Under the pieces are notes generated by a model that saw only the letters and a list, made by a program, of their open reading frames with translations, did not search any database and was not told where the DNA came from. 64,000 nt of DNA from Protonemura montana (lineage: Eukaryota > Arthropoda > Insecta > Plecoptera > Nemouridae). The number at the start of each line of letters is the position of its first letter. Position 1 is the first letter of the stretch. Positions 1-64,000 of this stretch are shown one piece after another. The stretch is from assembly GCA_947568835.1 (NCBI GenBank), contig OX387607.1:19123277-19187276 (forward strand), written 5' to 3'. The translations under genes and the position numbers were made by a program.

Positions 1-485
1 GTCTCGACTCGACCATCTAAGCTGTGTTGCCAACTCACGTACCTACCCCCACCCCTTCCCATCAGGAGGGTCTTTGTTCGATTCATGTCCATCTTGTCAG
101 GTGTCAACATTTCAACCCGTCTCGACTCGACCATCTAAGCTGTGTTGCCAACTCACGTACCTACCCCCACCCCTTCCCATCAGGAGGGTCTTTGTTCGAT
201 TCATGTCCATCTTGTCAGGTGTCAACATTTCAACCCGTCTCGACTCGACCATCTAAGCTGTGTTGCCAACTCGCGTACCTACCCCCACCCCTTCCTATCA
301 GGAGGGTCTTTGTTCGATTCATGTCCATCTTGTCAGGTGTCAACATTTCAACCCGTCTCGACTCGACCATCTAAGCTGTGTTGCCAACTCGCGTACCTAC
401 CCCCACCCCTTCCTATCAGGAGGGTCTTTGTTCGATTCATGTCCATCTTGTCAGGTGTCAACATTTCAACTCGTCTCGACTCAAC
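1..485. repeat. 118-bp minisatellite, about 4 copies, runs off the left edge
   Basis: A 118-bp unit starting GTCTCGACTCGACC recurs at 1, 119, 237 and 355 with only a few substitutions, then decays at about 485. The array enters from outside the window. Open frames across it exist because the unit lacks stops. I see no coding signal. Confidence 0.95.
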
Positions 486-677
486 GTATTTTCAAATAAT
501 TTCAATAATTGTTAAATTATGAAGATTATTTTGAGCTTTGTGAGTGATATGTCTCCTCCATCGGGTCGTTCATTGACCAGCCACTTAAGCCGCACTTGAT
601 TTATCCAAATGAACATAAATTCCTCTTGACGTCGGTTTATTTGTGGATAGCGGGGAATTGAAAGATGAGTTTGGCGA

Positions 678-960
678 TACGAAAACGAGGGTCGCCATTT
701 TTTATGACGTATAGTGAATTCTGACGTCAGTATGACGTCAAGAAACAGAAGCGAACGCAAAGGATACAACAAAATGACGTCAGAACTACGTGTAGTTAAT
801 CACAGCCCGTTTTCATCCCGCCACGAGAATTCATATTTTAGCCATTCTTAAAACAAATAGAAATAGAAAAGTTATGATCGGATTATAAAAAGAAAAAATA
901 CATCGGATTTTATTTTGAATGCGTATTTGAACACAATGATAATAATTAAATAATAATTTA
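678..960 (+). repeat. Dispersed repeat with three TGACGTCA octamers
   Basis: About 280 bp that reappear in inverted orientation at 37549-37829 with high identity. Three palindromic TGACGTCA sites lie between about 721 and 782. The rest of 486-1287 is AT-rich noncoding DNA in which I see no gene. Confidence 0.8.
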
Positions 961-1287
961 AATGATATAAATCTGAAATTAATGATTTTTGAAGATTATC
1001 TGACCTATTGTAATGGATGTGTTAAACATGCTTGCAGCAGGGTGGATGTGTTGCCACCCCATCCAGGTGGAATTTTGTGTTTGTCAATCAATAAGCATTA
1101 AACCCATTAACTTCAAAACATAAATTTTCAAAATAAAACTGCTATGCCACTAGATTTGAACCAAATTTGCAGAGCACATATTTGGGTTTTCATCTTAAAG
1201 CTTCTGCGTTCTTCAGCGAAATCGGTTTGGTAGTTTTTAAAATTTCAAAATTAACGAATATTTTCAGATTTAGGATAATATCTTACT

Positions 1288-2350
1288 TAAATTGCAAACG
1301 CTTGCAATGCGCGGGGTATTTTATTATTAGCATCACTATAACCGTCTCAAAAATTGATGTCCAAACGCGGACTCGAACCCCGATCTCCATCTGTCGCGGG
1401 TGTTGCTCTAACCAATTGAGCTACTTGGACCCCGATCTCCACCTGTCACGGGTGTTGCTCTAACCAATTGAGCTACTTGGACCCCGATCTCCACCTGTCA
1501 CGGGTGTTTCTCTAACCCATTGAGCTACTTGGACCCCGATCTCCACCTGTCACGGGTGTTGCTCTAACCAATTGAGCTACTTGGACCCCAATCTCCACCT
1601 GTCGCGGGTGTTGCTCTAACCAATTGAGCTACTTGGACCCCGATCTGCACCTGTCGCGGGTGTTGCTCTAACCAATTGAGCTACTTGGACCCCGATCTCC
1701 ACCTGTCGCGGGTGTTGCTCTAACCAATTGAGCTACTTGGACCTCGATCTCCACCTGTCGCGGGTGTTGCTCTAACCAATTGAGCTACTTGAACCCCGAT
1801 CTCCACCTGTCGCGGGTGTTGCTCTAACCAATTGAGCTACTTGGACCTCGATCTCCACCTGTCGTGGGTGTTGCTCTAACCAATTGAGCTACTTAGACCC
1901 CGATCTCCACCTGTCGCGGGTGTTGCTCTAACCAATTGAGCTACTTAGACTCCGATCTCCACCTGTCGCGGGTGTTGCTCTAACCAATTGAGCTACTTGG
2001 ACCCCGATCTCCACCTGTCGCGGGTGTTGCTCTAACCAATTGAGCTACTTGGACCCCGATCTCCACCTGTCGCGGGTGTTGCTCTAACCAATTGAGCTAC
2101 TTGGACCCCGATCTCCACCTGTCGCGGGTGTTGCTCTAACCAATTGAGCTACTTGGACCCCGATCTCCACCTGTCGCGGGTGTTGCTCTAACCAATTGAG
2201 CTACTTGGACCCCGATCTCCACCTGTCGCGGGTGTTGCTCTAACCAATTGAGCTACTTGGACCCCGATCTTCACTTGTCACGGGTGTCGCTCTAACCAAT
2301 TGAGCTACTTGGACACTGGCTTTTTGAGACGGTTATAGTGTTGTAAATAA
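1288..2350 (-). repeat. tRNA-derived SINE with 18-unit internal 52-bp tandem array
   Basis: On the - strand the element reads: inverted-repeat end, GCCAGTGTCC, then 18 units of 52 bp each holding the tRNA A-box-like TAGCTCAATTGGTTAGAGC. A single B-box-like GGTTCGAGTCC (complement near 1368-1380) closes it, followed by the SINE body with the opposite inverted-repeat arm. GAGCTACTTGGAC recurs from 1418 to 2302, exactly 17 x 52 bp. An A-rich run follows at 2348-2362. Confidence 0.9.
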
Positions 2351-2815
2351 AAAAAAAAAAAAACCAGATTTATTTTAAAAGTTTTGAAGTTTTACTGTCC
2401 AGAGTGTTTAATATTATCTCAGCAAACTCTAGAGACAATGCAAGTCTCTAGCACGCAGTGCAGTCGATAATCTCTGCAATTTACCTGAAGGCCGTGCTGG
2501 CCCATGAATAAGTATGCTTCTAAATGCTGAACTTTATTCTTGTACTTTCTCTTGTGTTATCGTCTCGTAGATTAGCGGGTGATGGAAACACCTGCCTTAT
2601 CTTGCGTCGCCGGCAATTTGTAAGCATGCCAACTATCTGGGAAATCTGATTTAACTTGCAAATGAGCAAAGTATTTTATTATTAGAAACACTAAAAACCA
2701 CTTAAAATTGATGTCCAAACAGAGACTCGAAACCCGATCTTCATCTGTCGCGGGTGTTGTTCTTAAATAATTGCATATGAAAAAATTGTCATGAGATAAA
2801 ATCAAAAATGAAGAT
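2351..2815. other. Noncoding spacer with SINE fragment
   Basis: No gene recognised. A degraded - strand tRNA-SINE 3' piece lies at about 2690-2775 (inverted-repeat arm and B-box-like GTTTCGAGTC complement). It directly precedes the opposite-strand array at 2816, so the two arrays face each other. Confidence 0.6.
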
Positions 2816-3640
2816 GTCCAAGTAGCTCAATTGGTTAGAGCAACACCCGTGACAGGTGGAGATCGGGGTCCAAGAAGCTCAATTGGTTAGAGCAACACCC
2901 GCGACAGGTGGAGATCGGGGTCCATGTAGCTCAATTGGTTAGAGCAACACCCGCGACAGGTGGAGATCGGGGTCCAAGTAGCTCAATTGGTTAGAGCAAC
3001 ACCCGCGACAGGTGGAGATCAGGGTCCAAGTAGCTCAATTGGCTAGAGCAACACCCGCGACAGGTGGAGATCGGGGTCCAAGTAGCTCAATTGGTTAGAG
3101 CAACACCCGCGACAGGTGGAGATCGGGGTCCAAGTAGCTCAATTGGTTAGAGCAACACCCGTGACAGGTGGAGATCAGGGTCCAAGTAGCTCAATTGGTT
3201 AGAGCAACACCCGCGACAGGTGGAGATCGGGGTCTAAGTAGCTCAATCGGTTAGAGCAACACCCGCGACAGGTGGAGATCGGGGTCCAAGTAGCTCAATT
3301 GGTTAGAGCAACACCCGTGACAGGTGGAGATCGGGGTCCAAGTAGCTCAATTGGTTAGAGCAACACCCGCGACAAGTGGAGATCGGGGTCCAAGTAGCTC
3401 AATTGGTTAGAGCAACACCTGCGACAGGTGGAGATCGGGGTCCAAGTAGCTCAATTGGTTAGAGCAACACCCGCGACAGGCGGAGATCGGGGTCCAAGTA
3501 GCTCAATTGGTTAGAGCAACACCCGCGACAGTTGGAGATCGGGGTCCAAGTAGCTCAATTGGTTAGAACAACACCCGCGACAGTTGGAGATCGGGGTCCA
3601 AGTAGCTCAATTGGTTAGAGCAACACCCGCTTATCTAGCT
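2816..3640 (+). repeat. tRNA A-box 52-bp tandem array, 16 units
   Basis: Sixteen units (15 full plus a partial) of the 52-bp tRNA-like monomer, spaced exactly 52 bp, begin after GATGTCC at 2816. The array stops abruptly inside the last unit (ACACCCGC at about 3631) with no B box and no SINE tail. It lies about 60 bp upstream of the 3' splice site of the copy A exon, so it probably sits in that gene's intron. Confidence 0.9.
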
Positions 3641-3703
3641 TGGCTATAGTCTTGTGCCAACTCCCGACATCTGTTTTATTCTTCCTCCTTCTTCTGTCAA
3701 CAG

Positions 3704-3880
3704 TTGTTGTTCATTGCTGCGATTGGGTTCGTCATGTTCCTGACAGCTGGCGCTCTCATGTGTGAGACTTACACACTTTACAACCGAGAACCTCGACTGC
3801 TGGCCTCGGGAATCCTCGCGATATTCAACTCAGTGTTCTACTTGGGAGACGCATTCCTTACTTTCACCGAGAAGGAATGA
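3704..3880 (+). CDS. Snakeskin-like tetraspan membrane protein, copy A, last exon only
   Basis: Terminal exon of a small membrane protein. It follows a good 3' splice site (pyrimidine-rich tract, CAG at 3701-3703) and gives 58 codons plus TGA. The translation starts LLFIAAIGFVMFLTAGAL and ends AFLTFTEKE. It contains two hydrophobic helices (roughly residues 2-20 and 34-52) separated by a short charged loop, matching in length, phase 0 and pattern the last exons of copies C (58 codons) and D (59 codons). Exons 1 and 2 are not found in 1-3700 and presumably lie left of the window. Family placement rests on resemblance to the C-terminal half of insect Snakeskin (Ssk), a smooth septate junction protein. 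A generic MARVEL-like tetraspan is the alternative. Confidence 0.7.
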   Translation: MLFIAAIGFVMFLTAGALMCETYTLYNREPRLLASGILAIFNSVFYLGDAFLTFTEKE

Positions 3881-3956
3881 CGCGACAGAACGCGACGCAA
3901 CAACCTCAACAAGTTGTCTGATACCATCGAGTGTGAGGTTAGGTTTGAGAGAAAAC

Positions 3957-4165
3957 GTGAATGAAACTGCGTAAAAAATGGCCGCCAAATGACTACTTTA
4001 TTGCGAGAATTCTGTAGGATGCCGCCAGGTGGAGCCACCGTCGTGCGAAATTTAATTTTGAGACTTTTTGCAGATTACTCGCATTTGAAACTTGTTTACA
4101 CTCAATCAATCTTTATTAATGCTCACCTCAACGATTGATGAAAATGTATTGATATTTTGAGTTGT
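3957..4165 (+). repeat. One-armed copy of the 16.4-kb foldback element
   Basis: About 210 bp resemble one arm plus the loop of the inverted-repeat element at 16351-16765: the shared ATGGCCGCCAAATGACTAC, a GTGGAGCCAC block, and CTCAACGATTGAT near the loop. No second arm is present, so this is a truncated or diverged copy. Confidence 0.65.
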
Positions 4166-4195
4166 AATTATTTAATTGTAGAGGTTTGTTAAAAA

Positions 4196-4628
4196 GTACG
4201 GCAGCAAGCGCCATCTGGTGGCAGCTACCGTTACCACGTGTTGCCGGCCTCGTTTGCTCAGCGGCAAGCGCCATCTGGTGGCGCCTACCGTTACCACGTG
4301 TTGCCGGCCTCGTTTGCTCAGCGGCAAGCGCCATCTGGTGGCACCTACCGTTACCACGTGTTGCCGGCCTCGTTTGCTCAGCGGCAAGCGTCATCTGGTG
4401 GCACCTACCGTTACCTCGTGTTGCCGGCCTCGTTTGCTCAGCAGCAAGCGCCATCTGGTGGCACCTACCGTTACCTCGTGTTGCCGGCCTCGTTTGCTCA
4501 GCAGCAAGCGCCATCTGGTGGCACCTACCGTTACCACGTGTTGCCGGCCTCGTTTGCTCAGCAGCAAGCGCCATCTGGTGGCACCTACCGTTACTACGTG
4601 TTGCCGGCCTCGTTTGCTCAGCAGCAAG
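4196..4628. repeat. 60-bp array with seven CTCF-consensus motifs
   Basis: Seven units of exactly 60 bp. Each holds AGCGCCATCTGGTGG on the + strand, i.e. CCACCAGATGGCGCT on the - strand, which fits the CTCF core consensus. Motif starts: 4207, 4267, 4327, 4387 (one mismatch, C to T), 4447, 4507, 4567. All point the same way. Several units also contain CACGTG (E-box). Peptides predicted in all frames are repeat artefacts. The array lies between tetraspan copies A and B. Confidence 0.9.
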
Positions 4629-6404
4629 TTTAACATTACGTTCCCTCTCGAACCTACAAACTGAATTGTTGTGACGACGAAATGTGAACTGATTGAAGCT
4701 TCGCAAGAATGCCACGACGAGGAAGTGGCGCTGTTGTCGCTTGTGTTCTGTTTTCATTTGAAAGGAGATTGGTTGACGCATTTTGGGGACATCTTCAGGA
4801 CTGTCTAGCTCAGAAGGCAGTGGTTATTTTGTGCGTACGCTCACGCATCTTTTCTTGCAATAGTGTACGTCGATCACTCATTCCGGGAAAAGTTTGGTCT
4901 GCTCTGCATTTAAATTCAAGAAACACACGTTATTTTGGAAATGGTACTCAGCAGAACGTAGGTATAATCACAGAATCTTATCATTTTGAAAAATAAATGC
5001 CGAATACACTAGCTCATAATTATGACAACGCAAAGCGATAGCAAGACTAAACTTAGCTAAGCTCGGGCAACGCTAGCCTTTGTCAGGCAGCGCCGACAAA
5101 GCATAGCGAGAGTTTAGAAATTGTTTCAATGTTTTTCGCATTTTGGCACGGCTTCCTTGTTCCCCCCAAGAAAACATACGATCTAGAACAGCACCTGAAT
5201 TCAATTGAGATCAAACCCAACTGTTTCATTACAAACTAACCACTGGTCCCGACCCTAATGTCTGAGGAAACTTCGCTGAAACCTTTAGAAAACCAAGTCC
5301 AATTCAGGACTGAAAACCTCCAAAAATAAATAGCAAATACCGTAAAATCATGAAATTAATAGATGGCTTTATCGAAATGCGAAGATGAATGTGGTCCGGC
5401 AATGTGTCCAACTTACGGACAAAAAGTGAATAAAGACAGAATATTATAAACGTATGTCGCATGACGAGCATTTGGTTGGTCTGTTGTATCGGCTTTAAGA
5501 CTGGGAACTAACTTCGGTAGCTGGCAATTGAATGTCGGTCAGGGTTGTGTTTGCTTCATGTTGACTTATGCAACCGTTCACTTGAATTATCGATACATAT
5601 TTACAAATCAGTACATCCCCTTTATCACTTCGACCTTCATGCACTGCCCTCGACTGTCAACTGTCTGACAGGAACACACCTCATAAATAGCACAGCCGTG
5701 AAATAATTCCTGTCCATATATTTGTTCCTCGAACAAAACAGTGTCAAATTATTTCACTCTTTGCATGAAAGATTCGTCACTCGCAAAGATTGTCGTTCAT
5801 TGGCGACTTTTCTGTTCGGTAAAATCTGAACAAATCTAAGTGTGAATATTGTTTTGTTGCCACCAGCAAAATTACTTTTCCAATTATTATGGTTTTTGGA
5901 CTCGTGTCTGCTTTGCCTGACATTAGCAAGAGTTTTGACAAAAAAAATATACAACTGGGTTTTAAATGCTGAGTAAAAACGACTTATTTTTCACTAAATT
6001 AAGAAAATATAAGCTCGATCTTTATTAAGAATTCAAAACCTAGTTTAAATAGAGCTTGTCTATAATTTTCCAATTTGTTTCACATTCACTACGCAATAAT
6101 TAACAAATAAATAGTTTATAATGTAAGTGTTTTTAAATAAAAATAATTTGATTATTTATTGCGCCTGTCATTTGTTATCTGATTTCTGAAAGAATTTGTT
6201 TTATCTAGTTCGTCTCTGACTAGCGTTATCTCTGTGCACCCAATCCATTCTCATCAAGTCCAGTCTGGAGCTGGACAAAGACCAACAAGGTGAGTTGCTT
6301 GCTTCTCTCTCCTAACCACACTTGCCTAGTGTTCAATTAACTCCCCTAGTTCTCGTTTACTTCTTTTTGTCAATAATATTGTCAGATCTTTTGACTAAAT
6401 TAGT
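4629..6404. other. Noncoding spacer between copies A and B
   Basis: No gene supported. Short open frames (for example 4709-4996) have no homology I recognise and no splice context. A diverged foldback relative lies at 5880-6060; the rest is AT-rich. Confidence 0.5.
5880..6060 (+). repeat. Diverged copy of the palindromic foldback family
   Basis: ATGGTTTTTGGACTCGTGTC, then AACTGGGTTTTAAATGCTGAG and a weak complementary arm (AATTCAAAACCTAGTTTAAATA, about 6028-6050). It matches the layout of the elements at 32035-32210 and 37229-37415 but is more degraded. A half copy (AACTGGGTTTTAAATGCTAAG) occurs at about 7616-7640. Confidence 0.55.
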
Positions 6405-7290
6405 GAACTTTATACTTCCCACTGATGCTCTGTAGTTGAACATATATACTTCCCACTGATGCTCTGTAGTTGAACATATATACTTCCCACTGATGCTCTG
6501 TAGTTGAACATATATACTTCCCACTGATGCTCTGTAGTTGAACATATATACTTCCCACTGATGCTCTGTAGTTGAACATATATACTTCCCACTGATGCTC
6601 TGTAGTTGAACATATATACTTCCCACTGATGCTCTGTAGTCGAACATATATACTTCCCACTGATGCTCTGTAGTTGAACATATATACTTCCCACTGATGC
6701 TCTGGAGTTGAACATATATACTTCCCACTGATGCTCTGTAGTTGAACATATATACTTCCCACTGATGCTCTGTAGTTGAACATATATACTTCCCACTGAT
6801 GCTCTGTAGTTGAACATATATACTTCCCACTGATGCCCTGTAGTCGAACATATATACTTCCCACTGATGCTCTGTAGTTGAACATATATACTTCCCACTG
6901 ATGCTCTGTAGTTGAACATATATACTTCCCACTGATGCTCTGTAGTTGAACATATATACTTCCTCCTGATGCTCTGTAGTTGAATATATATACTTCCCAC
7001 TGATGCTCTGTAGTTGAACATATATACTTCCCACTGATGCTCTGTAGTTGAACATATATACTTCCCACTGATGCTCTGTAGTTGAACATATATACTTCCC
7101 ACTGATGCTCTGTAGTTGAACATATATACTTCCCACTGATGCTCTGTAGTTGAACATATATACTTCCCACTGATGCTCTGTAGTTGAACATATATACTTC
7201 CCACTGATGCTCTGTAGTTGAACATATATACTTCCCACTGATGCTCTGTAGTTGAACATATATACTTCCCACTGATGCTCTGTAGTTAAA
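6405..7290. repeat. 34-bp minisatellite, about 26 copies
   Basis: The unit contains ACTGATGCTCTGTAG and CATATATACTTCCC and is highly uniform. The same 34-bp family recurs at 41545-42228 in the same orientation. Since 34 is not divisible by 3 and the complement lacks stops, all three - frames stay open (up to 318 codons). These are not genes. The array ends about 140 bp before the ATG of copy B. Confidence 0.95.
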
Positions 7291-7428
7291 GAGGTCGTAT
7301 TAGATTTAAACATAACGGTAGTTACTTTTTGTTTAATTTCGAGTAAATTTCGAGTTTACTTAGGCGACTAAACTAACGTTTTTAGTGTTTCTAGGGCCAA
7401 CCATTTGAAAGACGGGGCAAGCCTTGAG

Positions 7429-9397
7429 ATGGACTGCGATCTTCGCTTGCTGCTACACTGGCACAACGCAATCCACCTCATTCTACTCGTGAGTAGCTCG
7501 TGGTCGGACGCGCCAGGTCGAAGTTGAGGACATAAACACGTGTTCAGCTAATTTGGTTGAAATCCGAGCATCGTTCAGTGGCTGGAAACAGAAGTGATTT
7601 GAGAAAAACTATTTCAACTGGGTTTTAAATGCTAAGTGAAGGACAACTGAATTTCCCAACGTTTCGTAACATGTACCTGTTACTTCTTCAAAGTTAGAGC
7701 AGTCCTGACAATTTTCCGATAGCAAAAAAACTACATAAAATTATAACAATCACCAAGTTTGAGCTTTACGCATCTAAGAAATATAATCAGGGTCAATAAC
7801 TAAAAGACTAATGTGTTTTGTATTTTCTCAATTAAGATCTGAGTGCAGGGAGAGCTTTGATCACCTTGCATTATACATGGCAAGTAACCAGTAACCACTA
7901 TTAAACACCGCGCTGTTGCTGACAGCTTCTTGGGGTTACGAGTGCAACGATTCTTGCTCCTCGCGTCGCTGTCGATGACGTCACATCCGACACAGAGATC
8001 ATCTTCGCGGTGTTGCTTTGTCTGGTGGCGCTTCAAGTGGGGATCTTTGCAACCTACTACCGAGCTAACGCCGACCTCGGCAAGATGATCAACCTCGACA
8101 TAAAGCAACACTTTTACCTCGTAAGTCATTCAAACTGTTTCACCGAAAATACCGCTAGAATACCGAAGTTAAGCGACACTACCCTGGGTCAGGTATTGGA
8201 TGGGTGACCATCATACACATGACCAGTTCTGTTCGGGTGAGAGGTTGGTGGGATGGAAGTTAGGCAACACTGCGCTGGGTCAGGTATTGGATGGGTGACC
8301 ATCATACACATGACCAGTTCTGTTCGAGAGAAAGGTTGGAGGGATGGAAGTTAGGCAACACTGCGCTGGGTCAGGTATTGGATGGGTGACTATCATACAC
8401 ATGACCAGTTCTGTTCGGGAGAGAGGTTGGATGGATAAAAGTTAGGCAACACTGCGCTGGGTCAGGTATTGGATGGGTGACCATCATACACATGACCAGT
8501 TCTGTTCGGGAGAGAGGTTGGATGGATGAAAGTTAGGCAACACTGCGCTGGGTCAGGTATTGGATGGGTGACCATCATACACATGACCAGTTCTGTTCGG
8601 GTGAGAGGTTGGATGGATGAAAGTTAAGCAACACTGCACTGGGTCAGGTATAGGATGGGTGACCATCATACACATGACCAGTTCAGTTCGGGTGAGAGGT
8701 TGGAGGGATGAAAGTTAAGCAACACTGCACTGGGTCAGGTATTAGATGGGTGACCATCATACACATGACCAGTTCTGTTAGGGAGAGAGGTTGGAGGGAT
8801 GAAAGTTAGTACAGCAACTTCACTCGCCTTGCTTATCAACCTCTCGACAGCATGGATTTGTGGAGGAATCCTGTTGTTCGCGTTATACCGTCCTTCGGAA
8901 GGGATGAAAAGCCGGGTCCCCTTGGTCTTCCACTAGAGTAAGATACTTGCTGTCTCCGGGTATGCCGTCGTCTCTTCTAGGCTAGGTTAGGTTAGGCTAT
9001 CATCACCAGCTCATTGAACGTCGCCATTAGACAAGCACCACATGACCCGATGTCAAAAAAGTGCGTCTTCCTACAGCGTTGCGTCATCGCAGGTGTGGTC
9101 GGCGCACTCTACATCTGCGAGGGCAGTTTCCTGCTCACTCTAGCCACGACCGACGCCATTCTGCCGCTCGAGCTGGCGTCGGGCGTCGTCGCTCTAACTG
9201 CCGGCGTCGTGGCACTCGCTGAGTGCGTCGCCTCATGGCGCAGCGTCGCGGCATTCGACGCCGTGCAGACATCGACGTCACGCTACGCATGCCCGACGCC
9301 CTGGCTGCTTTGTTGTTGCCTAGCGACGCCGAGCAGCAGCGTCGGTCACGTGGGACAAACGACGGACTTGCCTCGTGGTGGCACACACCTAACCTAA
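7429..9397 (+). CDS. Snakeskin-like tetraspan membrane protein, copy B
   Basis: Three-exon model: 7429-7488 (60 nt), 7926-8120 (195 nt), 9077-9397 (321 nt including TAA), about 191 aa. Donors are GTGAGT and GTAAGT; both introns are phase 0. Exon 1 starts MDCDLRLLLHWHNAIHLILL. Exon 2 carries a helix around IIFAVLLCLVALQVGIFATY. Exon 3 begins RCVIAGVVGALYICEGSFLL and has a second helix in LELASGVVALTAGVVALAE, mirroring copies C and D. Odd points: about 45 extra residues at the C terminus (Cys/Thr/Ser-rich, ending GGTHLT), a poor pyrimidine tract before exon 2 (its start is the least certain part), and intron 2 almost wholly made of a 5S-derived SINE whose tail stops about 10 nt before the exon 3 acceptor. 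Function inferred only from paralogy: epithelial junction-type membrane protein. Confidence 0.6.
8160..9068 (+). repeat. 5S-derived SINE with 7 tandem 91-bp heads, in intron 2 of copy B
   Basis: Seven 91-bp units carry the 5S rRNA-like block GTTAAGCAACACTGCGCTGG followed by GGATGGGTGACC, then the shared tail from about 8805 (GTTAGTACAGCAAC, CGTCCTTCGGAAGG, TTAGGTTAGG, ATCATCACC, ending GATGTCAAAAAAGTGCGTC). The tail runs directly into the exon 3 splice acceptor TTCCTACAG. Confidence 0.85.
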
Positions 9398-9445
9398 CCT
9401 GAAGACCGATTTCCATAGCGAGACTTTAAACCAACGCTGCCTATC

Positions 9446-10385
9446 AGCTGGCTGGATCCTATGCTCTATCTAGGTTATTTGAGATCAGCTGGCTGGATCC
9501 TATGCTCTATCTAGGTTATTTGAGATCAGCTGGCTGGATCCTATGCTCTATCCAGGTTATTTGAGATCAGCTGGCTGGATCCTATGCTCTATCCAGGTTA
9601 TTTGAGATCAGCTGGCTGGATCCTATGCTCTATCTAGGTTATTTGAGATCAGCTGGCTGGATCCTATGCTCTATCCAGGTTATTTGAGATCAGCTGGCTG
9701 GATCCTATGCTCTATCTAGGTTATTTGAGATCAGCTGGCTGGATCCTATGCTCTATCCAGGTTATTTGAGATCAGCTGGCTGGATCCTATGCTCTATCTA
9801 GGTTATTTGAGATCAGCTGGCTGGATCCTATGCTCTATCCAGGTTATTTGAGATCAGCTGGCTGGATCCTATGCTCTATCCAGGTTATTTGAGATCAGCT
9901 GGCTGGATCCTATGCTCTATCCAGGTTATTTGAGATCAGCTGGCTGGATCCTATGCTCTATCTAGGTTATTTGATATCAGCTGGCTGGATCCTATGCTCT
10001 ATCCAGGTTATTTGAGATCAGCTGGCTGGATCCTATGCTCTATCCAGGTTATTTGAGATCAGCTGGCTGGATCCTATGCTCTATCCAGGTTATTTGAGAT
10101 CAGCTGGCTGGATCCTATGCTCTATCCAGGTTATTTGAGATCAGCTGGCTGGATCCTATGCTCTATCCAGGTTATTTGAGATCAGCTGGCTGGATCCTAT
10201 GCTCTATCCAGGTTATTTGAGATCATCTGGCTGGATCCTATGATCTATCCAGGTTATTTGAGATCAGCTGGCTGGATCCTATGCTCTATCCAGGTTATTT
10301 GAGATTAGCTGGCTGGATCCTATGCTCTATCCAGGTTATTTCAGATCAGCTGGCTGGACCCTATGTTCTAACCAGGTTATTTTAG
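9446..10385. repeat. 41-bp minisatellite, about 23 copies
   Basis: Unit: GATCAGCTGGCTGGATCC, then TATGCTCTATCCAGG and TTATTTGA; spacing 41 bp. Some units have CTAGG in place of CCAGG. The same family returns at 12540-13905. It starts about 50 bp after the copy B stop codon. Confidence 0.95.
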
Positions 10386-10570
10386 ACCACGATCCTTCGG
10401 TCCCAAGTTTTTTGAATCTCTGTTCTAAGTTTAGTTGCAACCAAACAGCAGTGCAAGACATGACATTAATGACGTCACCTGGTTTAAATTGACAAAGAAA
10501 AGTTGATGACCAACGCTTTCTTGATTCTCATTTCTACTCATTGAGTTTTACGATGCGCATTACACGAAGC

Positions 10571-10628
10571 TTATGTCAGTTTTTGACAGCTTTTGACAGC
10601 TTTTGACAGCTTTTGACAGCTTTTGACA
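10571..10628. repeat. 10-bp tandem repeat
   Basis: TTTTGACAGC is repeated about five times. The rest of 10386-10750 is noncoding with nothing else recognised. Confidence 0.85.
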
Positions 10629-10749
10629 GAAGCAAAACTTGTTACTGGAGCAACAGATTGTTGCTGGAGGGATGAAGTTACTCGATGATTAATTATTCAT
10701 TTAAGAACTTTATATTTTTACAATTATTTGAATAAATGCAATTATAAAT

Positions 10750-10915
10750 TACAAACCAATAACTGAAATATTTTATTATTACGAACACTGTAACCGCCTC
10801 AAATTTTTATGCTGAAATGGGGACTCGATCCCCGATCTCTACCCATCGTGGGTGCTGCTCTAGCCCATTGAGCTACTTGGACACTGGCTTTTTGGCTTTT
10901 TGAAGCGTTTGCAAT
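10750..10915 (-). repeat. Single-unit tRNA-derived SINE
   Basis: Unexpanded copy on the - strand: A-box-like TAGCTCAATGGGCTAGAGC, B-box-like GGGATCGAGTCCCC, and an inverted-repeat arm (GTAACCGCCTCAAA on the + strand) beyond the B box. It shows the basic form before 52-bp amplification. Confidence 0.75.
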
Positions 10916-11009
10916 TTTAATAAGATTTCATCTAAAAACTGTAATCTTTTTTTTTAAATTGACCTTTACTGGGTGTGCCCCAACTGCGCTCAAAGCTGCC
11001 GTGAGTGAC

Positions 11010-12360
11010 GTGAGTATATATGTCGCAAGATGACACTTCCATCCCAATCTGTGTTGTCCTTCAGCTTGTAAATTAGATATGAAAACACAACCCAAATAAA
11101 GAGAGACGTAAAACAGACATTTTTTCGATGACTCCGCCCAGGGTTCCAGTCCTGGTACAAGCGAACCTGTCACTCAAACAACGGCGCCGACCCCCGGCAT
11201 GTGAACTACTTGTGAGAAACATTTCCAATACACAGTGGCGTTGAACAAGCACAAGCATTGATGACTCCGTCCAGGGTTTCAGTCCTGGTACAAGCGAACC
11301 TGTCACTCAAACAACGACGCCGACCCCCGGCATGTGAACTACTTGTGAGAAACATTTCCAATACACAGTGGCGTTGAACAAGCACAAGCATTGATGACTC
11401 CGTCCAGGGTTTCAGTCCAGGTACAAGCGAGCCTGTCACTCAAACAACGGCGCCGACCCCCGGCATGTGAACTACTTGTGAGAAACATTTCCAATACACA
11501 GTGGCGTTGAACAAGCACAAGCATTGATGACTCCGTCCAGGGTTTCAGTCCTGGTACAAGCGAACCTGTCACTCAAACAACGACGCCGACCCCCGGCATG
11601 TGAACTACATGTGAGAAACATTTCCAATACACAGTGGGGTTGAACAAGCACAAGCATTGATGACTCCGTCCAGGGTTTCAGTCCTGGTACAAGCGAACCT
11701 GTCACTCAAACAACGACGCCGACCCCCGGCATGTGAACTACATGTGAGAAACATTTCCAATACACAGTGGCGTTGAACAAGCACAAGCATTGATGACTCC
11801 GTCCAGGGTTTCAGTCCTGGTACAAGCGAACCTGTCACTCAAACAACGGCGCCGACCCCCGGCATGTGAACTACATGTGAGAAACATTTCCAATACACAG
11901 TGGCGTTGAACAAGCACAAGCATTGATGACTCCGTCCAGGGTTTCAGTCCTGGTACAAGCGAACCTGTCACTCAAACAACGGCGCCGACCCCCGGCATGT
12001 GAACTACATGTGAGAAACATTTCCAATACACAGTGGCGTTGAACAAGCACAAGCATTGATGACTCCGTCCAGGGTTTCAGTCCTGGTACAAGCGAGCCTG
12101 TCACTCAAACAACGGCGCCGACCCCCGGCATGTGAACTACATGTGAGAAACATTTCCAATACACAGTGGCGTTTGACCAGCACACGTATTGTTGACTTGT
12201 TGAATGATCTCAGATGAAAATCTTTTATGATTTTATGGTTTCTTGCATGTGAAGTTTGGTCAGTACGGTAGTTGACCTACGTGGCTACGCGGTAATTGAA
12301 CGTAGTCACGCTTAAATATCGGCCGTATCAATAAGATACAGCTACACCCATTTTTTTTGC
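11010..12360 (+). repeat. Interspersed element containing the 133-bp array
   Basis: Left flank 11010-11105 (GTCGCAAGATGACACTTCC onward) and right flank 12235-12355 (TTGCATGTGAAG to AAGATACAGCTACACCC) are both found, inverted and joined directly, at 25100-25345. The two loci are therefore copies of one element, this one carrying the tandem core at 11105-12175. No transposase is visible. Confidence 0.8.
11105..12175. repeat. 133-bp tandem array, 8 units
   Basis: GATGACTCCG recurs every 133 bp from about 11127 to 12058. The unit includes GCGCCGACCCCCGGCATGTG and GAGAAACATTTCCAATACAC. Repeated identical 77-codon - strand frames simply restate the unit. Confidence 0.95.
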
Positions 12361-12539
12361 ATTTACTTTTGCTGCTAATGAAACTTAAGTCGAAATTTTG
12401 TCAAAGTTGGCGCCGACATCTTCAGGACTTTTAGCATTTCTACCAATCAACATGAAAGTTGTACGCAGACCTCGAGATGTGGATACTTCGACCAGGATGT
12501 TTCTTAAAAGCAGAAGTCGATGACAATCATCTACTACAA

Positions 12540-13905
12540 GACTATCCAGGTCATTTGAGATCAGCTGACTGGATCCTATGCTCTATCCAGGTTATTTGAG
12601 ATCAGCTGACTGGATCCTATGCTCTATCCAGGTCATTTGAGATCAGCTGACTGGATCCTATGCTCTATCCAGGTCATTTGAGATCAGCTGACTGGATCCT
12701 ATGCTCTATCCAGGTCATTTGAGATCAGCTGACTGGATCCTATGCTCTATCCAGGTCATTTGAGATCAGCTGGCTGGATCCTATGCTCTATCCAGGTCAT
12801 TTGAGAGCAGCTGGCTGGATCCTATGCTCTATCCATGTTATTTGTGATCAGCTGGCTGGATCCTATGCTCTATCCAGGTTATTTGAGAGCAGCTGGCTGG
12901 ATCCTATGCTCTATCCATGTTATTTGTGATCAGCTGGCTGGATCCTATGCTCTATCCAGGTTATTTGAGAGCAGCTGGCTGGATCCTATGCTCTATCCAG
13001 GTTATTGGAGATCAGGTGGCTGGATCCTATGCTCTGACCAGGTAATTTGAGATCAGCTGGCTGGATCCTATGCTCTATCCAGGTCATATGAGATCAGCTG
13101 ACTGGATCCTATGCTCTATCCAGGTCATTTGAGATCAGCTGACTGGATTCTATGCTCTATCCAGGTCATTTGAGATCAGCTGACTGGATCCTATGCTCTA
13201 TCCAGGTTAATTGAGATCAGCTGGCTGGATCCTATGCTCTATCCATGTTATTTGAGATCAGCTGGCTGGATCCTATGCTCTATCCAGGTTATTGGAGATC
13301 AGCTGGCTGGATCCTATGCTCTGACCAGGTAATTTGAGGTCAGCTGGCTGGATCTTATGCTCTATCCAGGTTATTTGAGATCAGCTGGCTGGATCCTATG
13401 CTCTATCCAGGTTATTTGAGATCAGCTGGCTGGATCCTATGCTCTATCCAGGTAATTTGAGATCAGCTGGCTGGAACCTATGCTCTATCCAGGTTATTTG
13501 AGATCAGCTGGCTGGATCCTATGCTCTATCCATGTTATTTGAGATCAGCTGGCTGGATCCTATGCTCTATCCAGGTTATTGGAGATCAGCTGGCTGGATC
13601 CTATGCTCTGACCAGGTAATTTGAGGTCAGCTGGCTGGATCTTATGCTCTATCCAGGTTATTTGAGATCAGCTGGCTGGATCCTATGCTCTATCCAGGTT
13701 ATTTGAGATCAGCTGGCTGGATCCTATGCTCTATCCAGGTAATTTGAGATCAGCTGGCTGGAACCTATGCTCTATCCAGGTTATTTGAGATCAGCTGGCT
13801 GGATCCTAAGCTCTATCCTGGTTATTTGAGAGCAGCTGGCTGGATCCTATGCTCTCTCCAGGTTATTTGAAATCAGCTGGCTGGATCCTATGCTCTATCC
13901 GATAG
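12540..13905. repeat. 41-bp minisatellite, second array, about 33 copies
   Basis: Same family as 9446-10385 but more varied (GACTGG, CATGTT and GACCAGGTAA variants). A longer block with AATTTGAGGTCAGC and GATCTTATGC appears at about 13320-13370 and again at about 13610-13660, showing multi-unit duplication. Confidence 0.95.
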
Positions 13906-14170
13906 TCTTTACAGCTCTATTCTATAGCTGTGACCGATATTTCTTATCGCCTGTCTTTGATTGCATTGGTTTGTTATCAGAAGCCTATCAGTACCTCGTC
14001 ATGATTACAGGAAAGATTGTCACATCGTGACGAGATTGATGGCCAGATGATCAAAGAGTGGTCTACGTTTTAAGCCGGCTGACGCGAGGTAACTACTGCA
14101 AGAGGCAGTGCGCAGGAGAAGCTGCAAAGAAGAAGCTGCAAAGAAGAAGCTGCAAACGAGAAGCTGCAAA

Positions 14171-17100
14171 ATGGCGGACGTGGCCGTGCTGGTCAAGACC
14201 CCGAACTTCGCGTTGAAAATCGTGGAATCGGTAAGCCTGTATTTCCAGCCGTTTCTAAGCAATTTCCAGAAAAATGTCATTTTCCAAGAGAAAAAGTGAA
14301 CGAGTTGCAGGTTTGCGAAAAAAGCCTCCTATTGGTTTGTTTCATTCAAGAATAAACGAAAAATAGGATTTGTTTTAGTTGAGAAAGATTGAGCTCAATT
14401 GTTTTGATCAAAACTTTTTCACTCTACTTTACCCGTTTACACGAAACAAGTTCTTGATGTTTCAAATGACTCATTCACAAATCACTCCACAAATCCATGC
14501 CGTCGAGAGGTTGATAAGCAAGGCGAGTGAAGTTGCTGAACTAACTTTCATCTCTCCAACCTCTCTCCCGAACAGAACTGGTCATGTGTATGATGGTCAC
14601 CCATCCAATACCTGACTCAGCGCAGTGTTGCTTAACTTTCATCCCTCCAACCTCTCTCCCGTACAGAACTGGTCATGTGTATGATGGTCACCCATCCAAT
14701 ACCTGACCCAGCGCAGTGTTGCTTAACTTCGGTGATCTCACAAGGACCAGTGTGTCCAACACACCAAACCGTTCGCTTTTTACATGTTTAACCAGAAAAT
14801 GCACACTTTGCGTAATTCCATTAAGTAGAAGTGAGGTATTAATGGTTGTTGACAATCTTTACGGGCACAGAATATAAACACAGAGCACGTAAGATCCTTA
14901 AGTTTTAAGAGTTTTTAAGAGTAAGAGTTTTAAGATCCTTGTGTGCTATGCTTGTGCTTATTGCTCTGTCAATTGTGTGCAGTCCCATATGATAACCAAG
15001 TTTTAAAATCCTTGTGTGCTATGCTTGTGCTTATTGCTATGTCAATTGTGTGCAGTCCCATATGATTACCAAGTTTTAAGATCCTTGTGTGCTATGCTAG
15101 TGCTTATTGCTATGTCAATTGTGTGCAGTCCCATATGATAACCAAGTTTTAAGATCCTTGTGTGCTATGCTTGTGCTTATTGCTATGTCAATTGTGTGCA
15201 GTCCCATATGATAACCAAGTTTTAAGATCCTTGTGTGCTATGCTTGTGCTTATTGCTATGTCAATTGTGTGCAGTCCCATATGATAACCAAGTTTTAAGA
15301 TCCTTGTGTGCTATGCTTGTGCTTATTGCTATGTCAATTGTGTGCAGTCCCATATGATAACCAAGTTTTAAGATCCTTGTGTGCTATGCTTGTGCTTATT
15401 GCTATGTCAATTGTGTGCAGTCCCATATGATAACTAAGTTTTAAGATCCTTGTGTGCTATGCTTGTGCTTATTGCTATGTCAATTGTGTGCAGTCCCATA
15501 TGATAACCAAGTTTTAAGATCCTTGTGTGCTATGCTTGTGCTTATTGCTATGTCAATTGTGTGCAGTCCCATATGATAACCAAGTTTTAAGATCCTTGTG
15601 TGCTATGCTTGTGCTTATTGCTATGTCAATTGTGTGCAGTCCCATATGATAACCAAGTTTTAAGATCCTTGTGTGCTATGCTTGTGCTTATTGCTATGTC
15701 AATTGTGTGCAGTCCCATATGATAACCAAGTTTTAAGATCCTTGTGTGCTATGCTTGTGCTTATTGCTATGTCAATTGTGTGCAGTCCCATATGATAACC
15801 AAGTTTTAAGATCCTTGTGTGCTATGCTTGTGCTTATTGCTATGTCAATTGTGTGCAGTCCCATATGATAACCAAGTTTTAAGATCCTTGTGTGCTATGC
15901 TTGTGCTTATTGCTATGTCAATTGTGTGCAGTCCCATATGATAACCAAGTTTTAAGATCCTTGTGTGCTATGCTTGTGTTATGCCAATTGTTAGCAGATC
16001 TTTAGGCTGACGACATGCTCCAAGAAGGCTCGATCACTGATTGGCTCAGACTCGATTCTGTTCTAGGTTTTTAATTTGCTGATTATCTGCCTGATTATCG
16101 ATGGCATCTGGATCGGCGACAATGTCCCTAAGATGGCCACCATCTACGGGACCATCATCGGGTTCTTCATGATCTCTATCATCTTCATTCTGCTCTACGT
16201 TTTGGACACTCCTCCTCATAAGACAGTTGTAAGTGTTTGAACAGAGTCATTCTATCTCTGTCCCTCTTATCACTGCCTTTGGCTCGTTCCGACTTGCTTT
16301 TACGGATCATTTTGGTTTTTATCTATTTTCATACATGCAATAGAATAGAACCGTTGAGTGTAGGTTATAGGGAGAGTTTCAACGTCAATGTTAAAGTCTC
16401 TGCGTGAAAAAAGACTACCTTACCGACAAAAATGCAGAGTACCGGACAATCACGTTAAGTGGAGCCACTGTCGTATGAATTTTAATTTCGATATTTCTCG
16501 TAGGTTAACTCACTTTTGAAACTTTTTATGCTCAAAAAATCTTCATCAATGTTTACCTCAACGATTGATACACATGTAACGATATTCATAAGCGAGTAAC
16601 CTACTATAAAAATCGAAATTAAATTTCATACGACAGTGGCTCCACTTAACGTGATTGTCCGGTACTCTGCATTTTTGTCGGTAAGGTAGTCATTTGGCGG
16701 CCATCTTTCACGCAGAGACTGTAACATTGACGTTGAAACTTTACCTAGAACCTACACTCAACGATAGAACTTAAGGTAACAACATTGAAGGTGTTGATAA
16801 TGTTGAGTATGGAAATGATTTTCCTATCTCTGGTCGGGAATGCGAACGATTAGAAAAATTCTGAAATTTCTGAAAAAAACACACACAAAAATATCAATTT
16901 TTTTTTTTTTGAAAATCTGAAAGTTAACAATATTTGCAGAAAAGGAATTCTTCGGAAATAATTTTAAGCAAAATCTTCCCGAGATTAACGCAGTTTAACA
17001 ACGTTTTTTAAAGTGAAACTTAGTTTTGGAATCATGCGTTCTGATTAGAGTCATGACTTGCGATGGGAAAACCATTTTCTTCCTTAATTTTCCTTAAACG

Positions 17101-17913
17101 TGGCCTGGAATTGAGACCGGAAATAATTAATGTTTTTTTTAAATGTGATATGTTGAGATTGATTTGTTTTTTTGACAACCTTGACGAACTTCGATCGTTT
17201 CTGTACGGTTCATTTTTCATTTCTCAGTTTTAAATTAACATCGAGGTTCATCTAAGTTACGAGACCAATCGATTGGCCTCATAAAAATATCGAAATTCCT
17301 AAAACGACACATTTTACTTTTGGACGGCGATAAGAACTTTGGAAAAAATATTAATCGAAACCATCCGCAACTTGGTAGACGGAGAGGAAAGTAGTCAACC
17401 ATTAGATGATCTTATGTCCCCTCATGAGGCTTAACAACGCCGTTAAGTTCTAAAGACTTATTTGCGTCTTTCGCTTAAAACTGTTTTTGAGAATTCCTAT
17501 TCAAAAGGTTGGCTTAACTCTCAGCAGACTTTGATTTAACTTCTGGAAGTGATTTTAGATGTGAACTAGATTAACTAGATTAAGACACTCTAATAGAACA
17601 TAGCAAAATGTGTATAACACCCCTTGTTGGGTGGCAGGAAGTGGTCGGGGGCGTCGAGTAAATAATATTTATAGCCAACGAATACACAATCTATCTCCCT
17701 ATGATGCAACTAACTTGATCTCGCTTACTTCCACTGCAGCTACAAGTGGTGACTGTCGCGGGCTTCGTCATGTGGTTGACCACGGGGTCTTTGGTCATCA
17801 ACCATCACCAAAAATACGTAACTGAACAACGCGTCCTCGTGGCCGGCGTCTTCGGGCTGCTTCAAGCAGCTGTTTACCTGCTAGACGCTGCATTGGCCAT
17901 ATCACCGAGCTAA
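14171..17913 (+). CDS. Snakeskin-like tetraspan membrane protein, copy C
   Basis: Three exons: 14171-14230 (60 nt), 16067-16228 (162 nt), 17740-17913 (174 nt including TAA), giving 131 aa; all introns phase 0. Donors are GTAAGC and GTAAGT; acceptors TTCTAG and CACTGCAG. Exon 1 encodes MADVAVLVKTPNFALKIVES. Exon 2 has KMATIYGTIIGFFMISIIF and DTPPHK, conserved in copy D. Exon 3 holds two helices, with YVTEQR between them and YLLDAALA near the end, which resembles the end of insect Snakeskin. Four transmembrane helices are expected (about residues 14-36, 42-66, 76-95, 106-126). Known Ssk acts in smooth septate junctions; that role here is inference. Intron 1 holds a 5S SINE and a 73-bp array; intron 2 a foldback element. 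The last codons are the seed of a downstream minisatellite. Confidence 0.85.
14480..14785 (-). repeat. 5S-derived SINE, 2 units, truncated tail
   Basis: On the - strand: 5S-like 5' end (TTTGGTGTGTTGGACACAC, GATCACCGAAGTTAAGC) at about 14720-14785, two 91-bp units, then tail sequence cut off near 14480 (CACAAATCCATGCCG). It lies in intron 1 of copy C. Confidence 0.8.
14925..15985 (+). repeat. 73-bp minisatellite, about 14 copies
   Basis: The unit contains AAGATCCTTGTGTGCTATGC and CAGTCCCATATGATAACC, period 73 bp, nearly identical copies. It fills most of intron 1 of copy C. The reverse complement forms arrays at 42585-42870 and 49180-50890. Confidence 0.95.
16351..16765. repeat. Foldback (MITE-like) element with long inverted arms
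   Basis: Arms of about 140-150 bp (from CGTTGAGTGTAGGTT at the left to AACCTACACTCAACG at the right) are complementary around a roughly 110-bp loop. A 7-bp direct repeat, ATAGAAC, flanks both ends and may be a target-site duplication. No coding capacity. It sits in intron 2 of copy C; a one-armed relative is at 3957-4165. The rest of the intron (16768-17739) shows nothing recognisable. Confidence 0.8.
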
Positions 17914-18130
17914 CTAAACAACCGTGAACCAGGCCATCTCACCGAGCTAACTAAACAACTGTCAAACCAGGCCATCTCACCGAGCTAACTAAACAACCGT
18001 AAACCAGGCCATATCACCGAGCTAACTAAACAACCGTAAACCAGGCCATCTCACCGAGCTAACTAAACAACCGTCAAACCAGGCCATCTCACCGAGCTAA
18101 CTAAACAACTGTTACCAACACAACCAGGCC
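17894..18130. repeat. 37/38-bp minisatellite grown from the end of copy C
   Basis: Six units of CCAGGCCATCTCACCGAGCT plus AACTAAACAACCGT. The first unit overlaps the last coding triplets and stop codon of copy C (GCCATATCACCGAGCTAA); later units lie in the 3' UTR. Confidence 0.9.
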
Positions 18131-18183
18131 AACTAGACACTGAACCTGCTACAAGTCGGTTTCTAGAAGAGCCATTGTATGTC

Positions 18184-18224
18184 TGTTAGGTTAAGTTAGG
18201 TTAAGTTAGGTTAAGTTAGGTTAG
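18184..18224 (+). repeat. Short TTAGG/TTAAG tract
   Basis: Four alternations of TTAGG and TTAAG. This resembles the insect telomere motif but is short and interstitial. Confidence 0.7.
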
Positions 18225-19085
18225 GATTCATTTTTCCTTGTCATATTGAACATGTTTTGCACGTTTACAAGTTCAATCATGAGGTGTAGCGAGAAATGGT
18301 AATAATAATAATAAAACAAGGTGTAATAACGTGACAAGCATGATTCGGTTTGGTTGGTCAGACCATTAGGGTTCACACGTCCCGTCTGTACTTGATGTTT
18401 CCTTGCTTCGTGGAAGAGTGAAGAAATGGTTTGCGCATGTGTCAAGTCTGAAACGGATTTCCACGAGTGACACCTGACAGGCTACGTCACCACGTGACAG
18501 ACCTGACGCTTTGTTTAAATAATTTAAATTAACTGCTGACAAATCAGAGACCAATGTCGTGTCACGTGCTCATGTTTTGTTCTCGACTTGGCACGGCCTT
18601 CTATACTCGTTCAGAGTGAAAGAAACATGGCGATGCGGCCGCTTTGGTTTTTCGTTTGAATATATAATTGAATTGAATTAAATTTATATGTGTTTACTGA
18701 GTTTACCAACAAAATAAAATACATTTTGTATCATTATGAATGTGACATTTTATAACAATCCAAATTTCACATCGATGTTGTCATAATGAATATTGCAGGA
18801 CAGAATACAAACTAGCTGTACAAAAAAAAAAAAAAATTATTATTCGATTTATGCTTTGCACCAATTTAAAGCCCATTTATAATCTTTACCTTTACCTGGC
18901 TGAACAGAGCTTTTATTTTAATTTTTAAATCCCAGAAGATTGCCAGAATGTATAGAGTAGGAGTTAAAGAACTTTTCGAGGTATTCTAACCTCACTTCAG
19001 ATAAATCGACAAGCGCAGAAAAACTACAAAAAAATAGAAAAACAAACTCAAATAAATAAGAGCTATAAGGTTTCGTAAACATTAG
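18225..19085. other. AT-rich noncoding spacer
   Basis: I see nothing coding. An AATAAA at 18310-18315 could end the copy C transcript. A run of A occurs near 18821-18835. Confidence 0.4.
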
Positions 19086-19087
19086 TT

Positions 19088-21385
19088 AGCTCCCACTTCA
19101 ATAGACCTGAGTAAGCTCCCACTCAAATAGACCTGAGTAAGCTCCCACTCCCATAGACCTGAGTAAGCTCCCACTCCAATAGACCTGAGTAAGCTCCCAC
19201 TTAAATAGACCTAAGTAAGCTCCCACTCCAATAGACCTGAGTAAGCTCCCACTCCAATAGACCTGAGTAAGCTCCCACTCCAATAGACCTGAGTAAGCTC
19301 CCACTCCAATAGACCTGAGTAAGCTCCACCTCCAATAGACCTGAGTAAGCTCCACCTCCAATAGACCTGAGTAAGCTCCCACTCCAATAGACCTGAGTAA
19401 GCTCCACCTCCAATAGACCTGAGTAAGCTCCCACTCCAATAGACCTGAGTAAGCTCCACCTCCAATAGACCTGAGTAAGCTCCCACTCCAATAGACCTGA
19501 GTAAGCTCCCACTCCAATAGACCTGAGTAAGCTCCCACTCCAATAGACCTGAGTAAGCTCCCACTCCAATAGACTTGAGTAAGCTCCCACTCCAATAGAC
19601 CTGAGAAAGCTCCCACTCCAATAGACCTAAGTAAGCTCCCACTCCAATAGACCTGAGTAAGCTCCCACTCCAATAGACCTGAGTAAGCTCCCACTTCAAT
19701 AGACCTGAGTAAGCTCCCACTCCAATAGACCTGAGTAAGCTCCCACTCCAATAGACCTGAGTAAGCTCCCACTCCAATAGACCTGAGTAAGCTCCCACTC
19801 CAATAGACCTGAGTAAGCTCCCACTCCAATAGACCTGAGTAAGCTCCCACTCCAATAGACCTGAGTAAGCTCCCACTCCAATAGACCTGAGTAAGCTCCC
19901 ACTCCAATAGACCTGAGTAAGCTCCCACTCCAATAGACCTGAGTAAGCTCCCACTCCAGTAGATCTGAGTAAGCTCCCACTCCAGTAGATCTGAGTAAGC
20001 TCCCACTCCAATAGACCTGAGTAAGCTCCCACTCCAATAGACCTGAGTAAGCTCCCACTCCAATAGACCTGAGTAAGCTCCCACTCCAATAGACCTGAGT
20101 AAGCTCCCACTCCAATAGACCTGAGTAAGCTCCCACTCCAATAGACCTGAGTAAGCTCCCACTTCAATAGACCTGAGTAAGCTCCCACTCCAATAGACCT
20201 GAGTAAGCTCCCACTCCAATAGACCTGAGTAAGCTCCCACTTCAATAGACCTGAGTAAGCTCCCACTCCAATAGACCTGAGTAAGCTCCCACTCCAATAC
20301 ACCTGAGTAAGCTCCCACTCCAATAGACCTGCGTAACCTCCCACTCCAATAGACGTGAGTAAGCACCCACTCCAATAGACCTGAGTAAGCTCCCACTTCA
20401 ATAGACCTGAGTAAGCTCCCACTCCAATAGACCTGAGTAAGCTCCCACTCCAATAGACCTGAGTAAGCTCCCACTCCAATAGACCTGAGTAAGCTCCCAC
20501 TCCAATAGACCTGAGTAAGCTCCCACTCCAATAGACCTGAGTAAGCTCCCACTCCAATAGACCTGAGTAAGCTCCCACTCCAATAGACCTGAGTAAGCTC
20601 CCACTCCAATAGACCTGAGTAAGCTCCCACTCCAATAGACCTGAGTAAGCTCCCACTCCAATAGACCTGAGTAAGCTCCACCTCCAATAGACCTGAGTAA
20701 GCTCCACCTCCAATAGACCTGAGTAAGCTCCCACTCCAATAGACCTGAGTAAGCTCCACCTCCAATAGACCTGAGTAAGCTCCCACTCCAATAGACCTGA
20801 GTAAGCTCCACCTCCAATAGACCTGAGTAAGCTCCCACTCCAATAGACCTGAGTAAGCTCCCACTCCAATAGACCTGAGTAAGCTCCCACTCCAATAGAC
20901 CTGAGTAAGCTCCCACTCCAATAGACTTGAGTAAGCTCCCACTCCAATAGACCTGAGAAAGCTCCCACTCCAATAGACCTAAGTAAGCTCCCACTCCAAT
21001 AGACCTGAGTAAGCTCCCACTCCAATAGTCCTGAGTAAGCTCCCACTCCAATAGACCTGAGTAAGCTCCCAATCCAATAGACCTGAGTTAGCTCCCACTC
21101 CAATAGACCTGAGTAATCTCCCACTCCAATAGACCTGAGTAAGCTCCCACTCCAATAGACCTGAGTAAGCTCCCACTCCAATAGACCTGAGTAAGCTCCC
21201 ACTCCAATAGACCTGAGTTAGCTCCCACTCCAATAGACCTGAGTAAGCTCCCACTCCAATAGACCTGAGTAAGCTCCCACTCCAATAGACCAGAGTAAGC
21301 TCCCACTCCAATAGACCTGAGTAAGCTCCCACTCCAATAGACCTGAGTAAGCTCCCACTCTATTAGACGTGAGTAAGCTTTTATG
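19088..21385. repeat. 26-bp minisatellite, about 88 copies
   Basis: Unit: AGCTCCCACTCC then AATAGACCTGAGTA. Variants CTCCACCTCC cluster at 19325-19480 and again at 20680-20830; AGACTTGAGTAAGC occurs at 19571 and 20923, exactly 52 units (1352 bp) apart, showing a large internal duplication. Because 3 x 26 = 78 and the complement has no stop, - frames up to 663 codons are open. These are not proteins. The same family is at 34822-35995. Confidence 0.95.
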
Positions 21386-21515
21386 TTATCAGCCTAATCC
21401 TTCCCTGAAGAGCGCTTGCGTGGGAGATGACTCATTTTACCTGAAGCCCGTGAGTCGACCCGCCTTTAGTTTGGCTAATGGGTGCCAAGGTCCAGCCCAC
21501 GATTAGATATCAGAC

Positions 21516-21548
21516 TATATATTTGTGCTCGAGTTAAACTCGGTCATC
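21516..21548 (+). promoter_or_regulatory. Candidate TATA promoter of copy D
   Basis: TATATAT at 21516-21522 lies about 30 bp upstream of GGTCATCTT and about 65 bp upstream of the copy D ATG, a plausible core promoter spacing. It starts about 130 bp after the 26-bp array ends. Confidence 0.4.
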
Positions 21549-21586
21549 TTTGAAAACATTCAACAAGTGGCAACAGAACACTCAAG

Positions 21587-23503
21587 ATGGCCGCTATTGG
21601 AGAACTTCTCAAGAAACCGAGTGTGGGGTTGAAGATTGTCGAGTTGGTACGTATTTCTGTTTCACTTGATATTGTTTTCAACTTAAATTCATTGTTTGAC
21701 ATTTTGCGAACATTTCAAAGGTTGAAAAAAGTAATTACACAGAAACTCACACAAAAAAAAATATAAACTGTAATTGAAAGCTGAAATTAATTCATGAAGC
21801 CTGTGTTCTGCCACATGAAACAAATTTGACTAACGAAGGTTCAAACAAAAACATGCTAACCAGCAAAACAAAACATTTTCATTTGAAATCTGCGCTCAAA
21901 ACCGTTCTTTTCTTGTTTCACGTTTGATTGAGAGAATATCAAATCTTGAACCTAAACTGAGTTTAAACTAAGTTTAGCCTGATGTTGTTGACGTAGAGTC
22001 TCAGGGCTGGTGAAGGTTAGTTAATTTAGAGATGGTTAATGAACGACAGAGTGCTTCAACTAAGAGCTTCGATAGCTAAACATTCCTGTTACACTCTAAA
22101 TACGAACTGCACATACATAACTCAATTACCCAATTATCGTACCGGCAACAATGTTTACGTTCTCATCAATTCTCATCAAATAAACTAAAATCCTCACAAA
22201 TGTGACATGTCCAAGTAGCTCGATTGGTTAGAGCAACACCCGCGATAGGTGGAGATCGGGGTCCAAGTAGCTCAATTGGTTAGAGCAACACCCGCGACAG
22301 GTGGAGATCGGGGTCCAAGTAGCTCAATTGGTTAGAGCAACACCCGCGACAGGTGGATATCGGGGTCCAAGTAGCTCAATTGGTTAGAGCAACACCCGCG
22401 ACAGGCGGAGATCGGGGTCCAAGTAGCTCAATTGGTTAGAGCAACACCCGCGACAGGTGGAGATCGGGGTCCAAGTAGCTCAATTGGTTAGAGCAACACC
22501 CGCGACAGGCGGAGATCGGGGTCCAAGTAGCTCAATTGGTTAGAGCAACACCCGCGACAGGTGGAGATCGGGGTCCAAGTAGCTCAATTGGTTAGAGCAA
22601 CACCCGCGACAGGTGGAGATCGGGGTTCAAGTAGCTCAATTGGTTAGAGCAACACCCGCGACAGGCGGAGATCGGGGTCCAAGTAGCTCAATTGGTTAGA
22701 GCAACACCCGCGACAGGTGGAGATCGGGGTCCAAGTAGCTCAATTGGTTAGAGCAACACCCGCGACAGGTGGAGATCGGGGTTCGAGTTCCCGCTTAGGC
22801 AACAATATTGCGAGGTTATTGGTGTTCCTATTTTAAATTTGATTTAAATTACAAATGCTTGCAGTAAGCAAAGTGTTTCATTATTAAGAACACAAGGGCA
22901 CCAACTTTTGAGACGTTTATAAGTCAAGGTATTGTTTGTATTGCAGCTGTTCGGCGTGATCAGCATAGCCGTGGTCATCGATGGTTACCCGGTCGCTTTA
23001 ACCTACCCGAAGATAGCGACAATCTATGGGACACAGATAGGCTTTGTCATGATAGGCATGATAATCATCATGAGCTACCTAATGGAAACACCTCTGCACA
23101 AGAGCATCGTGAGTATCAATATCCACTGGTTGGACACAACCTGGCCAACTTAACTTAACCTAACCTAACCTACTATAACCTTACCTAACCTAACCTAACC
23201 TACTATAACCTTGCCTCACTTAACCTAACCTCACAAAACCGAATGTCACTTAATCTTATCTAACTTAGCATACCCCAACCCAGCCGTGAAGTGATCTTGA
23301 GCTAATCGATGACCATGTCCTTCCAGCTAATAACTGTCTCGGGTATTGGAGCTGTAATGTGGATCACCGCCGGGGCTCTGATCATAGACTTCTACGTCGC
23401 GTACTCCATAGTACTCGAAGTCAGACTGGCCGTATCGGGCGCATTCGCCATCATCAACGGCGTCCTATACCTTGTAGACGCAGCGCTCTCTTTCAAGAGC
23501 TAG
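21587..23503 (+). CDS. Snakeskin-like tetraspan membrane protein, copy D
   Basis: Three exons: 21587-21646 (60 nt), 22947-23108 (162 nt), 23327-23503 (177 nt including TAG), 132 aa, all introns phase 0. Donors are GTACGT and GTGAGT; acceptors TTGCAG and TTCCAG. Exon 1 encodes MAAIGELLKKPSVGLKIVEL. Exon 2 contains KIATIYGTQIGFVMIGM and ETPLHK, matching copy C. Exon 3 has helices at AVMWITAGALII and SGAFAIINGVLYLVDAAL. Four membrane helices, short cytosolic ends and the YLVDAAL motif fit Snakeskin-like/MARVEL-like tetraspans. Intron 1 holds an 11-unit tRNA-like array; intron 2 (218 bp) holds AACCT repeats. The most compact and complete copy of the cluster. Confidence 0.87.
22205..22800 (+). repeat. 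tRNA A-box 52-bp array, 11 units, with terminal B box
   Basis: Eleven units (CCAAGTAGCT at 22211 to 22731, 10 x 52 bp). Only the last unit continues into a B-box-like GGGGTTCGAGTTCCCGC (about 22778-22794). It lies in intron 1 of copy D, sense orientation. Confidence 0.9.
23145..23225 (+). repeat. AACCT-rich interstitial tract
   Basis: Imperfect repeats of TAACC/TAACCTAACC with ACTATAACC interruptions in intron 2 of copy D; complement of the TTAGG telomere-type motif. Confidence 0.6.
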
Positions 23504-23737
23504 AGCTCTTGTCACGGCGACCATTTTGTTTTGCCAATTAATCAAATATGCTATGTATTGATTTGATATCTTGCACTAAGTCTGGAAGGTGTTTGTGTGA
23601 GAGAATCTTAAAGATATCAAGCTCAGATCCCGATCAACAAGTCTACTAAATGCAGATAAATGAAGATGTCAAGATTTACATGGTTGGATATGATTAATTT
23701 ATGAAAATAACATCACATAGCATTAGATTATCTTAAT

Positions 23738-23743
23738 AATAAA
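23738..23743 (+). terminator. Candidate poly(A) signal of copy D
   Basis: AATAAA about 235 bp after the copy D stop codon. It is the first canonical hexamer I find on this strand in the 3' region. Confidence 0.4.
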
Positions 23744-23969
23744 ACATTTTTATAGAAATGAAGTTAATTATCAAACATCCCTTTAAAACTTCTCGGTTGA
23801 ATCCTCGACTTGGTCTTGTCATTCCTGATAAGTCCAATAGAAGTCCAATTGTTGTATTACATTGTTTACTGAAATTAGCACCAAATAACGTCGGTCAAAT
23901 TGCGGATTCAAACAGCAAGATTATAAATTCCTTCACATTTTAGTTTTAAACAATTATTTTAGAATCACT

Positions 23970-24764
23970 TTATAAATAACATGACGTCACAGCAAGCAAT
24001 GAAGCTGTCAATGTCACTGGAAAAACCCAAGCAATCGACGAAGCGGACGCGACGGCAATACAAAGTCCAGCATAACGACTTCTATTCCAGACGCCGCCAG
24101 GACACCGTGAAGACATCGGTCCTTCTTCAAACACTTCTCTTCCCCGTATGTTTCCACCGGGACCGTATACACAAGCCAGAATATCCTCACTGTCATTCAT
24201 CGCGTTTTTCCCGGAGGAGCAACCGATTTCAGATGTTTCCGCCCAAACTATTTGCGAAAACCGAGCGGTTCCCAAATCAAACTGATAATTACGTGCTCTT
24301 GATTGTTGAAAAAGCTTGCCCTCGTCAAACCAAGAGTAAAGAAAGTTGTCATCGTCAGCAGATGTTGAAATAGCGACCCCCAAGCTAACTCCGTGGACGG
24401 TATCATTATTACACAAGATGGCGTCTTCTTGTTCACAAGCGTGAAGCCAGTTTCTTGCCAGACGTTGAAGCTGCGGACTCCACGTCACCTCCTTCATGTT
24501 TGATGATGTGTTGGGCAGGTTTTCATGCAAACCCTGGGCAACGAGACTGCGGAACGCATTGTGCGTGTGCAAGATAGACAATTGGTTGTACTTTGAAAGT
24601 TCCACATCATGTAAAACGCACGGAAGTTTGGTGTTTTCACAAGCAAATTGACGCAAGTCGTGCACGTCTTTATCGCAGTTTAAGTAGCAATAAGTTGAGC
24701 CGAGTGTTGATTTCGCACCGATTGCAAATATTAAAGTAATTACTTTAAAACTTATCATTTTCAT
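23970..24764 (-). CDS. Secreted CAP/SCP (antigen-5-like) protein, single exon
   Basis: A 264-residue uninterrupted frame with a signal peptide (residues 1-22). CAP-domain marks: HNAFR at 68-72, W95, ARFSQIVW at 167-174 (CAP1 signature position), ACVYGPGGNIRG at 197-208 (CAP2), and many cysteines as in insect antigen-5/venom-allergen-like proteins. The usual histidine of the CAP1 motif (GHYTQ-type) is arginine (R168). A hydrophobic C-terminal stretch (about 232-263) could be a membrane or GPI-anchor tail, unusual for soluble family members. Start chosen as the first Met giving a signal peptide. Lack of introns may mean a retrocopy or a short-gene lineage. It is convergent with copy D, about 470 bp away. 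Substrate and role are unknown. Confidence 0.85.
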   Translation of the reverse strand: MKMISFKVITLIFAIGAKSTLGSTYCYLNCDKDVHDLRQFACENTKLPCVLHDVELSKYNQLSILHTHNAFRSLVAQGLHENLPNTSSNMKEVTWSPQLQRLARNWLHACEQEDAILCNNDTVHGVSLGVAISTSADDDNFLYSWFDEGKLFQQSRARNYQFDLGTARFSQIVWAETSEIGCSSGKNAMNDSEDILACVYGPGGNIRGREVFEEGPMSSRCPGGVWNRSRYAGLCIAVASASSIAWVFPVTLTASLLAVTSCYL

Positions 24765-25099
24765 GGAGTTTTATCTCAGCTGACAATACAAGAATGTTTC
24801 TTTTCGTGACATCTGAATCACGGTATCTTTGATTACAGCATGAGTCACTTGATCACTGACTAACAACCTGTTGAAATGACACTCAGGATTTTTCAGAAAG
24901 AATGGAACTTATTTGAATAAACCACTGCGATAATGCTTAGTACTAGAAACTGTCGACAAGAGCGCTGCAAGGGTTTGCAAAGTTTAAATTAAATCTTATT
25001 AAATTGCAAACGCTAGTAGGCGCGATGGTGGTGAATTTAACCAATAAGGATATGCAATTGAAAAAATCGTTAAAAAATCGACTTTTAGCTGAATTTTTT
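24765..25099. other. Upstream region of the CAP gene
   Basis: Noncoding; would contain the CAP promoter on the - strand. No clear TATA or other motif recognised. Confidence 0.35.
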
Positions 25100-25345
25100 A
25101 AAAGCATAAAAAATTAAAAAAAAACCGGGTTTAGCTGTATCTTATTGATACGGCCGATATTTAAGCGTGACTACGTTCAACTACCGCGTAGCCACGTAGG
25201 TCAACTACAGTACTGAACGCACTTCACATGCAAGTTTTACATCTCTCTTTATTTGGGTTGTGTTTTCATATCTAATTTACAAGCTGAAGGACTTTACAGA
25301 TTGGGATGGAAGTGTCATCTTGCGATATATATATTTTATTTTGCA
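25100..25345 (-). repeat. Copy of the 11-kb element lacking its 133-bp core
   Basis: The reverse complement matches the left flank (11010-11105) and right flank (12235-12355) of the element at 11010-12360, with the two flanks nearly contiguous here (junction near TTCACATGCAAGTTTTACATC). It contains no 133-bp units. Confidence 0.8.
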
Positions 25346-25680
25346 TTAGTCTAATGACGAGTGCTAAAAACGTCGCCTCCTCTCACGCCTCCAATATTTA
25401 GTTTATCGAAAATAAAAAAAAAAGTACTTTTAGAGAATTATCTGAACTATTGAATGATAATAAATCGCATTCTGTCCTTTGTTTCCTGTAGGCTGTAGGG
25501 CTTGTTACACATTTGCCATTTTGCGTAATTTAACATTGGTCTTATGGAGAGCATTAAAAACGCCAACCCCTCTAACGCCTCCAATATTTAGTTTATCGAA
25601 AATAAAAAAAAGTACTTCTAAAGAATTATCTGAACTATTGAATGATAATAAATCGCATTCTGTACTTAGCTGAAATTTGA
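25345..25680. repeat. Tandem duplication of about 180 bp, 2 copies
   Basis: Two copies share CGCCTCCAATATTTAGTTTATC, an A-run, and GAATTATCTGAACTATTG to AAATCGCATTCTGT. The second copy is slightly diverged. Confidence 0.75.
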
Positions 25681-25860
25681 TAAAACTTTATCTTATCTCA
25701 GAAATTCCTGGTATGAAATAAAAAGAAGATAACTCGGCTTACAGGTAAGCAATATTACTGAGAAACAATCTTCAAAAGTAAATGAACAGTTTTTTGTTGG
25801 ACTCTCATTACAAATTGACACAAACAACCAAGAAGAGCTGTTAACACGCTCTGCTTTTTC

Positions 25861-26247
25861 TAATCAACCCCGCCTTGCTTATCAACCCCGCCTTGCTTAT
25901 CAACCCCACCTTGCTTATCAACCCCGCCTTGCTTATCAACCCCACCTTGCTTATCAACCCCGCCTTGCTTATCAACCCCGCCTTGCTTATCAACCCCGCC
26001 TTGCTTATCAACCCCGCCTTGCTTATCAACCCCACCTTGCTTATCAACCCCGCCTTGCTTATCAACCCCGCCTTGCTTATCAACCCCGCCTTGCTTATCA
26101 AACCCGCCTTGCTTATCAACCCCGCCTTGCTTATCAACCCCGCCTTGCTTATCAACCCCGCCTTGCTTATCAACCCCGCCTTGCTTATCAACCCCGCCTT
26201 GCTTATCAACCCCGCCTTGCTTATCAACCCCGCCTTGCTTATCAACC
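25861..26247 (+). repeat. 18-bp array expanded from inside a 5S-SINE tail
   Basis: About 21 units of CGCCTTGCTTATCAACCC. The unit is the stretch CGCCTTGCTTATCAACCT found once in the tail of every other 5S-SINE copy here. The array runs directly into the remaining tail at 26248. Frames made of repeated ISKAGL or INPALL are artefacts. Confidence 0.92.
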
Positions 26248-26540
26248 TCTCGACAGCATGGATTTGTGGAGGAATCCTGTTGTTCGCGTTGTACCGTCCT
26301 TCAGAAGGGACGTTAAACCGGTGATCCCCTTGGTCTTCGGCAGGAGTAGGCTACGTGCCGACACCGGGTCTTCCCTCCTTCCTTCTAGGTTAGGTTAGGT
26401 TCATCAGCATCATCAATGATTATAATACCCTACCTACTGTGTAAAAATTTTAATACTGTAAAAAAAAACATCATCCGACGCCATTAGACCAGTGCCGCAT
26501 TGCCAGATGTCAAAACAGTGCGTCGTTAAACACCAACAAA
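26248..26540 (+). repeat. 5S-SINE tail
   Basis: From CTCGACAGCATGG through CGTCCTTCAGAAGGG, TTAGGTTAGG and ATCAGCATCATC to GTGCGTCGTTAAACACC, the common 3' end of the family. Confidence 0.85.
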
Positions 26541-26924
26541 TCAAATACTTGCCATCAAAGACTCTTTCCATAAACTAGCCAAATATTTCCCAAACAACTG
26601 GTATATTTTGCTGAGAATATCCGGGGGGCCATGTGGCAAGTGTGACGGCTGTGGACGGGACGTTGGGAAGGGGGGGATGGTGGGGCGTATGAGTATCGAT
26701 CCCGAGACTCCTGGCTACCAGCTGTCTCCAGCTCGACCAATCACAGTAGACTTTACATTTCCAACATAGAATACATTTCAGCCACGTTCATTCATTGCTC
26801 ACGAGTACGTTGACATTTTCTTCGATCGATTCATTCATTGTGTTTAACATGACACTGTTTTGATAGCGAGCAAAGTAGCATTAATCATATGGCGTCGGTG
26901 AATGAGTGGATGATGATGAACCTA
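26541..26924. other. Spacer, possible further tRNA-like SINE relic
   Basis: No gene. On the - strand near 26685-26745 a GGTCGAGCTGG ... GGGATCGATACTC arrangement looks weakly like A and B boxes. Too degraded to call. Confidence 0.3.
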
Positions 26925-28665
26925 AACTAGCCAAGAAGGGAGGAGGAGAAACCCAGTGCCGGCACGTAGCCTACTCCTGTCAAAGACCAAGGGGACCACC
27001 GGCTTAACGTCCCTTCCGAAAGACGGTACAACGCGAACAACAGGATTCCTCCACAAATCCATGCTGCCGAGAGGTTAATAAGCAAGGCGAGTGAAGTTGC
27101 TGTACTAACTTTCATCCCTCCAACCTCTCTCCCGAACAGAACTGGTCATGTGTATGATGGTCACTCATCCAATACCTGACCCAGCGCAGTGTTGCTTAAC
27201 TTTCATCCCTCCAACCTCTCTCCCAAACAGAACTAGTCATGTGTATGATGGTCACCCATCCAATACCTGACACAGCGCAGTGTTGCTTAACTTTCATCCC
27301 TCCAACATCTCTCCCTAACAGAACTGGTCATGTGTATGATGGTAACCCATCCAATACCTGACCCAGCGCAGTGTTGCTTAACTTTCATCCCTCCAACATC
27401 TCTCCCAAACAGAACTGGTCATGTGTATGATGGTCATCCATCCAATACCTGACCCAGCGCAGTGTTGCTTAACTTTCATCCCTCCAACATCTCTCCCAAA
27501 CAGAACTGGTCATGTGTATGATGGTCATCCATCCAATACCTGACCCAGCGCAGTGTTGCTTAACTTTCATCCCTCCAACATCTCTCCCAAACAGAACTGG
27601 TCATGTGTATGATGGTCACCCATCCAATATCTGACCCAGCGCAGTGTTGCTTAACTTTCATCCCTCCAACATCTCTCCCAAACAGAACTGGTCATGTGTA
27701 TGATGGTCATCCATCCAATACCTGACCCAGCGCAGTGTTGCTTAACTTTCATCCCTCCAACCTATCTCCCTAACAGAACTGGTCATGTGTATGATGGTAA
27801 CCCATCCAATACCTGACCCAGCGCAGTGTTGCTTAACTTTCATCCCTCCAACATCTCTCCCTAACAGAACTGGTCATGTGTATGATGGTAACCCATCCAA
27901 TACCTGACCCAGCGCAGTGTTGCTTAACTTTCATCCCTCCAACATCTCTCCCAAACAGAACTGGTCATGTGTATGATGGTCATCCATCCAATACCTGACC
28001 CAGCGCAGTGTTGCTTAACTTTCATCCCTCCAACCTATCTCCCGTACAGAACTTGTCATGTGTATGATGGTCACCCATCTAATACCTGACCCAGTGCAGT
28101 GTTACTTAACTTTCATCCCTCCAACATCTCTCCCAAACAGAACTGGTCATGTTTATGATGGTCACCCATCCAATACCTGACTCAGCGCAGTGTTGCTTAA
28201 CTTTCATCCCTCCAACCTATCTCCCTAACAGAACTGGTCATGTGTATGATGGTAACCCATCCAATACCTAACCCAGCGCAGTGTTGCTTAACTTTCATCC
28301 CTCCAACATCTCTCCCTAACAGAACTGGTCATGTGTATGATGGTAACCCATCCAATACCTGACCCAGCGCAGTGTTACTTAACTTTCATCCCTCCAACAT
28401 CTCTCCCAAACAGAACTGGTCATGTTTATGATGGTCACCCATCCAATACCTGACTCAGCGCTGTGTTGCTTAACTTTCATCCCTCTAACCTCTCTCCCGA
28501 ACAGAACTGGTCATGTTTATGATGGTCACCCATCCAATACCTGACTCAGCGCTGTGTTGCTTAACTTTCATCCCTCCAACCTCTCTACCAAACAGAACTG
28601 GTCATGTGTATGATGGTCACCCATCCAATACCTGATTCAGCGCAGTGTAGCTTAACTTTCAGCCC
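26925..28665 (-). repeat. 5S-derived SINE with 17 tandem 91-bp heads
   Basis: Tail at about 26925-27115, then 17 units of 91 bp (AGTGTTGCTTAAC from about 27189 to 28645, 16 x 91). Variants (GGTAACCC, GGTCATCC, TTTATGATGG) occur in runs, implying repeated multi-unit copying. The 5S 5' end is missing at the right edge. Confidence 0.9.
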
Positions 28666-28909
28666 CCAAGATAAATGCGTATCAAGGTCATATTTTGGTG
28701 AAGATTGACGGGTTTATAAAGATGTCAGACTCCTTGAATCTCTCTTAGCTCATAAATAAATGTTAAGATGTTCATGCGTTCACTTTGACAGTTCTCTGTA
28801 CTAATCGATTGCTTAGATTTTATTTTGACAATCTTCCCATAGAAAGTTGTAGCTTCATAAATCTTCAGATTTCCAATCTTTCAAACCAGACAAACACCCA
28901 GTTTCTTGG

Positions 28910-29300
28910 ATGAAATCTTATTTAAATTGCAAACGCTTGCAATGCGCAGGGTATTTTATTATTGTGAACACTATAACCGTCTCAAAAATTGATGCCCAAA
29001 CGGGGACTCAAAACCCGATCTCCACCTGTCGCGGGTGTTGCTCTAACCAATTGAGCTACTTGGACCTCGATCTCCACCTGTCGCGGGTGTTGCTCTAACC
29101 AATTGAGCTACTTGGACCCCGATCTTCACCTGTCGCGGGTGTTGCTCTAACCAATTGAGCTACTTGGACCCCGATCTCCACCTGTCGTGGGTGTTGCTCT
29201 AACCAATTGAGCTACTTGGACCCCGATCTCCACCTGTCGCGGGTGTTGCTCTAACCAATTGAGTTACTTGGACACTGGCTTTTTGAGACGATTTTAGTGT
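28910..29300 (-). repeat. tRNA-derived SINE with five 52-bp units
   Basis: SINE body (TTGCAAACGCTTGCAATGCGC complement) and inverted-repeat arm at 28910-28995, five tRNA-like units (29053-29261, 4 x 52 bp), then GGACACTGGCTTTTTGAGACG. Same architecture as 1288-2350. Confidence 0.9.
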
Positions 29301-29460
29301 ATTTGTTGAGAATGACGGATCTCCAAGGAGTAGAACCAAGTGGCTGTGAATACTCACAGTCACTCTGATTCTAGTGACGCTATATCACGTCACAACCTGT
29401 CAATCTCGAATAAGTTTAAATTTTGAGACGGTTCTTGTGTTCATAATAATTAAATACCCT
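29300..29460 (+). repeat. SINE-linked module
   Basis: GAATGACGGATCTCC through CTGTGAATACTCACAG and CTAGTGACGCTATATCACGTC to CCTGTCAATCTC. The same module is found beside tRNA-SINE ends at 34460-34565 (inverted) and in part at 53137-53205. Confidence 0.7.
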
Positions 29461-30139
29461 GTTTTTTATTATTACTTAATTGTTATTTGTTTTTCCAGAG
29501 AGAAGCTCACGTGAAAAGAGCACCTGGCATTTGGGCTTCCCATATTCTTTCCGATCTTCAAGCAGAATAAAGCTGCCCTTTACTTCCAGTCCCTAGCGAT
29601 GTCCTGGGCTTGGTGAGTGGAAGGGGAACTAACTAGAGAAGCGAGCGAAGCAAAATCTTCAATTCAAATCATGTGGCAAAGCGCTTGCGCCGATTTAAAC
29701 AAAATTTGCGGACACACTTTTATTTCTATGCTTTTAATGGTTTTATACATATTTAGATTTTGTTGGTACATTTCGAAATTTTGCCACCAATGTGTATCTA
29801 AAACGCATTATAAGTGTATAACTGTGATAAATAAAAATAAAAAATTTAAAAATGAAAGGTTAGAATTTTCCTTTTTTTGCATATCTTTGAAAATATGTAA
29901 AAAAAACTTTCCATTTATAGAAATTTCATAATATTATTCAGTAGTTCAAAGGTCTTTAAGCTCCTAACTGTTTTTCTTTCCCTTTTTATTCACATGTATT
30001 CAATGGGCCAATAGTCCAAGCTGACAATACCTTGATTTCATCTAAAATTATCGCTACGCTCATCAAACATCGCTAGTTAAACTGAATTAGCAAATCCCTG
30101 GAAAGATTGACACGTTGTAACGTTGCAGCTTTTACTCAC
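29461..30139. other. Unassigned, possible short + strand terminal exon
   Basis: A strong acceptor (TTGTTTTTCCAG, ending 29498) is followed by an open frame of about 23 codons starting REAHVKRAPGIWAS and ending DLQAE before TAA. I do not recognise it and no upstream exon is visible, so it is not called as a gene. 29620-30130 holds nothing recognisable. Confidence 0.25.
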
Positions 30140-30215
30140 CAGCAGCGCTGTCAGCATCGGTGGACGCAAACAGCAACAGTGATATCAAAAATCCGAGCAC
30201 GTGATCTAGCGCCAT
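30140..30215 (-). CDS. Orphan signal-peptide exon
   Basis: On the - strand, ATG at 30215 opens MALDHVLGFLISLLLFAS followed by TDADSAA, a good signal peptide, and ends at a strong donor (GTGAGT, complement of 30134-30139) in phase 1. A TGCAG acceptor at 30246-30250 may begin the same exon (5' UTR 30216-30245). The rest of the protein should lie to the left on the - strand. I could not find convincing next exons between 24765 and 30130, and the CAP gene has its own signal peptide and no acceptor. It may be a broken gene or one with distant, diverged exons. Confidence 0.4.
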
Positions 30216-30284
30216 GTTGGATTCCAGCAAGACCACCTCATGAACCTGCATTAAAACACAACCAGTCATAAAATACACTTCAAC

Positions 30285-31285
30285 ACCGAGGTTAAGCAAC
30301 ACTGTGCTGGGCCAGGTATTGGATGGGTGACCATCATACACATGACCAGTTCTGTTCGGGAGAGAGGTTGGAGGGATGAAAGTTAAGCAACACTGCGCTG
30401 GGTCAGGTATTGGATGGGTGACCATCATACACATGACCAGTGCTGTTCGGGAGAGAGGTTGGAGGGATGAAAGTTAAGCAACACTGCGCTGAGTCAGGTA
30501 TTGGATGGGTGACCATCATACACATGACCAGTTCTGTTCGGGAGAGAGGTTGGAGGGATGAAAGTTAAGCAACACTGCGCAGGGTCAGGTATAGAATGGG
30601 TGACCATTATACACATGACCAGTTCTGTTCGGGAGAGAGGTTGGAGGGATGAAAGTTAAGCAACACTGCGCTAAGTCAGGTATTGGATGGGTGACCATCA
30701 TACACATGACCAGTTCTGTTCGGGAGAGAGGTTGGAGGGATGAAAGTTAAGCAACACTGCGCTGGGTCAGGTATTGGATGGCTGACCATCATACACATGA
30801 CCAGTTCTGTTCGGGAGAGAGGTTGGAGGGATGAAAGTTAAGCAACACTGCGCTGGGTCAGATATTAAAAGGGTGACCATCATACACATGACCAGTTCTG
30901 TTTGGGAGAGAGGTTGGAGGGATGAAAGTTAAGCAACACTGCACTCGGTCAGGTATTGGATGGGTGACCATCATACACATGACCAGTTCTGTTTGGGAGA
31001 GAGGTCGGAGGGATGAAAGTTAGTACAGCAACTTCACTCGCCTTGCTTATCAACCTCTCGACAGCATGGATTTGTGGAGGAATCCTGTTGTTCGCGTTGT
31101 ACCGTCCTTCGGAAGGGACGTTAAGCCGGTGATCCCCTTGGTCTTCGATAGGAGTAGGCTACGTGTCGGCACCGGGTTTCCCATTCTCCCTTCTAGGCTA
31201 GGTTAGGATCATCATCATCCACGTATTTACCAGTCCCACATGGCTCGTTGTCAAAACAGTGCGTCGTTAAACACAACAAATAAAA
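30285..31285 (+). repeat. 5S-derived SINE with 8 tandem heads and full tail
   Basis: Eight 91-bp units (30290-31018), then the tail to about 31285 (GTGCGTCGTTAAACACAAC). It begins with CACCGAGGTTAAGCAACAC; the first 40 or so 5S-like positions are missing. Confidence 0.9.
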
Positions 31286-31566
31286 TCGATAAAATTCTAG
31301 TGACCTTGTACCTGATGATAACAGACTGTTAAGTGTTTGATAACGAACGGTTGTCCTGACAAGGTGAGATCGATATCACTGCACTTTATGTTCTGTGAAT
31401 CTTGGGTTCGTTGCCAAGCTGATGACATCGTCATCTTGAAATCGCTTTAAGAAGGCAGTGATTAACAAGATTGCAGTAAGATTGTTAAGCGAAACTTTAG
31501 TCAAAGATCTGGTATCTGCTATAAAACTGTTCATCATTTGTCAGGTCGTGTTATTTTATCTACCAG

Positions 31567-31990
31567 TCAAATCTTAGCTGTCAAATCTTAGCTGTCAAAT
31601 TTTAGCTGTCAAATCTTAGCTGTCAAATCTTAGCTATCAAATCTTAGCTGTCAAATCTTAGCTATCAAATCTTAGCTATCAAATCTTAGCTGTCAAATCT
31701 TAGCTGTCAAATCTTAGCTATCAAATCTTAGCTATCAAATCTTAGCTATCAAATCTTAGCTATCAAATCTTAGCTATCAAATCTTAGCTATCAAATCTTA
31801 GCTATCAAATCTTAGCTGTCAAATCTTAGCTGTCAAATCTTAGCTTTCAAATCTTAGCTGTCAAATCTTAGCTATCAAATCTTAGCTATCAAATCTTAGC
31901 TATCAAATCTTAGCTATTAAATCTTAGCTATCAAATCTTAGCTATCAAATCTTAGCTATCAAATCTAAGCTATCAAATCTTAGCTGTCAA
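31567..31990. repeat. 14-bp minisatellite, about 30 copies
   Basis: Unit TCTTAGCTATCAAA alternating with TCTTAGCTGTCAAA; rare TTTCAAA and TATTAAA variants. Confidence 0.95.
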
Positions 31991-32034
31991 AGTAAGCAAA
32001 TTAATCAAGAGATGAAAAAATGCGATTATGAAAA

Positions 32035-32210
32035 CTATTAATGATGGTTTTTAAACTCATGTCCACTTGATTTATCCTTAGCACGTGTTTTTAGAAAAAC
32101 TATTTGAAATGGGTTTTGAATGCTAAGTAAAGGGCTACTAAATAATTAAGTAGCCCTTTACTTAGAATTCAAAACCCAGTTGAAAGAGTTTTTCTAAAAA
32201 CAATATGAAA
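32035..32210. repeat. Palindromic foldback element
   Basis: TTTTTAGAAAAACTATTTGA ... GGGTTTTGAATGCTAAGTAA at 32090-32140 is mirrored by TTACTTAGAATTCAAAACCC ... TTTTTCTAAAAA at 32159-32200, with almost no loop. The flank ATGATGGTTTTTAAACTCATG is shared with the inverted copy at 37229-37415. Confidence 0.85.
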
Positions 32211-32334
32211 TGCGCTCTTGTTCATTCAACGCAATTCGATTCTAAAAATAGAAATATGTTCGCTCCCGTCATCGAAGTTCACGTGATTACAAAAATCGAT
32301 AAGAGGTAAACTAACTCGGTTTATTTATTTGTGG

Positions 32335-33445
32335 TGTTTAACGACGCATTGATTTGACAACTGGTCATGTGGCACTGGTCTAATAGCGTCGGTGAATGAG
32401 TGGATGATGATGAGGATGATGATGAACCTAACCTAGCCTAGAAGGAAGAAGAGTAAACCCGGTGCCGGCACGTAGCCTACTCCTGTCGAAGACCAAGGGG
32501 ACCACAGGCTTAACGTCCCTTCTGAAGGACGGTACAACGCGAACAACAGGATTCCTCCACAAATCCATGCTGTCGAGAGGTTGATAAGCAAGGCGAGTGA
32601 AGTTGCTGTACTAACTTTCATCCCTCCAACCTCTCTCCCGAACAGAACTGGTCATGTGTATGATGGTCACCCATCTAATACCTGACCCAGCGCAGTGTTG
32701 CTTAACTTTCATCCCTGCAACCTCTGTCCCGAACAGAACTGGTCATGTGTATGATGGTCACCCATCCAATACCTGACTCAGCGCAGTGTTGCTTAACTTT
32801 CATCCCTCCAACCTCTGTCCCGAACAGAACTGGTCATGTGTATGATGGTCACCCATCCAATACCTGACTCAGCGCAGTGTTGCTTAACTTTCATCCCTCC
32901 AGCCTCTCTCCCGAACAGAACTGGTCATGTGTATGATGGTCACCCATTCAATACCTGACCCAGCGCAGTGTTGCTTAACTTTCATCCCTGCAACCTCTGT
33001 CCCGAACAGAACTGGTCATGTGTATGATGGTCACCCATCCAATACCTGACTCAGCGCAGTGTTGCTTAACTTTCATCCCTCCAACCTCTGTCCCGAACAG
33101 AACTGGTCATGTGTATGATGGTCACCCATCCAATACCTGACCCAGCGCAGTGTTGCTTAACTTTCATCCCTCCAACCTCTCTCCCGACCAGAACTGGTCA
33201 TGTGTATGATAGTCACCCATCCAATACCTGACCCAGCCCAGTGTTGCTTAACTTTCATCCCTGCAACCTCTGTCCCGAACAGAACTGGTCATGTGTATGA
33301 TGGTCACCCATCCAATACCTGACTCAGCGCAGTGTTGCTTAACTTTCATCCCTCCAACCTCTCTCCCGAACAGAACTGGTCATGTGTATGATGGTCAGCC
33401 ATCCAATACCTGACCCAGCGCAGTGTTGCTTAACTTCGGTGATCT
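32335..33445 (-). repeat. 5S-derived SINE with 9 tandem heads
   Basis: Complete tail at 32335-32620 (GTTTAACGACGCA, ATGATGATGA, AAGCCTG-type block), then nine 91-bp units (GCTTAAC at 32699 to 33427, 8 x 91) and the start of the 5S-like head (CGGTGATCTCACG), where it breaks. Confidence 0.9.
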
Positions 33446-33551
33446 CACGACTTATTTAAACTTTCCAGATGACACACAGCTGTCTCGCCACTGAAAGCTC
33501 CTCGCGTCGCCAATCGATGACCGACGCCTGGCACCACGCGTCGGTCCGCGG

Positions 33552-33850
33552 GTTTCAGAGGTTGGAGGGATGAAAGTTAGTACAGCAACTTCACTCGCCT
33601 TGCTTATCAACCTCTCGACAGCATGGATTTGTGGAGGAATCCTGTTGTTCACGTTGTACCGTCCTTCGGAAGGGACGTTAAGCCTGTGGTCCCCTTGGTC
33701 TTCGACAGGAGTAGGCTACGTGTCGGCACCAGGTTACCCCTTCTCGCTTCTAGGCTAGGTTAGGTTCATCATCATCCACTCATTCACCGACGTCATTAGA
33801 CCAGTGCCGCATGACCAGATGTCAAAACAGTGCGTCGTTAAACACAACAA
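33552..33850 (+). repeat. 5S-SINE tail without head
   Basis: Starts at GAGGTTGGAGGGATG, then the standard tail to CGTCGTTAAACACAAC. It lies about 110 bp from the oppositely oriented SINE ending at 33445. Confidence 0.85.
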
Positions 33851-33924
33851 ATCAATCAATCATCGATCTGTAGATGGAAGCTAAACGTGACGGAAAGAAG
33901 AACCTGAGAGCGACTTGGTGCAGG

Positions 33925-34087
33925 GATACACGAAGAGGAACACGAAGAGGAACACGAAGAGGAACACGAAGAGGAACACGAAGAGGAACACGAAGAGGAA
34001 CACGAAGAGGAACACGAAGAGGAACACGAAGAGGAACACGAAGAGGAACACGAAGAGGAACACGAAGAGGAACACGAAGAGGAACAC
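33925..34087. repeat. 12-bp minisatellite, about 13 copies
   Basis: GAGGAACACGAA repeated almost perfectly. All frames are open (RGT, NTK, VPLR repeats) because the unit is a multiple of three without stops. Not a gene. Confidence 0.95.
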
Positions 34088-34247
34088 AATTACTTACCGA
34101 ACAATCGAAGCGCGATGGAAGAAACTGAAAGAACCTTGCGAGTGACCGAGCAGTGAGCGGTGCGAGGTGAGCGGTCGAGCGACTGATTGATACGGGAGTT
34201 CGACGGCAACTCCTGGGAACAGGGTTGCAGCGGCGATCCTCTCCCCT

Positions 34248-34270
34248 CCACCCCCCCCCCCCCCCCCCCC
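34248..34270 (+). repeat. Poly(C) tract, about 22 nt
   Basis: Near-pure C run within a C-rich region, a possible G-quadruplex/i-motif former and a likely sequencing-length uncertainty. Confidence 0.85.
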
Positions 34271-34399
34271 CTACTAAACAACACGACACCAAGGCAATGG
34301 GTGAGTCAAGGTTTTGATGGGAGGGGCGGTGACCTGCGCAGTGGTGTGCGATTGATCTCGCCCAACAAAGTTTCAAGATTCTAGTGACAAACACCGAGT

Positions 34400-34705
34400 C
34401 TTGTTGCGAAATCTTATCTTATTTGCAAACGTTCGAATTGCGCTAAGAAGTTCAATGGGAAGAGATTGACAGGTTGTGACGTGATATAGCGTCACTAGAA
34501 TCAGAGTGACTGTGAGTATTCACAGCCTCTTGGTTCTGCTCCTTGGAGATCCGTCATTCTCATTAAATACACTGAAATCGTTTCAAAAACGATATGTCCA
34601 AGTAGCTCAGTTTGTAAGCTCGGGTAACTCCGCAACTGGTCGAGATCGGGGTTCGAGTCCTCGCTTCAGCACCAATTTGTGAAAGGGTGTAAGTAAGGTG
34701 TAAGT
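34400..34705 (+). repeat. Single-unit tRNA-derived SINE with linked module
   Basis: The inverted module (34460-34565, see 29300-29460) precedes a tRNA-like core: TAGCTCAGTTTGTAAGC (A box) at about 34604-34620 and GGTTCGAGTCCTCGC (B box) at about 34650-34665, then CACCAATTTGTG. Not a functional tRNA: arms cannot be closed into a standard cloverleaf. Confidence 0.75.
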
Positions 34706-34821
34706 GTTCCTAATAAAATATTGTTGTGCTCGTGGAGTCGTCAGGTCAGGCACTTCTTGCAGGCTTCAAGAGAAAATATCAAGGTTATGACGCTGAGCCT
34801 GTTCTTTTATGTTTGAAAACA

Positions 34822-35995
34822 GCTCCCACTCCAATACACCTGAGTAAGCTCCCACTCCAATAGACCTGAGTAAGCTCCCACTGCAATACACCTGAGTAAG
34901 CTCCCACTCCAATAGACCTGAGTAAGCTCCCACTCCAATAGACCTGAGTAAGCTCCCACTCCAATAGACCTGAGTAAGCTCCCACTCCAATAGACCTGAG
35001 TAAGCTCCGACTCCAATAGACCTGAGTAAGCTCCCACTTCAATAGTCCTGAGTAAGCTCCCACTGCAATAGACCTGAGTAAGCTCCCACTCCAATAGACC
35101 TGAGTAAGCTCCCACTCCAATAGACCTGAGTAAGCTCCCACTCCAATAGACCTGAGTAAGCTCCCACTCCAATAGACCTGAGTAAGCTCCCACTCCAATA
35201 GACCTGAGTAAGCTCCCACTCCAATAGACCTGAGTAAGCTCTCACTCAAATAGACCTGAATAAGCTCCCACTCCAATAGACCTGAGTAAGCTCCCACTCC
35301 AATAGACCTGAGTAAGCTCCCACTCCAATAGACCTGAGGAAGCTCCCACTCCAATAGACCTGAGTAAGCTCCCACTCCAATAGACCTGAGTAAGCTCCCA
35401 CTCCAATAGACCAGAGGGAGCTCCCACTCCAATAGACCTGAGGAAGCTCCCACTCCAATAGACCTGAGTAAGCTGCCACTCCAATAGACCTGAGTAAGCT
35501 TCCACCCCAGTAGACCTGAGTAAGCTCCCACTGCAATAGACCTGAGTAAGCTCCCACTCCAATAGACCTGAGTAAGCTCCCACTCCAATAGACCTGAGTA
35601 AGCTCCGACTCCAATAGACCTGAGTAAGCTCCCACTTCAATAGACCTGAGTAAGCTCCCACCCCAATAGACCTGAGTAAGCTCCCACTCCAATAGACCTG
35701 AGTAAGCTCCCACTGCAATAGACCTGAGTAAGCTCCCACTCAAATAGACCTGAGTAAGCTCCCACTCAAATAGACCTGAGTAAGCTCCCACTCCAATAGA
35801 CCTGAGTAAGCTGACACTTCAATAGACCTGAGTAAGCTCCAACTCCAATAGACCTGAGTAAGCTCCCACTCCAATAGACCTGAGTAAGCTCCCACTCCAA
35901 TAGACCTGAGTAAGCTCCCACTCCAATAGACCTGAGTAAGCTCCCACTCCAATAGACCTGAGTAAGCTCCCACTCCAATAGACCTGAGTAAGCTT
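34822..35995. repeat. 26-bp minisatellite, second array, about 45 copies
   Basis: Same unit and orientation as 19088-21385 with more variants (TGCAATA, CGACTCC, GAGGAAGC). Ends sharply at GAGTAAGCTTAGAAC, where a 5S-SINE tail begins. Confidence 0.95.
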
Positions 35996-36000
35996 AGAAC

Positions 36001-36540
36001 AGAGGAGGGGAAACCCGGTGCCGGCACGTAGCCTACTCCTGTCGAAGAGCACCAAGGGGACCACCGGCTTAACGTCCCTTCCGAAGGACGGTACAACTCG
36101 AACAACAGGATTCCTCCACAAATCCATGCTGTCGAGAAGTTGATAAGCAAAGCGAGTGAAGTTGGTGTCGAGAGGTTGATAAGCAAGGCGAGTGAAGTTG
36201 CTGTACTAACTTTCATCCCTCCAACCTCTCTCCCGAACAGAACTGGTCATGTGTATGATGGTCACCCATCCAATACCTGACTCAGCGCAGTGTTGCGTAA
36301 CTTGCATCCCTCCAACCTCTCTCCCGAACAGAACTGGTCATGTGTATGATGGTCACCCATCCAATACCTGACTCAGCGCAGTGTTGCGTAACTTGCATCC
36401 CTCCAACCTCTCTCCCGAACAGAATTGGTCATGTGTATGATGGTCACCCATCCAATACCTGATTCAGCGCAGTGATGCTTAACTTTGGTGATCGCACGAG
36501 GACCGGTGTTTCCAACACGCCAAACAGTTCGGTAGCTCGC
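36001..36540 (-). repeat. 5S-derived SINE, 3 heads, near-complete
   Basis: Tail 36001-36215 (a 45-bp duplication of GTCGAGAAGTTGATAAGC-type sequence is present), three 91-bp units, and the 5S-like 5' end (TTTGGCGTGTTGGAAACACC, complement near 36495-36530). Confidence 0.88.
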
Positions 36541-37228
36541 GTCCGTTGGAGATGGCGACCATAATCCACATTTTCAGTTTTCATATGTAATTCAATGTTT
36601 AGCAGTTTAATGCTTGTAAATAAATAAATGACATCTCACTTTAAGCTGTGAGATAGCTGTTTATGCACAGATAGCTTTTCAGATGTGAAACCAGAAGACC
36701 AATTATCTATTATTTTTTCTAATGCCATCTACTACAGAATTCAGACAAATTGTTTATATGTATGAATGCATAGCTACCTCAACAGCTGTAAGGACTTCTT
36801 TATAAATAGAGAAGTCCAACTTAACATTTTTCACAAGAAACTCCTATAATTATCTAAAAGGCACCAAAGGTTATGTACGTGTTATGCATATTCTTTTTGG
36901 ATTAGAGATTCTAATTTTCCTGGACATTAGTTTTGCTCTTCTGTAAGTTATGAGGACGACGCTTGTTAAAATCTAAGTTTAATTGCTGCTCTACTCGTAC
37001 AAGAAAGCTTCAAGTACTTTCTCCTCTCAAGGACGGCTCAGACAGAATTACTTAGGTTTAGTCACCAACTCAGGACCTGTGCTAACTTTAAATCTACGCT
37101 GACCCTCGGAACTGTCATACTGATTAACTTGGTAAATATAAAGATATTTCTGTAATGAAGGGGAAAGAAGAGGAAGGAAGGCGGTTGATTTGTAAATGTT
37201 TCATCGTTTTATTACATGCATACATGTA
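36541..37228. other. AT-rich noncoding spacer
   Basis: I see no gene, RNA or repeat family member in this stretch. Confidence 0.4.
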
Positions 37229-37415
37229 AATAAGAAGTTATGCTTGCTTTTTAGAAAAACTATTTGAACTGGGTTTTGAATGCTAAGTAAAAGGCTACTA
37301 AATTTAGTTGTCCTTTACTTAGCATTCAAAACCCAGTTCAAATAGATTTCCAAAACCTTGTGCTAAGGATAAATCAAGTAGACATGAGTCTAAAAACCAT
37401 CATAAGTTATGCTTG
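37229..37415. repeat. Palindromic foldback element, inverted copy
   Basis: TTTTTAGAAAAACTATTTGA and its mirrored arm around 37300; the external flank CTCATGT/TTATCCTTAGCAC is on the opposite side compared with 32035-32210, so this copy is inverted. Confidence 0.85.
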
Positions 37416-37548
37416 CCTTCAATTGTAAATCATTATGAATACAAAGGTCAGGATCATATTTATTTTAGAAATAACACAACTAAGAAACCGACAAAGTTAG
37501 CTTTCAATTCACAACGGATCTGAGCCAAGAGGGAAATCTCATTAATAT

Positions 37549-37829
37549 TATTATTTAATTATTATCATTGTGTTCAAATACGCATTTAAAATAAAATTTA
37601 ACGTATTTTTTCTTTTTATAATCCGATCATAACTTTTCTATTTCTATTTGTTTTAAGAATGGCTAAAATATGAATTCTCGTGGCGGGATTAAAACGGGCT
37701 GTGATTAACTACACGTAGTTCTGACGTCATTTTGTTGTATCCTTTGCGTTCGCTTCTGTTTCTTGACGTCATACTGACGTCAGATTTCACTTCATGTCAT
37801 AAAAAATGGCGACCCTCGTTTTCGTACGA
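37549..37829 (-). repeat. Dispersed TGACGTCA repeat, inverted copy
   Basis: Reverse complement of 678-960, including three TGACGTCA sites around 37721-37783. Confidence 0.8.
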
Positions 37830-38548
37830 GATTCAAACGCAAACATTTTAAACAGAGATATTTTATTCAAAATTGGATTTAGAAGAAAATAAAAAAATAA
37901 ATACGTGTTCATTATTTTCTCACAAATAAAATAAGTAAAAATAGTTTCAAATTTTAAGAGATTTCCCAATTAAATGATGAGATTATTTTTGCAACGAGAG
38001 GTGAAAACAACTGAAAAGGTTTTGCAAAATTGATTTTTGATTTCACCAACAAACAAATTAATTTAGATAAAACTTGGTTTCGACCGACGATTTAATTATC
38101 TCTGAAAAAAACCACATTTTCTAAACGCCGAGCAATTAAATCAAGCCAACGAAAGTAAAACAAGAAAAATTTAGTTTTCGGCCCAGAGTTTCAATTACAA
38201 GGGAATGTTTTGTGATTAAGAAATCCATTCCTAGGTTCAAATTTAGAATTGAGACGAAGAGAAAATATTGAAAAATCAAAACAAACTTTGTTACATGCAG
38301 TGATTTCCTGTCAAATTATTACCACATTTGAATGATACTTTCATCTTATTTTCCTGTTTTAAAATTCTCAAAAAACAGAAAATCAGTAAAACTGAACTGG
38401 ACTTTTAAACAGAGTTACACGTGACTTGAATAAAACCACAAAATATTTTCTCCAAATGATTTTTACAATTACAATGCAATATTAACGTTGAAACTTGAAG
38501 AGCGTCGTTTAAACTTTCACATTCGTTAGTTTGTAGATCTGAAGGTCG
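37830..38548. other. 3' flank of the CD2BP2 homologue
   Basis: AT-rich; will contain its 3' UTR on the - strand. No confident poly(A) signal chosen. Confidence 0.4.
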
Positions 38549-41500
38549 CTAGAGATAAAGATCGAAGTCTATACGCTGCGACGTGTAGAATTCTCCCTCC
38601 TGACCGCATTTTCTAACCCAGACTTCTTTCTTGAAGAAACCCTCGTCAACCCAGGCCTGCATCTCAGATGAGGAGTGGGGGCCGTGAACGTCTGAACTGC
38701 CCTTCTCCCACTTAAACTCCCAGCGTAGTTCTGTAGGCATGACAACAATCCGTTAGCAACATAACAGTCCGTTAGCAACATAACAATCCGTTAGCAACAT
38801 AACAGTCCGTTAGCAACATAACAATCCGTTAGCAACATAACACTCCGTTAGCAACATAACACTCCGTTAGCAACATAACACTCCGTTAGCAACATAACAA
38901 TCCGTTAGCAACATAACACTCCGTTAGCAACATAACACTCCGTTAGCAACATAACACTCCGTTAGCAACATAACAATCCGTTAGCAACATAACACTCCGT
39001 TAGCAACATAACAATCCGTTAGCAACATAACAGTCCGTTAGCAACATAACAATCCGTTAGCAACATAACACTCCGTTAGCAACATAACAATCCGTTAGCA
39101 ACATAACAGTCCGTTAGCAACATAACAATCCGTTAGCAACATAACAATCCGTTAGCAACATAACACTCCGTTAGCAACACAACAATCCGTTAGCAACATA
39201 ACAGTCCGTTAGCAACATAACAATCCGTTAGCAACATAACACTCCGTTAGCAACATAACAATCCGTTAGCAACATAACAATCCGTTAGCAACATAACACT
39301 CCGTTAGCAACATAACAATCCGTTAGCAACATAACAGTCTGTTAGCAACATAACACTCTGTTAGCAACATAACACTCTGTTAGCAACATAACACTCCGTT
39401 AGCAACATAACACTCTGTTAGCAACATAACACTCCGTTAGCAACATAACAATCCGTTAGCAACATAACAGTCCATTAGCAACATAACAATCCGTTAGCAA
39501 CATAACAGTCCGTTAGCAACATAACACTCCGTTAGCAACATAACACTCCGTTAGCAACATAACAATCCGTTAGCAACATAACAATCCGTTAGCAACATAA
39601 CACTCTGTTAGCAACATAACACTCCGTTAGCAACATAACACTCTGTTAGCAACATAACAATCCGTTAGCAACATAACAATCCGTTAGCAACATAACAGTC
39701 CGTTAGCAACATAACAGTCCATTAGCAACATAACAGTCCGTTAGCAACATAACACTCCGTTAGCAACATAACACTCCGTTAGCAACATAACAATCCGTTA
39801 GCAACATAACACTCCGTTAGCAACATAACACTCTGTTAGTAAAATCTTCAATTTCTCTTGCCCTAGATTTTTTGCACTCCAGCGGGTAAACCCCTTCTGC
39901 GATTTGAACCAAATTTACAGAGAACATTTTTGTTTTCTCCGCTCAGACCTGCCACGTTTTGGAGAAACGGTAAAATAGTTGAGAAGCTTTGAACAATTGA
40001 CAAAGTAGGATTTTGGTTACTTGAGCACGAACAAACGGGCCGACAAGAGCTACCGAAGATTTGACTACGCTATTCAATAACCCTCTGTTATCAAATTAAT
40101 TGTTAACCTTTAGTTTCGGATGTAGCCGCCGCCCCTTCTTGCTCCTCTATCCTCGGCTTCTTGGCAGCCGGTGGTTCTGATTGGCTGGTCTCCGCACGTT
40201 GCTTTTCCTTCGAGTCAAAGTCGTCAGCGTACATGTCTAGGTCACCCGACTGCCCCGCGGTCGGTGCCGAGAGCAAGCATTTCATGGAACTCTTCTCGGC
40301 CAACTTGATCTGCAAAACAAGTTGATGTCATTCTACAACCATTGCTGCAGTTGCCCATCATTACCATTCATTACCAGACCATTACCAGACCATTACCAGA
40401 CCATTACAGATCATCGAGGTCACATAGCTTTACAGGGCTACATATTCCTTCTGATGGTTAAACAAGCTCAAACCAGTAAGCAAAGAAGGGAAACTGAGCT
40501 AGGCTCGACAAATCAAAGACTGATTAGTATTTCATAGATAAATTAGATTCACTAACAGTTTGGCGTGTTGGAAACACCGGTTCTCGATAGATCACTAAAA
40601 TTAAGCAATACTGCGCTGGGTCATGTATTGGATGGGTGACCATCATACACATGACCAGTTCTGTTCGGGAGAGAGGTTGGAGGGATGAAAGTTAAGTAAC
40701 ACTGCGATGGGTCAGGTATTGGATGGGTGACCATCATACACATGACCAGTTCTGTTCGGGAGAGAGGTTGGAGGGATGAAAGTTAAGTAACACTGCGATG
40801 GGTCAGGTATTGGATAGGTGACCATCATACACATGACCAGTTCTGTTCGGGAGAGAGGTTGAAGGGATGAAAGTTAGTACAGCAACTTTACTCGCCTTGC
40901 TTATCAACCTCTCGACAGCATGGATTTGTGGAGGAATCCTGTTGTTCGCGTTGTACCGTCCTTCTGAAGGGACGTTAAGCCGGTGGTCCCCTTGGTGCTC
41001 TTCGACAGGAGTAGGCTAAGTGCCGGCACCGGGTTTCTCCTCCTCCCTTCTTGGCTAGGTTAGGTTCATCATCATCCTCATAATCGTCCACCGACGCCAT
41101 TAGACCAGTGCCACATGGCCAGATGTCAAAACAGTGTCTTTAACACCAGAAATAATAATTAAATAGATTCCAGGAAACATGACAGACCAGGTGGTCTATG
41201 TGGACGTTAAATTAGCATCCAAGAGCTGCTAAATACTTGTCCATATGAGTGTTTGCAACCACTTTCCCTTTGAAGGAATCTTTTATCCGACCACACGAAG
41301 CTGGAATCTGCTTGTCTGGATAGTTCAGTTGGTACAACACCAGACCGGTTTCTATCCCGGTTCAGTTGCACATTCCTTCAGTCTAGCTTTCTTCCGTCAT
41401 TGGATTAATTTCTCAACTTGTATCCAAGGTTTTCAGCGCCATGTTTGTGATATATTTTCATTCCCCCAATAAACACATAGTTAAATGCTCATTTTTCGTA

Positions 41501-44255
41501 ATAATATTGTTAGCAATTTTTATTAGAATAAACTGGTGGGGTATTTACTTCCCACTGATGCTCTGTAGTCGAACATATATACTTCCCACTGATGCTCTGT
41601 AGTTGAACATATATACTTCCCACTGATGCTCTGTAGTTGAACATATATACTTCCCACTGATGCTCTGTAGTTGCACATATATACTTCCCACTGATTCTCT
41701 GTAGTTGAACATATATACTTCCCACTGATGCTCTGTAGTTGAACATATATACTTCCCACTGATGCTCTGTAGTTGCACATATATACTTCCCACTGATGCT
41801 CTGTAGTTGAACATATATACTTCCCACTGATGCTCTGTAGTTGAACATATATACTTCCCACTGATGCTCTGTAGTTGAACATATATACTTCCCACTGATG
41901 CTCTGTAGTTGAACATATATACTTCCCACTGATTCTCTGTAGTTGAACATATATACTTCCCACTGATGCTCTGTAGTTGAACATATATACTTCCCACTGA
42001 TGCTCTGTAGTTGAACATATATACTTCCCACTGATGCTCTGTAGTTGAACATATATACTTCCCACTGATGCTCTGCAGTTGAACATATATACTTCCCACT
42101 GATGCTCTGTAGTTGAACATATATACTTCCCACTGATGCTCTGTAGTTGAACATATATACTTCCCACTGATGCTCTGTAGTTGAACATATATACTTCCCA
42201 CTGATGCTCTGTAGTTGAACATATATATCCTAATAAAGATGCACAGCAATTTAAAAAAAGGGGAAAACTTATTCCTGTCGACCATTTTGTGGGTGAATGT
42301 CGGCTGAATGTGGCAACTCACAGCCTCTGTGATCGTCTCGTAGCTCTCCTGGTAGATGTCCATGTTGCCGTCTCGAGTCAGAACGTTGTTTGCGTGCTCC
42401 GTCAGGGCCACGACTTCACGCTGCCCGGGCAAGTCAACATCTTGTCCGGCTTTCTTGCGCTTCCACCGCTCAGAAGCTGTCATCGTCTTGCCCCCACCTG
42501 CAATGTTGGCACTGAGTATTAGAAACACAACCCACAATTGACAAGCTCAAGAACAAGCTTAGCGTAGAAGGATTTTTAAACTTGGCTATCATATGGGACT
42601 GCACACAATTGACATAGCAATAAGCACAAGCATAGCACACAAGGATCTTAAAACTTGGTTATCATATGGGACTGCACACAATTGACATGTAGCAATAAGC
42701 ACAAGCATAGCACACAAGGATCTTAAAACTTGGTTATCATATGGGACTGCACACAATTGACATAGCAATAAGCACAAGCATAGCACACAAGGATCTTAAA
42801 ACTTGGTTATCATATGGGACTGCACACAATTGACATAGCAATAAGCACAAGGACAGCGCACAGTGATCTAAAGGTCTACCCAAAAAAGTTTTAATTAAAT
42901 GTAGCAAACGATGTGTGTGTTTATCAACAAACAAAGTGTTATTCTAAATATTTGTAGCACGCCAAGCAAGCTACCTGTGGACCGAAGTTCTACATTGGTA
43001 ACTAACCTAACCTCCTGATTGCCTTGGCAACTGTTTCTCCAGGTTTCATGAACTCCAGCATCCGCTTGTAGTCTGGTACGCTGTCGAACGGCGTAACGAT
43101 GTTGTCGCTGTCGTCACTGTCGTCGCTGTTTTCCTGCTCCTTGCTCTCGTCTGGCTTTTTGATCTTGACCCAGTCGATGTTCTCCAGCCAGTTGTCTCGT
43201 ACGAGCTTCTCCTTGTTCCAGTGGTAGTTTCCGTCAGTGTCAAAGTGACCTTCTTCCAGTTCCTCCTTCATGTTGAATGGAGTGATGCGCACCTCTCCCT
43301 CCATGTTGGCTGCACCATCTTCTTGGCCTACAGGAAATAAGGTCATGGAGTTATTTGTAATCTTACTTAAATTGCAAACGCTTGCAATGCCCGGGGTATT
43401 TTTTTATTATGAGCACTATGAACCTTTCAAAAATTGATGCCCAAACAGGAACTCAAACCCCAACCCTCCTAAAATGACTTTCATTTTATTGCCAGAGTTT
43501 TTTAGCGACTGGCTGTTGTGGTCTGTATATTGTAATGATCAGAGTCTTGTTTGGTATGTTGATTTCTAATCTGCTAATTTCTATACAGCCTCTCTTACCC
43601 CAGCCCATTTACAGCCCATCTACAGCCCATCCAAAGATATAACCATCTTGAATTGTGAGTGGATTTTATTTCACAGAAATAATTGATTTAAACTGATAAT
43701 TATTTCCTGTTTGTAGGAATCTCTTAAACTAAAACGTACAAATGCACCCCGCCTCCCATGGACTGCGGTCGAAAGGTGGGCTGCCAATTCCCTATGAATC
43801 TTCAACCCCCAGTTTAGTTCTGAACCAACCAAAAATAAAGCCAACTAGAAGTGTTCCAAATCCTGCGCTAGCAGCTATTGGCAAAGCACGATTGCCTTCC
43901 TTGTGGATGTGCCAAATCTAGAAAATGATTACTAACATCTTAACACCAGCACTAATTTACCAAGCTATGGGGCCATCAATGAAATAGGCACATACCTTCA
44001 GTCTGTAAAATGTATGCCACATCAATAAATACAATACATATTAAGCTGTAAACATTTAACGATCTTACCTTCTATTTCGTCCTCTTCGAGAATATTGTAA
44101 TTTTTCTCCTCGCCATCGTCTTCTTCATCAGAGTCTAAAGAGTTCTTTTTGATCACATCAGTTTTCGGCTTATTTTTACTCTCCTCCCAATCTGCTTCCA
44201 ACTCTTCTTCCAGTTTTGGCATCGGACTCTCCTCGTCCAGTTTGCGTTTCGACAT
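38549..44255 (-). CDS. CD2BP2: CD2BP2 homologue (U5-52K, GYF-domain spliceosomal protein), complete
   Basis: Five exons on the - strand: 44255-44069, 43327-43007, 42497-42322, 40309-40108, 38730-38549; phases 1, 1, 0, 1; 355 aa. The N terminus is acidic with a basic MSKRK start. The middle holds the family blocks VRITPFNMKEELEEGHFD, NYHWNK, WLENIDW, MLEFMKPGETVAKAIRRLG and AKTMTASERWKR-like sequence. The C terminus is a GYF domain (about 296-355): W299, F301, W303, G312-P313, M319, W322, G326-F327-F328, ending RIDFDLYL. Known orthologues (341 aa in human) are U5 snRNP proteins that bind proline-rich motifs through GYF. Here GPF is GPH (H314) and GYF is GFF. Donors are GTAAGA, GTTAGT, GTGAGT, GTTAAC. 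Introns 2, 3 and 4 each hold minisatellites. Divergent from the zinc-finger gene. Confidence 0.95.
38749..39838. repeat. 19-bp array of about 58 units in CD2BP2 intron 4
   Basis: Unit CCGTTAGCAACATAACAAT with AAT/AGT/ACT variants. On the transcribed - strand each unit contains TTGCTAAC, a branch-point consensus. The array begins within about 20 nt of the exon 5 acceptor. Confidence 0.95.
40556..41150 (+). repeat. Full-length 5S-derived SINE, 3 heads, in CD2BP2 intron 3
   Basis: Best-preserved 5' end: TTTGGCGTGTTGGAAACACC, GGTTCTCGATAGATCAC, AAATTAAGCAATACTGCGC, GGATGGGTGACC, closely following 5S rRNA up to about position 75. Three 91-bp units, then the tail to GTCTTTAACACC. Antisense to the gene. 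Confidence 0.9.
41545..42228. repeat. 34-bp minisatellite, second array, about 20 copies
   Basis: Same family and orientation as 6405-7290, here in CD2BP2 intron 3. The open frames it creates on the - strand run into exon 3 by chance. Confidence 0.95.
42585..42870 (-). repeat. 73-bp minisatellite, 4 copies, in CD2BP2 intron 2
   Basis: Reverse complement of the 14925-15985 family. One unit has a 2-bp insertion (ACATGTAGC). Confidence 0.92.
43360..43475 (-). repeat. tRNA-derived SINE 3' fragment
   Basis: Body (TTGCAAACGCTTGCAATGCCC), inverted-repeat arm (AACCTTTCAAAAATTGATGCC) and a decayed B box, then truncation. In CD2BP2 intron 1. Confidence 0.7.
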
Positions 44256-46613
44256 TCTGTGATGCCTACAATCAGTCTAATCAAAAAATATCCCCACAAA
44301 TCACGAAATAAAGACTAAATTTTAGGCAAAGTGCTGCCTACTCAACTAGAACCATTGAATTTGGAAGTGCTAGTTTTTAGTTATTATTATTCATTTAAAA
44401 TTGCTAGTTTTAGGTTATGTTATTATTGATGGTCCGAATGTAATATACTTTTGATGGTTTCAGGTGTGGATTGAACAATAAATAAAACAAATAAATTCCC
44501 CTTCTTCTTCTAAGTGGTTCACTATAACTCGTGAAAGTGGTTTTGTTCGACGTTCAGCATAACCAGTGTCACTGAATATAACAGGGGCCCTCCCTGTTTG
44601 TAAGCATTCGGCGCAAACGATCGAACGCTTATCAGCGCCAGAATGACGTTATAAAATGTGCTGCTAAGACATCGCATACAATATATCTGGTAGTCTGCGT
44701 CTAATAATATCTCGCCATGTTCAGGTATGGGAGAAACCGAACCCTAGGCTCAAAAACTCTTAACTATGCATAATTAAGATGCATAGCTGTACTTCCCTTG
44801 ATTATTAGAAATTCTGAACATTTCCATTCATTAGTTGTTTGTGGGAAGTAAGCCTCAACCAGCAGCCTTCGCCTCTAATAGCTTGGAATTGCTCAGAATT
44901 GCTTCGCAGAATTAGTAAACATTCCGCAGTAAAAATAGTGTATACAAAAGAAACGTCACAAAAATATTCCATGAACGCAAATAGCAACATGAATTATATG
45001 AAATCTGATTTAAATTGATTAAATTGCATTTAAATTGCAAAAGCAACATCATTGCATTTTTCACAGATGATAGAGTACGTGATGGGCTTTCGATCCGTGA
45101 TAGTCTTAATTTTTGGCCCAGCCCTGGACAAAAAAAGGCAAACATTTACAAAAATTTGCTTTTCATTTATTTGCGCGAAAACGAAGTTCTATGAAATGTT
45201 TACAGATGATAGAGTACGAGACAAGCTTTCGACGTAAAAGTCCTAATTTTTTTCTAGTTATGGGAGTCGAATGCAACCCCCTGATTTTGTCTCAGATTAA
45301 TATTAAGGGAGTTATTTAAGTTTTAATGTTTAAAATCAATACAGCAGCCAAAGTATGATGTTTACGCAAAATCTGAATAGCACATCGTGTTTGGGGGTGT
45401 AAACTACCCCTGCAATTACAGTTTGAACAAATCTTTCACGATTTTCTTCGATATTTCAAACAAAAAATTCGAGTGACTGGCAATTGTATTGCCACTAGTG
45501 TATACAGTTCTAGTGGCTACTACGGTAGCACTACTGGCTTCTAGTTTGTACGCAATTAGTTGACTAGTTTCATTACTTAATGCGCGTAGTAGTGAGCGAA
45601 GTGATCTCTTCAATTTCACACACTCTAGAAAAAAGTCACCATGGTGAGATTTTGACGTGACAACGTCTTATAACGCAGTTTAAAGGGAGGCATGTACGAA
45701 TTTGCTCTCCGAAATGGCAAATGTGTAACAATCTGTTTTTGAAATCTGTCACTCAAAATCAAGATGAGTCGAAATAATCTCTAACAAACTAACTTGGTAT
45801 CTTTTGGTTGTTAAAAAATCCGTATTCCATGCTTAGGATGCTTGAAATAGAAGGTTAACCCTTAGGTGATTTGCATAAAAGTCAGAAATAACACTTTTGT
45901 TTGAAATTGGTGGTGGAATCTTGTCTAGGCTGGGGTTGAATAATGCGTGTCGTATTTGAACAATGTCTTGGATATTAAATCGGCATGATGAATTAATATC
46001 TTTAAGACCGTACGGACACCACGCTCATTTTGATGCCATTTGACTTACATTTTTTTGTTGGAAAGTGCATGAAAAATTGTGAAAAACAGATTTTTCAGTG
46101 TGGAGAAATTCAAGTAAATAAACTGAGCTATACCTACTTCGCAGGATGGGTTGCTCCTTTTGTATACACTATTTTTACTGCGGTTTGTTCACTTAGTTTG
46201 CGAAGCAATTCCGAGCTTTAAGAGGCCAAGGCTCAGGCGGTCTTTGGCTCAGGCTGAACTAACTTCTTACGAACGTCAACAACTCGATCATCCCTAAAGA
46301 TACTATTTTAAATCATCCCTCCTACGTTTTGGAGGTGCACGGTTTAGCACGGTATGCTAGCTGGGTGCCCTTTGTTTGCGTTTTAAATTGTTTGTGCGAA
46401 GTATCTAACTTGCTGGTTATAGGTTATATCGCCATATCTGTCAAAATAAGATAAACATTGTTGTTAAATTATTTCCTGTTATAACCATGCACATTTTCAG
46501 CGATGTAACGATTGTGTTTTGCGCTAACAACAAGTTAAATAAACGATATCTGATTATTCGAAACTAAAAAGTTATAAATTAATGATTTAGTGAATACTAA
46601 GTTGAAATCAAAA
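44256..46613. other. Divergent intergenic region between CD2BP2 and the zinc-finger gene
   Basis: Must contain both promoters and any 5' UTR exons. An inverted repeat pair shares GTATACACTATTTTTACTGC (complement at about 44925-44945, direct at about 46160-46182). An imperfect direct duplication carrying ACAGATGATAGAGTACG occurs at 45063 and 45202. No gene recognised; 45416-45619 (-) is an unsupported open frame. Confidence 0.5.
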
Positions 46614-49600
46614 ATGTTAAAGTCAGCACCTGGAGCTACAGAAATGAGTTCACCTGAAGACGCATTGGTTGCTAATCGATTAGAACCCATAGAAATATTC
46701 TTGGAACAGCCTGATGGATCCAAAGTTCGCATATCGTTTTTGGCAAGCGGAGAGATCGAAGGGGTTCCGCAAATAATGCCTGAAACGTACGAGCTTGTTT
46801 CGAATGCTGAAGAAAATTCTAGTTCTCTTGCCCTCAAAGACTCTGATGTACATACCACATTTGTCAGCCCAGAAGGGTCTCAACACATCTCAACGATTCA
46901 AACACCCGATGGCCAAATCTACTACTTTGAATCTAATCCTCCATTGAAAACAGAGAAAGATGGCCTGGGAGAAGCCCCAATTTTCTATACGCTACTGCCA
47001 AAAGATTTGTTCTCTTCAACGGACTGTGAGCCTGCCTCTCTAAAGCAGTGGACAGAAGATGAGCTTTCAAAGGAAGATACAAAGGATAATGTCTACTCTA
47101 ATGCAAGAGAGAGACTCAAACCATTTGTCACAGTTCATAAAGCAAGGAGGCGCATGGAATCGACCATTACACAAATAGGTAAGTAAAAGTGAATAGCTTT
47201 GGCTTTCCAATTAGTCTTAGGTATTAATTAATTAGTCTCAGCATTCATGTTAAACTTTCTGCTGAGCAAGCAAGCCTACAACTTGAGGTTACTTTGGCAG
47301 CCAATTGTGGCTGTTAGTCTTAATCAAACTCTAATATGAAACAACTGCGGCTAAAAAAATGGATGAATGCGCATCACTTTGCAAAATCTGATTTAAATTG
47401 CAAATGCTTGTGTTGTAAGTAATGTAAAATAAATGTAAGTAATCTGATAGAAATGAAAAGATGAAATTTGTTAAGACTCGAAATGATGCAGACTCCATCT
47501 CTATTATTGTCAGTAATAAGAAGTAATTGGTTGCTATTTTTTGCAAAGACAGTTGAACATTAATTCTGATTCTTTATTTAATTGGAAACTGACTGTAATT
47601 TCTTTACCATGATAAATATAATACCAAGATACCTATTGGGTAGGTAGTAGACTTTATAACTGTGTAGTAATTTTTGGAATGATATCTAATGTAAATACTG
47701 TCTTGGCAAAAGTAACTATGAAAGAAACTTTCCACTGGCAGGTGGGGACCTTCACTTAGAAGCTAAAATGGCTGCTCGTGCAGCACTTCTTCCTGCTCCA
47801 GTAAGAGGTTATCGAGGTTCTGGTCCACGAGTCGGGCAAAACAACAAATGTAATGGAAAGTGCTCTTTATGTGAAGAAAAATGTGCAGAGTGTGGTGAAA
47901 AATCTAGTGATAAATCTGGAGACAAATGCAATGACAACTGCAATGACAAGTCAGGGGACAAAAGCAATAAAAAATGCTCAAAATGTGGTGGAAAATGTTC
48001 AAAGTGTAGTGAAAAATGTGATAAAAGTGCGTATCGCTGCGATATGTGCGATGCTTCTTTCTCTCGAGCTGCTCAGTTCTACGGTCACTCTAAAGCACAT
48101 ACTGGAGAACGCAGACTACGATGTCAACTCTGTACAGACAACAAGGTTTTTATAATCATTATAGATTTTTATCCGATTTTACCAAAATCTTGCCACCTAG
48201 TTCAAGTGTTAGTTGAAACTGTTAACATGACGACTTCCAATCACAAGCAGTGAAATTCAGATGTTTCTGTGATTTAAAAACCAACTACTAGATCAAAATT
48301 TTGGTAAAACCTACGTTATTTGTCATAAGATACAAACAATGCCGAAAATTGTCAATTATATAGAAATCATTTTGTTAAGCACTAAATACCTCTCAAACAC
48401 TATTGCTTTAAACAAAGGAATCGAACCCCAAAATGTGCTAACATTATCTCAAAAATTGCATGTACACACTCAATTGGTTAGGGCAACACCTGTGCGTGTA
48501 GAGATCGGGGTCCAAGTAGCTCAATTGGTTAGAGCAACACCCGCGACAGGTGAAGATCGGGGTCCAAGTAGCTCAATTGGTTAGAGCAACACCCGCTACA
48601 GGTGGAGATCGGGGTCCAAGTAGCTCAATTGGTTAGAGCAACACCCGCGACAGGTGGAGATCGGGGTCCAAGTAGCTCAATTGGTTAGAGCAACACCCGC
48701 TACAGGTGGAGATCGGGGTCCAAGTAGCTCAATTGGTTAGAGCAACACCCACGACAGGTGGAGATCGGGGTCCAAGAAGCTCAATTGGTTAGAGCAACAC
48801 CTGTGACAGGTGGAGATGGAGATCTAAATAGCTCAATTGGTTAGAACAACACCCGCGACAGGCGGAGATTGGAGTTGGAGTCCCCGTTGGAGCATTCATT
48901 TTTGAGATGCTATTACTGTTTCCAACAACAACATAGGTACTTCGTTCATTGCAAGTTAAGTCATATTTAACATTAAGCAATTGTCACATTTTGATTCCCC
49001 TGGTAACCTGTCACTTGCATTTTCAGGTGTTTGCTGCGCACGCTCAGCTGCTCCAACACGAGCGCGCTTGCCACGTCAGCGTACGCTCGCACGTGTGCAA
49101 CTCGTGCAGTGCAACCTTCGAGCGTCCTTCACAGCTGGCAAACCACAGGCGCAGCTTCCACTTGAAGGTAATCAGATAAAACACTATTGACATAGCAACA
49201 AGCACAAGCATAGCACACAAGGATCTTAAAACTTGGTTATCATATGGGACTGCACACAATTGACATAGCAATAAGCACAAGCATAGCACACAAGGATCTT
49301 AAAACTTGGTTATCATATGGGACTGCACACAATTGACATAGCAATAAGCACAAGCATAGCACACAAGGATCTTAAAACTTGGTTATCATATGGGACTGCA
49401 CACAATTGACATAGCAATAAGCACAAGCATAGCACACAAGGATCTTAAAACTTGGTTATCATATGGGACAGCACACAATTGACATAGCAATAAGCACAAG
49501 CATAGCACACAAGGATCTTAAAACTTGGTTATCATATGGGACTGCACACAATTGACATAGCAATAAGCACAAGCATAGCACACAAGGATCTTAAAACTTG

Positions 49601-52600
49601 GTTATCATATGGGACTGCACACAATTGACATAGCGATAAGTACAAGCATAGCACACAAGGATCTTAAAATTGGTTATCATATGGGACTGCACACAATTGA
49701 CATAGCAATAAGCACAAGCATAGCACACACGGATCTTAAAACTTGGTTATCATATGGGACTGCACACAATTGACATAGCAATAAGCATAAGCACAGCACA
49801 CAAGGATCTTAAAACTTGGTTATCATATGGGACTGCACACAATTGACATAGCAATAAGCACAAGCATAGCACACAAGGATCTTAAAACTTGGTTATCATA
49901 TGGGACTGCACACAATTGACATAGCAATAAGCACAAGCATAGCACACAAGGATCTTAAAACTTGGTTATCATATGGGACTGCACACAATTGACATAGCGA
50001 TAAGTACAAGCATAGCACACAAGGATCTTAAAATTGGTTATCATATGGGACTGCACACAATTGACATAGCAATAAGCACAAGCATAGCACACAAGGATCT
50101 TAAAACTTGGTTATCATATGGGACTGCACACAATTGACATAGCAATAAGCATAAGCACAGCACACAAGGATCTTAAAACTTGGTTATCATATGGGACTGC
50201 ACACAATTGACATAGCAATAAGCACAAGCATAGCACACAAGGATCTTAAAACTTGGTTATCATATGGGACTGCACACAATTGACATAGCAATAAGCACAA
50301 GCATAGCACACAAGGATCTTAAAACTTGGTTATCATATGGGACTGCACACAATTGACATAGCAATAAGCACAAGCATAGCACACAAGGATCTTAAAACTT
50401 GGTTATCATATGGGACAGCACACAATTGACATAGCAATAAGCACAAGCATAGCACACAAGGATCTTAAAACTTGGTTATCATATGGGACTGCACACAATT
50501 GACATAGCAATAAGCACAAGCATAGCACACAAGGATCTTAAAACTTGGTTATCATATGGGACTGCACACAATTGACATAGCAATAAGCATAAGCACAGCA
50601 CACAAGGATCTTAAAACTTGGTTATCATATGGGACTGCACACAATTGACATAGCAATAAGCACAAGCATAGCACACAAGGATCTTAAAACTTGGTTATCA
50701 TATGGGACTGCACACAATTGACATAGCAATAAGCACAAGCATAGCACACAAGGATCTTAAAACTTGGTTATCATATGGGACTGCACACAATTGACATAGT
50801 AATAAGCACAAGCATAGCACACAAGGATCTTAAAACTTGGTAATCATATGGGACTGCACACAATTGACATAACAATAAGCATAATTATAGCACATAAGGA
50901 ACTCTGTAGCTCTGCAATGCGCGGGGTATTTTATTATTAACAACAGTATTACCGTCTCAAAAATTGATGCCCAAAAGCGGACTCGAACCCCGATCTCCAC
51001 CTTTCGCGGGTGTTGCTCAGAACCATTGAGCCATCTGGACACTGGCGTTTGGGCATCAATTTTTGAGACGGTAATAGTGTTGTTAAAAATAAAAAACTCA
51101 GTAGCTGTCATACAACCGGGGGCTAAAAACGCCTGAACTTCAACCCCTTGTAACTTTTGAAGTCTTCCAGTGAAAAAAAAAAAAAAAAATGTTTACTCAA
51201 ACCAACATTCTGAAGAAGTGTGCCGAATTTCATCAAATTCTGAGTCGATCAAGGTCAAAATTCATTTAATGTGCTTCTATTTCACATGGAATTAAGCTTT
51301 TAAGAGGACATTGTTAATCGTATGTTTGGATCTTCTATTTTTGCTTTGAATTCTCTTTAATTTTGTCTAAATTCCCGCCGCCTCGTTTCAGGAACGGCCC
51401 AACCTTTGCGGCGTGTGTGGTAAAGCATTCTTCAAGCGTTCTGACCTGCGTTCTCACCTGAACATCCACCTGGGTCTGGATGTTCACGTTTGTCCCACGT
51501 GCGGTAGAAGATTCAGTCATGTGTCAAACCTGAACAGACATCTTCGTACTCATACAGGTAGGTCAAATAAAACCTGGCAACATCCCATCCAATACCTGAC
51601 CCAGCGCAGTGTTGCTTAACTTTCATCCCTCCAACCTCTCTCCCAAACAGAACTGGTCATGTGTATGATGGTCACCCATCCAATACCTGACCCAGAGCAG
51701 TGTTGCTTAACTTTCATCCCTCTAACCTCTCTCCCAAACAGAACTGGTCATGTGTATGATGGTCACCCATCCAATACCTGACCCAGAGCAGTGTTGCTTA
51801 ACTTTCATCCCTCTAACCTCTCTCCCGAACAGAACTGGTCATGTGTATGATGGTCACCCAACCAATCCCTGACCCAGTGCAGTGTTGCTTAACTTAGGTG
51901 ATCTCACGAGGACCGGTGTTTCCAACACGCCAAACCGTTCGGTGGTCACCAATCCAATACTTGACCCAGCGCAGAGTTACTTAACTTTAGTGATCTCCCA
52001 AGGACCGGTGTTTCCAACACGCCAAACCGTTCCGTGGTCACCCATCTATTACCTGACCCAGCGCAGTGTTGCTTAACTTCAGTGATCTCACGAGGACCGG
52101 TGTTTCCAACACGCCAAACCGTTTGGTAGTCTCCCATCCAATACCTGACCCAGCGCAGTGTTACTTAACTTCAGTGTTCGATGCAGGGTTTGTTCCTGGA
52201 GATGTTCTGACACAAGTTCTGCGCAGGAGTGCGGCCGTTCCCCTGTGCAACGTGTGGGCGTCGCTTTGCGCAGGCTTCGGGTCTCGCGCTGCACGTGGAG
52301 ACGCACGCAACGTCACGCAGCGTTGCGTGCAGCGTAGAGGCGTGCGCGTCACACTTTCTCAGTCGAGCGGCGCAGCGGGCTCACATGCGTGACAGACATG
52401 CAGACATCCCAGCTGATGACAAGGTATAGAGAACTAACATAATATAATAAATCATACCATACCATAACATGACATGACTTAACATAATATACCTTGCCAT
52501 GCCATAACATGACATGACTTAACATAATATGCCATGCCTTGCCTTGCCATGCCATGCCATGCCTAGCCATGCCTTGCCTTTCCATGCCATGCCATGCCTT

Positions 52601-55451
52601 GCCTTGCCATGCCTTGCCATGCCATGCTATGCCTTGCCTTGCCATGCCATGCCTTGCCATGCCATGCTATGCCATGCCTTGCCATGCCATGCTATGCCTT
52701 GCCTTGCCATGCCATGCCTTGCCATGCCATGCCATGCCATGCCTTGCCATGCCTTGCCATGCCATGCCTTGCCATGCCATGCCATGCCATGCCTTGCCAT
52801 GCCATGCCATGCCTTGCCATGCCATGCTATGCCTTGCCTTGCCATGCCATGCCTTGCCATGCCATGCTATGCTATGCTATGCCTTGCCATGCTATGCCTT
52901 GCCTTGCCATGCCATGCCTTGCCATGCCATGCCATGCCATGCCATGCCATGCCTTGCCATGCCATGCTATGCCTTGCCTTGCCTTGCCATGCCATGCCAT
53001 GCTATGCTATGCTATGCCTTGCCATGCCATGCCATGCCATGCCTTGCCATGCCATGCCATGCCATGCCATGCCATGCCATGCCATACCAATTGAGCTACT
53101 TAGCACAGGCTTTTCGAGAGGATTTTAGTGCAAGAGACTGTGAATACTCACAGTCACTCTGATTCTAGTGACGCTATATCACGTCATAACCTGTCAATCT
53201 CCAGTAACACAAAATTGACCTTGGATGCATTTTTTGTGGCGAAATCTGATTCAATTTAAAAACGTTTTCAATGCGCAAAGAATTTATATTTAGAAACACT
53301 AATAACCTCTGAAAAATTTACGCATTTTCTCAATCGCGAGGATTGAAACTCTGTTGTGGCCGGCTTCCTTAAACCTAACCTTACTTTCAAAACACGAACA
53401 TCACGCCCTGGGACTGTGGGCACAGATTTATTACAAAAATCTTTATTATTTTTATATTTCGAAGAGAATTTACTCATAATACAAACATAATATGATAAAA
53501 ATCAGTTAATGTAACTTCAATAATCTCTAACCATTTGCGATAATTAGCAAGGCATAGTAAATAAATTAAAATTATAATTAAAAAGTAAACAGCTTCTTCA
53601 AATATATTCTGGATGGTAACGTTATTTTGTCCACTTCAAAGATCTTTCATCATCGGCCAATCGTTCTTCACATTCCCACCGTCTTCTCCATCCTCCGTGA
53701 AATAATAATCGTCGTCCTCGTAATATTGGTATTCCTGCGCTCGATCGAATCTCTCGGCAAACTTGCTCTTACGTGGCTTGACATTGGCCATGAGTTCCCT
53801 GCGACGTCGTAATGTATCGTAAGCAGCCAGCAAAGCTCTGTGGGTCTCCATCTGAACCTCGTGGATCTGATCCATCAGCGGGACTTTGGGATCGACCTTC
53901 TTCAGACGTTGGATTTCCCGTTGCATCGCTGACTTTATCAGCTGTGACTTGCGGGCGACAACGCTGTCGGGAGCGGCACATGAACCTTCATCCGCTGAAT
54001 CCAACGAAGCTACTGCCGCTTCACATTCTGATATCTGATCTGAGACGTCCTTGTGCCGAGATGGGACGGGCCTGAAACACATGGTTTCTAGATTGATTAG
54101 TGAGGTTAATTTTAATTATATGAAAAAATAATATATTTTAGGCTTGGGTTTTAGATTGATTAGTGGTAACAACGTACTTATTTGACAACGGGTCACGTGG
54201 CACTGGTTTAATGGCGTCAGTAAATGAGTGGATGATGATGAACCTAACCTAACCTAGAAGGGAGGAGGGGAAACCCGGTGCCGGCACGTAGCCTACTCCT
54301 GTCGAAGAGCACCAAGGAGACCACCGGCTTAACGTCCCTTCCGAAGGACGATACAACTCGAACAACAGGATTCCTCCACAAATCCATGCTGTCGAGAGGT
54401 TGATAAGCAAGGCAAGTGAAGTTGCTGTACTAACTTTCATCCTCCAACCTCTCTCCCGAACAGAACTGGTCATGTGTATGATGGTCACCCATCCAATACC
54501 TGACCCAGCGCTGTGTTGCTTAACTTCGTGGATCTCACGAGGACTTCGTGGATCTCCGTTACTGATTACGGCATTGATACTTGGTTTAAAAGAAGAAGGA
54601 AAAATAAACGACAAAATGAAAAATGAAAGTCACCGAATTTAACAAGTTGATTCTATTTTGAAGAATTTGAGCCTTAAACGTAGATGGTATTCTTCCATTA
54701 GAGTGCCAATCACCTAGTTTTTTGTAGCAGGTCTGCAACTTTGAAAGTCTGACCTACAATCGCAGCTTATTTGAAATGTTCATTTCCTTTTCCTCGTGCT
54801 TTTCTTACCTTTTGCAGTACTGCGACCGAGTATCACAAATAAACTGGCACAAAATAACTAGCGAAATTATCAAAATGTCAGGAGCTTGCATTTTACTGAC
54901 AGTCAAACCTGAATGCACAGAACGAACAAAACGCAAGCCACAAAACTCAGCCACTTTAATTATTTCTGATGAAATATATTTAAGTCAGAGGCAAATAATA
55001 GTCAGTCTGAATTGAAGCTAAACTTGAAAGAAACATGAAAATGATCAAACTTTGGGCAATAATTAGGCAAGGAATGGAAAATTTATTGATGTTTGGAATA
55101 CAATATTTGAATAAAGGATTATTTGAATTTATTTAAATGTAATTTAATTATTTGACTGCACTGGGTCAGGATTGTAAAATGTAAATAAAAAATAAAAATG
55201 AAATAAATATTCCAGCAAGGAAAGCCAGTGAACCAAATAGTCAATTTCACTAATGTTGTAAGTTCTTTTATTTGTTTGTTCTGCAGGATTCTTCGACGGT
55301 CCCTCGATCACGAAGGTTTCACTGTCGAGTTTGCGGGGAAAACTTCCCGTTTGCGACTTTACTACGAAGCCATGAGAACAGCCACGTGGAACAAAACACG
55401 TTCCCGTGCACTTGGTGTGGACTTCATTTGTCCAACATGGACGCACTCAAG
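46614..55451 (+). CDS. Multi-C2H2 zinc-finger protein, 5' six exons (continues beyond window)
   Basis: Exons 46614-47178, 47742-48145, 49027-49167, 51392-51557, 52227-52423, 55287-55451; phases 1, 0, 0, 1, 0, 0; 546 codons, no stop. Start: first ATG after an in-frame TAA at 46575. Residues 1-188 are acidic without a recognised domain. Residues 225-281 are unusual, packed with CNGKC, CSLC, CSKC and SGDK repeats. C2H2 fingers: C288/H308; C316-C319/H334-H339 (split by intron 2); C347/H368; C376/H396; C404/H424; C432/H452; C460-C465/H478-H483; one in [10 protein letters not shown]...HENSH; and a ninth begun at FPCTWCG whose histidines are in the next exon, past 64000. HTGER and HTGVRPF linkers are typical of DNA-binding fingers. 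Likely nuclear transcription factor; orthologue not identified. Introns 2-6 each contain tandem arrays. Confidence 0.88.
48469..48910 (+). repeat. tRNA A-box 52-bp array, 8 units, intron 2 of the zinc-finger gene
   Basis: Eight units, first slightly short, last followed by a decayed B box (GGAGTTGGAGTCCCC) and an inverted-repeat arm remnant (CATTCATTTTTGAGATGC). Confidence 0.88.
49180..50890 (-). repeat. 73-bp minisatellite, about 23 copies, intron 3 of the zinc-finger gene
   Basis: Complement of 14925-15985. Begins about 12 nt after the exon 3 donor. A five-unit block marked by TAGCGATAAGTAC repeats at 49631 and 49995, 364 bp apart. Confidence 0.95.
50905..51090 (-). repeat. tRNA-like element with near-perfect inverted-repeat frame
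   Basis: A single tRNA-like core (B-box complement GGACTCGAACCCC at about 50980-50992, A-box complement near 51015-51035) is bracketed by TACCGTCTCAAAAATTGATG at about 50951 and CATCAATTTTTGAGACGGTA at about 51053. The clearest foldback form of the family. Confidence 0.85.
51577..52190 (-). repeat. 5S-derived arrays (91-bp and 92-bp) filling intron 4 of the zinc-finger gene
   Basis: About four 91-bp SINE units (51577-51890), then three units of 92 bp (51888-52164) in which 5S-like 5' ends (TTTGGCGTGTTGGAAACACC, CCTCGTGAGATCACC) are joined directly head-to-tail without the SINE spacer. No tail. The array begins about 20 nt after the exon 4 donor and ends about 40 nt before exon 5. Confidence 0.9.
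52440..53090. repeat. Imperfect 5-bp array (CCATG/CCTTG/CTATG), about 580 bp
   Basis: Pentamer variants alternate in higher-order strings, following a short ACATGACATGACTTAACATA duplication. The array abuts a tRNA-SINE fragment at 53085. Cys-His-Ala-Met frames are artefacts. Confidence 0.92.
53085..53210 (-). repeat. tRNA-SINE 5' fragment with linked module
   Basis: CCAATTGAGCTACTTAGCAC, GGCTTTTCGAGAGG, then ACTCACAGTCACTCTGATTC and GTGACGCTATATCACGTC as at 29300-29460. Confidence 0.7.
53636..54071 (-). CDS. Unidentified protein, probable 3'-terminal exon, nested in intron 5 of the zinc-finger gene
   Basis: Open frame of 145 codons plus TGA on the - strand, preceded by a 3' splice site (GTGTTTCAG, exon start 54071, phase 2) with CTAATC upstream as possible branch point. 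An in-frame ATG at 54082 gives the alternative of a 148-residue single-exon protein. The middle ([20 protein letters not shown] to [15 protein letters not shown]) looks like a basic amphipathic coiled coil; the end is acidic and Tyr-rich ([12 protein letters not shown]). Composition and codon use look genuinely coding, but I recognise no family. Upstream exons would lie to the right, possibly beyond the window, so it overlaps the zinc-finger gene antisense. Confidence 0.6.
54170..54555 (-). repeat. 5S-derived SINE, single unit
   Basis: Tail 54170-54430, one 91-bp unit, and a broken head in which CTTCGTGGATCTC is duplicated. It lies about 100 bp from the unidentified nested exon. Confidence 0.85.
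54556..55286. other. Intron 5, no further features
   Basis: AT-rich; nothing recognised. It ends in a good pyrimidine tract and CTGCAG acceptor for exon 6. Confidence 0.4.
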
Positions 55452-55838
55452 GTCAGTGACCTTGAACAATCACCAGACATAAACCCAGAAACATCTCGTT
55501 TGTGTTTATTTTTTAATTTTGTGTTTGCTCTAGCGGTCTCACGCCTGCTCCAATTGAAACAAAATCTTCAGAGCATATCTTTGTGTTCTCAACTTTAAAT
55601 TCCTGCTTTTTTTTTAGCAAAATTGGTGAAATGGTTTTGGAACTTTTAAAAAACTGCTGACTTTTTCAGGTTTTCTATAATCTTTTTTGACTTGTGCGGT
55701 TAAAATTCTTTGAAATATTTCTGTCAAACTTTGCAAAGATGTGAAATCATCAAAATCCGGCATTTGTTGAGATTTTTAGCACATATTTGTTTTCTTTCTA
55801 ATTTTATTCAGAAATGTTCGGCTTAATTAAGTATGTTT

Positions 55839-58800
55839 CCTAACCTTGCCACAGCCTGGTGGACTCTGACGTCACTAACTACAGTCGTGTTAGCCTAACC
55901 TTGCCACAGCCTGGTGGACTCTGACGTCACTAACTACAGTTGTGTTAGCCTAACCTTGCCACAGCCTGGTGGACTCTGACGTCACCAACTTCAGTCGTGT
56001 TAGCCTAACCTTGCCACAGCCTGGTGGACTCTGACGTCACTAACTACAGTTGTGTTAGCCTAACCTTGCCACAGCCTGGTGGACTCTGACTACAGTTGTG
56101 TTAGCCTTGCCTTGCCACAGCCTGGTGGACTCTGACTACAGTTGTTTTAGCCTAACCTTGCCACAACCTGGTGGACTCTGACTACAGTTGTGTTAGCCTT
56201 GCCTTGCCACAGCCTGGTGGACTATGACTACAGTTGTGTTAGCCTTACCTTGCCACAACCTGGTGGACTCTGACTACAGTCGTGTTAGCCTAACCTTGCC
56301 ACAGCCTGGTGGACTCTGACTACAGTTGTGTTAGCCTTACCTTGCCACAGCCTGGTGGACTCTGACTACAGTTGTGTTAACCTAACCTTTTCACAGCCTG
56401 GTGGACTCTGACGTCACTAACTACAGTCGTGTTAGCCTAGCCTTGCCACAGCCTGGTGGACTCTGACGTCACTAACTACAGTTGTGTTAGCCTAACCTTG
56501 CCACAGCCTGGTGGACTCTGACGTCACTAACTACAGTCGTGTTAGCCTAACCTTGCCACAGCCTAGTGGACTCTGACGTCACTAACTACAGTCGTGTTAG
56601 CCTAACCTTGCCACAGCCTGGTGGACTTTGACGTCACTAACTACAGTCGTGTTAGCCTAACCTTGCCACAGCCTGGTGGACTCTGACGTCACTAACTACA
56701 GTTGTGTTAGCCTTACCTTGCCACAGCCTGGTGGACTCTGACGTCACTAACTACAGTCGTGTTAGCCTAACCTTGCCACAGCCTGGTGGACTCTGACTAC
56801 AGTCGTGTTAGCCTTACCTTACCACTGCCTGGTGGATTCTGACGTCACTAACTACAGTCGTGTTAGCCTAACCTTGCCACAGCCTGGTGGACTCTGACGT
56901 CACTAACTACAGTCGTGTTAGCCTAACCTAGCCACGGCCTGGTGGACTCTGACGTCACTAACTACAGTCGTGTTAGCCTAACCTTGCCACAGCCTGGTGG
57001 ACTCTGACGTCACTAACTACAGTCGTGTTAGCCTAACCTTGCCACAGCCTGGTGGACTCTGACGTCACTAACTACAGTCGTGTTAGCCTAACCTTGCCAC
57101 AGCCTGGTGGACTCTGACGTCACTAACTACAGTCGTGTTAGCCTAACCTTGCCACAGCCTGGTGGACTCTGACGTCACTAACTACAGTTGTGTTAGCCTA
57201 ACCTTGCCACGGCCTGGTGGACTCTGACGTCACTAACTACAGTCGTGTTAGCCTAACCTTGCCACAGCCTGGTGGACTCTGACGTCACTAACTACAGTCG
57301 TGTTAACCTAACCTTGCCACAGCCTGGTGGACTCTGACGTCACTAACTACAGTCGTGTTAGCCTAACCTTGCCACAGCCTGGTGGACTCTGACGTCACTA
57401 ACTACAGTTGTGTTAACCTAACCTTGCCACGGCCTGGTGGACTCTGACGTCACTAACTACAGTCGTGTTAGCCTAACCTTGCCACAGCCTGGTGGACTCT
57501 GACGTCACCAACTACAGTCGTGTTAGCCTTACCTTGCCACAGCCTGGTGGACTCTGACGTCACTAACTACAGTCGTTTTAGCCTAACCTTGCCACAGCCT
57601 GGTGGACTCTGACGTCACTAACTACAGTCGTTTTAGCCTAACCTTGCCACAGCCTGGTGGACTCTGACGTCACTAACTACAGTCGTTTTAGCCTAACCTT
57701 GCCACAGCCTGGTGGACTCTGACGTCACTAACTACAGTTGTGTTGGCCTTACCTTGCCACAGCCTGGTGGACTCTGACGTCACTAACTACAGTCGTGTTA
57801 ACCTAACCTTGCCACAGCCTGGTGGACTCTGACGTCACCAACTTCAGTCGTGTGAGCCTAACCTTGCCACAGCCTGGTGGACTCTGACGTCACTAACTAC
57901 AGTCGTGTTAGCCTGACCTTGCCACAGCCTGGTGGACTCTGACGTCACTAACTACAGTCGTTTTAGCCTAACCTTGCCACAGCCTGGTGGACTCTGACGT
58001 CACTAACTACAGTCGTTTTAGCCTAACCTTGCCACAGCCTGGTGGACTCTGACGTCACCGACTACATTCGTGTTAGCCTAACCTTGCCACAGCCTGGTGG
58101 ACTCTGACTACAGTCGTGTTAGCCTTACCTTGCCACAGCCTGGTGGACTCTGACGTCACTAACTACAGTCGTGTTAGCCTAACCTTGCCACAGCCTGGTG
58201 GACTCTGACGTCACTAACTACAGTCGTTTTAGCCTAACCTTGCCACAGCCTGGTGGACTCTGACGTCACTAACTACAGTCGTTTTAGCCTAACCTTGCCA
58301 CAGCCTGGTGGACTCTGACGTCACTGACTACAGTCGTGTTAGACTTACCTTGCCACAGCCTGGTGGACTCTGACGTCACTAACTACAGTCGTGTTAGCCT
58401 AACCTTGCCACAGCCTGGTGGACTCTGACGTCACTAACTACAGTCGTGTTAACATAACCTTGCCACAGCCTGGTGGACTCTGACGTCACCAACTTCAGTC
58501 GTGTGAGCCTAACCTTGCCACAGCCTGGTGGACTCTGACGTCACCAACTACAGTCGTGTTGGCCTTACCTTGCCACAGCCTGGTGGACTCTTGACGTCAC
58601 TAACTACAGTCGTGTTAGCCTAACCTTGCCACAGCCTGGTGGACTCTGACGTCACTAACTACAGTCGTTTTAGCCTAACCTTGCCACAGCCTGGTGGACT
58701 CTGACGTCACTGACTTCATTCGTGTTAGCCTTACCTTGCCACAGCCTGGTGGACTCTGACGTCACTAACTACAGTCGTGTTAGCCTAACCTTGCCACAGC

Positions 58801-61800
58801 CTGGTGGACTCTGACGTCACTAACTACAGTCGTTTTAGCCTAACCTTGCCACAGCCTGGTGGACTCTGACGTCACTAACTACAGTCGTGTTAGCCTAACC
58901 TTGCCACAAGCTGGTGGACTCTGACTACAGTCGTGTTAGCCTAACCTTGCCACAGCCTGGTGGACTCTGACGTCACTAACTACAGTCGTGTTAGCCTAAC
59001 CTTGCCACAGCCTGGTGGACTCTGACGTCACTAACTACAGTCGTTTTAGCCTAACCTTGCCACAGCCTGGTGGACTCTGACGTCACTAACTACAGTCGTG
59101 TTAGCCTAACCTTGCCACAGCCTGGTGGACTCTGACGTCACTAACTACAGTTGTGTTAACCTAACCTTGCCACGGCCTGGTGGACTCTGACGTCACCAAC
59201 TACAGTCGTGTTAGCCTTTCCTTGCCACAGCCTGGTGGACTCTGACGTCACTAACTACAGTCGTGTTAGCCTTACCTTGCCACAGCCTGGTGGACTCTGA
59301 CGTCACTAACTACAGTCGTGTTAGCCTAACCTTGCCACAGCCTGGTGGACTCTGACGTCACTAACTACAGTCGTGTTAGCCTAACCTTGCCACAGCCTGG
59401 TGGACTCTGACGTCACTAACTACAGTCGTTTTAGCCTAACCTTGCCACAGCCTGGTGGACTCTGACGTCACTAACTACAGTCGTGTTAGCCTAACCTTGC
59501 CACAGCCTGGTGGACTCTGACGTCACTAACTACAGTTGTGTTAACCTAACCTTGCCACGGCCTGGTGGACTCTGACGTCACCAACTACAGTCGTGTTAGC
59601 CTTTCCTTGCCACAGCCTGGTGGACTCTGACGTCACTAACTACAGTCGTGTTAGCCTTACCTTGCCACAGCCTGGTGGACTCTGACGTCACTAACTACAG
59701 TCGTGTTAGCCTAACCTTGCCACAGCCTGGTGGACTCTGACGTCACTAACTACAGTCGTGTTAGCCTAACCTTGCCACAGCCTGGTGGACTCTGACGTCA
59801 CTAACTACAGTCGTTTTAGCCTAACCTTGCCACAGCCTGGTGGACTCTGACGTCACTAACTACAGTCGTTTTAGCCTAACCTTGCCACAGCCTGGTGGAC
59901 TCTGACGTCACTAACTACAGTCGTTTTAGCCTAACCTTGCCACAGCCTGGTGGACTCTGACGTCACCAACTTCAGTCGTGTGAGCCTAACCTTGCCACAG
60001 CCTGGTGGACTCTGACGTCACCAACTACAGTCGTGTTGGCCTTACCTTGCCACAGCCTGGTGGACTCTTGACGTCACTAACTACAGTCGTGTTAGCCTAA
60101 CCTTGCCACAGCCTGGTGGACTCTGACGTTACTAACTACAGTCGTTTTAGCCTAACCTTGCCACAGCCTGGTGGACTCTGACGTCACTAACTACAGTCGT
60201 TTTAGCCTAACCTTGCCACAGCCTGGTGGATTTGACGTCTCTAACTACAGTCGTGTTAGCCTAACCTTGCCACAGCCTGGTGGACTCTGACGTCACTAAC
60301 TACAGTTGTGTTAGCCTAACCTTGCCACAGCCTGGTGGACTCTGACGTCACCAACTTCAGTCGTGTTAGCCTAACCTTGCCACAGCCTGGTGGACTCTGA
60401 CGTCACTAACTACAGTTGTGTTAGCCTAACCTTGCCACAGCCTGGTGGACTCTGACTACAGTTGTGTTAGCCTTGCCTTGCCACAGCCTGGTGGACTCTG
60501 ACTACAGTTGTTTTAGCCTAACCTTGCCACAACCTGGTGGACTCTGACTACAGTTGTGTTAGCCTTGCCTTGCCACAGCCTGGTGGACTCTGACTACAGT
60601 TGTGTTAGCCTTACCTTGCCACAACCTGGTGGACTCTGACTACAGTCGTGTTAGCCTAACCTTGCCACAGCCTGGTGGACTCTGACTACAGTTGTGTTAG
60701 CCTTACCTTGCCACAGCCTGGTGGACTCTGACTACAGTTGTGTTAACCTAACCTTTTCACAGCCTGGTGGACTCTGACGTCACTAACTACAGTCGTGTTA
60801 GCCTAGCCTTGCCACATCCTGGTGGACTCTGACGTCACTAACTACAGTTGTGTTAGCCTAACCTTGCCACAGCCTGGTGGACTCTGACGTCACTAACTAC
60901 AGTCGTGTTAGCCTAACCTTGCCACAGCCTAGTGGACTCTGACGTCACTAACTACAGTCGTGTTAGCCTAACCTTGCCACAGCCTGGTGGACTTTGACGT
61001 CACTAACTACAGTCGTGTTAGCCTAACCTTGCCACAGCCTGGTGGACTCTGACGTCACTAACTACAGTCGTGTTAGCCTAACCTTGCCACAGCCTGGTGG
61101 ACTCTGACTACAGTCGTGTTAGCCTTACCTTACCACTGCCTGGTGGATTCTGACGTCACTAACTACAGTCGTGTTAGCCTAACCTTGCCACAGCCTGGTG
61201 GACTCTGACGTCACTAACTACAGTCGTGTTAGCCTAACCTAGCCACGGCCTGGTGGACTCTGACGTCACTAACTACAGTCGTGTTAGCCTAACCTTGCCA
61301 CAGCCTGGTGGACTCTGACGTCACTAACTACAGTCGTGTTAGCCTAACCTACCACAGCCTGGTGGTCTCTGACGTCACTAACTACAGTCGTGTTAGCCTA
61401 ACCTTGCCACAGCCTAGTGGACTCTGACGTCACTAACTACAGTCGTGTTAGCCTAACCTTGCCACAGCCTGGTGGACTCTGACGTCACTAACTACAGTTG
61501 TGTTAGCCTAACCTTGCCACGGCCTGGTGGACTCTGACGTCACTAACTACAGTCGTGTTAACCCAACCTTGCCACAGCCTGGTGGACTCTGACGTCACTA
61601 ACTACAGTCGTGTTAGCCTAACCTTGCCACAGCCTGGTGGACTCTGACGTCACTAACTACAGTCGTGTTAACCTAACCTTGCCACAGCCTGGTGGACTCT
61701 GACGTCACTAACTACAGTCGTGTTAGCCTAACCTTGCCACAGCCTGGTGGACTCTGACGTCACTAACTAAGTTGTGTTAACCTAACCTTGCCACGGCCTG

Positions 61801-64000
61801 GTGGACTCTGACGTCACTAACTACAGTCGTGTTAGCCTAACCTTGCCACAGCCTGGTGGACTCTGACGTCACCAACTACAGTCGTGTTAGCCTTACCTTG
61901 CCACAGCCTGGTGGACTCTGACGTCACTAACTACAGTCGTTTTAGCCTAACCTTGCCACAGCCTGGTGGACTCTGACGTCACTAACTACAGTCGTTTTAG
62001 CCTAACCTTGCCACAGCCTGGTGGACTCTGACGTCACTAACTACAGTCGTTTTAGCCTAACCTTGCCACAGCCTGGTGGACTCTGACGTCACTAACTACA
62101 GTTGTGTTGGCCTTACCTTGCCACAGCCTGGTGGACTCTGACGTCACTAACTACAGTCGTGTTAACCTAACCTTGCCACAGCCTGGTGGCCTCTGACGTC
62201 ACTAACTACAGTCGTTTTAGCCTAACCTTGCCACAGCCTGGTGGACTCTGACGTCACTAACTACAGTTGTGTTGGCCTTACCTTGCCACAGCCTGGTGGA
62301 CTCTGACGTCACCAACTACAGTCGTGTTAGCCTTACCTTGCCACAGCCTGGTGGCCTCTGACGTCACTAACTACAGTCGTTTTAGCCTAACCTTGCCACA
62401 GCCTGGTGGACTCTGACGTCACTAACTACAGTTGTGTTGGCCTTACCTTGCCACAGCCTGGTGGACTCTGACGTCACCAACTACAGTCGTGTTAGCCTTA
62501 CCTTGCCACAGCCTGGTGGCCTCTGACGTCACTAACTACAGTCGTTTTAGCCTAACCTTGCCACAGCCTGGTGGACTCTGACGTCACTAACTACAGTTGT
62601 GTTAGCCTTACCTTGCCACAGCCTGGTGGACTCTGACGTCACTAACTACAGTCGTTTTAGCCTAACCTTGCCACAGCCTGGTGGACTCTGACGTCACTAA
62701 CTACAGTTGTGTTGGCCTTACCTTGCCACAGCCTGGTGGACTCTGACGTCACTAACTACAGTCGTGTTAACCTAACCTTGCCACAGCCTGGTGGACTCTG
62801 ACGTCACCAACTTCAGTCGTGTGAGCCTAACCTTGCCACAGCCTGGTGGACTCTGACGTCACTAACTACAGTCGTGTTAGCCTGACCTTGCCACAGCCTG
62901 GTGGACTCTGACGTCACTAACTACGGTCGTTTTAGCCTAACCTTGCCACAGCCTGGTGGACTCTGACGTCACTAACTACAGTCGTTTTAGCCTAACCTTG
63001 CCACAGCCTGGTGGACTCTGACGTCACCGACTACATTCGTGTTAGCCTAACCTTGCCACAGCCTGGTGGACTCTGACTACAGTCGTGTTAGCCTTACCTT
63101 GCCACAGCCTGGTGGACTCTGACGTCACTAACTACAGTCGTGTTAGCCTAACCTTGCCACAGCCTGGTGGACTCTGACGTCACTAACTACAGTCGTTTTA
63201 GCCTAACCTTGCCACAGCCTGGTGGACTCTGACGTCACTAACTACAGTCGTTTTAGCCTAACCTTGCCACAGCCTGGTGGACTCTGACGTCACTGACTAC
63301 AGTCGTGTTAGACTTACCTTGCCACAGCCTGGTGGACTCTGACGTCACTAACTACAGTCGTGTTAGCCTAACCTTGCCACAGCCTGGTGGACTCTGACGT
63401 CACTAACTACAGTCGTGTTAACATAACCTTGCCACAGCCTGGTGGACTCTGACGTCACCAACTTCAGTCGTGTGAGCCTAACCTTGCCACAGCCTGGTGG
63501 ACTCTGACGTCACCAACTACAGTCGTGTTGGCCTTACCTTGCCACAGCCTGGTGGACTCTTGACGTCACTAACTACAGTCGTGTTAGCCTAACCTTGCCA
63601 CAGCCTGGTGGACTCTGACGTCACTAACTACAGTCGTTTTAGCCTAACCTTGCCACAGCCTGGTGGACTCTGACGTCACTGACTTCATTCGTGTTAGCCT
63701 TACCTTGCCACAGCCTGGTGGACTCTGACGTCACTAACTACAGTCGTGTTAGCCTAACCTTGCCACAGCCTGGTGGACTCTGACGTCACTAACTACAGTC
63801 GTGTTAGCCTAACCTTGCCACAGCCTGGTGGACTCTGACGTCACTAACTACAGTCGTTTTAGCCTAACCTTGCCACAGCCTGGTGGACTCTGACGTCACT
63901 AACTACAGTCGTGTTAGCCTAACCTTGCCACAGCCTGGTGGACTCTGACGTCACTAACTACAGTTGTGTTTACCTAACCTTGCCACGGCCTGGTGGACTC
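55839..64000. repeat. 55-bp satellite, roughly 145-150 units, most with a TGACGTCA octamer
   Basis: Unit CTAACCTTGCCACAGCCTGG, TGGACTCTGACGTCACTAAC, TACAGTCGTGTTAGC. A short variant lacks GTCACTAAC (46 bp) and the octamer; others carry CTCTTGACG or ACTACATTCG. The run 56081-56400 recurs at 60447-60766 (offset 4366 bp); the ATTCG variant at 58057 recurs 4969 bp later, so multi-kilobase higher-order duplications are present. The array continues past the window end, in the intron after exon 6 of the zinc-finger gene. Confidence 0.97.

What the first reader, a model, noticed from the sequence alone, without database searches (positions are those of the whole stretch)
4196..4628. Seven tandem CTCF-consensus sites at exact 60-bp spacing
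Seen directly: CCACCAGATGGCGCT (- strand) is perfect in six of seven 60-bp units, all in one orientation, between two tetraspan paralogues. Established: this fits the vertebrate and insect CTCF core. Inference: the array may be a strong insulator or loop anchor that separates regulation within the gene cluster. Tandem consensus CTCF sites born by minisatellite expansion would be unusual.
Basis: partly seen in the sequence, partly recalled or inferred. Interest (0 to 1): 0.75.

Follow-up and report, generated by a model that had tools for sequence, protein, structure and literature searches.

The report
Transposon-borne minisatellite with CTCF-like motif
A run of seven near-identical "CTCF sites" in what looks like an insect genome is the internal repeat of a common transposon-like element, most copies of which carry a base that breaks the site, so the array is best read as an ordinary repeat and not as a demonstrated chromosome insulator.

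Summary
In detail: seven 60-bp units at 4201-4628, motif exact in six. The genome encodes a CTCF orthologue. The insulator reading is not supported. The array is the internal minisatellite of a dispersed MITE-like element (about 3925-4668) with imperfect inverted ends; a short direct repeat bounds the unit, so it probably arose by slippage (inference). A 20-mer of the unit, any base at column 16, occurs 1,639 times in the genome; only 130 have the T that makes the CTCF core. In 335 units from 20 other arrays the three most variable of 60 columns lie in the motif, column 16 first, though motif and spacer overall do not differ significantly (p 0.19). Of 233 exact motif sites I fetched 30; 24 were compared and are repeat-borne, 6 are so placed by spacing. 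Against this: the window array is the most motif-rich of 21. I read it as a chance expansion of a minority variant. CTCF may still bind; no occupancy data exist. New member of a known kind: tandem-repeat-containing MITEs. In passing: CTCF here may have alternative exons for zinc fingers 3-4.

The parts
3925..4668 (+). MITE-like dispersed element that holds the array (left module, 7.1 units, right tail); ends approximate
   Evidence: Left module and right tail recur beside the unit in other arrays and in single-unit copies; inverted ends score 40 against a maximum of 28 in 500 shuffles; termini placed
3925..4200 (+). left module of the element
   Evidence: 40 scored matches (window included) of 3,717 first-look candidates; the 39 others are 81-86% identical
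4201..4628 (+). 60-bp minisatellite, 7.1 units
4629..4668 (+). right tail of the element with the right inverted end
4201..4208 (+). GCAGCAAG at the start of the unit; an imperfect repeat of it follows the unit in single-unit copies, the likely slippage points
   Evidence: sequence; in most single-unit copies printed GCMGCAAG or close to it before and GCAGAAAG or close to it after, read by eye
4621..4628 (+). GCAGCAAG at the end of the array
4207..4221 (-). CTCF-like motif, unit 1, exact
4267..4281 (-). CTCF-like motif, unit 2, exact
4327..4341 (-). CTCF-like motif, unit 3, exact
4387..4401 (-). CTCF-like motif, unit 4, one mismatch
4447..4461 (-). CTCF-like motif, unit 5, exact
4507..4521 (-). 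CTCF-like motif, unit 6, exact
4567..4581 (-). CTCF-like motif, unit 7, exact
3650..3880 (+). probable last exon of a tetraspan-like (weak MARVEL) gene; its stop lies 44 bp before the element
16352..16763 (.). foldback relative of the left module in the same window, without the 60-bp array; 7-bp flanking duplication ATAGAAC at 16345-16351 and 16764-16770, read by eye
47234..47542 (-). possible old, decayed copy of the element without an array
   Evidence: weak matches of left module (E 7e-4) and tail (E 3e-4) in order; inverted ends as good in 1 of 500 shuffles

Best explanation
The array is the internal minisatellite of a MITE-like, non-autonomous transposable element that is present in very many copies. 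The 60-bp unit is a single-copy part of many copies of the element, bounded by a short imperfect direct repeat; slippage or unequal exchange between these repeats most likely made it tandem in some copies (inferred from the boundaries). The arrays then expanded and were homogenised (inferred). In this copy the founder unit carried T at column 16, a minority variant, which makes the - strand read as a good CTCF core; expansion copied it into all seven units (inferred). No selected insulator function is needed. Incidental CTCF binding is possible and untested.
For: Dispersed family: 119 matching pieces, window included, 40 of 651 candidates scored, on C3, C5, C11, C13, C14 and C15, 90-98% identical outside the window. 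Shared flanks and single-unit copies. Inverted ends of the window copy 0 of 500 shuffles. Exact 20-mer context with any base at column 16: 1,639 sites; with T: 130. In 335 units from 20 other arrays column 16 is G 0.75, T 0.18, A 0.06, C 0.01 and is the most variable of 60 columns; the next two (17 and 9) are also in the motif; mean minor-base frequency 0.038 in the motif (0.023 without column 16), 0.016 in the spacer. In 20 copies picked by the left module and not by the motif, none shows the exact 15-mer in the 221 bases fetched; 19 have a unit, with G at column 16 of the first unit in 16 and T in 3 (L086 is truncated and was read by eye). Units of different arrays are more alike than the adjoining modules in 55 of 55 pairs of 11 arrays chosen from 21.
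Against: The window array is the most motif-rich of the 21 arrays examined: 6 of 7 units exact, against at most 4 in any other, and T in 7 of 7. Over all columns motif and spacer do not differ significantly (Mann-Whitney p 0.19); only the direction and column 16 speak against conservation. Target-site duplications are not consistent: of 43 copies tried, 33 passed the filter, the window copy shows none, and the two exact short repeats found there (8 bp in L056, 7 bp in L061) sit at left ends that seem misplaced inside the module. The arrays were found with this array as query, which favours similar ones.
Confidence: 0.86

Rival explanations
1. A true CTCF array: the T-type units bind CTCF and insulate the tetraspan-like gene from its neighbours, a transposon minisatellite co-opted as a boundary.
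For: Six exact consensus motifs in one orientation; CTCF orthologue present; T in 7 of 7 units here against 130 of 1,639 sites in the genome; tandem CTCF-bound arrays exist in mammals (DXZ4, start of the abstract of PMC3491370 in the listing).
Against: Motif columns are not more conserved than the spacer, and a core base is the most variable column in the family; units within one array descend from each other, so 7 of 7 is not seven independent events (inference); the element lies 44 bp after a stop codon, where an insertion may be easily tolerated (inference).
Confidence: 0.06
2. The motif is a transposase-binding site: the CTCF likeness reflects a sequence shared by several inverted-repeat elements of this genome, multiplied in tandem as in Galileo/Tetris-type elements. 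This can hold together with the best explanation.
For: Other repeats (L010, L014, L020, L030, L049) carry AGCGCCATCTGGTGG or AGCGCCACCTGGTGG after a similar GTGTTAA/GTGCTAA stretch; Tetris paper passages say that Galileo's internal tandem repeats hold additional transposase-binding sites; the window copy shows a weak inverted pair, 75 of 2,000 shuffles as good.
Against: No inverted pair in the consensus of single-unit copies (1,192 of 2,000 shuffles as good); the loci were chosen because they hold the motif; no transposase was sought or identified.
Confidence: 0.2
3. A simple local minisatellite unrelated to mobile DNA.
For: The window has 57 Tandem Repeats Finder rows, so repeat expansion is rife here.
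Against: The same unit with the same flanks at many places on several contigs, also as single units.
Confidence: 0.02

Closest known systems
Tandem-repeat-containing MITEs (Donax trunculus, Satovic and Plohl 2013; title seen in the reference list of PMC5615363; paper not read)
   Same: By its title and by recall: short dispersed element with an internal tandem array
   Different: Insect-like genome, 60-bp unit with a CTCF-like variant; target-site duplication and superfamily unsettled here
Tetris / DAIBAM / Galileo foldback elements of Drosophila (PMC4079207, passages seen)
   Same: Internal tandem repeats of a foldback element that seed satellite-like arrays; a foldback relative in this window with a 7-bp flanking duplication
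   Different: Tetris repeats are about 220 bp and lie in the inverted repeats; no transposase or sequence homology was shown here
DXZ4 macrosatellite of mammals (PMC3491370, start of abstract in the listing)
   Same: Tandem array associated with CTCF sites
   Different: DXZ4 is bound by CTCF on the inactive X; here binding is unknown and most family members lack the core base
CTCF sites of Drosophila and vertebrates (PMC3491045, passages seen)
   Same: The T-type motif fits the degenerate core CCASYAGRKGGCRSY (core recalled)
   Different: No preferential conservation, no occupancy evidence, repeat-borne

Membership tests
CTCF-bound insulator array | Motif fits the CTCF core | tested here: met
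   6 of 7 units exact; the core consensus itself is recalled
CTCF-bound insulator array | A CTCF orthologue in the genome | tested here: met
   C4:8086800-8091300, pieces in order at 40-76% identity to the human finger region, query residues 10-265 of 314
CTCF-bound insulator array | Motif kept better than its surroundings | tested here: not met
   Top three variable columns of 60 lie in the motif; overall difference from the spacer p 0.19; T in 130 of 1,639 sites
CTCF-bound insulator array | CTCF occupancy and a contact-domain boundary | not testable with these tools
   No ChIP or Hi-C data
Tandem-repeat-containing MITE | Dispersed, high copy number | tested here: met
   1,639 sites of a 20-mer of the unit; 3,717 first-look candidates for the left module, 40 scored
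Tandem-repeat-containing MITE | Terminal inverted repeats | tested here: met
   Window copy 0 of 500 shuffles; left end poorly matched in many other copies
Tandem-repeat-containing MITE | Target-site duplication | tested here: inconclusive
   7-bp ATAGAAC around the foldback relative at 16352-16763; none consistent among the 33 of 43 copies that passed, window copy included
Tandem-repeat-containing MITE | Internal repeat of varying copy number, single-unit copies known | tested here: met
   7 to 33 units counted in 21 arrays; single-unit copies
P/Galileo-type foldback superfamily | Related transposase with THAP domain | not tested
   No transposase search was made

The most novel reading that the evidence does not exclude
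A transposon minisatellite whose rare T variant was fixed in this one array because it creates seven CTCF sites: a boundary made by tandem expansion, with more than a thousand G-type relatives in the same genome as natural non-binding controls.
Probability: 0.05. Interest if true: 0.65.

Novelty: new member of a known kind. Interest (0 to 1): 0.2.

Why it matters
It shows how a striking regulatory-looking array can be made by chance when a transposon repeat expands, and why a motif must be read against its repeat family. If the T-type arrays do bind CTCF, the family is a ready natural experiment: the same 60-bp unit in T, G and A states at many places, so CTCF occupancy could be compared base for base.

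Tried and rejected
Loss of CTCF: the first search with human zinc fingers 1-11 gave 27-44% identity in its listed rows (the list was cut and 126 of 944 candidates were scored). I translated the six best; two look like Kr-h1 and Kruppel by recalled resemblance. This suggested loss. A second search with fingers 3-8 found an exon-split candidate (73% and 52% pieces on C4), borne out, so loss was dropped.

Motif enrichment as a sign of CTCF use: 598 matches to CCASYAGRKGGCRSY against 22 for the reversed control could mean genuine use. Of the first 30 exact sites fetched (L009-L038, all on C1 and C2, out of 233), 8 match the MITE unit. Of the other 22, one search compared 16 (its output was cut): 9 lie in repeats that share sequence with one another (L010-L012, L020, L024, L028, L030 as one set; L014, L015 as a second set, alike at the motif to L049-L051), and 7 (L032-L038) in repeats that match each other, with Pfam RVT_1 shown for L032 only. 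Six (L021-L023, L025-L027) were not compared and are put with L020/L024/L028 by their 1,707-bp spacing alone. The other 203 sites were not classified. Of seven further loci of the degenerate pattern (L045-L051), two have the motif in the MITE unit (L045, L048), three are L049-L051, L046 has it beside an element but outside it, and L047 matched nothing that I compared.

An inverted motif pair as a general feature of the element: not significant in the single-unit consensus. Target-site duplications: no consistent result. A published account of alternative CTCF finger exons: one search, 8 papers listed; I saw passages of one (PMC2749850), which uses 'mutually exclusive' in another sense, and did not open the other seven for this. 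Organism: not named; an insect by recalled resemblance of the two zinc-finger proteins; I did not use the protein-database search.

Full report
The observation. The array is real and stands as described: 4201-4628, period 60, 7.1 copies; CCACCAGATGGCGCT on the - strand exact in six units and with one mismatch in the fourth. The window's genome is held (258,480,905 bases in 34 contigs; window = C5:19123277-19187276), which allowed the family to be studied.

A dispersed family. The array matches 119 pieces, its own included, on six contigs, 90-98% identical outside the window, from 40 scored of 651 candidates. I fetched 20 other arrays with flanks, from the top of that list, and cut out their units: 342 with the window's seven. 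In most of the 21 the flanks next to the array are alike: a left module ending GGTTTGTTAAAAAGGACG or close to it, and a right tail beginning TTTAACATTAACGCTG or close to it; a few arrays (for example L057, L063, L071 on the left) lack the left module. Single-unit copies of the same layout exist. The window copy runs from about 3925 to 4668, 44 bp after the stop at 3880, with imperfect inverted ends (score 40, best of 500 shuffles 28). A foldback relative without the array lies at 16352-16763 with a 7-bp flanking duplication. The first look for the left module found 3,717 candidates, of which 40 were scored. This is the anatomy of a MITE-like element with an internal tandem repeat. The superfamily is not settled: among the 33 of 43 copies that passed the filter target-site duplications were not consistent, and the window copy shows none.

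How the unit became tandem. In most single-unit copies printed, the unit starts with GCMGCAAG or close to it and is followed by GCAGAAAG or close to it (by eye); many arrays begin and end in register with this short repeat. Slippage or unequal exchange between the two is the simplest origin (inference). Units of different arrays (median 96% identical) are more alike than the adjoining left modules (median 73%) in 55 of 55 pairs of 11 arrays chosen from the 21 (the module figure includes badly aligned stretches, with values down to 41%), so the arrays are younger than the insertions or have been homogenised between places (inference).

The CTCF-like motif is a minority state. In 335 units of the 20 other arrays column 16 is G in 0.75, T in 0.18, A in 0.06 and C in 0.01; only T gives the CTCF core on the - strand, G gives CCACCCGATGG. 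Genome-wide, CCATCNGGTGGCACCTACCG occurs 1,639 times, with T 130 times. In 20 copies chosen by their left module (20 of the 39 hits outside the window), none shows the exact 15-mer in the 221 bases fetched; the first unit has G in 16 and T in 3 (the three are on C5), and one copy has no unit (L086 read by eye; L085 and L086 fit the degenerate core by eye). The three most variable columns of 60 (16, 17, 9) lie in the motif; the mean minor-base frequency is 0.038 in the motif, 0.023 without column 16, and 0.016 in the spacer; over all columns the difference is not significant (p 0.19). Against my reading: the window array is the richest in exact motifs of the 21 (6 of 7, others at most 4) and has T in all seven units. 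Units copied from each other are not independent, so I take this as a founder effect, but selection is not excluded.

The motif elsewhere. The 15-mer occurs 233 times, reversed control 0; the degenerate core 598 times, control 22. I fetched the first 30 exact sites, all on C1 and C2: 8 match the MITE unit; 16 others were compared and lie in repeats, 9 of them in repeats that share sequence with one another and 7 in a repeat of which one copy has a reverse transcriptase; 6 were placed by their regular spacing only. In L032 the motif seems to lie in an open frame upstream of the reverse transcriptase (by eye). The other 203 sites were not classified. As far as seen, enrichment of the word comes from repeats and is not evidence of CTCF use.

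CTCF itself. It is present: C4:8086800-8091300 holds pieces matching the human fingers in order, 1-3 (62%), 3-4 (76%), a second 3-4 (71%), 5-6 (70%) and 6-10 (40%) (printed output cut). A paper's passages call CTCF ubiquitous in arthropods (PMC5094011), and another's say that fly motifs resemble vertebrate ones (PMC3491045). Binding at the array is thus possible. That the A of the CAG in the core matters for binding is recalled and was not tested.

Side finding. The two finger 3-4 exons of CTCF are separated by only 59 bases, have AG acceptors, and GT (first) and GC (second) donors; over 46 residues they differ at 10, with the zinc ligands kept (counted by hand). By recalled numbering the second has N where the first and human have R at helix position 6 of finger 4. 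This looks like a mutually exclusive exon pair; expression is unknown, and one literature search did not show it described (8 papers listed, one seen by passages).

Verdict. An ordinary transposon-borne minisatellite that most likely by chance shows a clean CTCF core. New member of a known kind (tandem-repeat-containing MITEs, known to me by title and recall; Tetris as a foldback source of satellites, PMC4079207 passages). Interest low, with a small residual chance of co-option.

Noticed in passing
L084 (C4:8086800-8091300), 1397-1539 and 1592-1735 approximately: The CTCF gene has two tandem versions of the exon for zinc fingers 3-4, 59 bases apart, both with intact zinc ligands; the second has a GC donor and differs at a likely DNA-contact position of finger 4 (position recalled). 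Possible mutually exclusive exons.
   Followed up: partly
window 1377-2314, 2816-3630, 22209-22782, 29014-29273, 48469-48869: 52-bp minisatellites made of part of a tRNA-like sequence; three of the four Rfam tRNA matches in the window lie at an edge of such an array.
   Followed up: no
window 8166-8809, 14542-14729, 27106-28669, 30291-31022, 32612-33436, 36207-36485, 40597-40876, 51584-51895: 91-bp minisatellites made of part of 5S rRNA; four of the five full-length 5S matches in the window overlap one of them.
   Followed up: no
window 1-64000: Minisatellite units of 26, 34, 41, 52, 73 and 91 bp each recur at two or more places in the window, so internal expansion of dispersed elements may be a general habit of this genome.
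   Followed up: no
window 55839-64000: A 55-bp tandem array of over 8 kb reaches the end of the window.
   Followed up: no
C13:1.1-3.4 Mb and other contigs: Most of the 40 scored copies of the element's left module lie on C13 at 1.1-3.4 Mb, and many of the arrays lie within a few megabases of contig ends.
   Followed up: no
G000 C1:19.77-19.84 Mb: A large cluster of C2H2 zinc-finger matches in one orientation.
   Followed up: no
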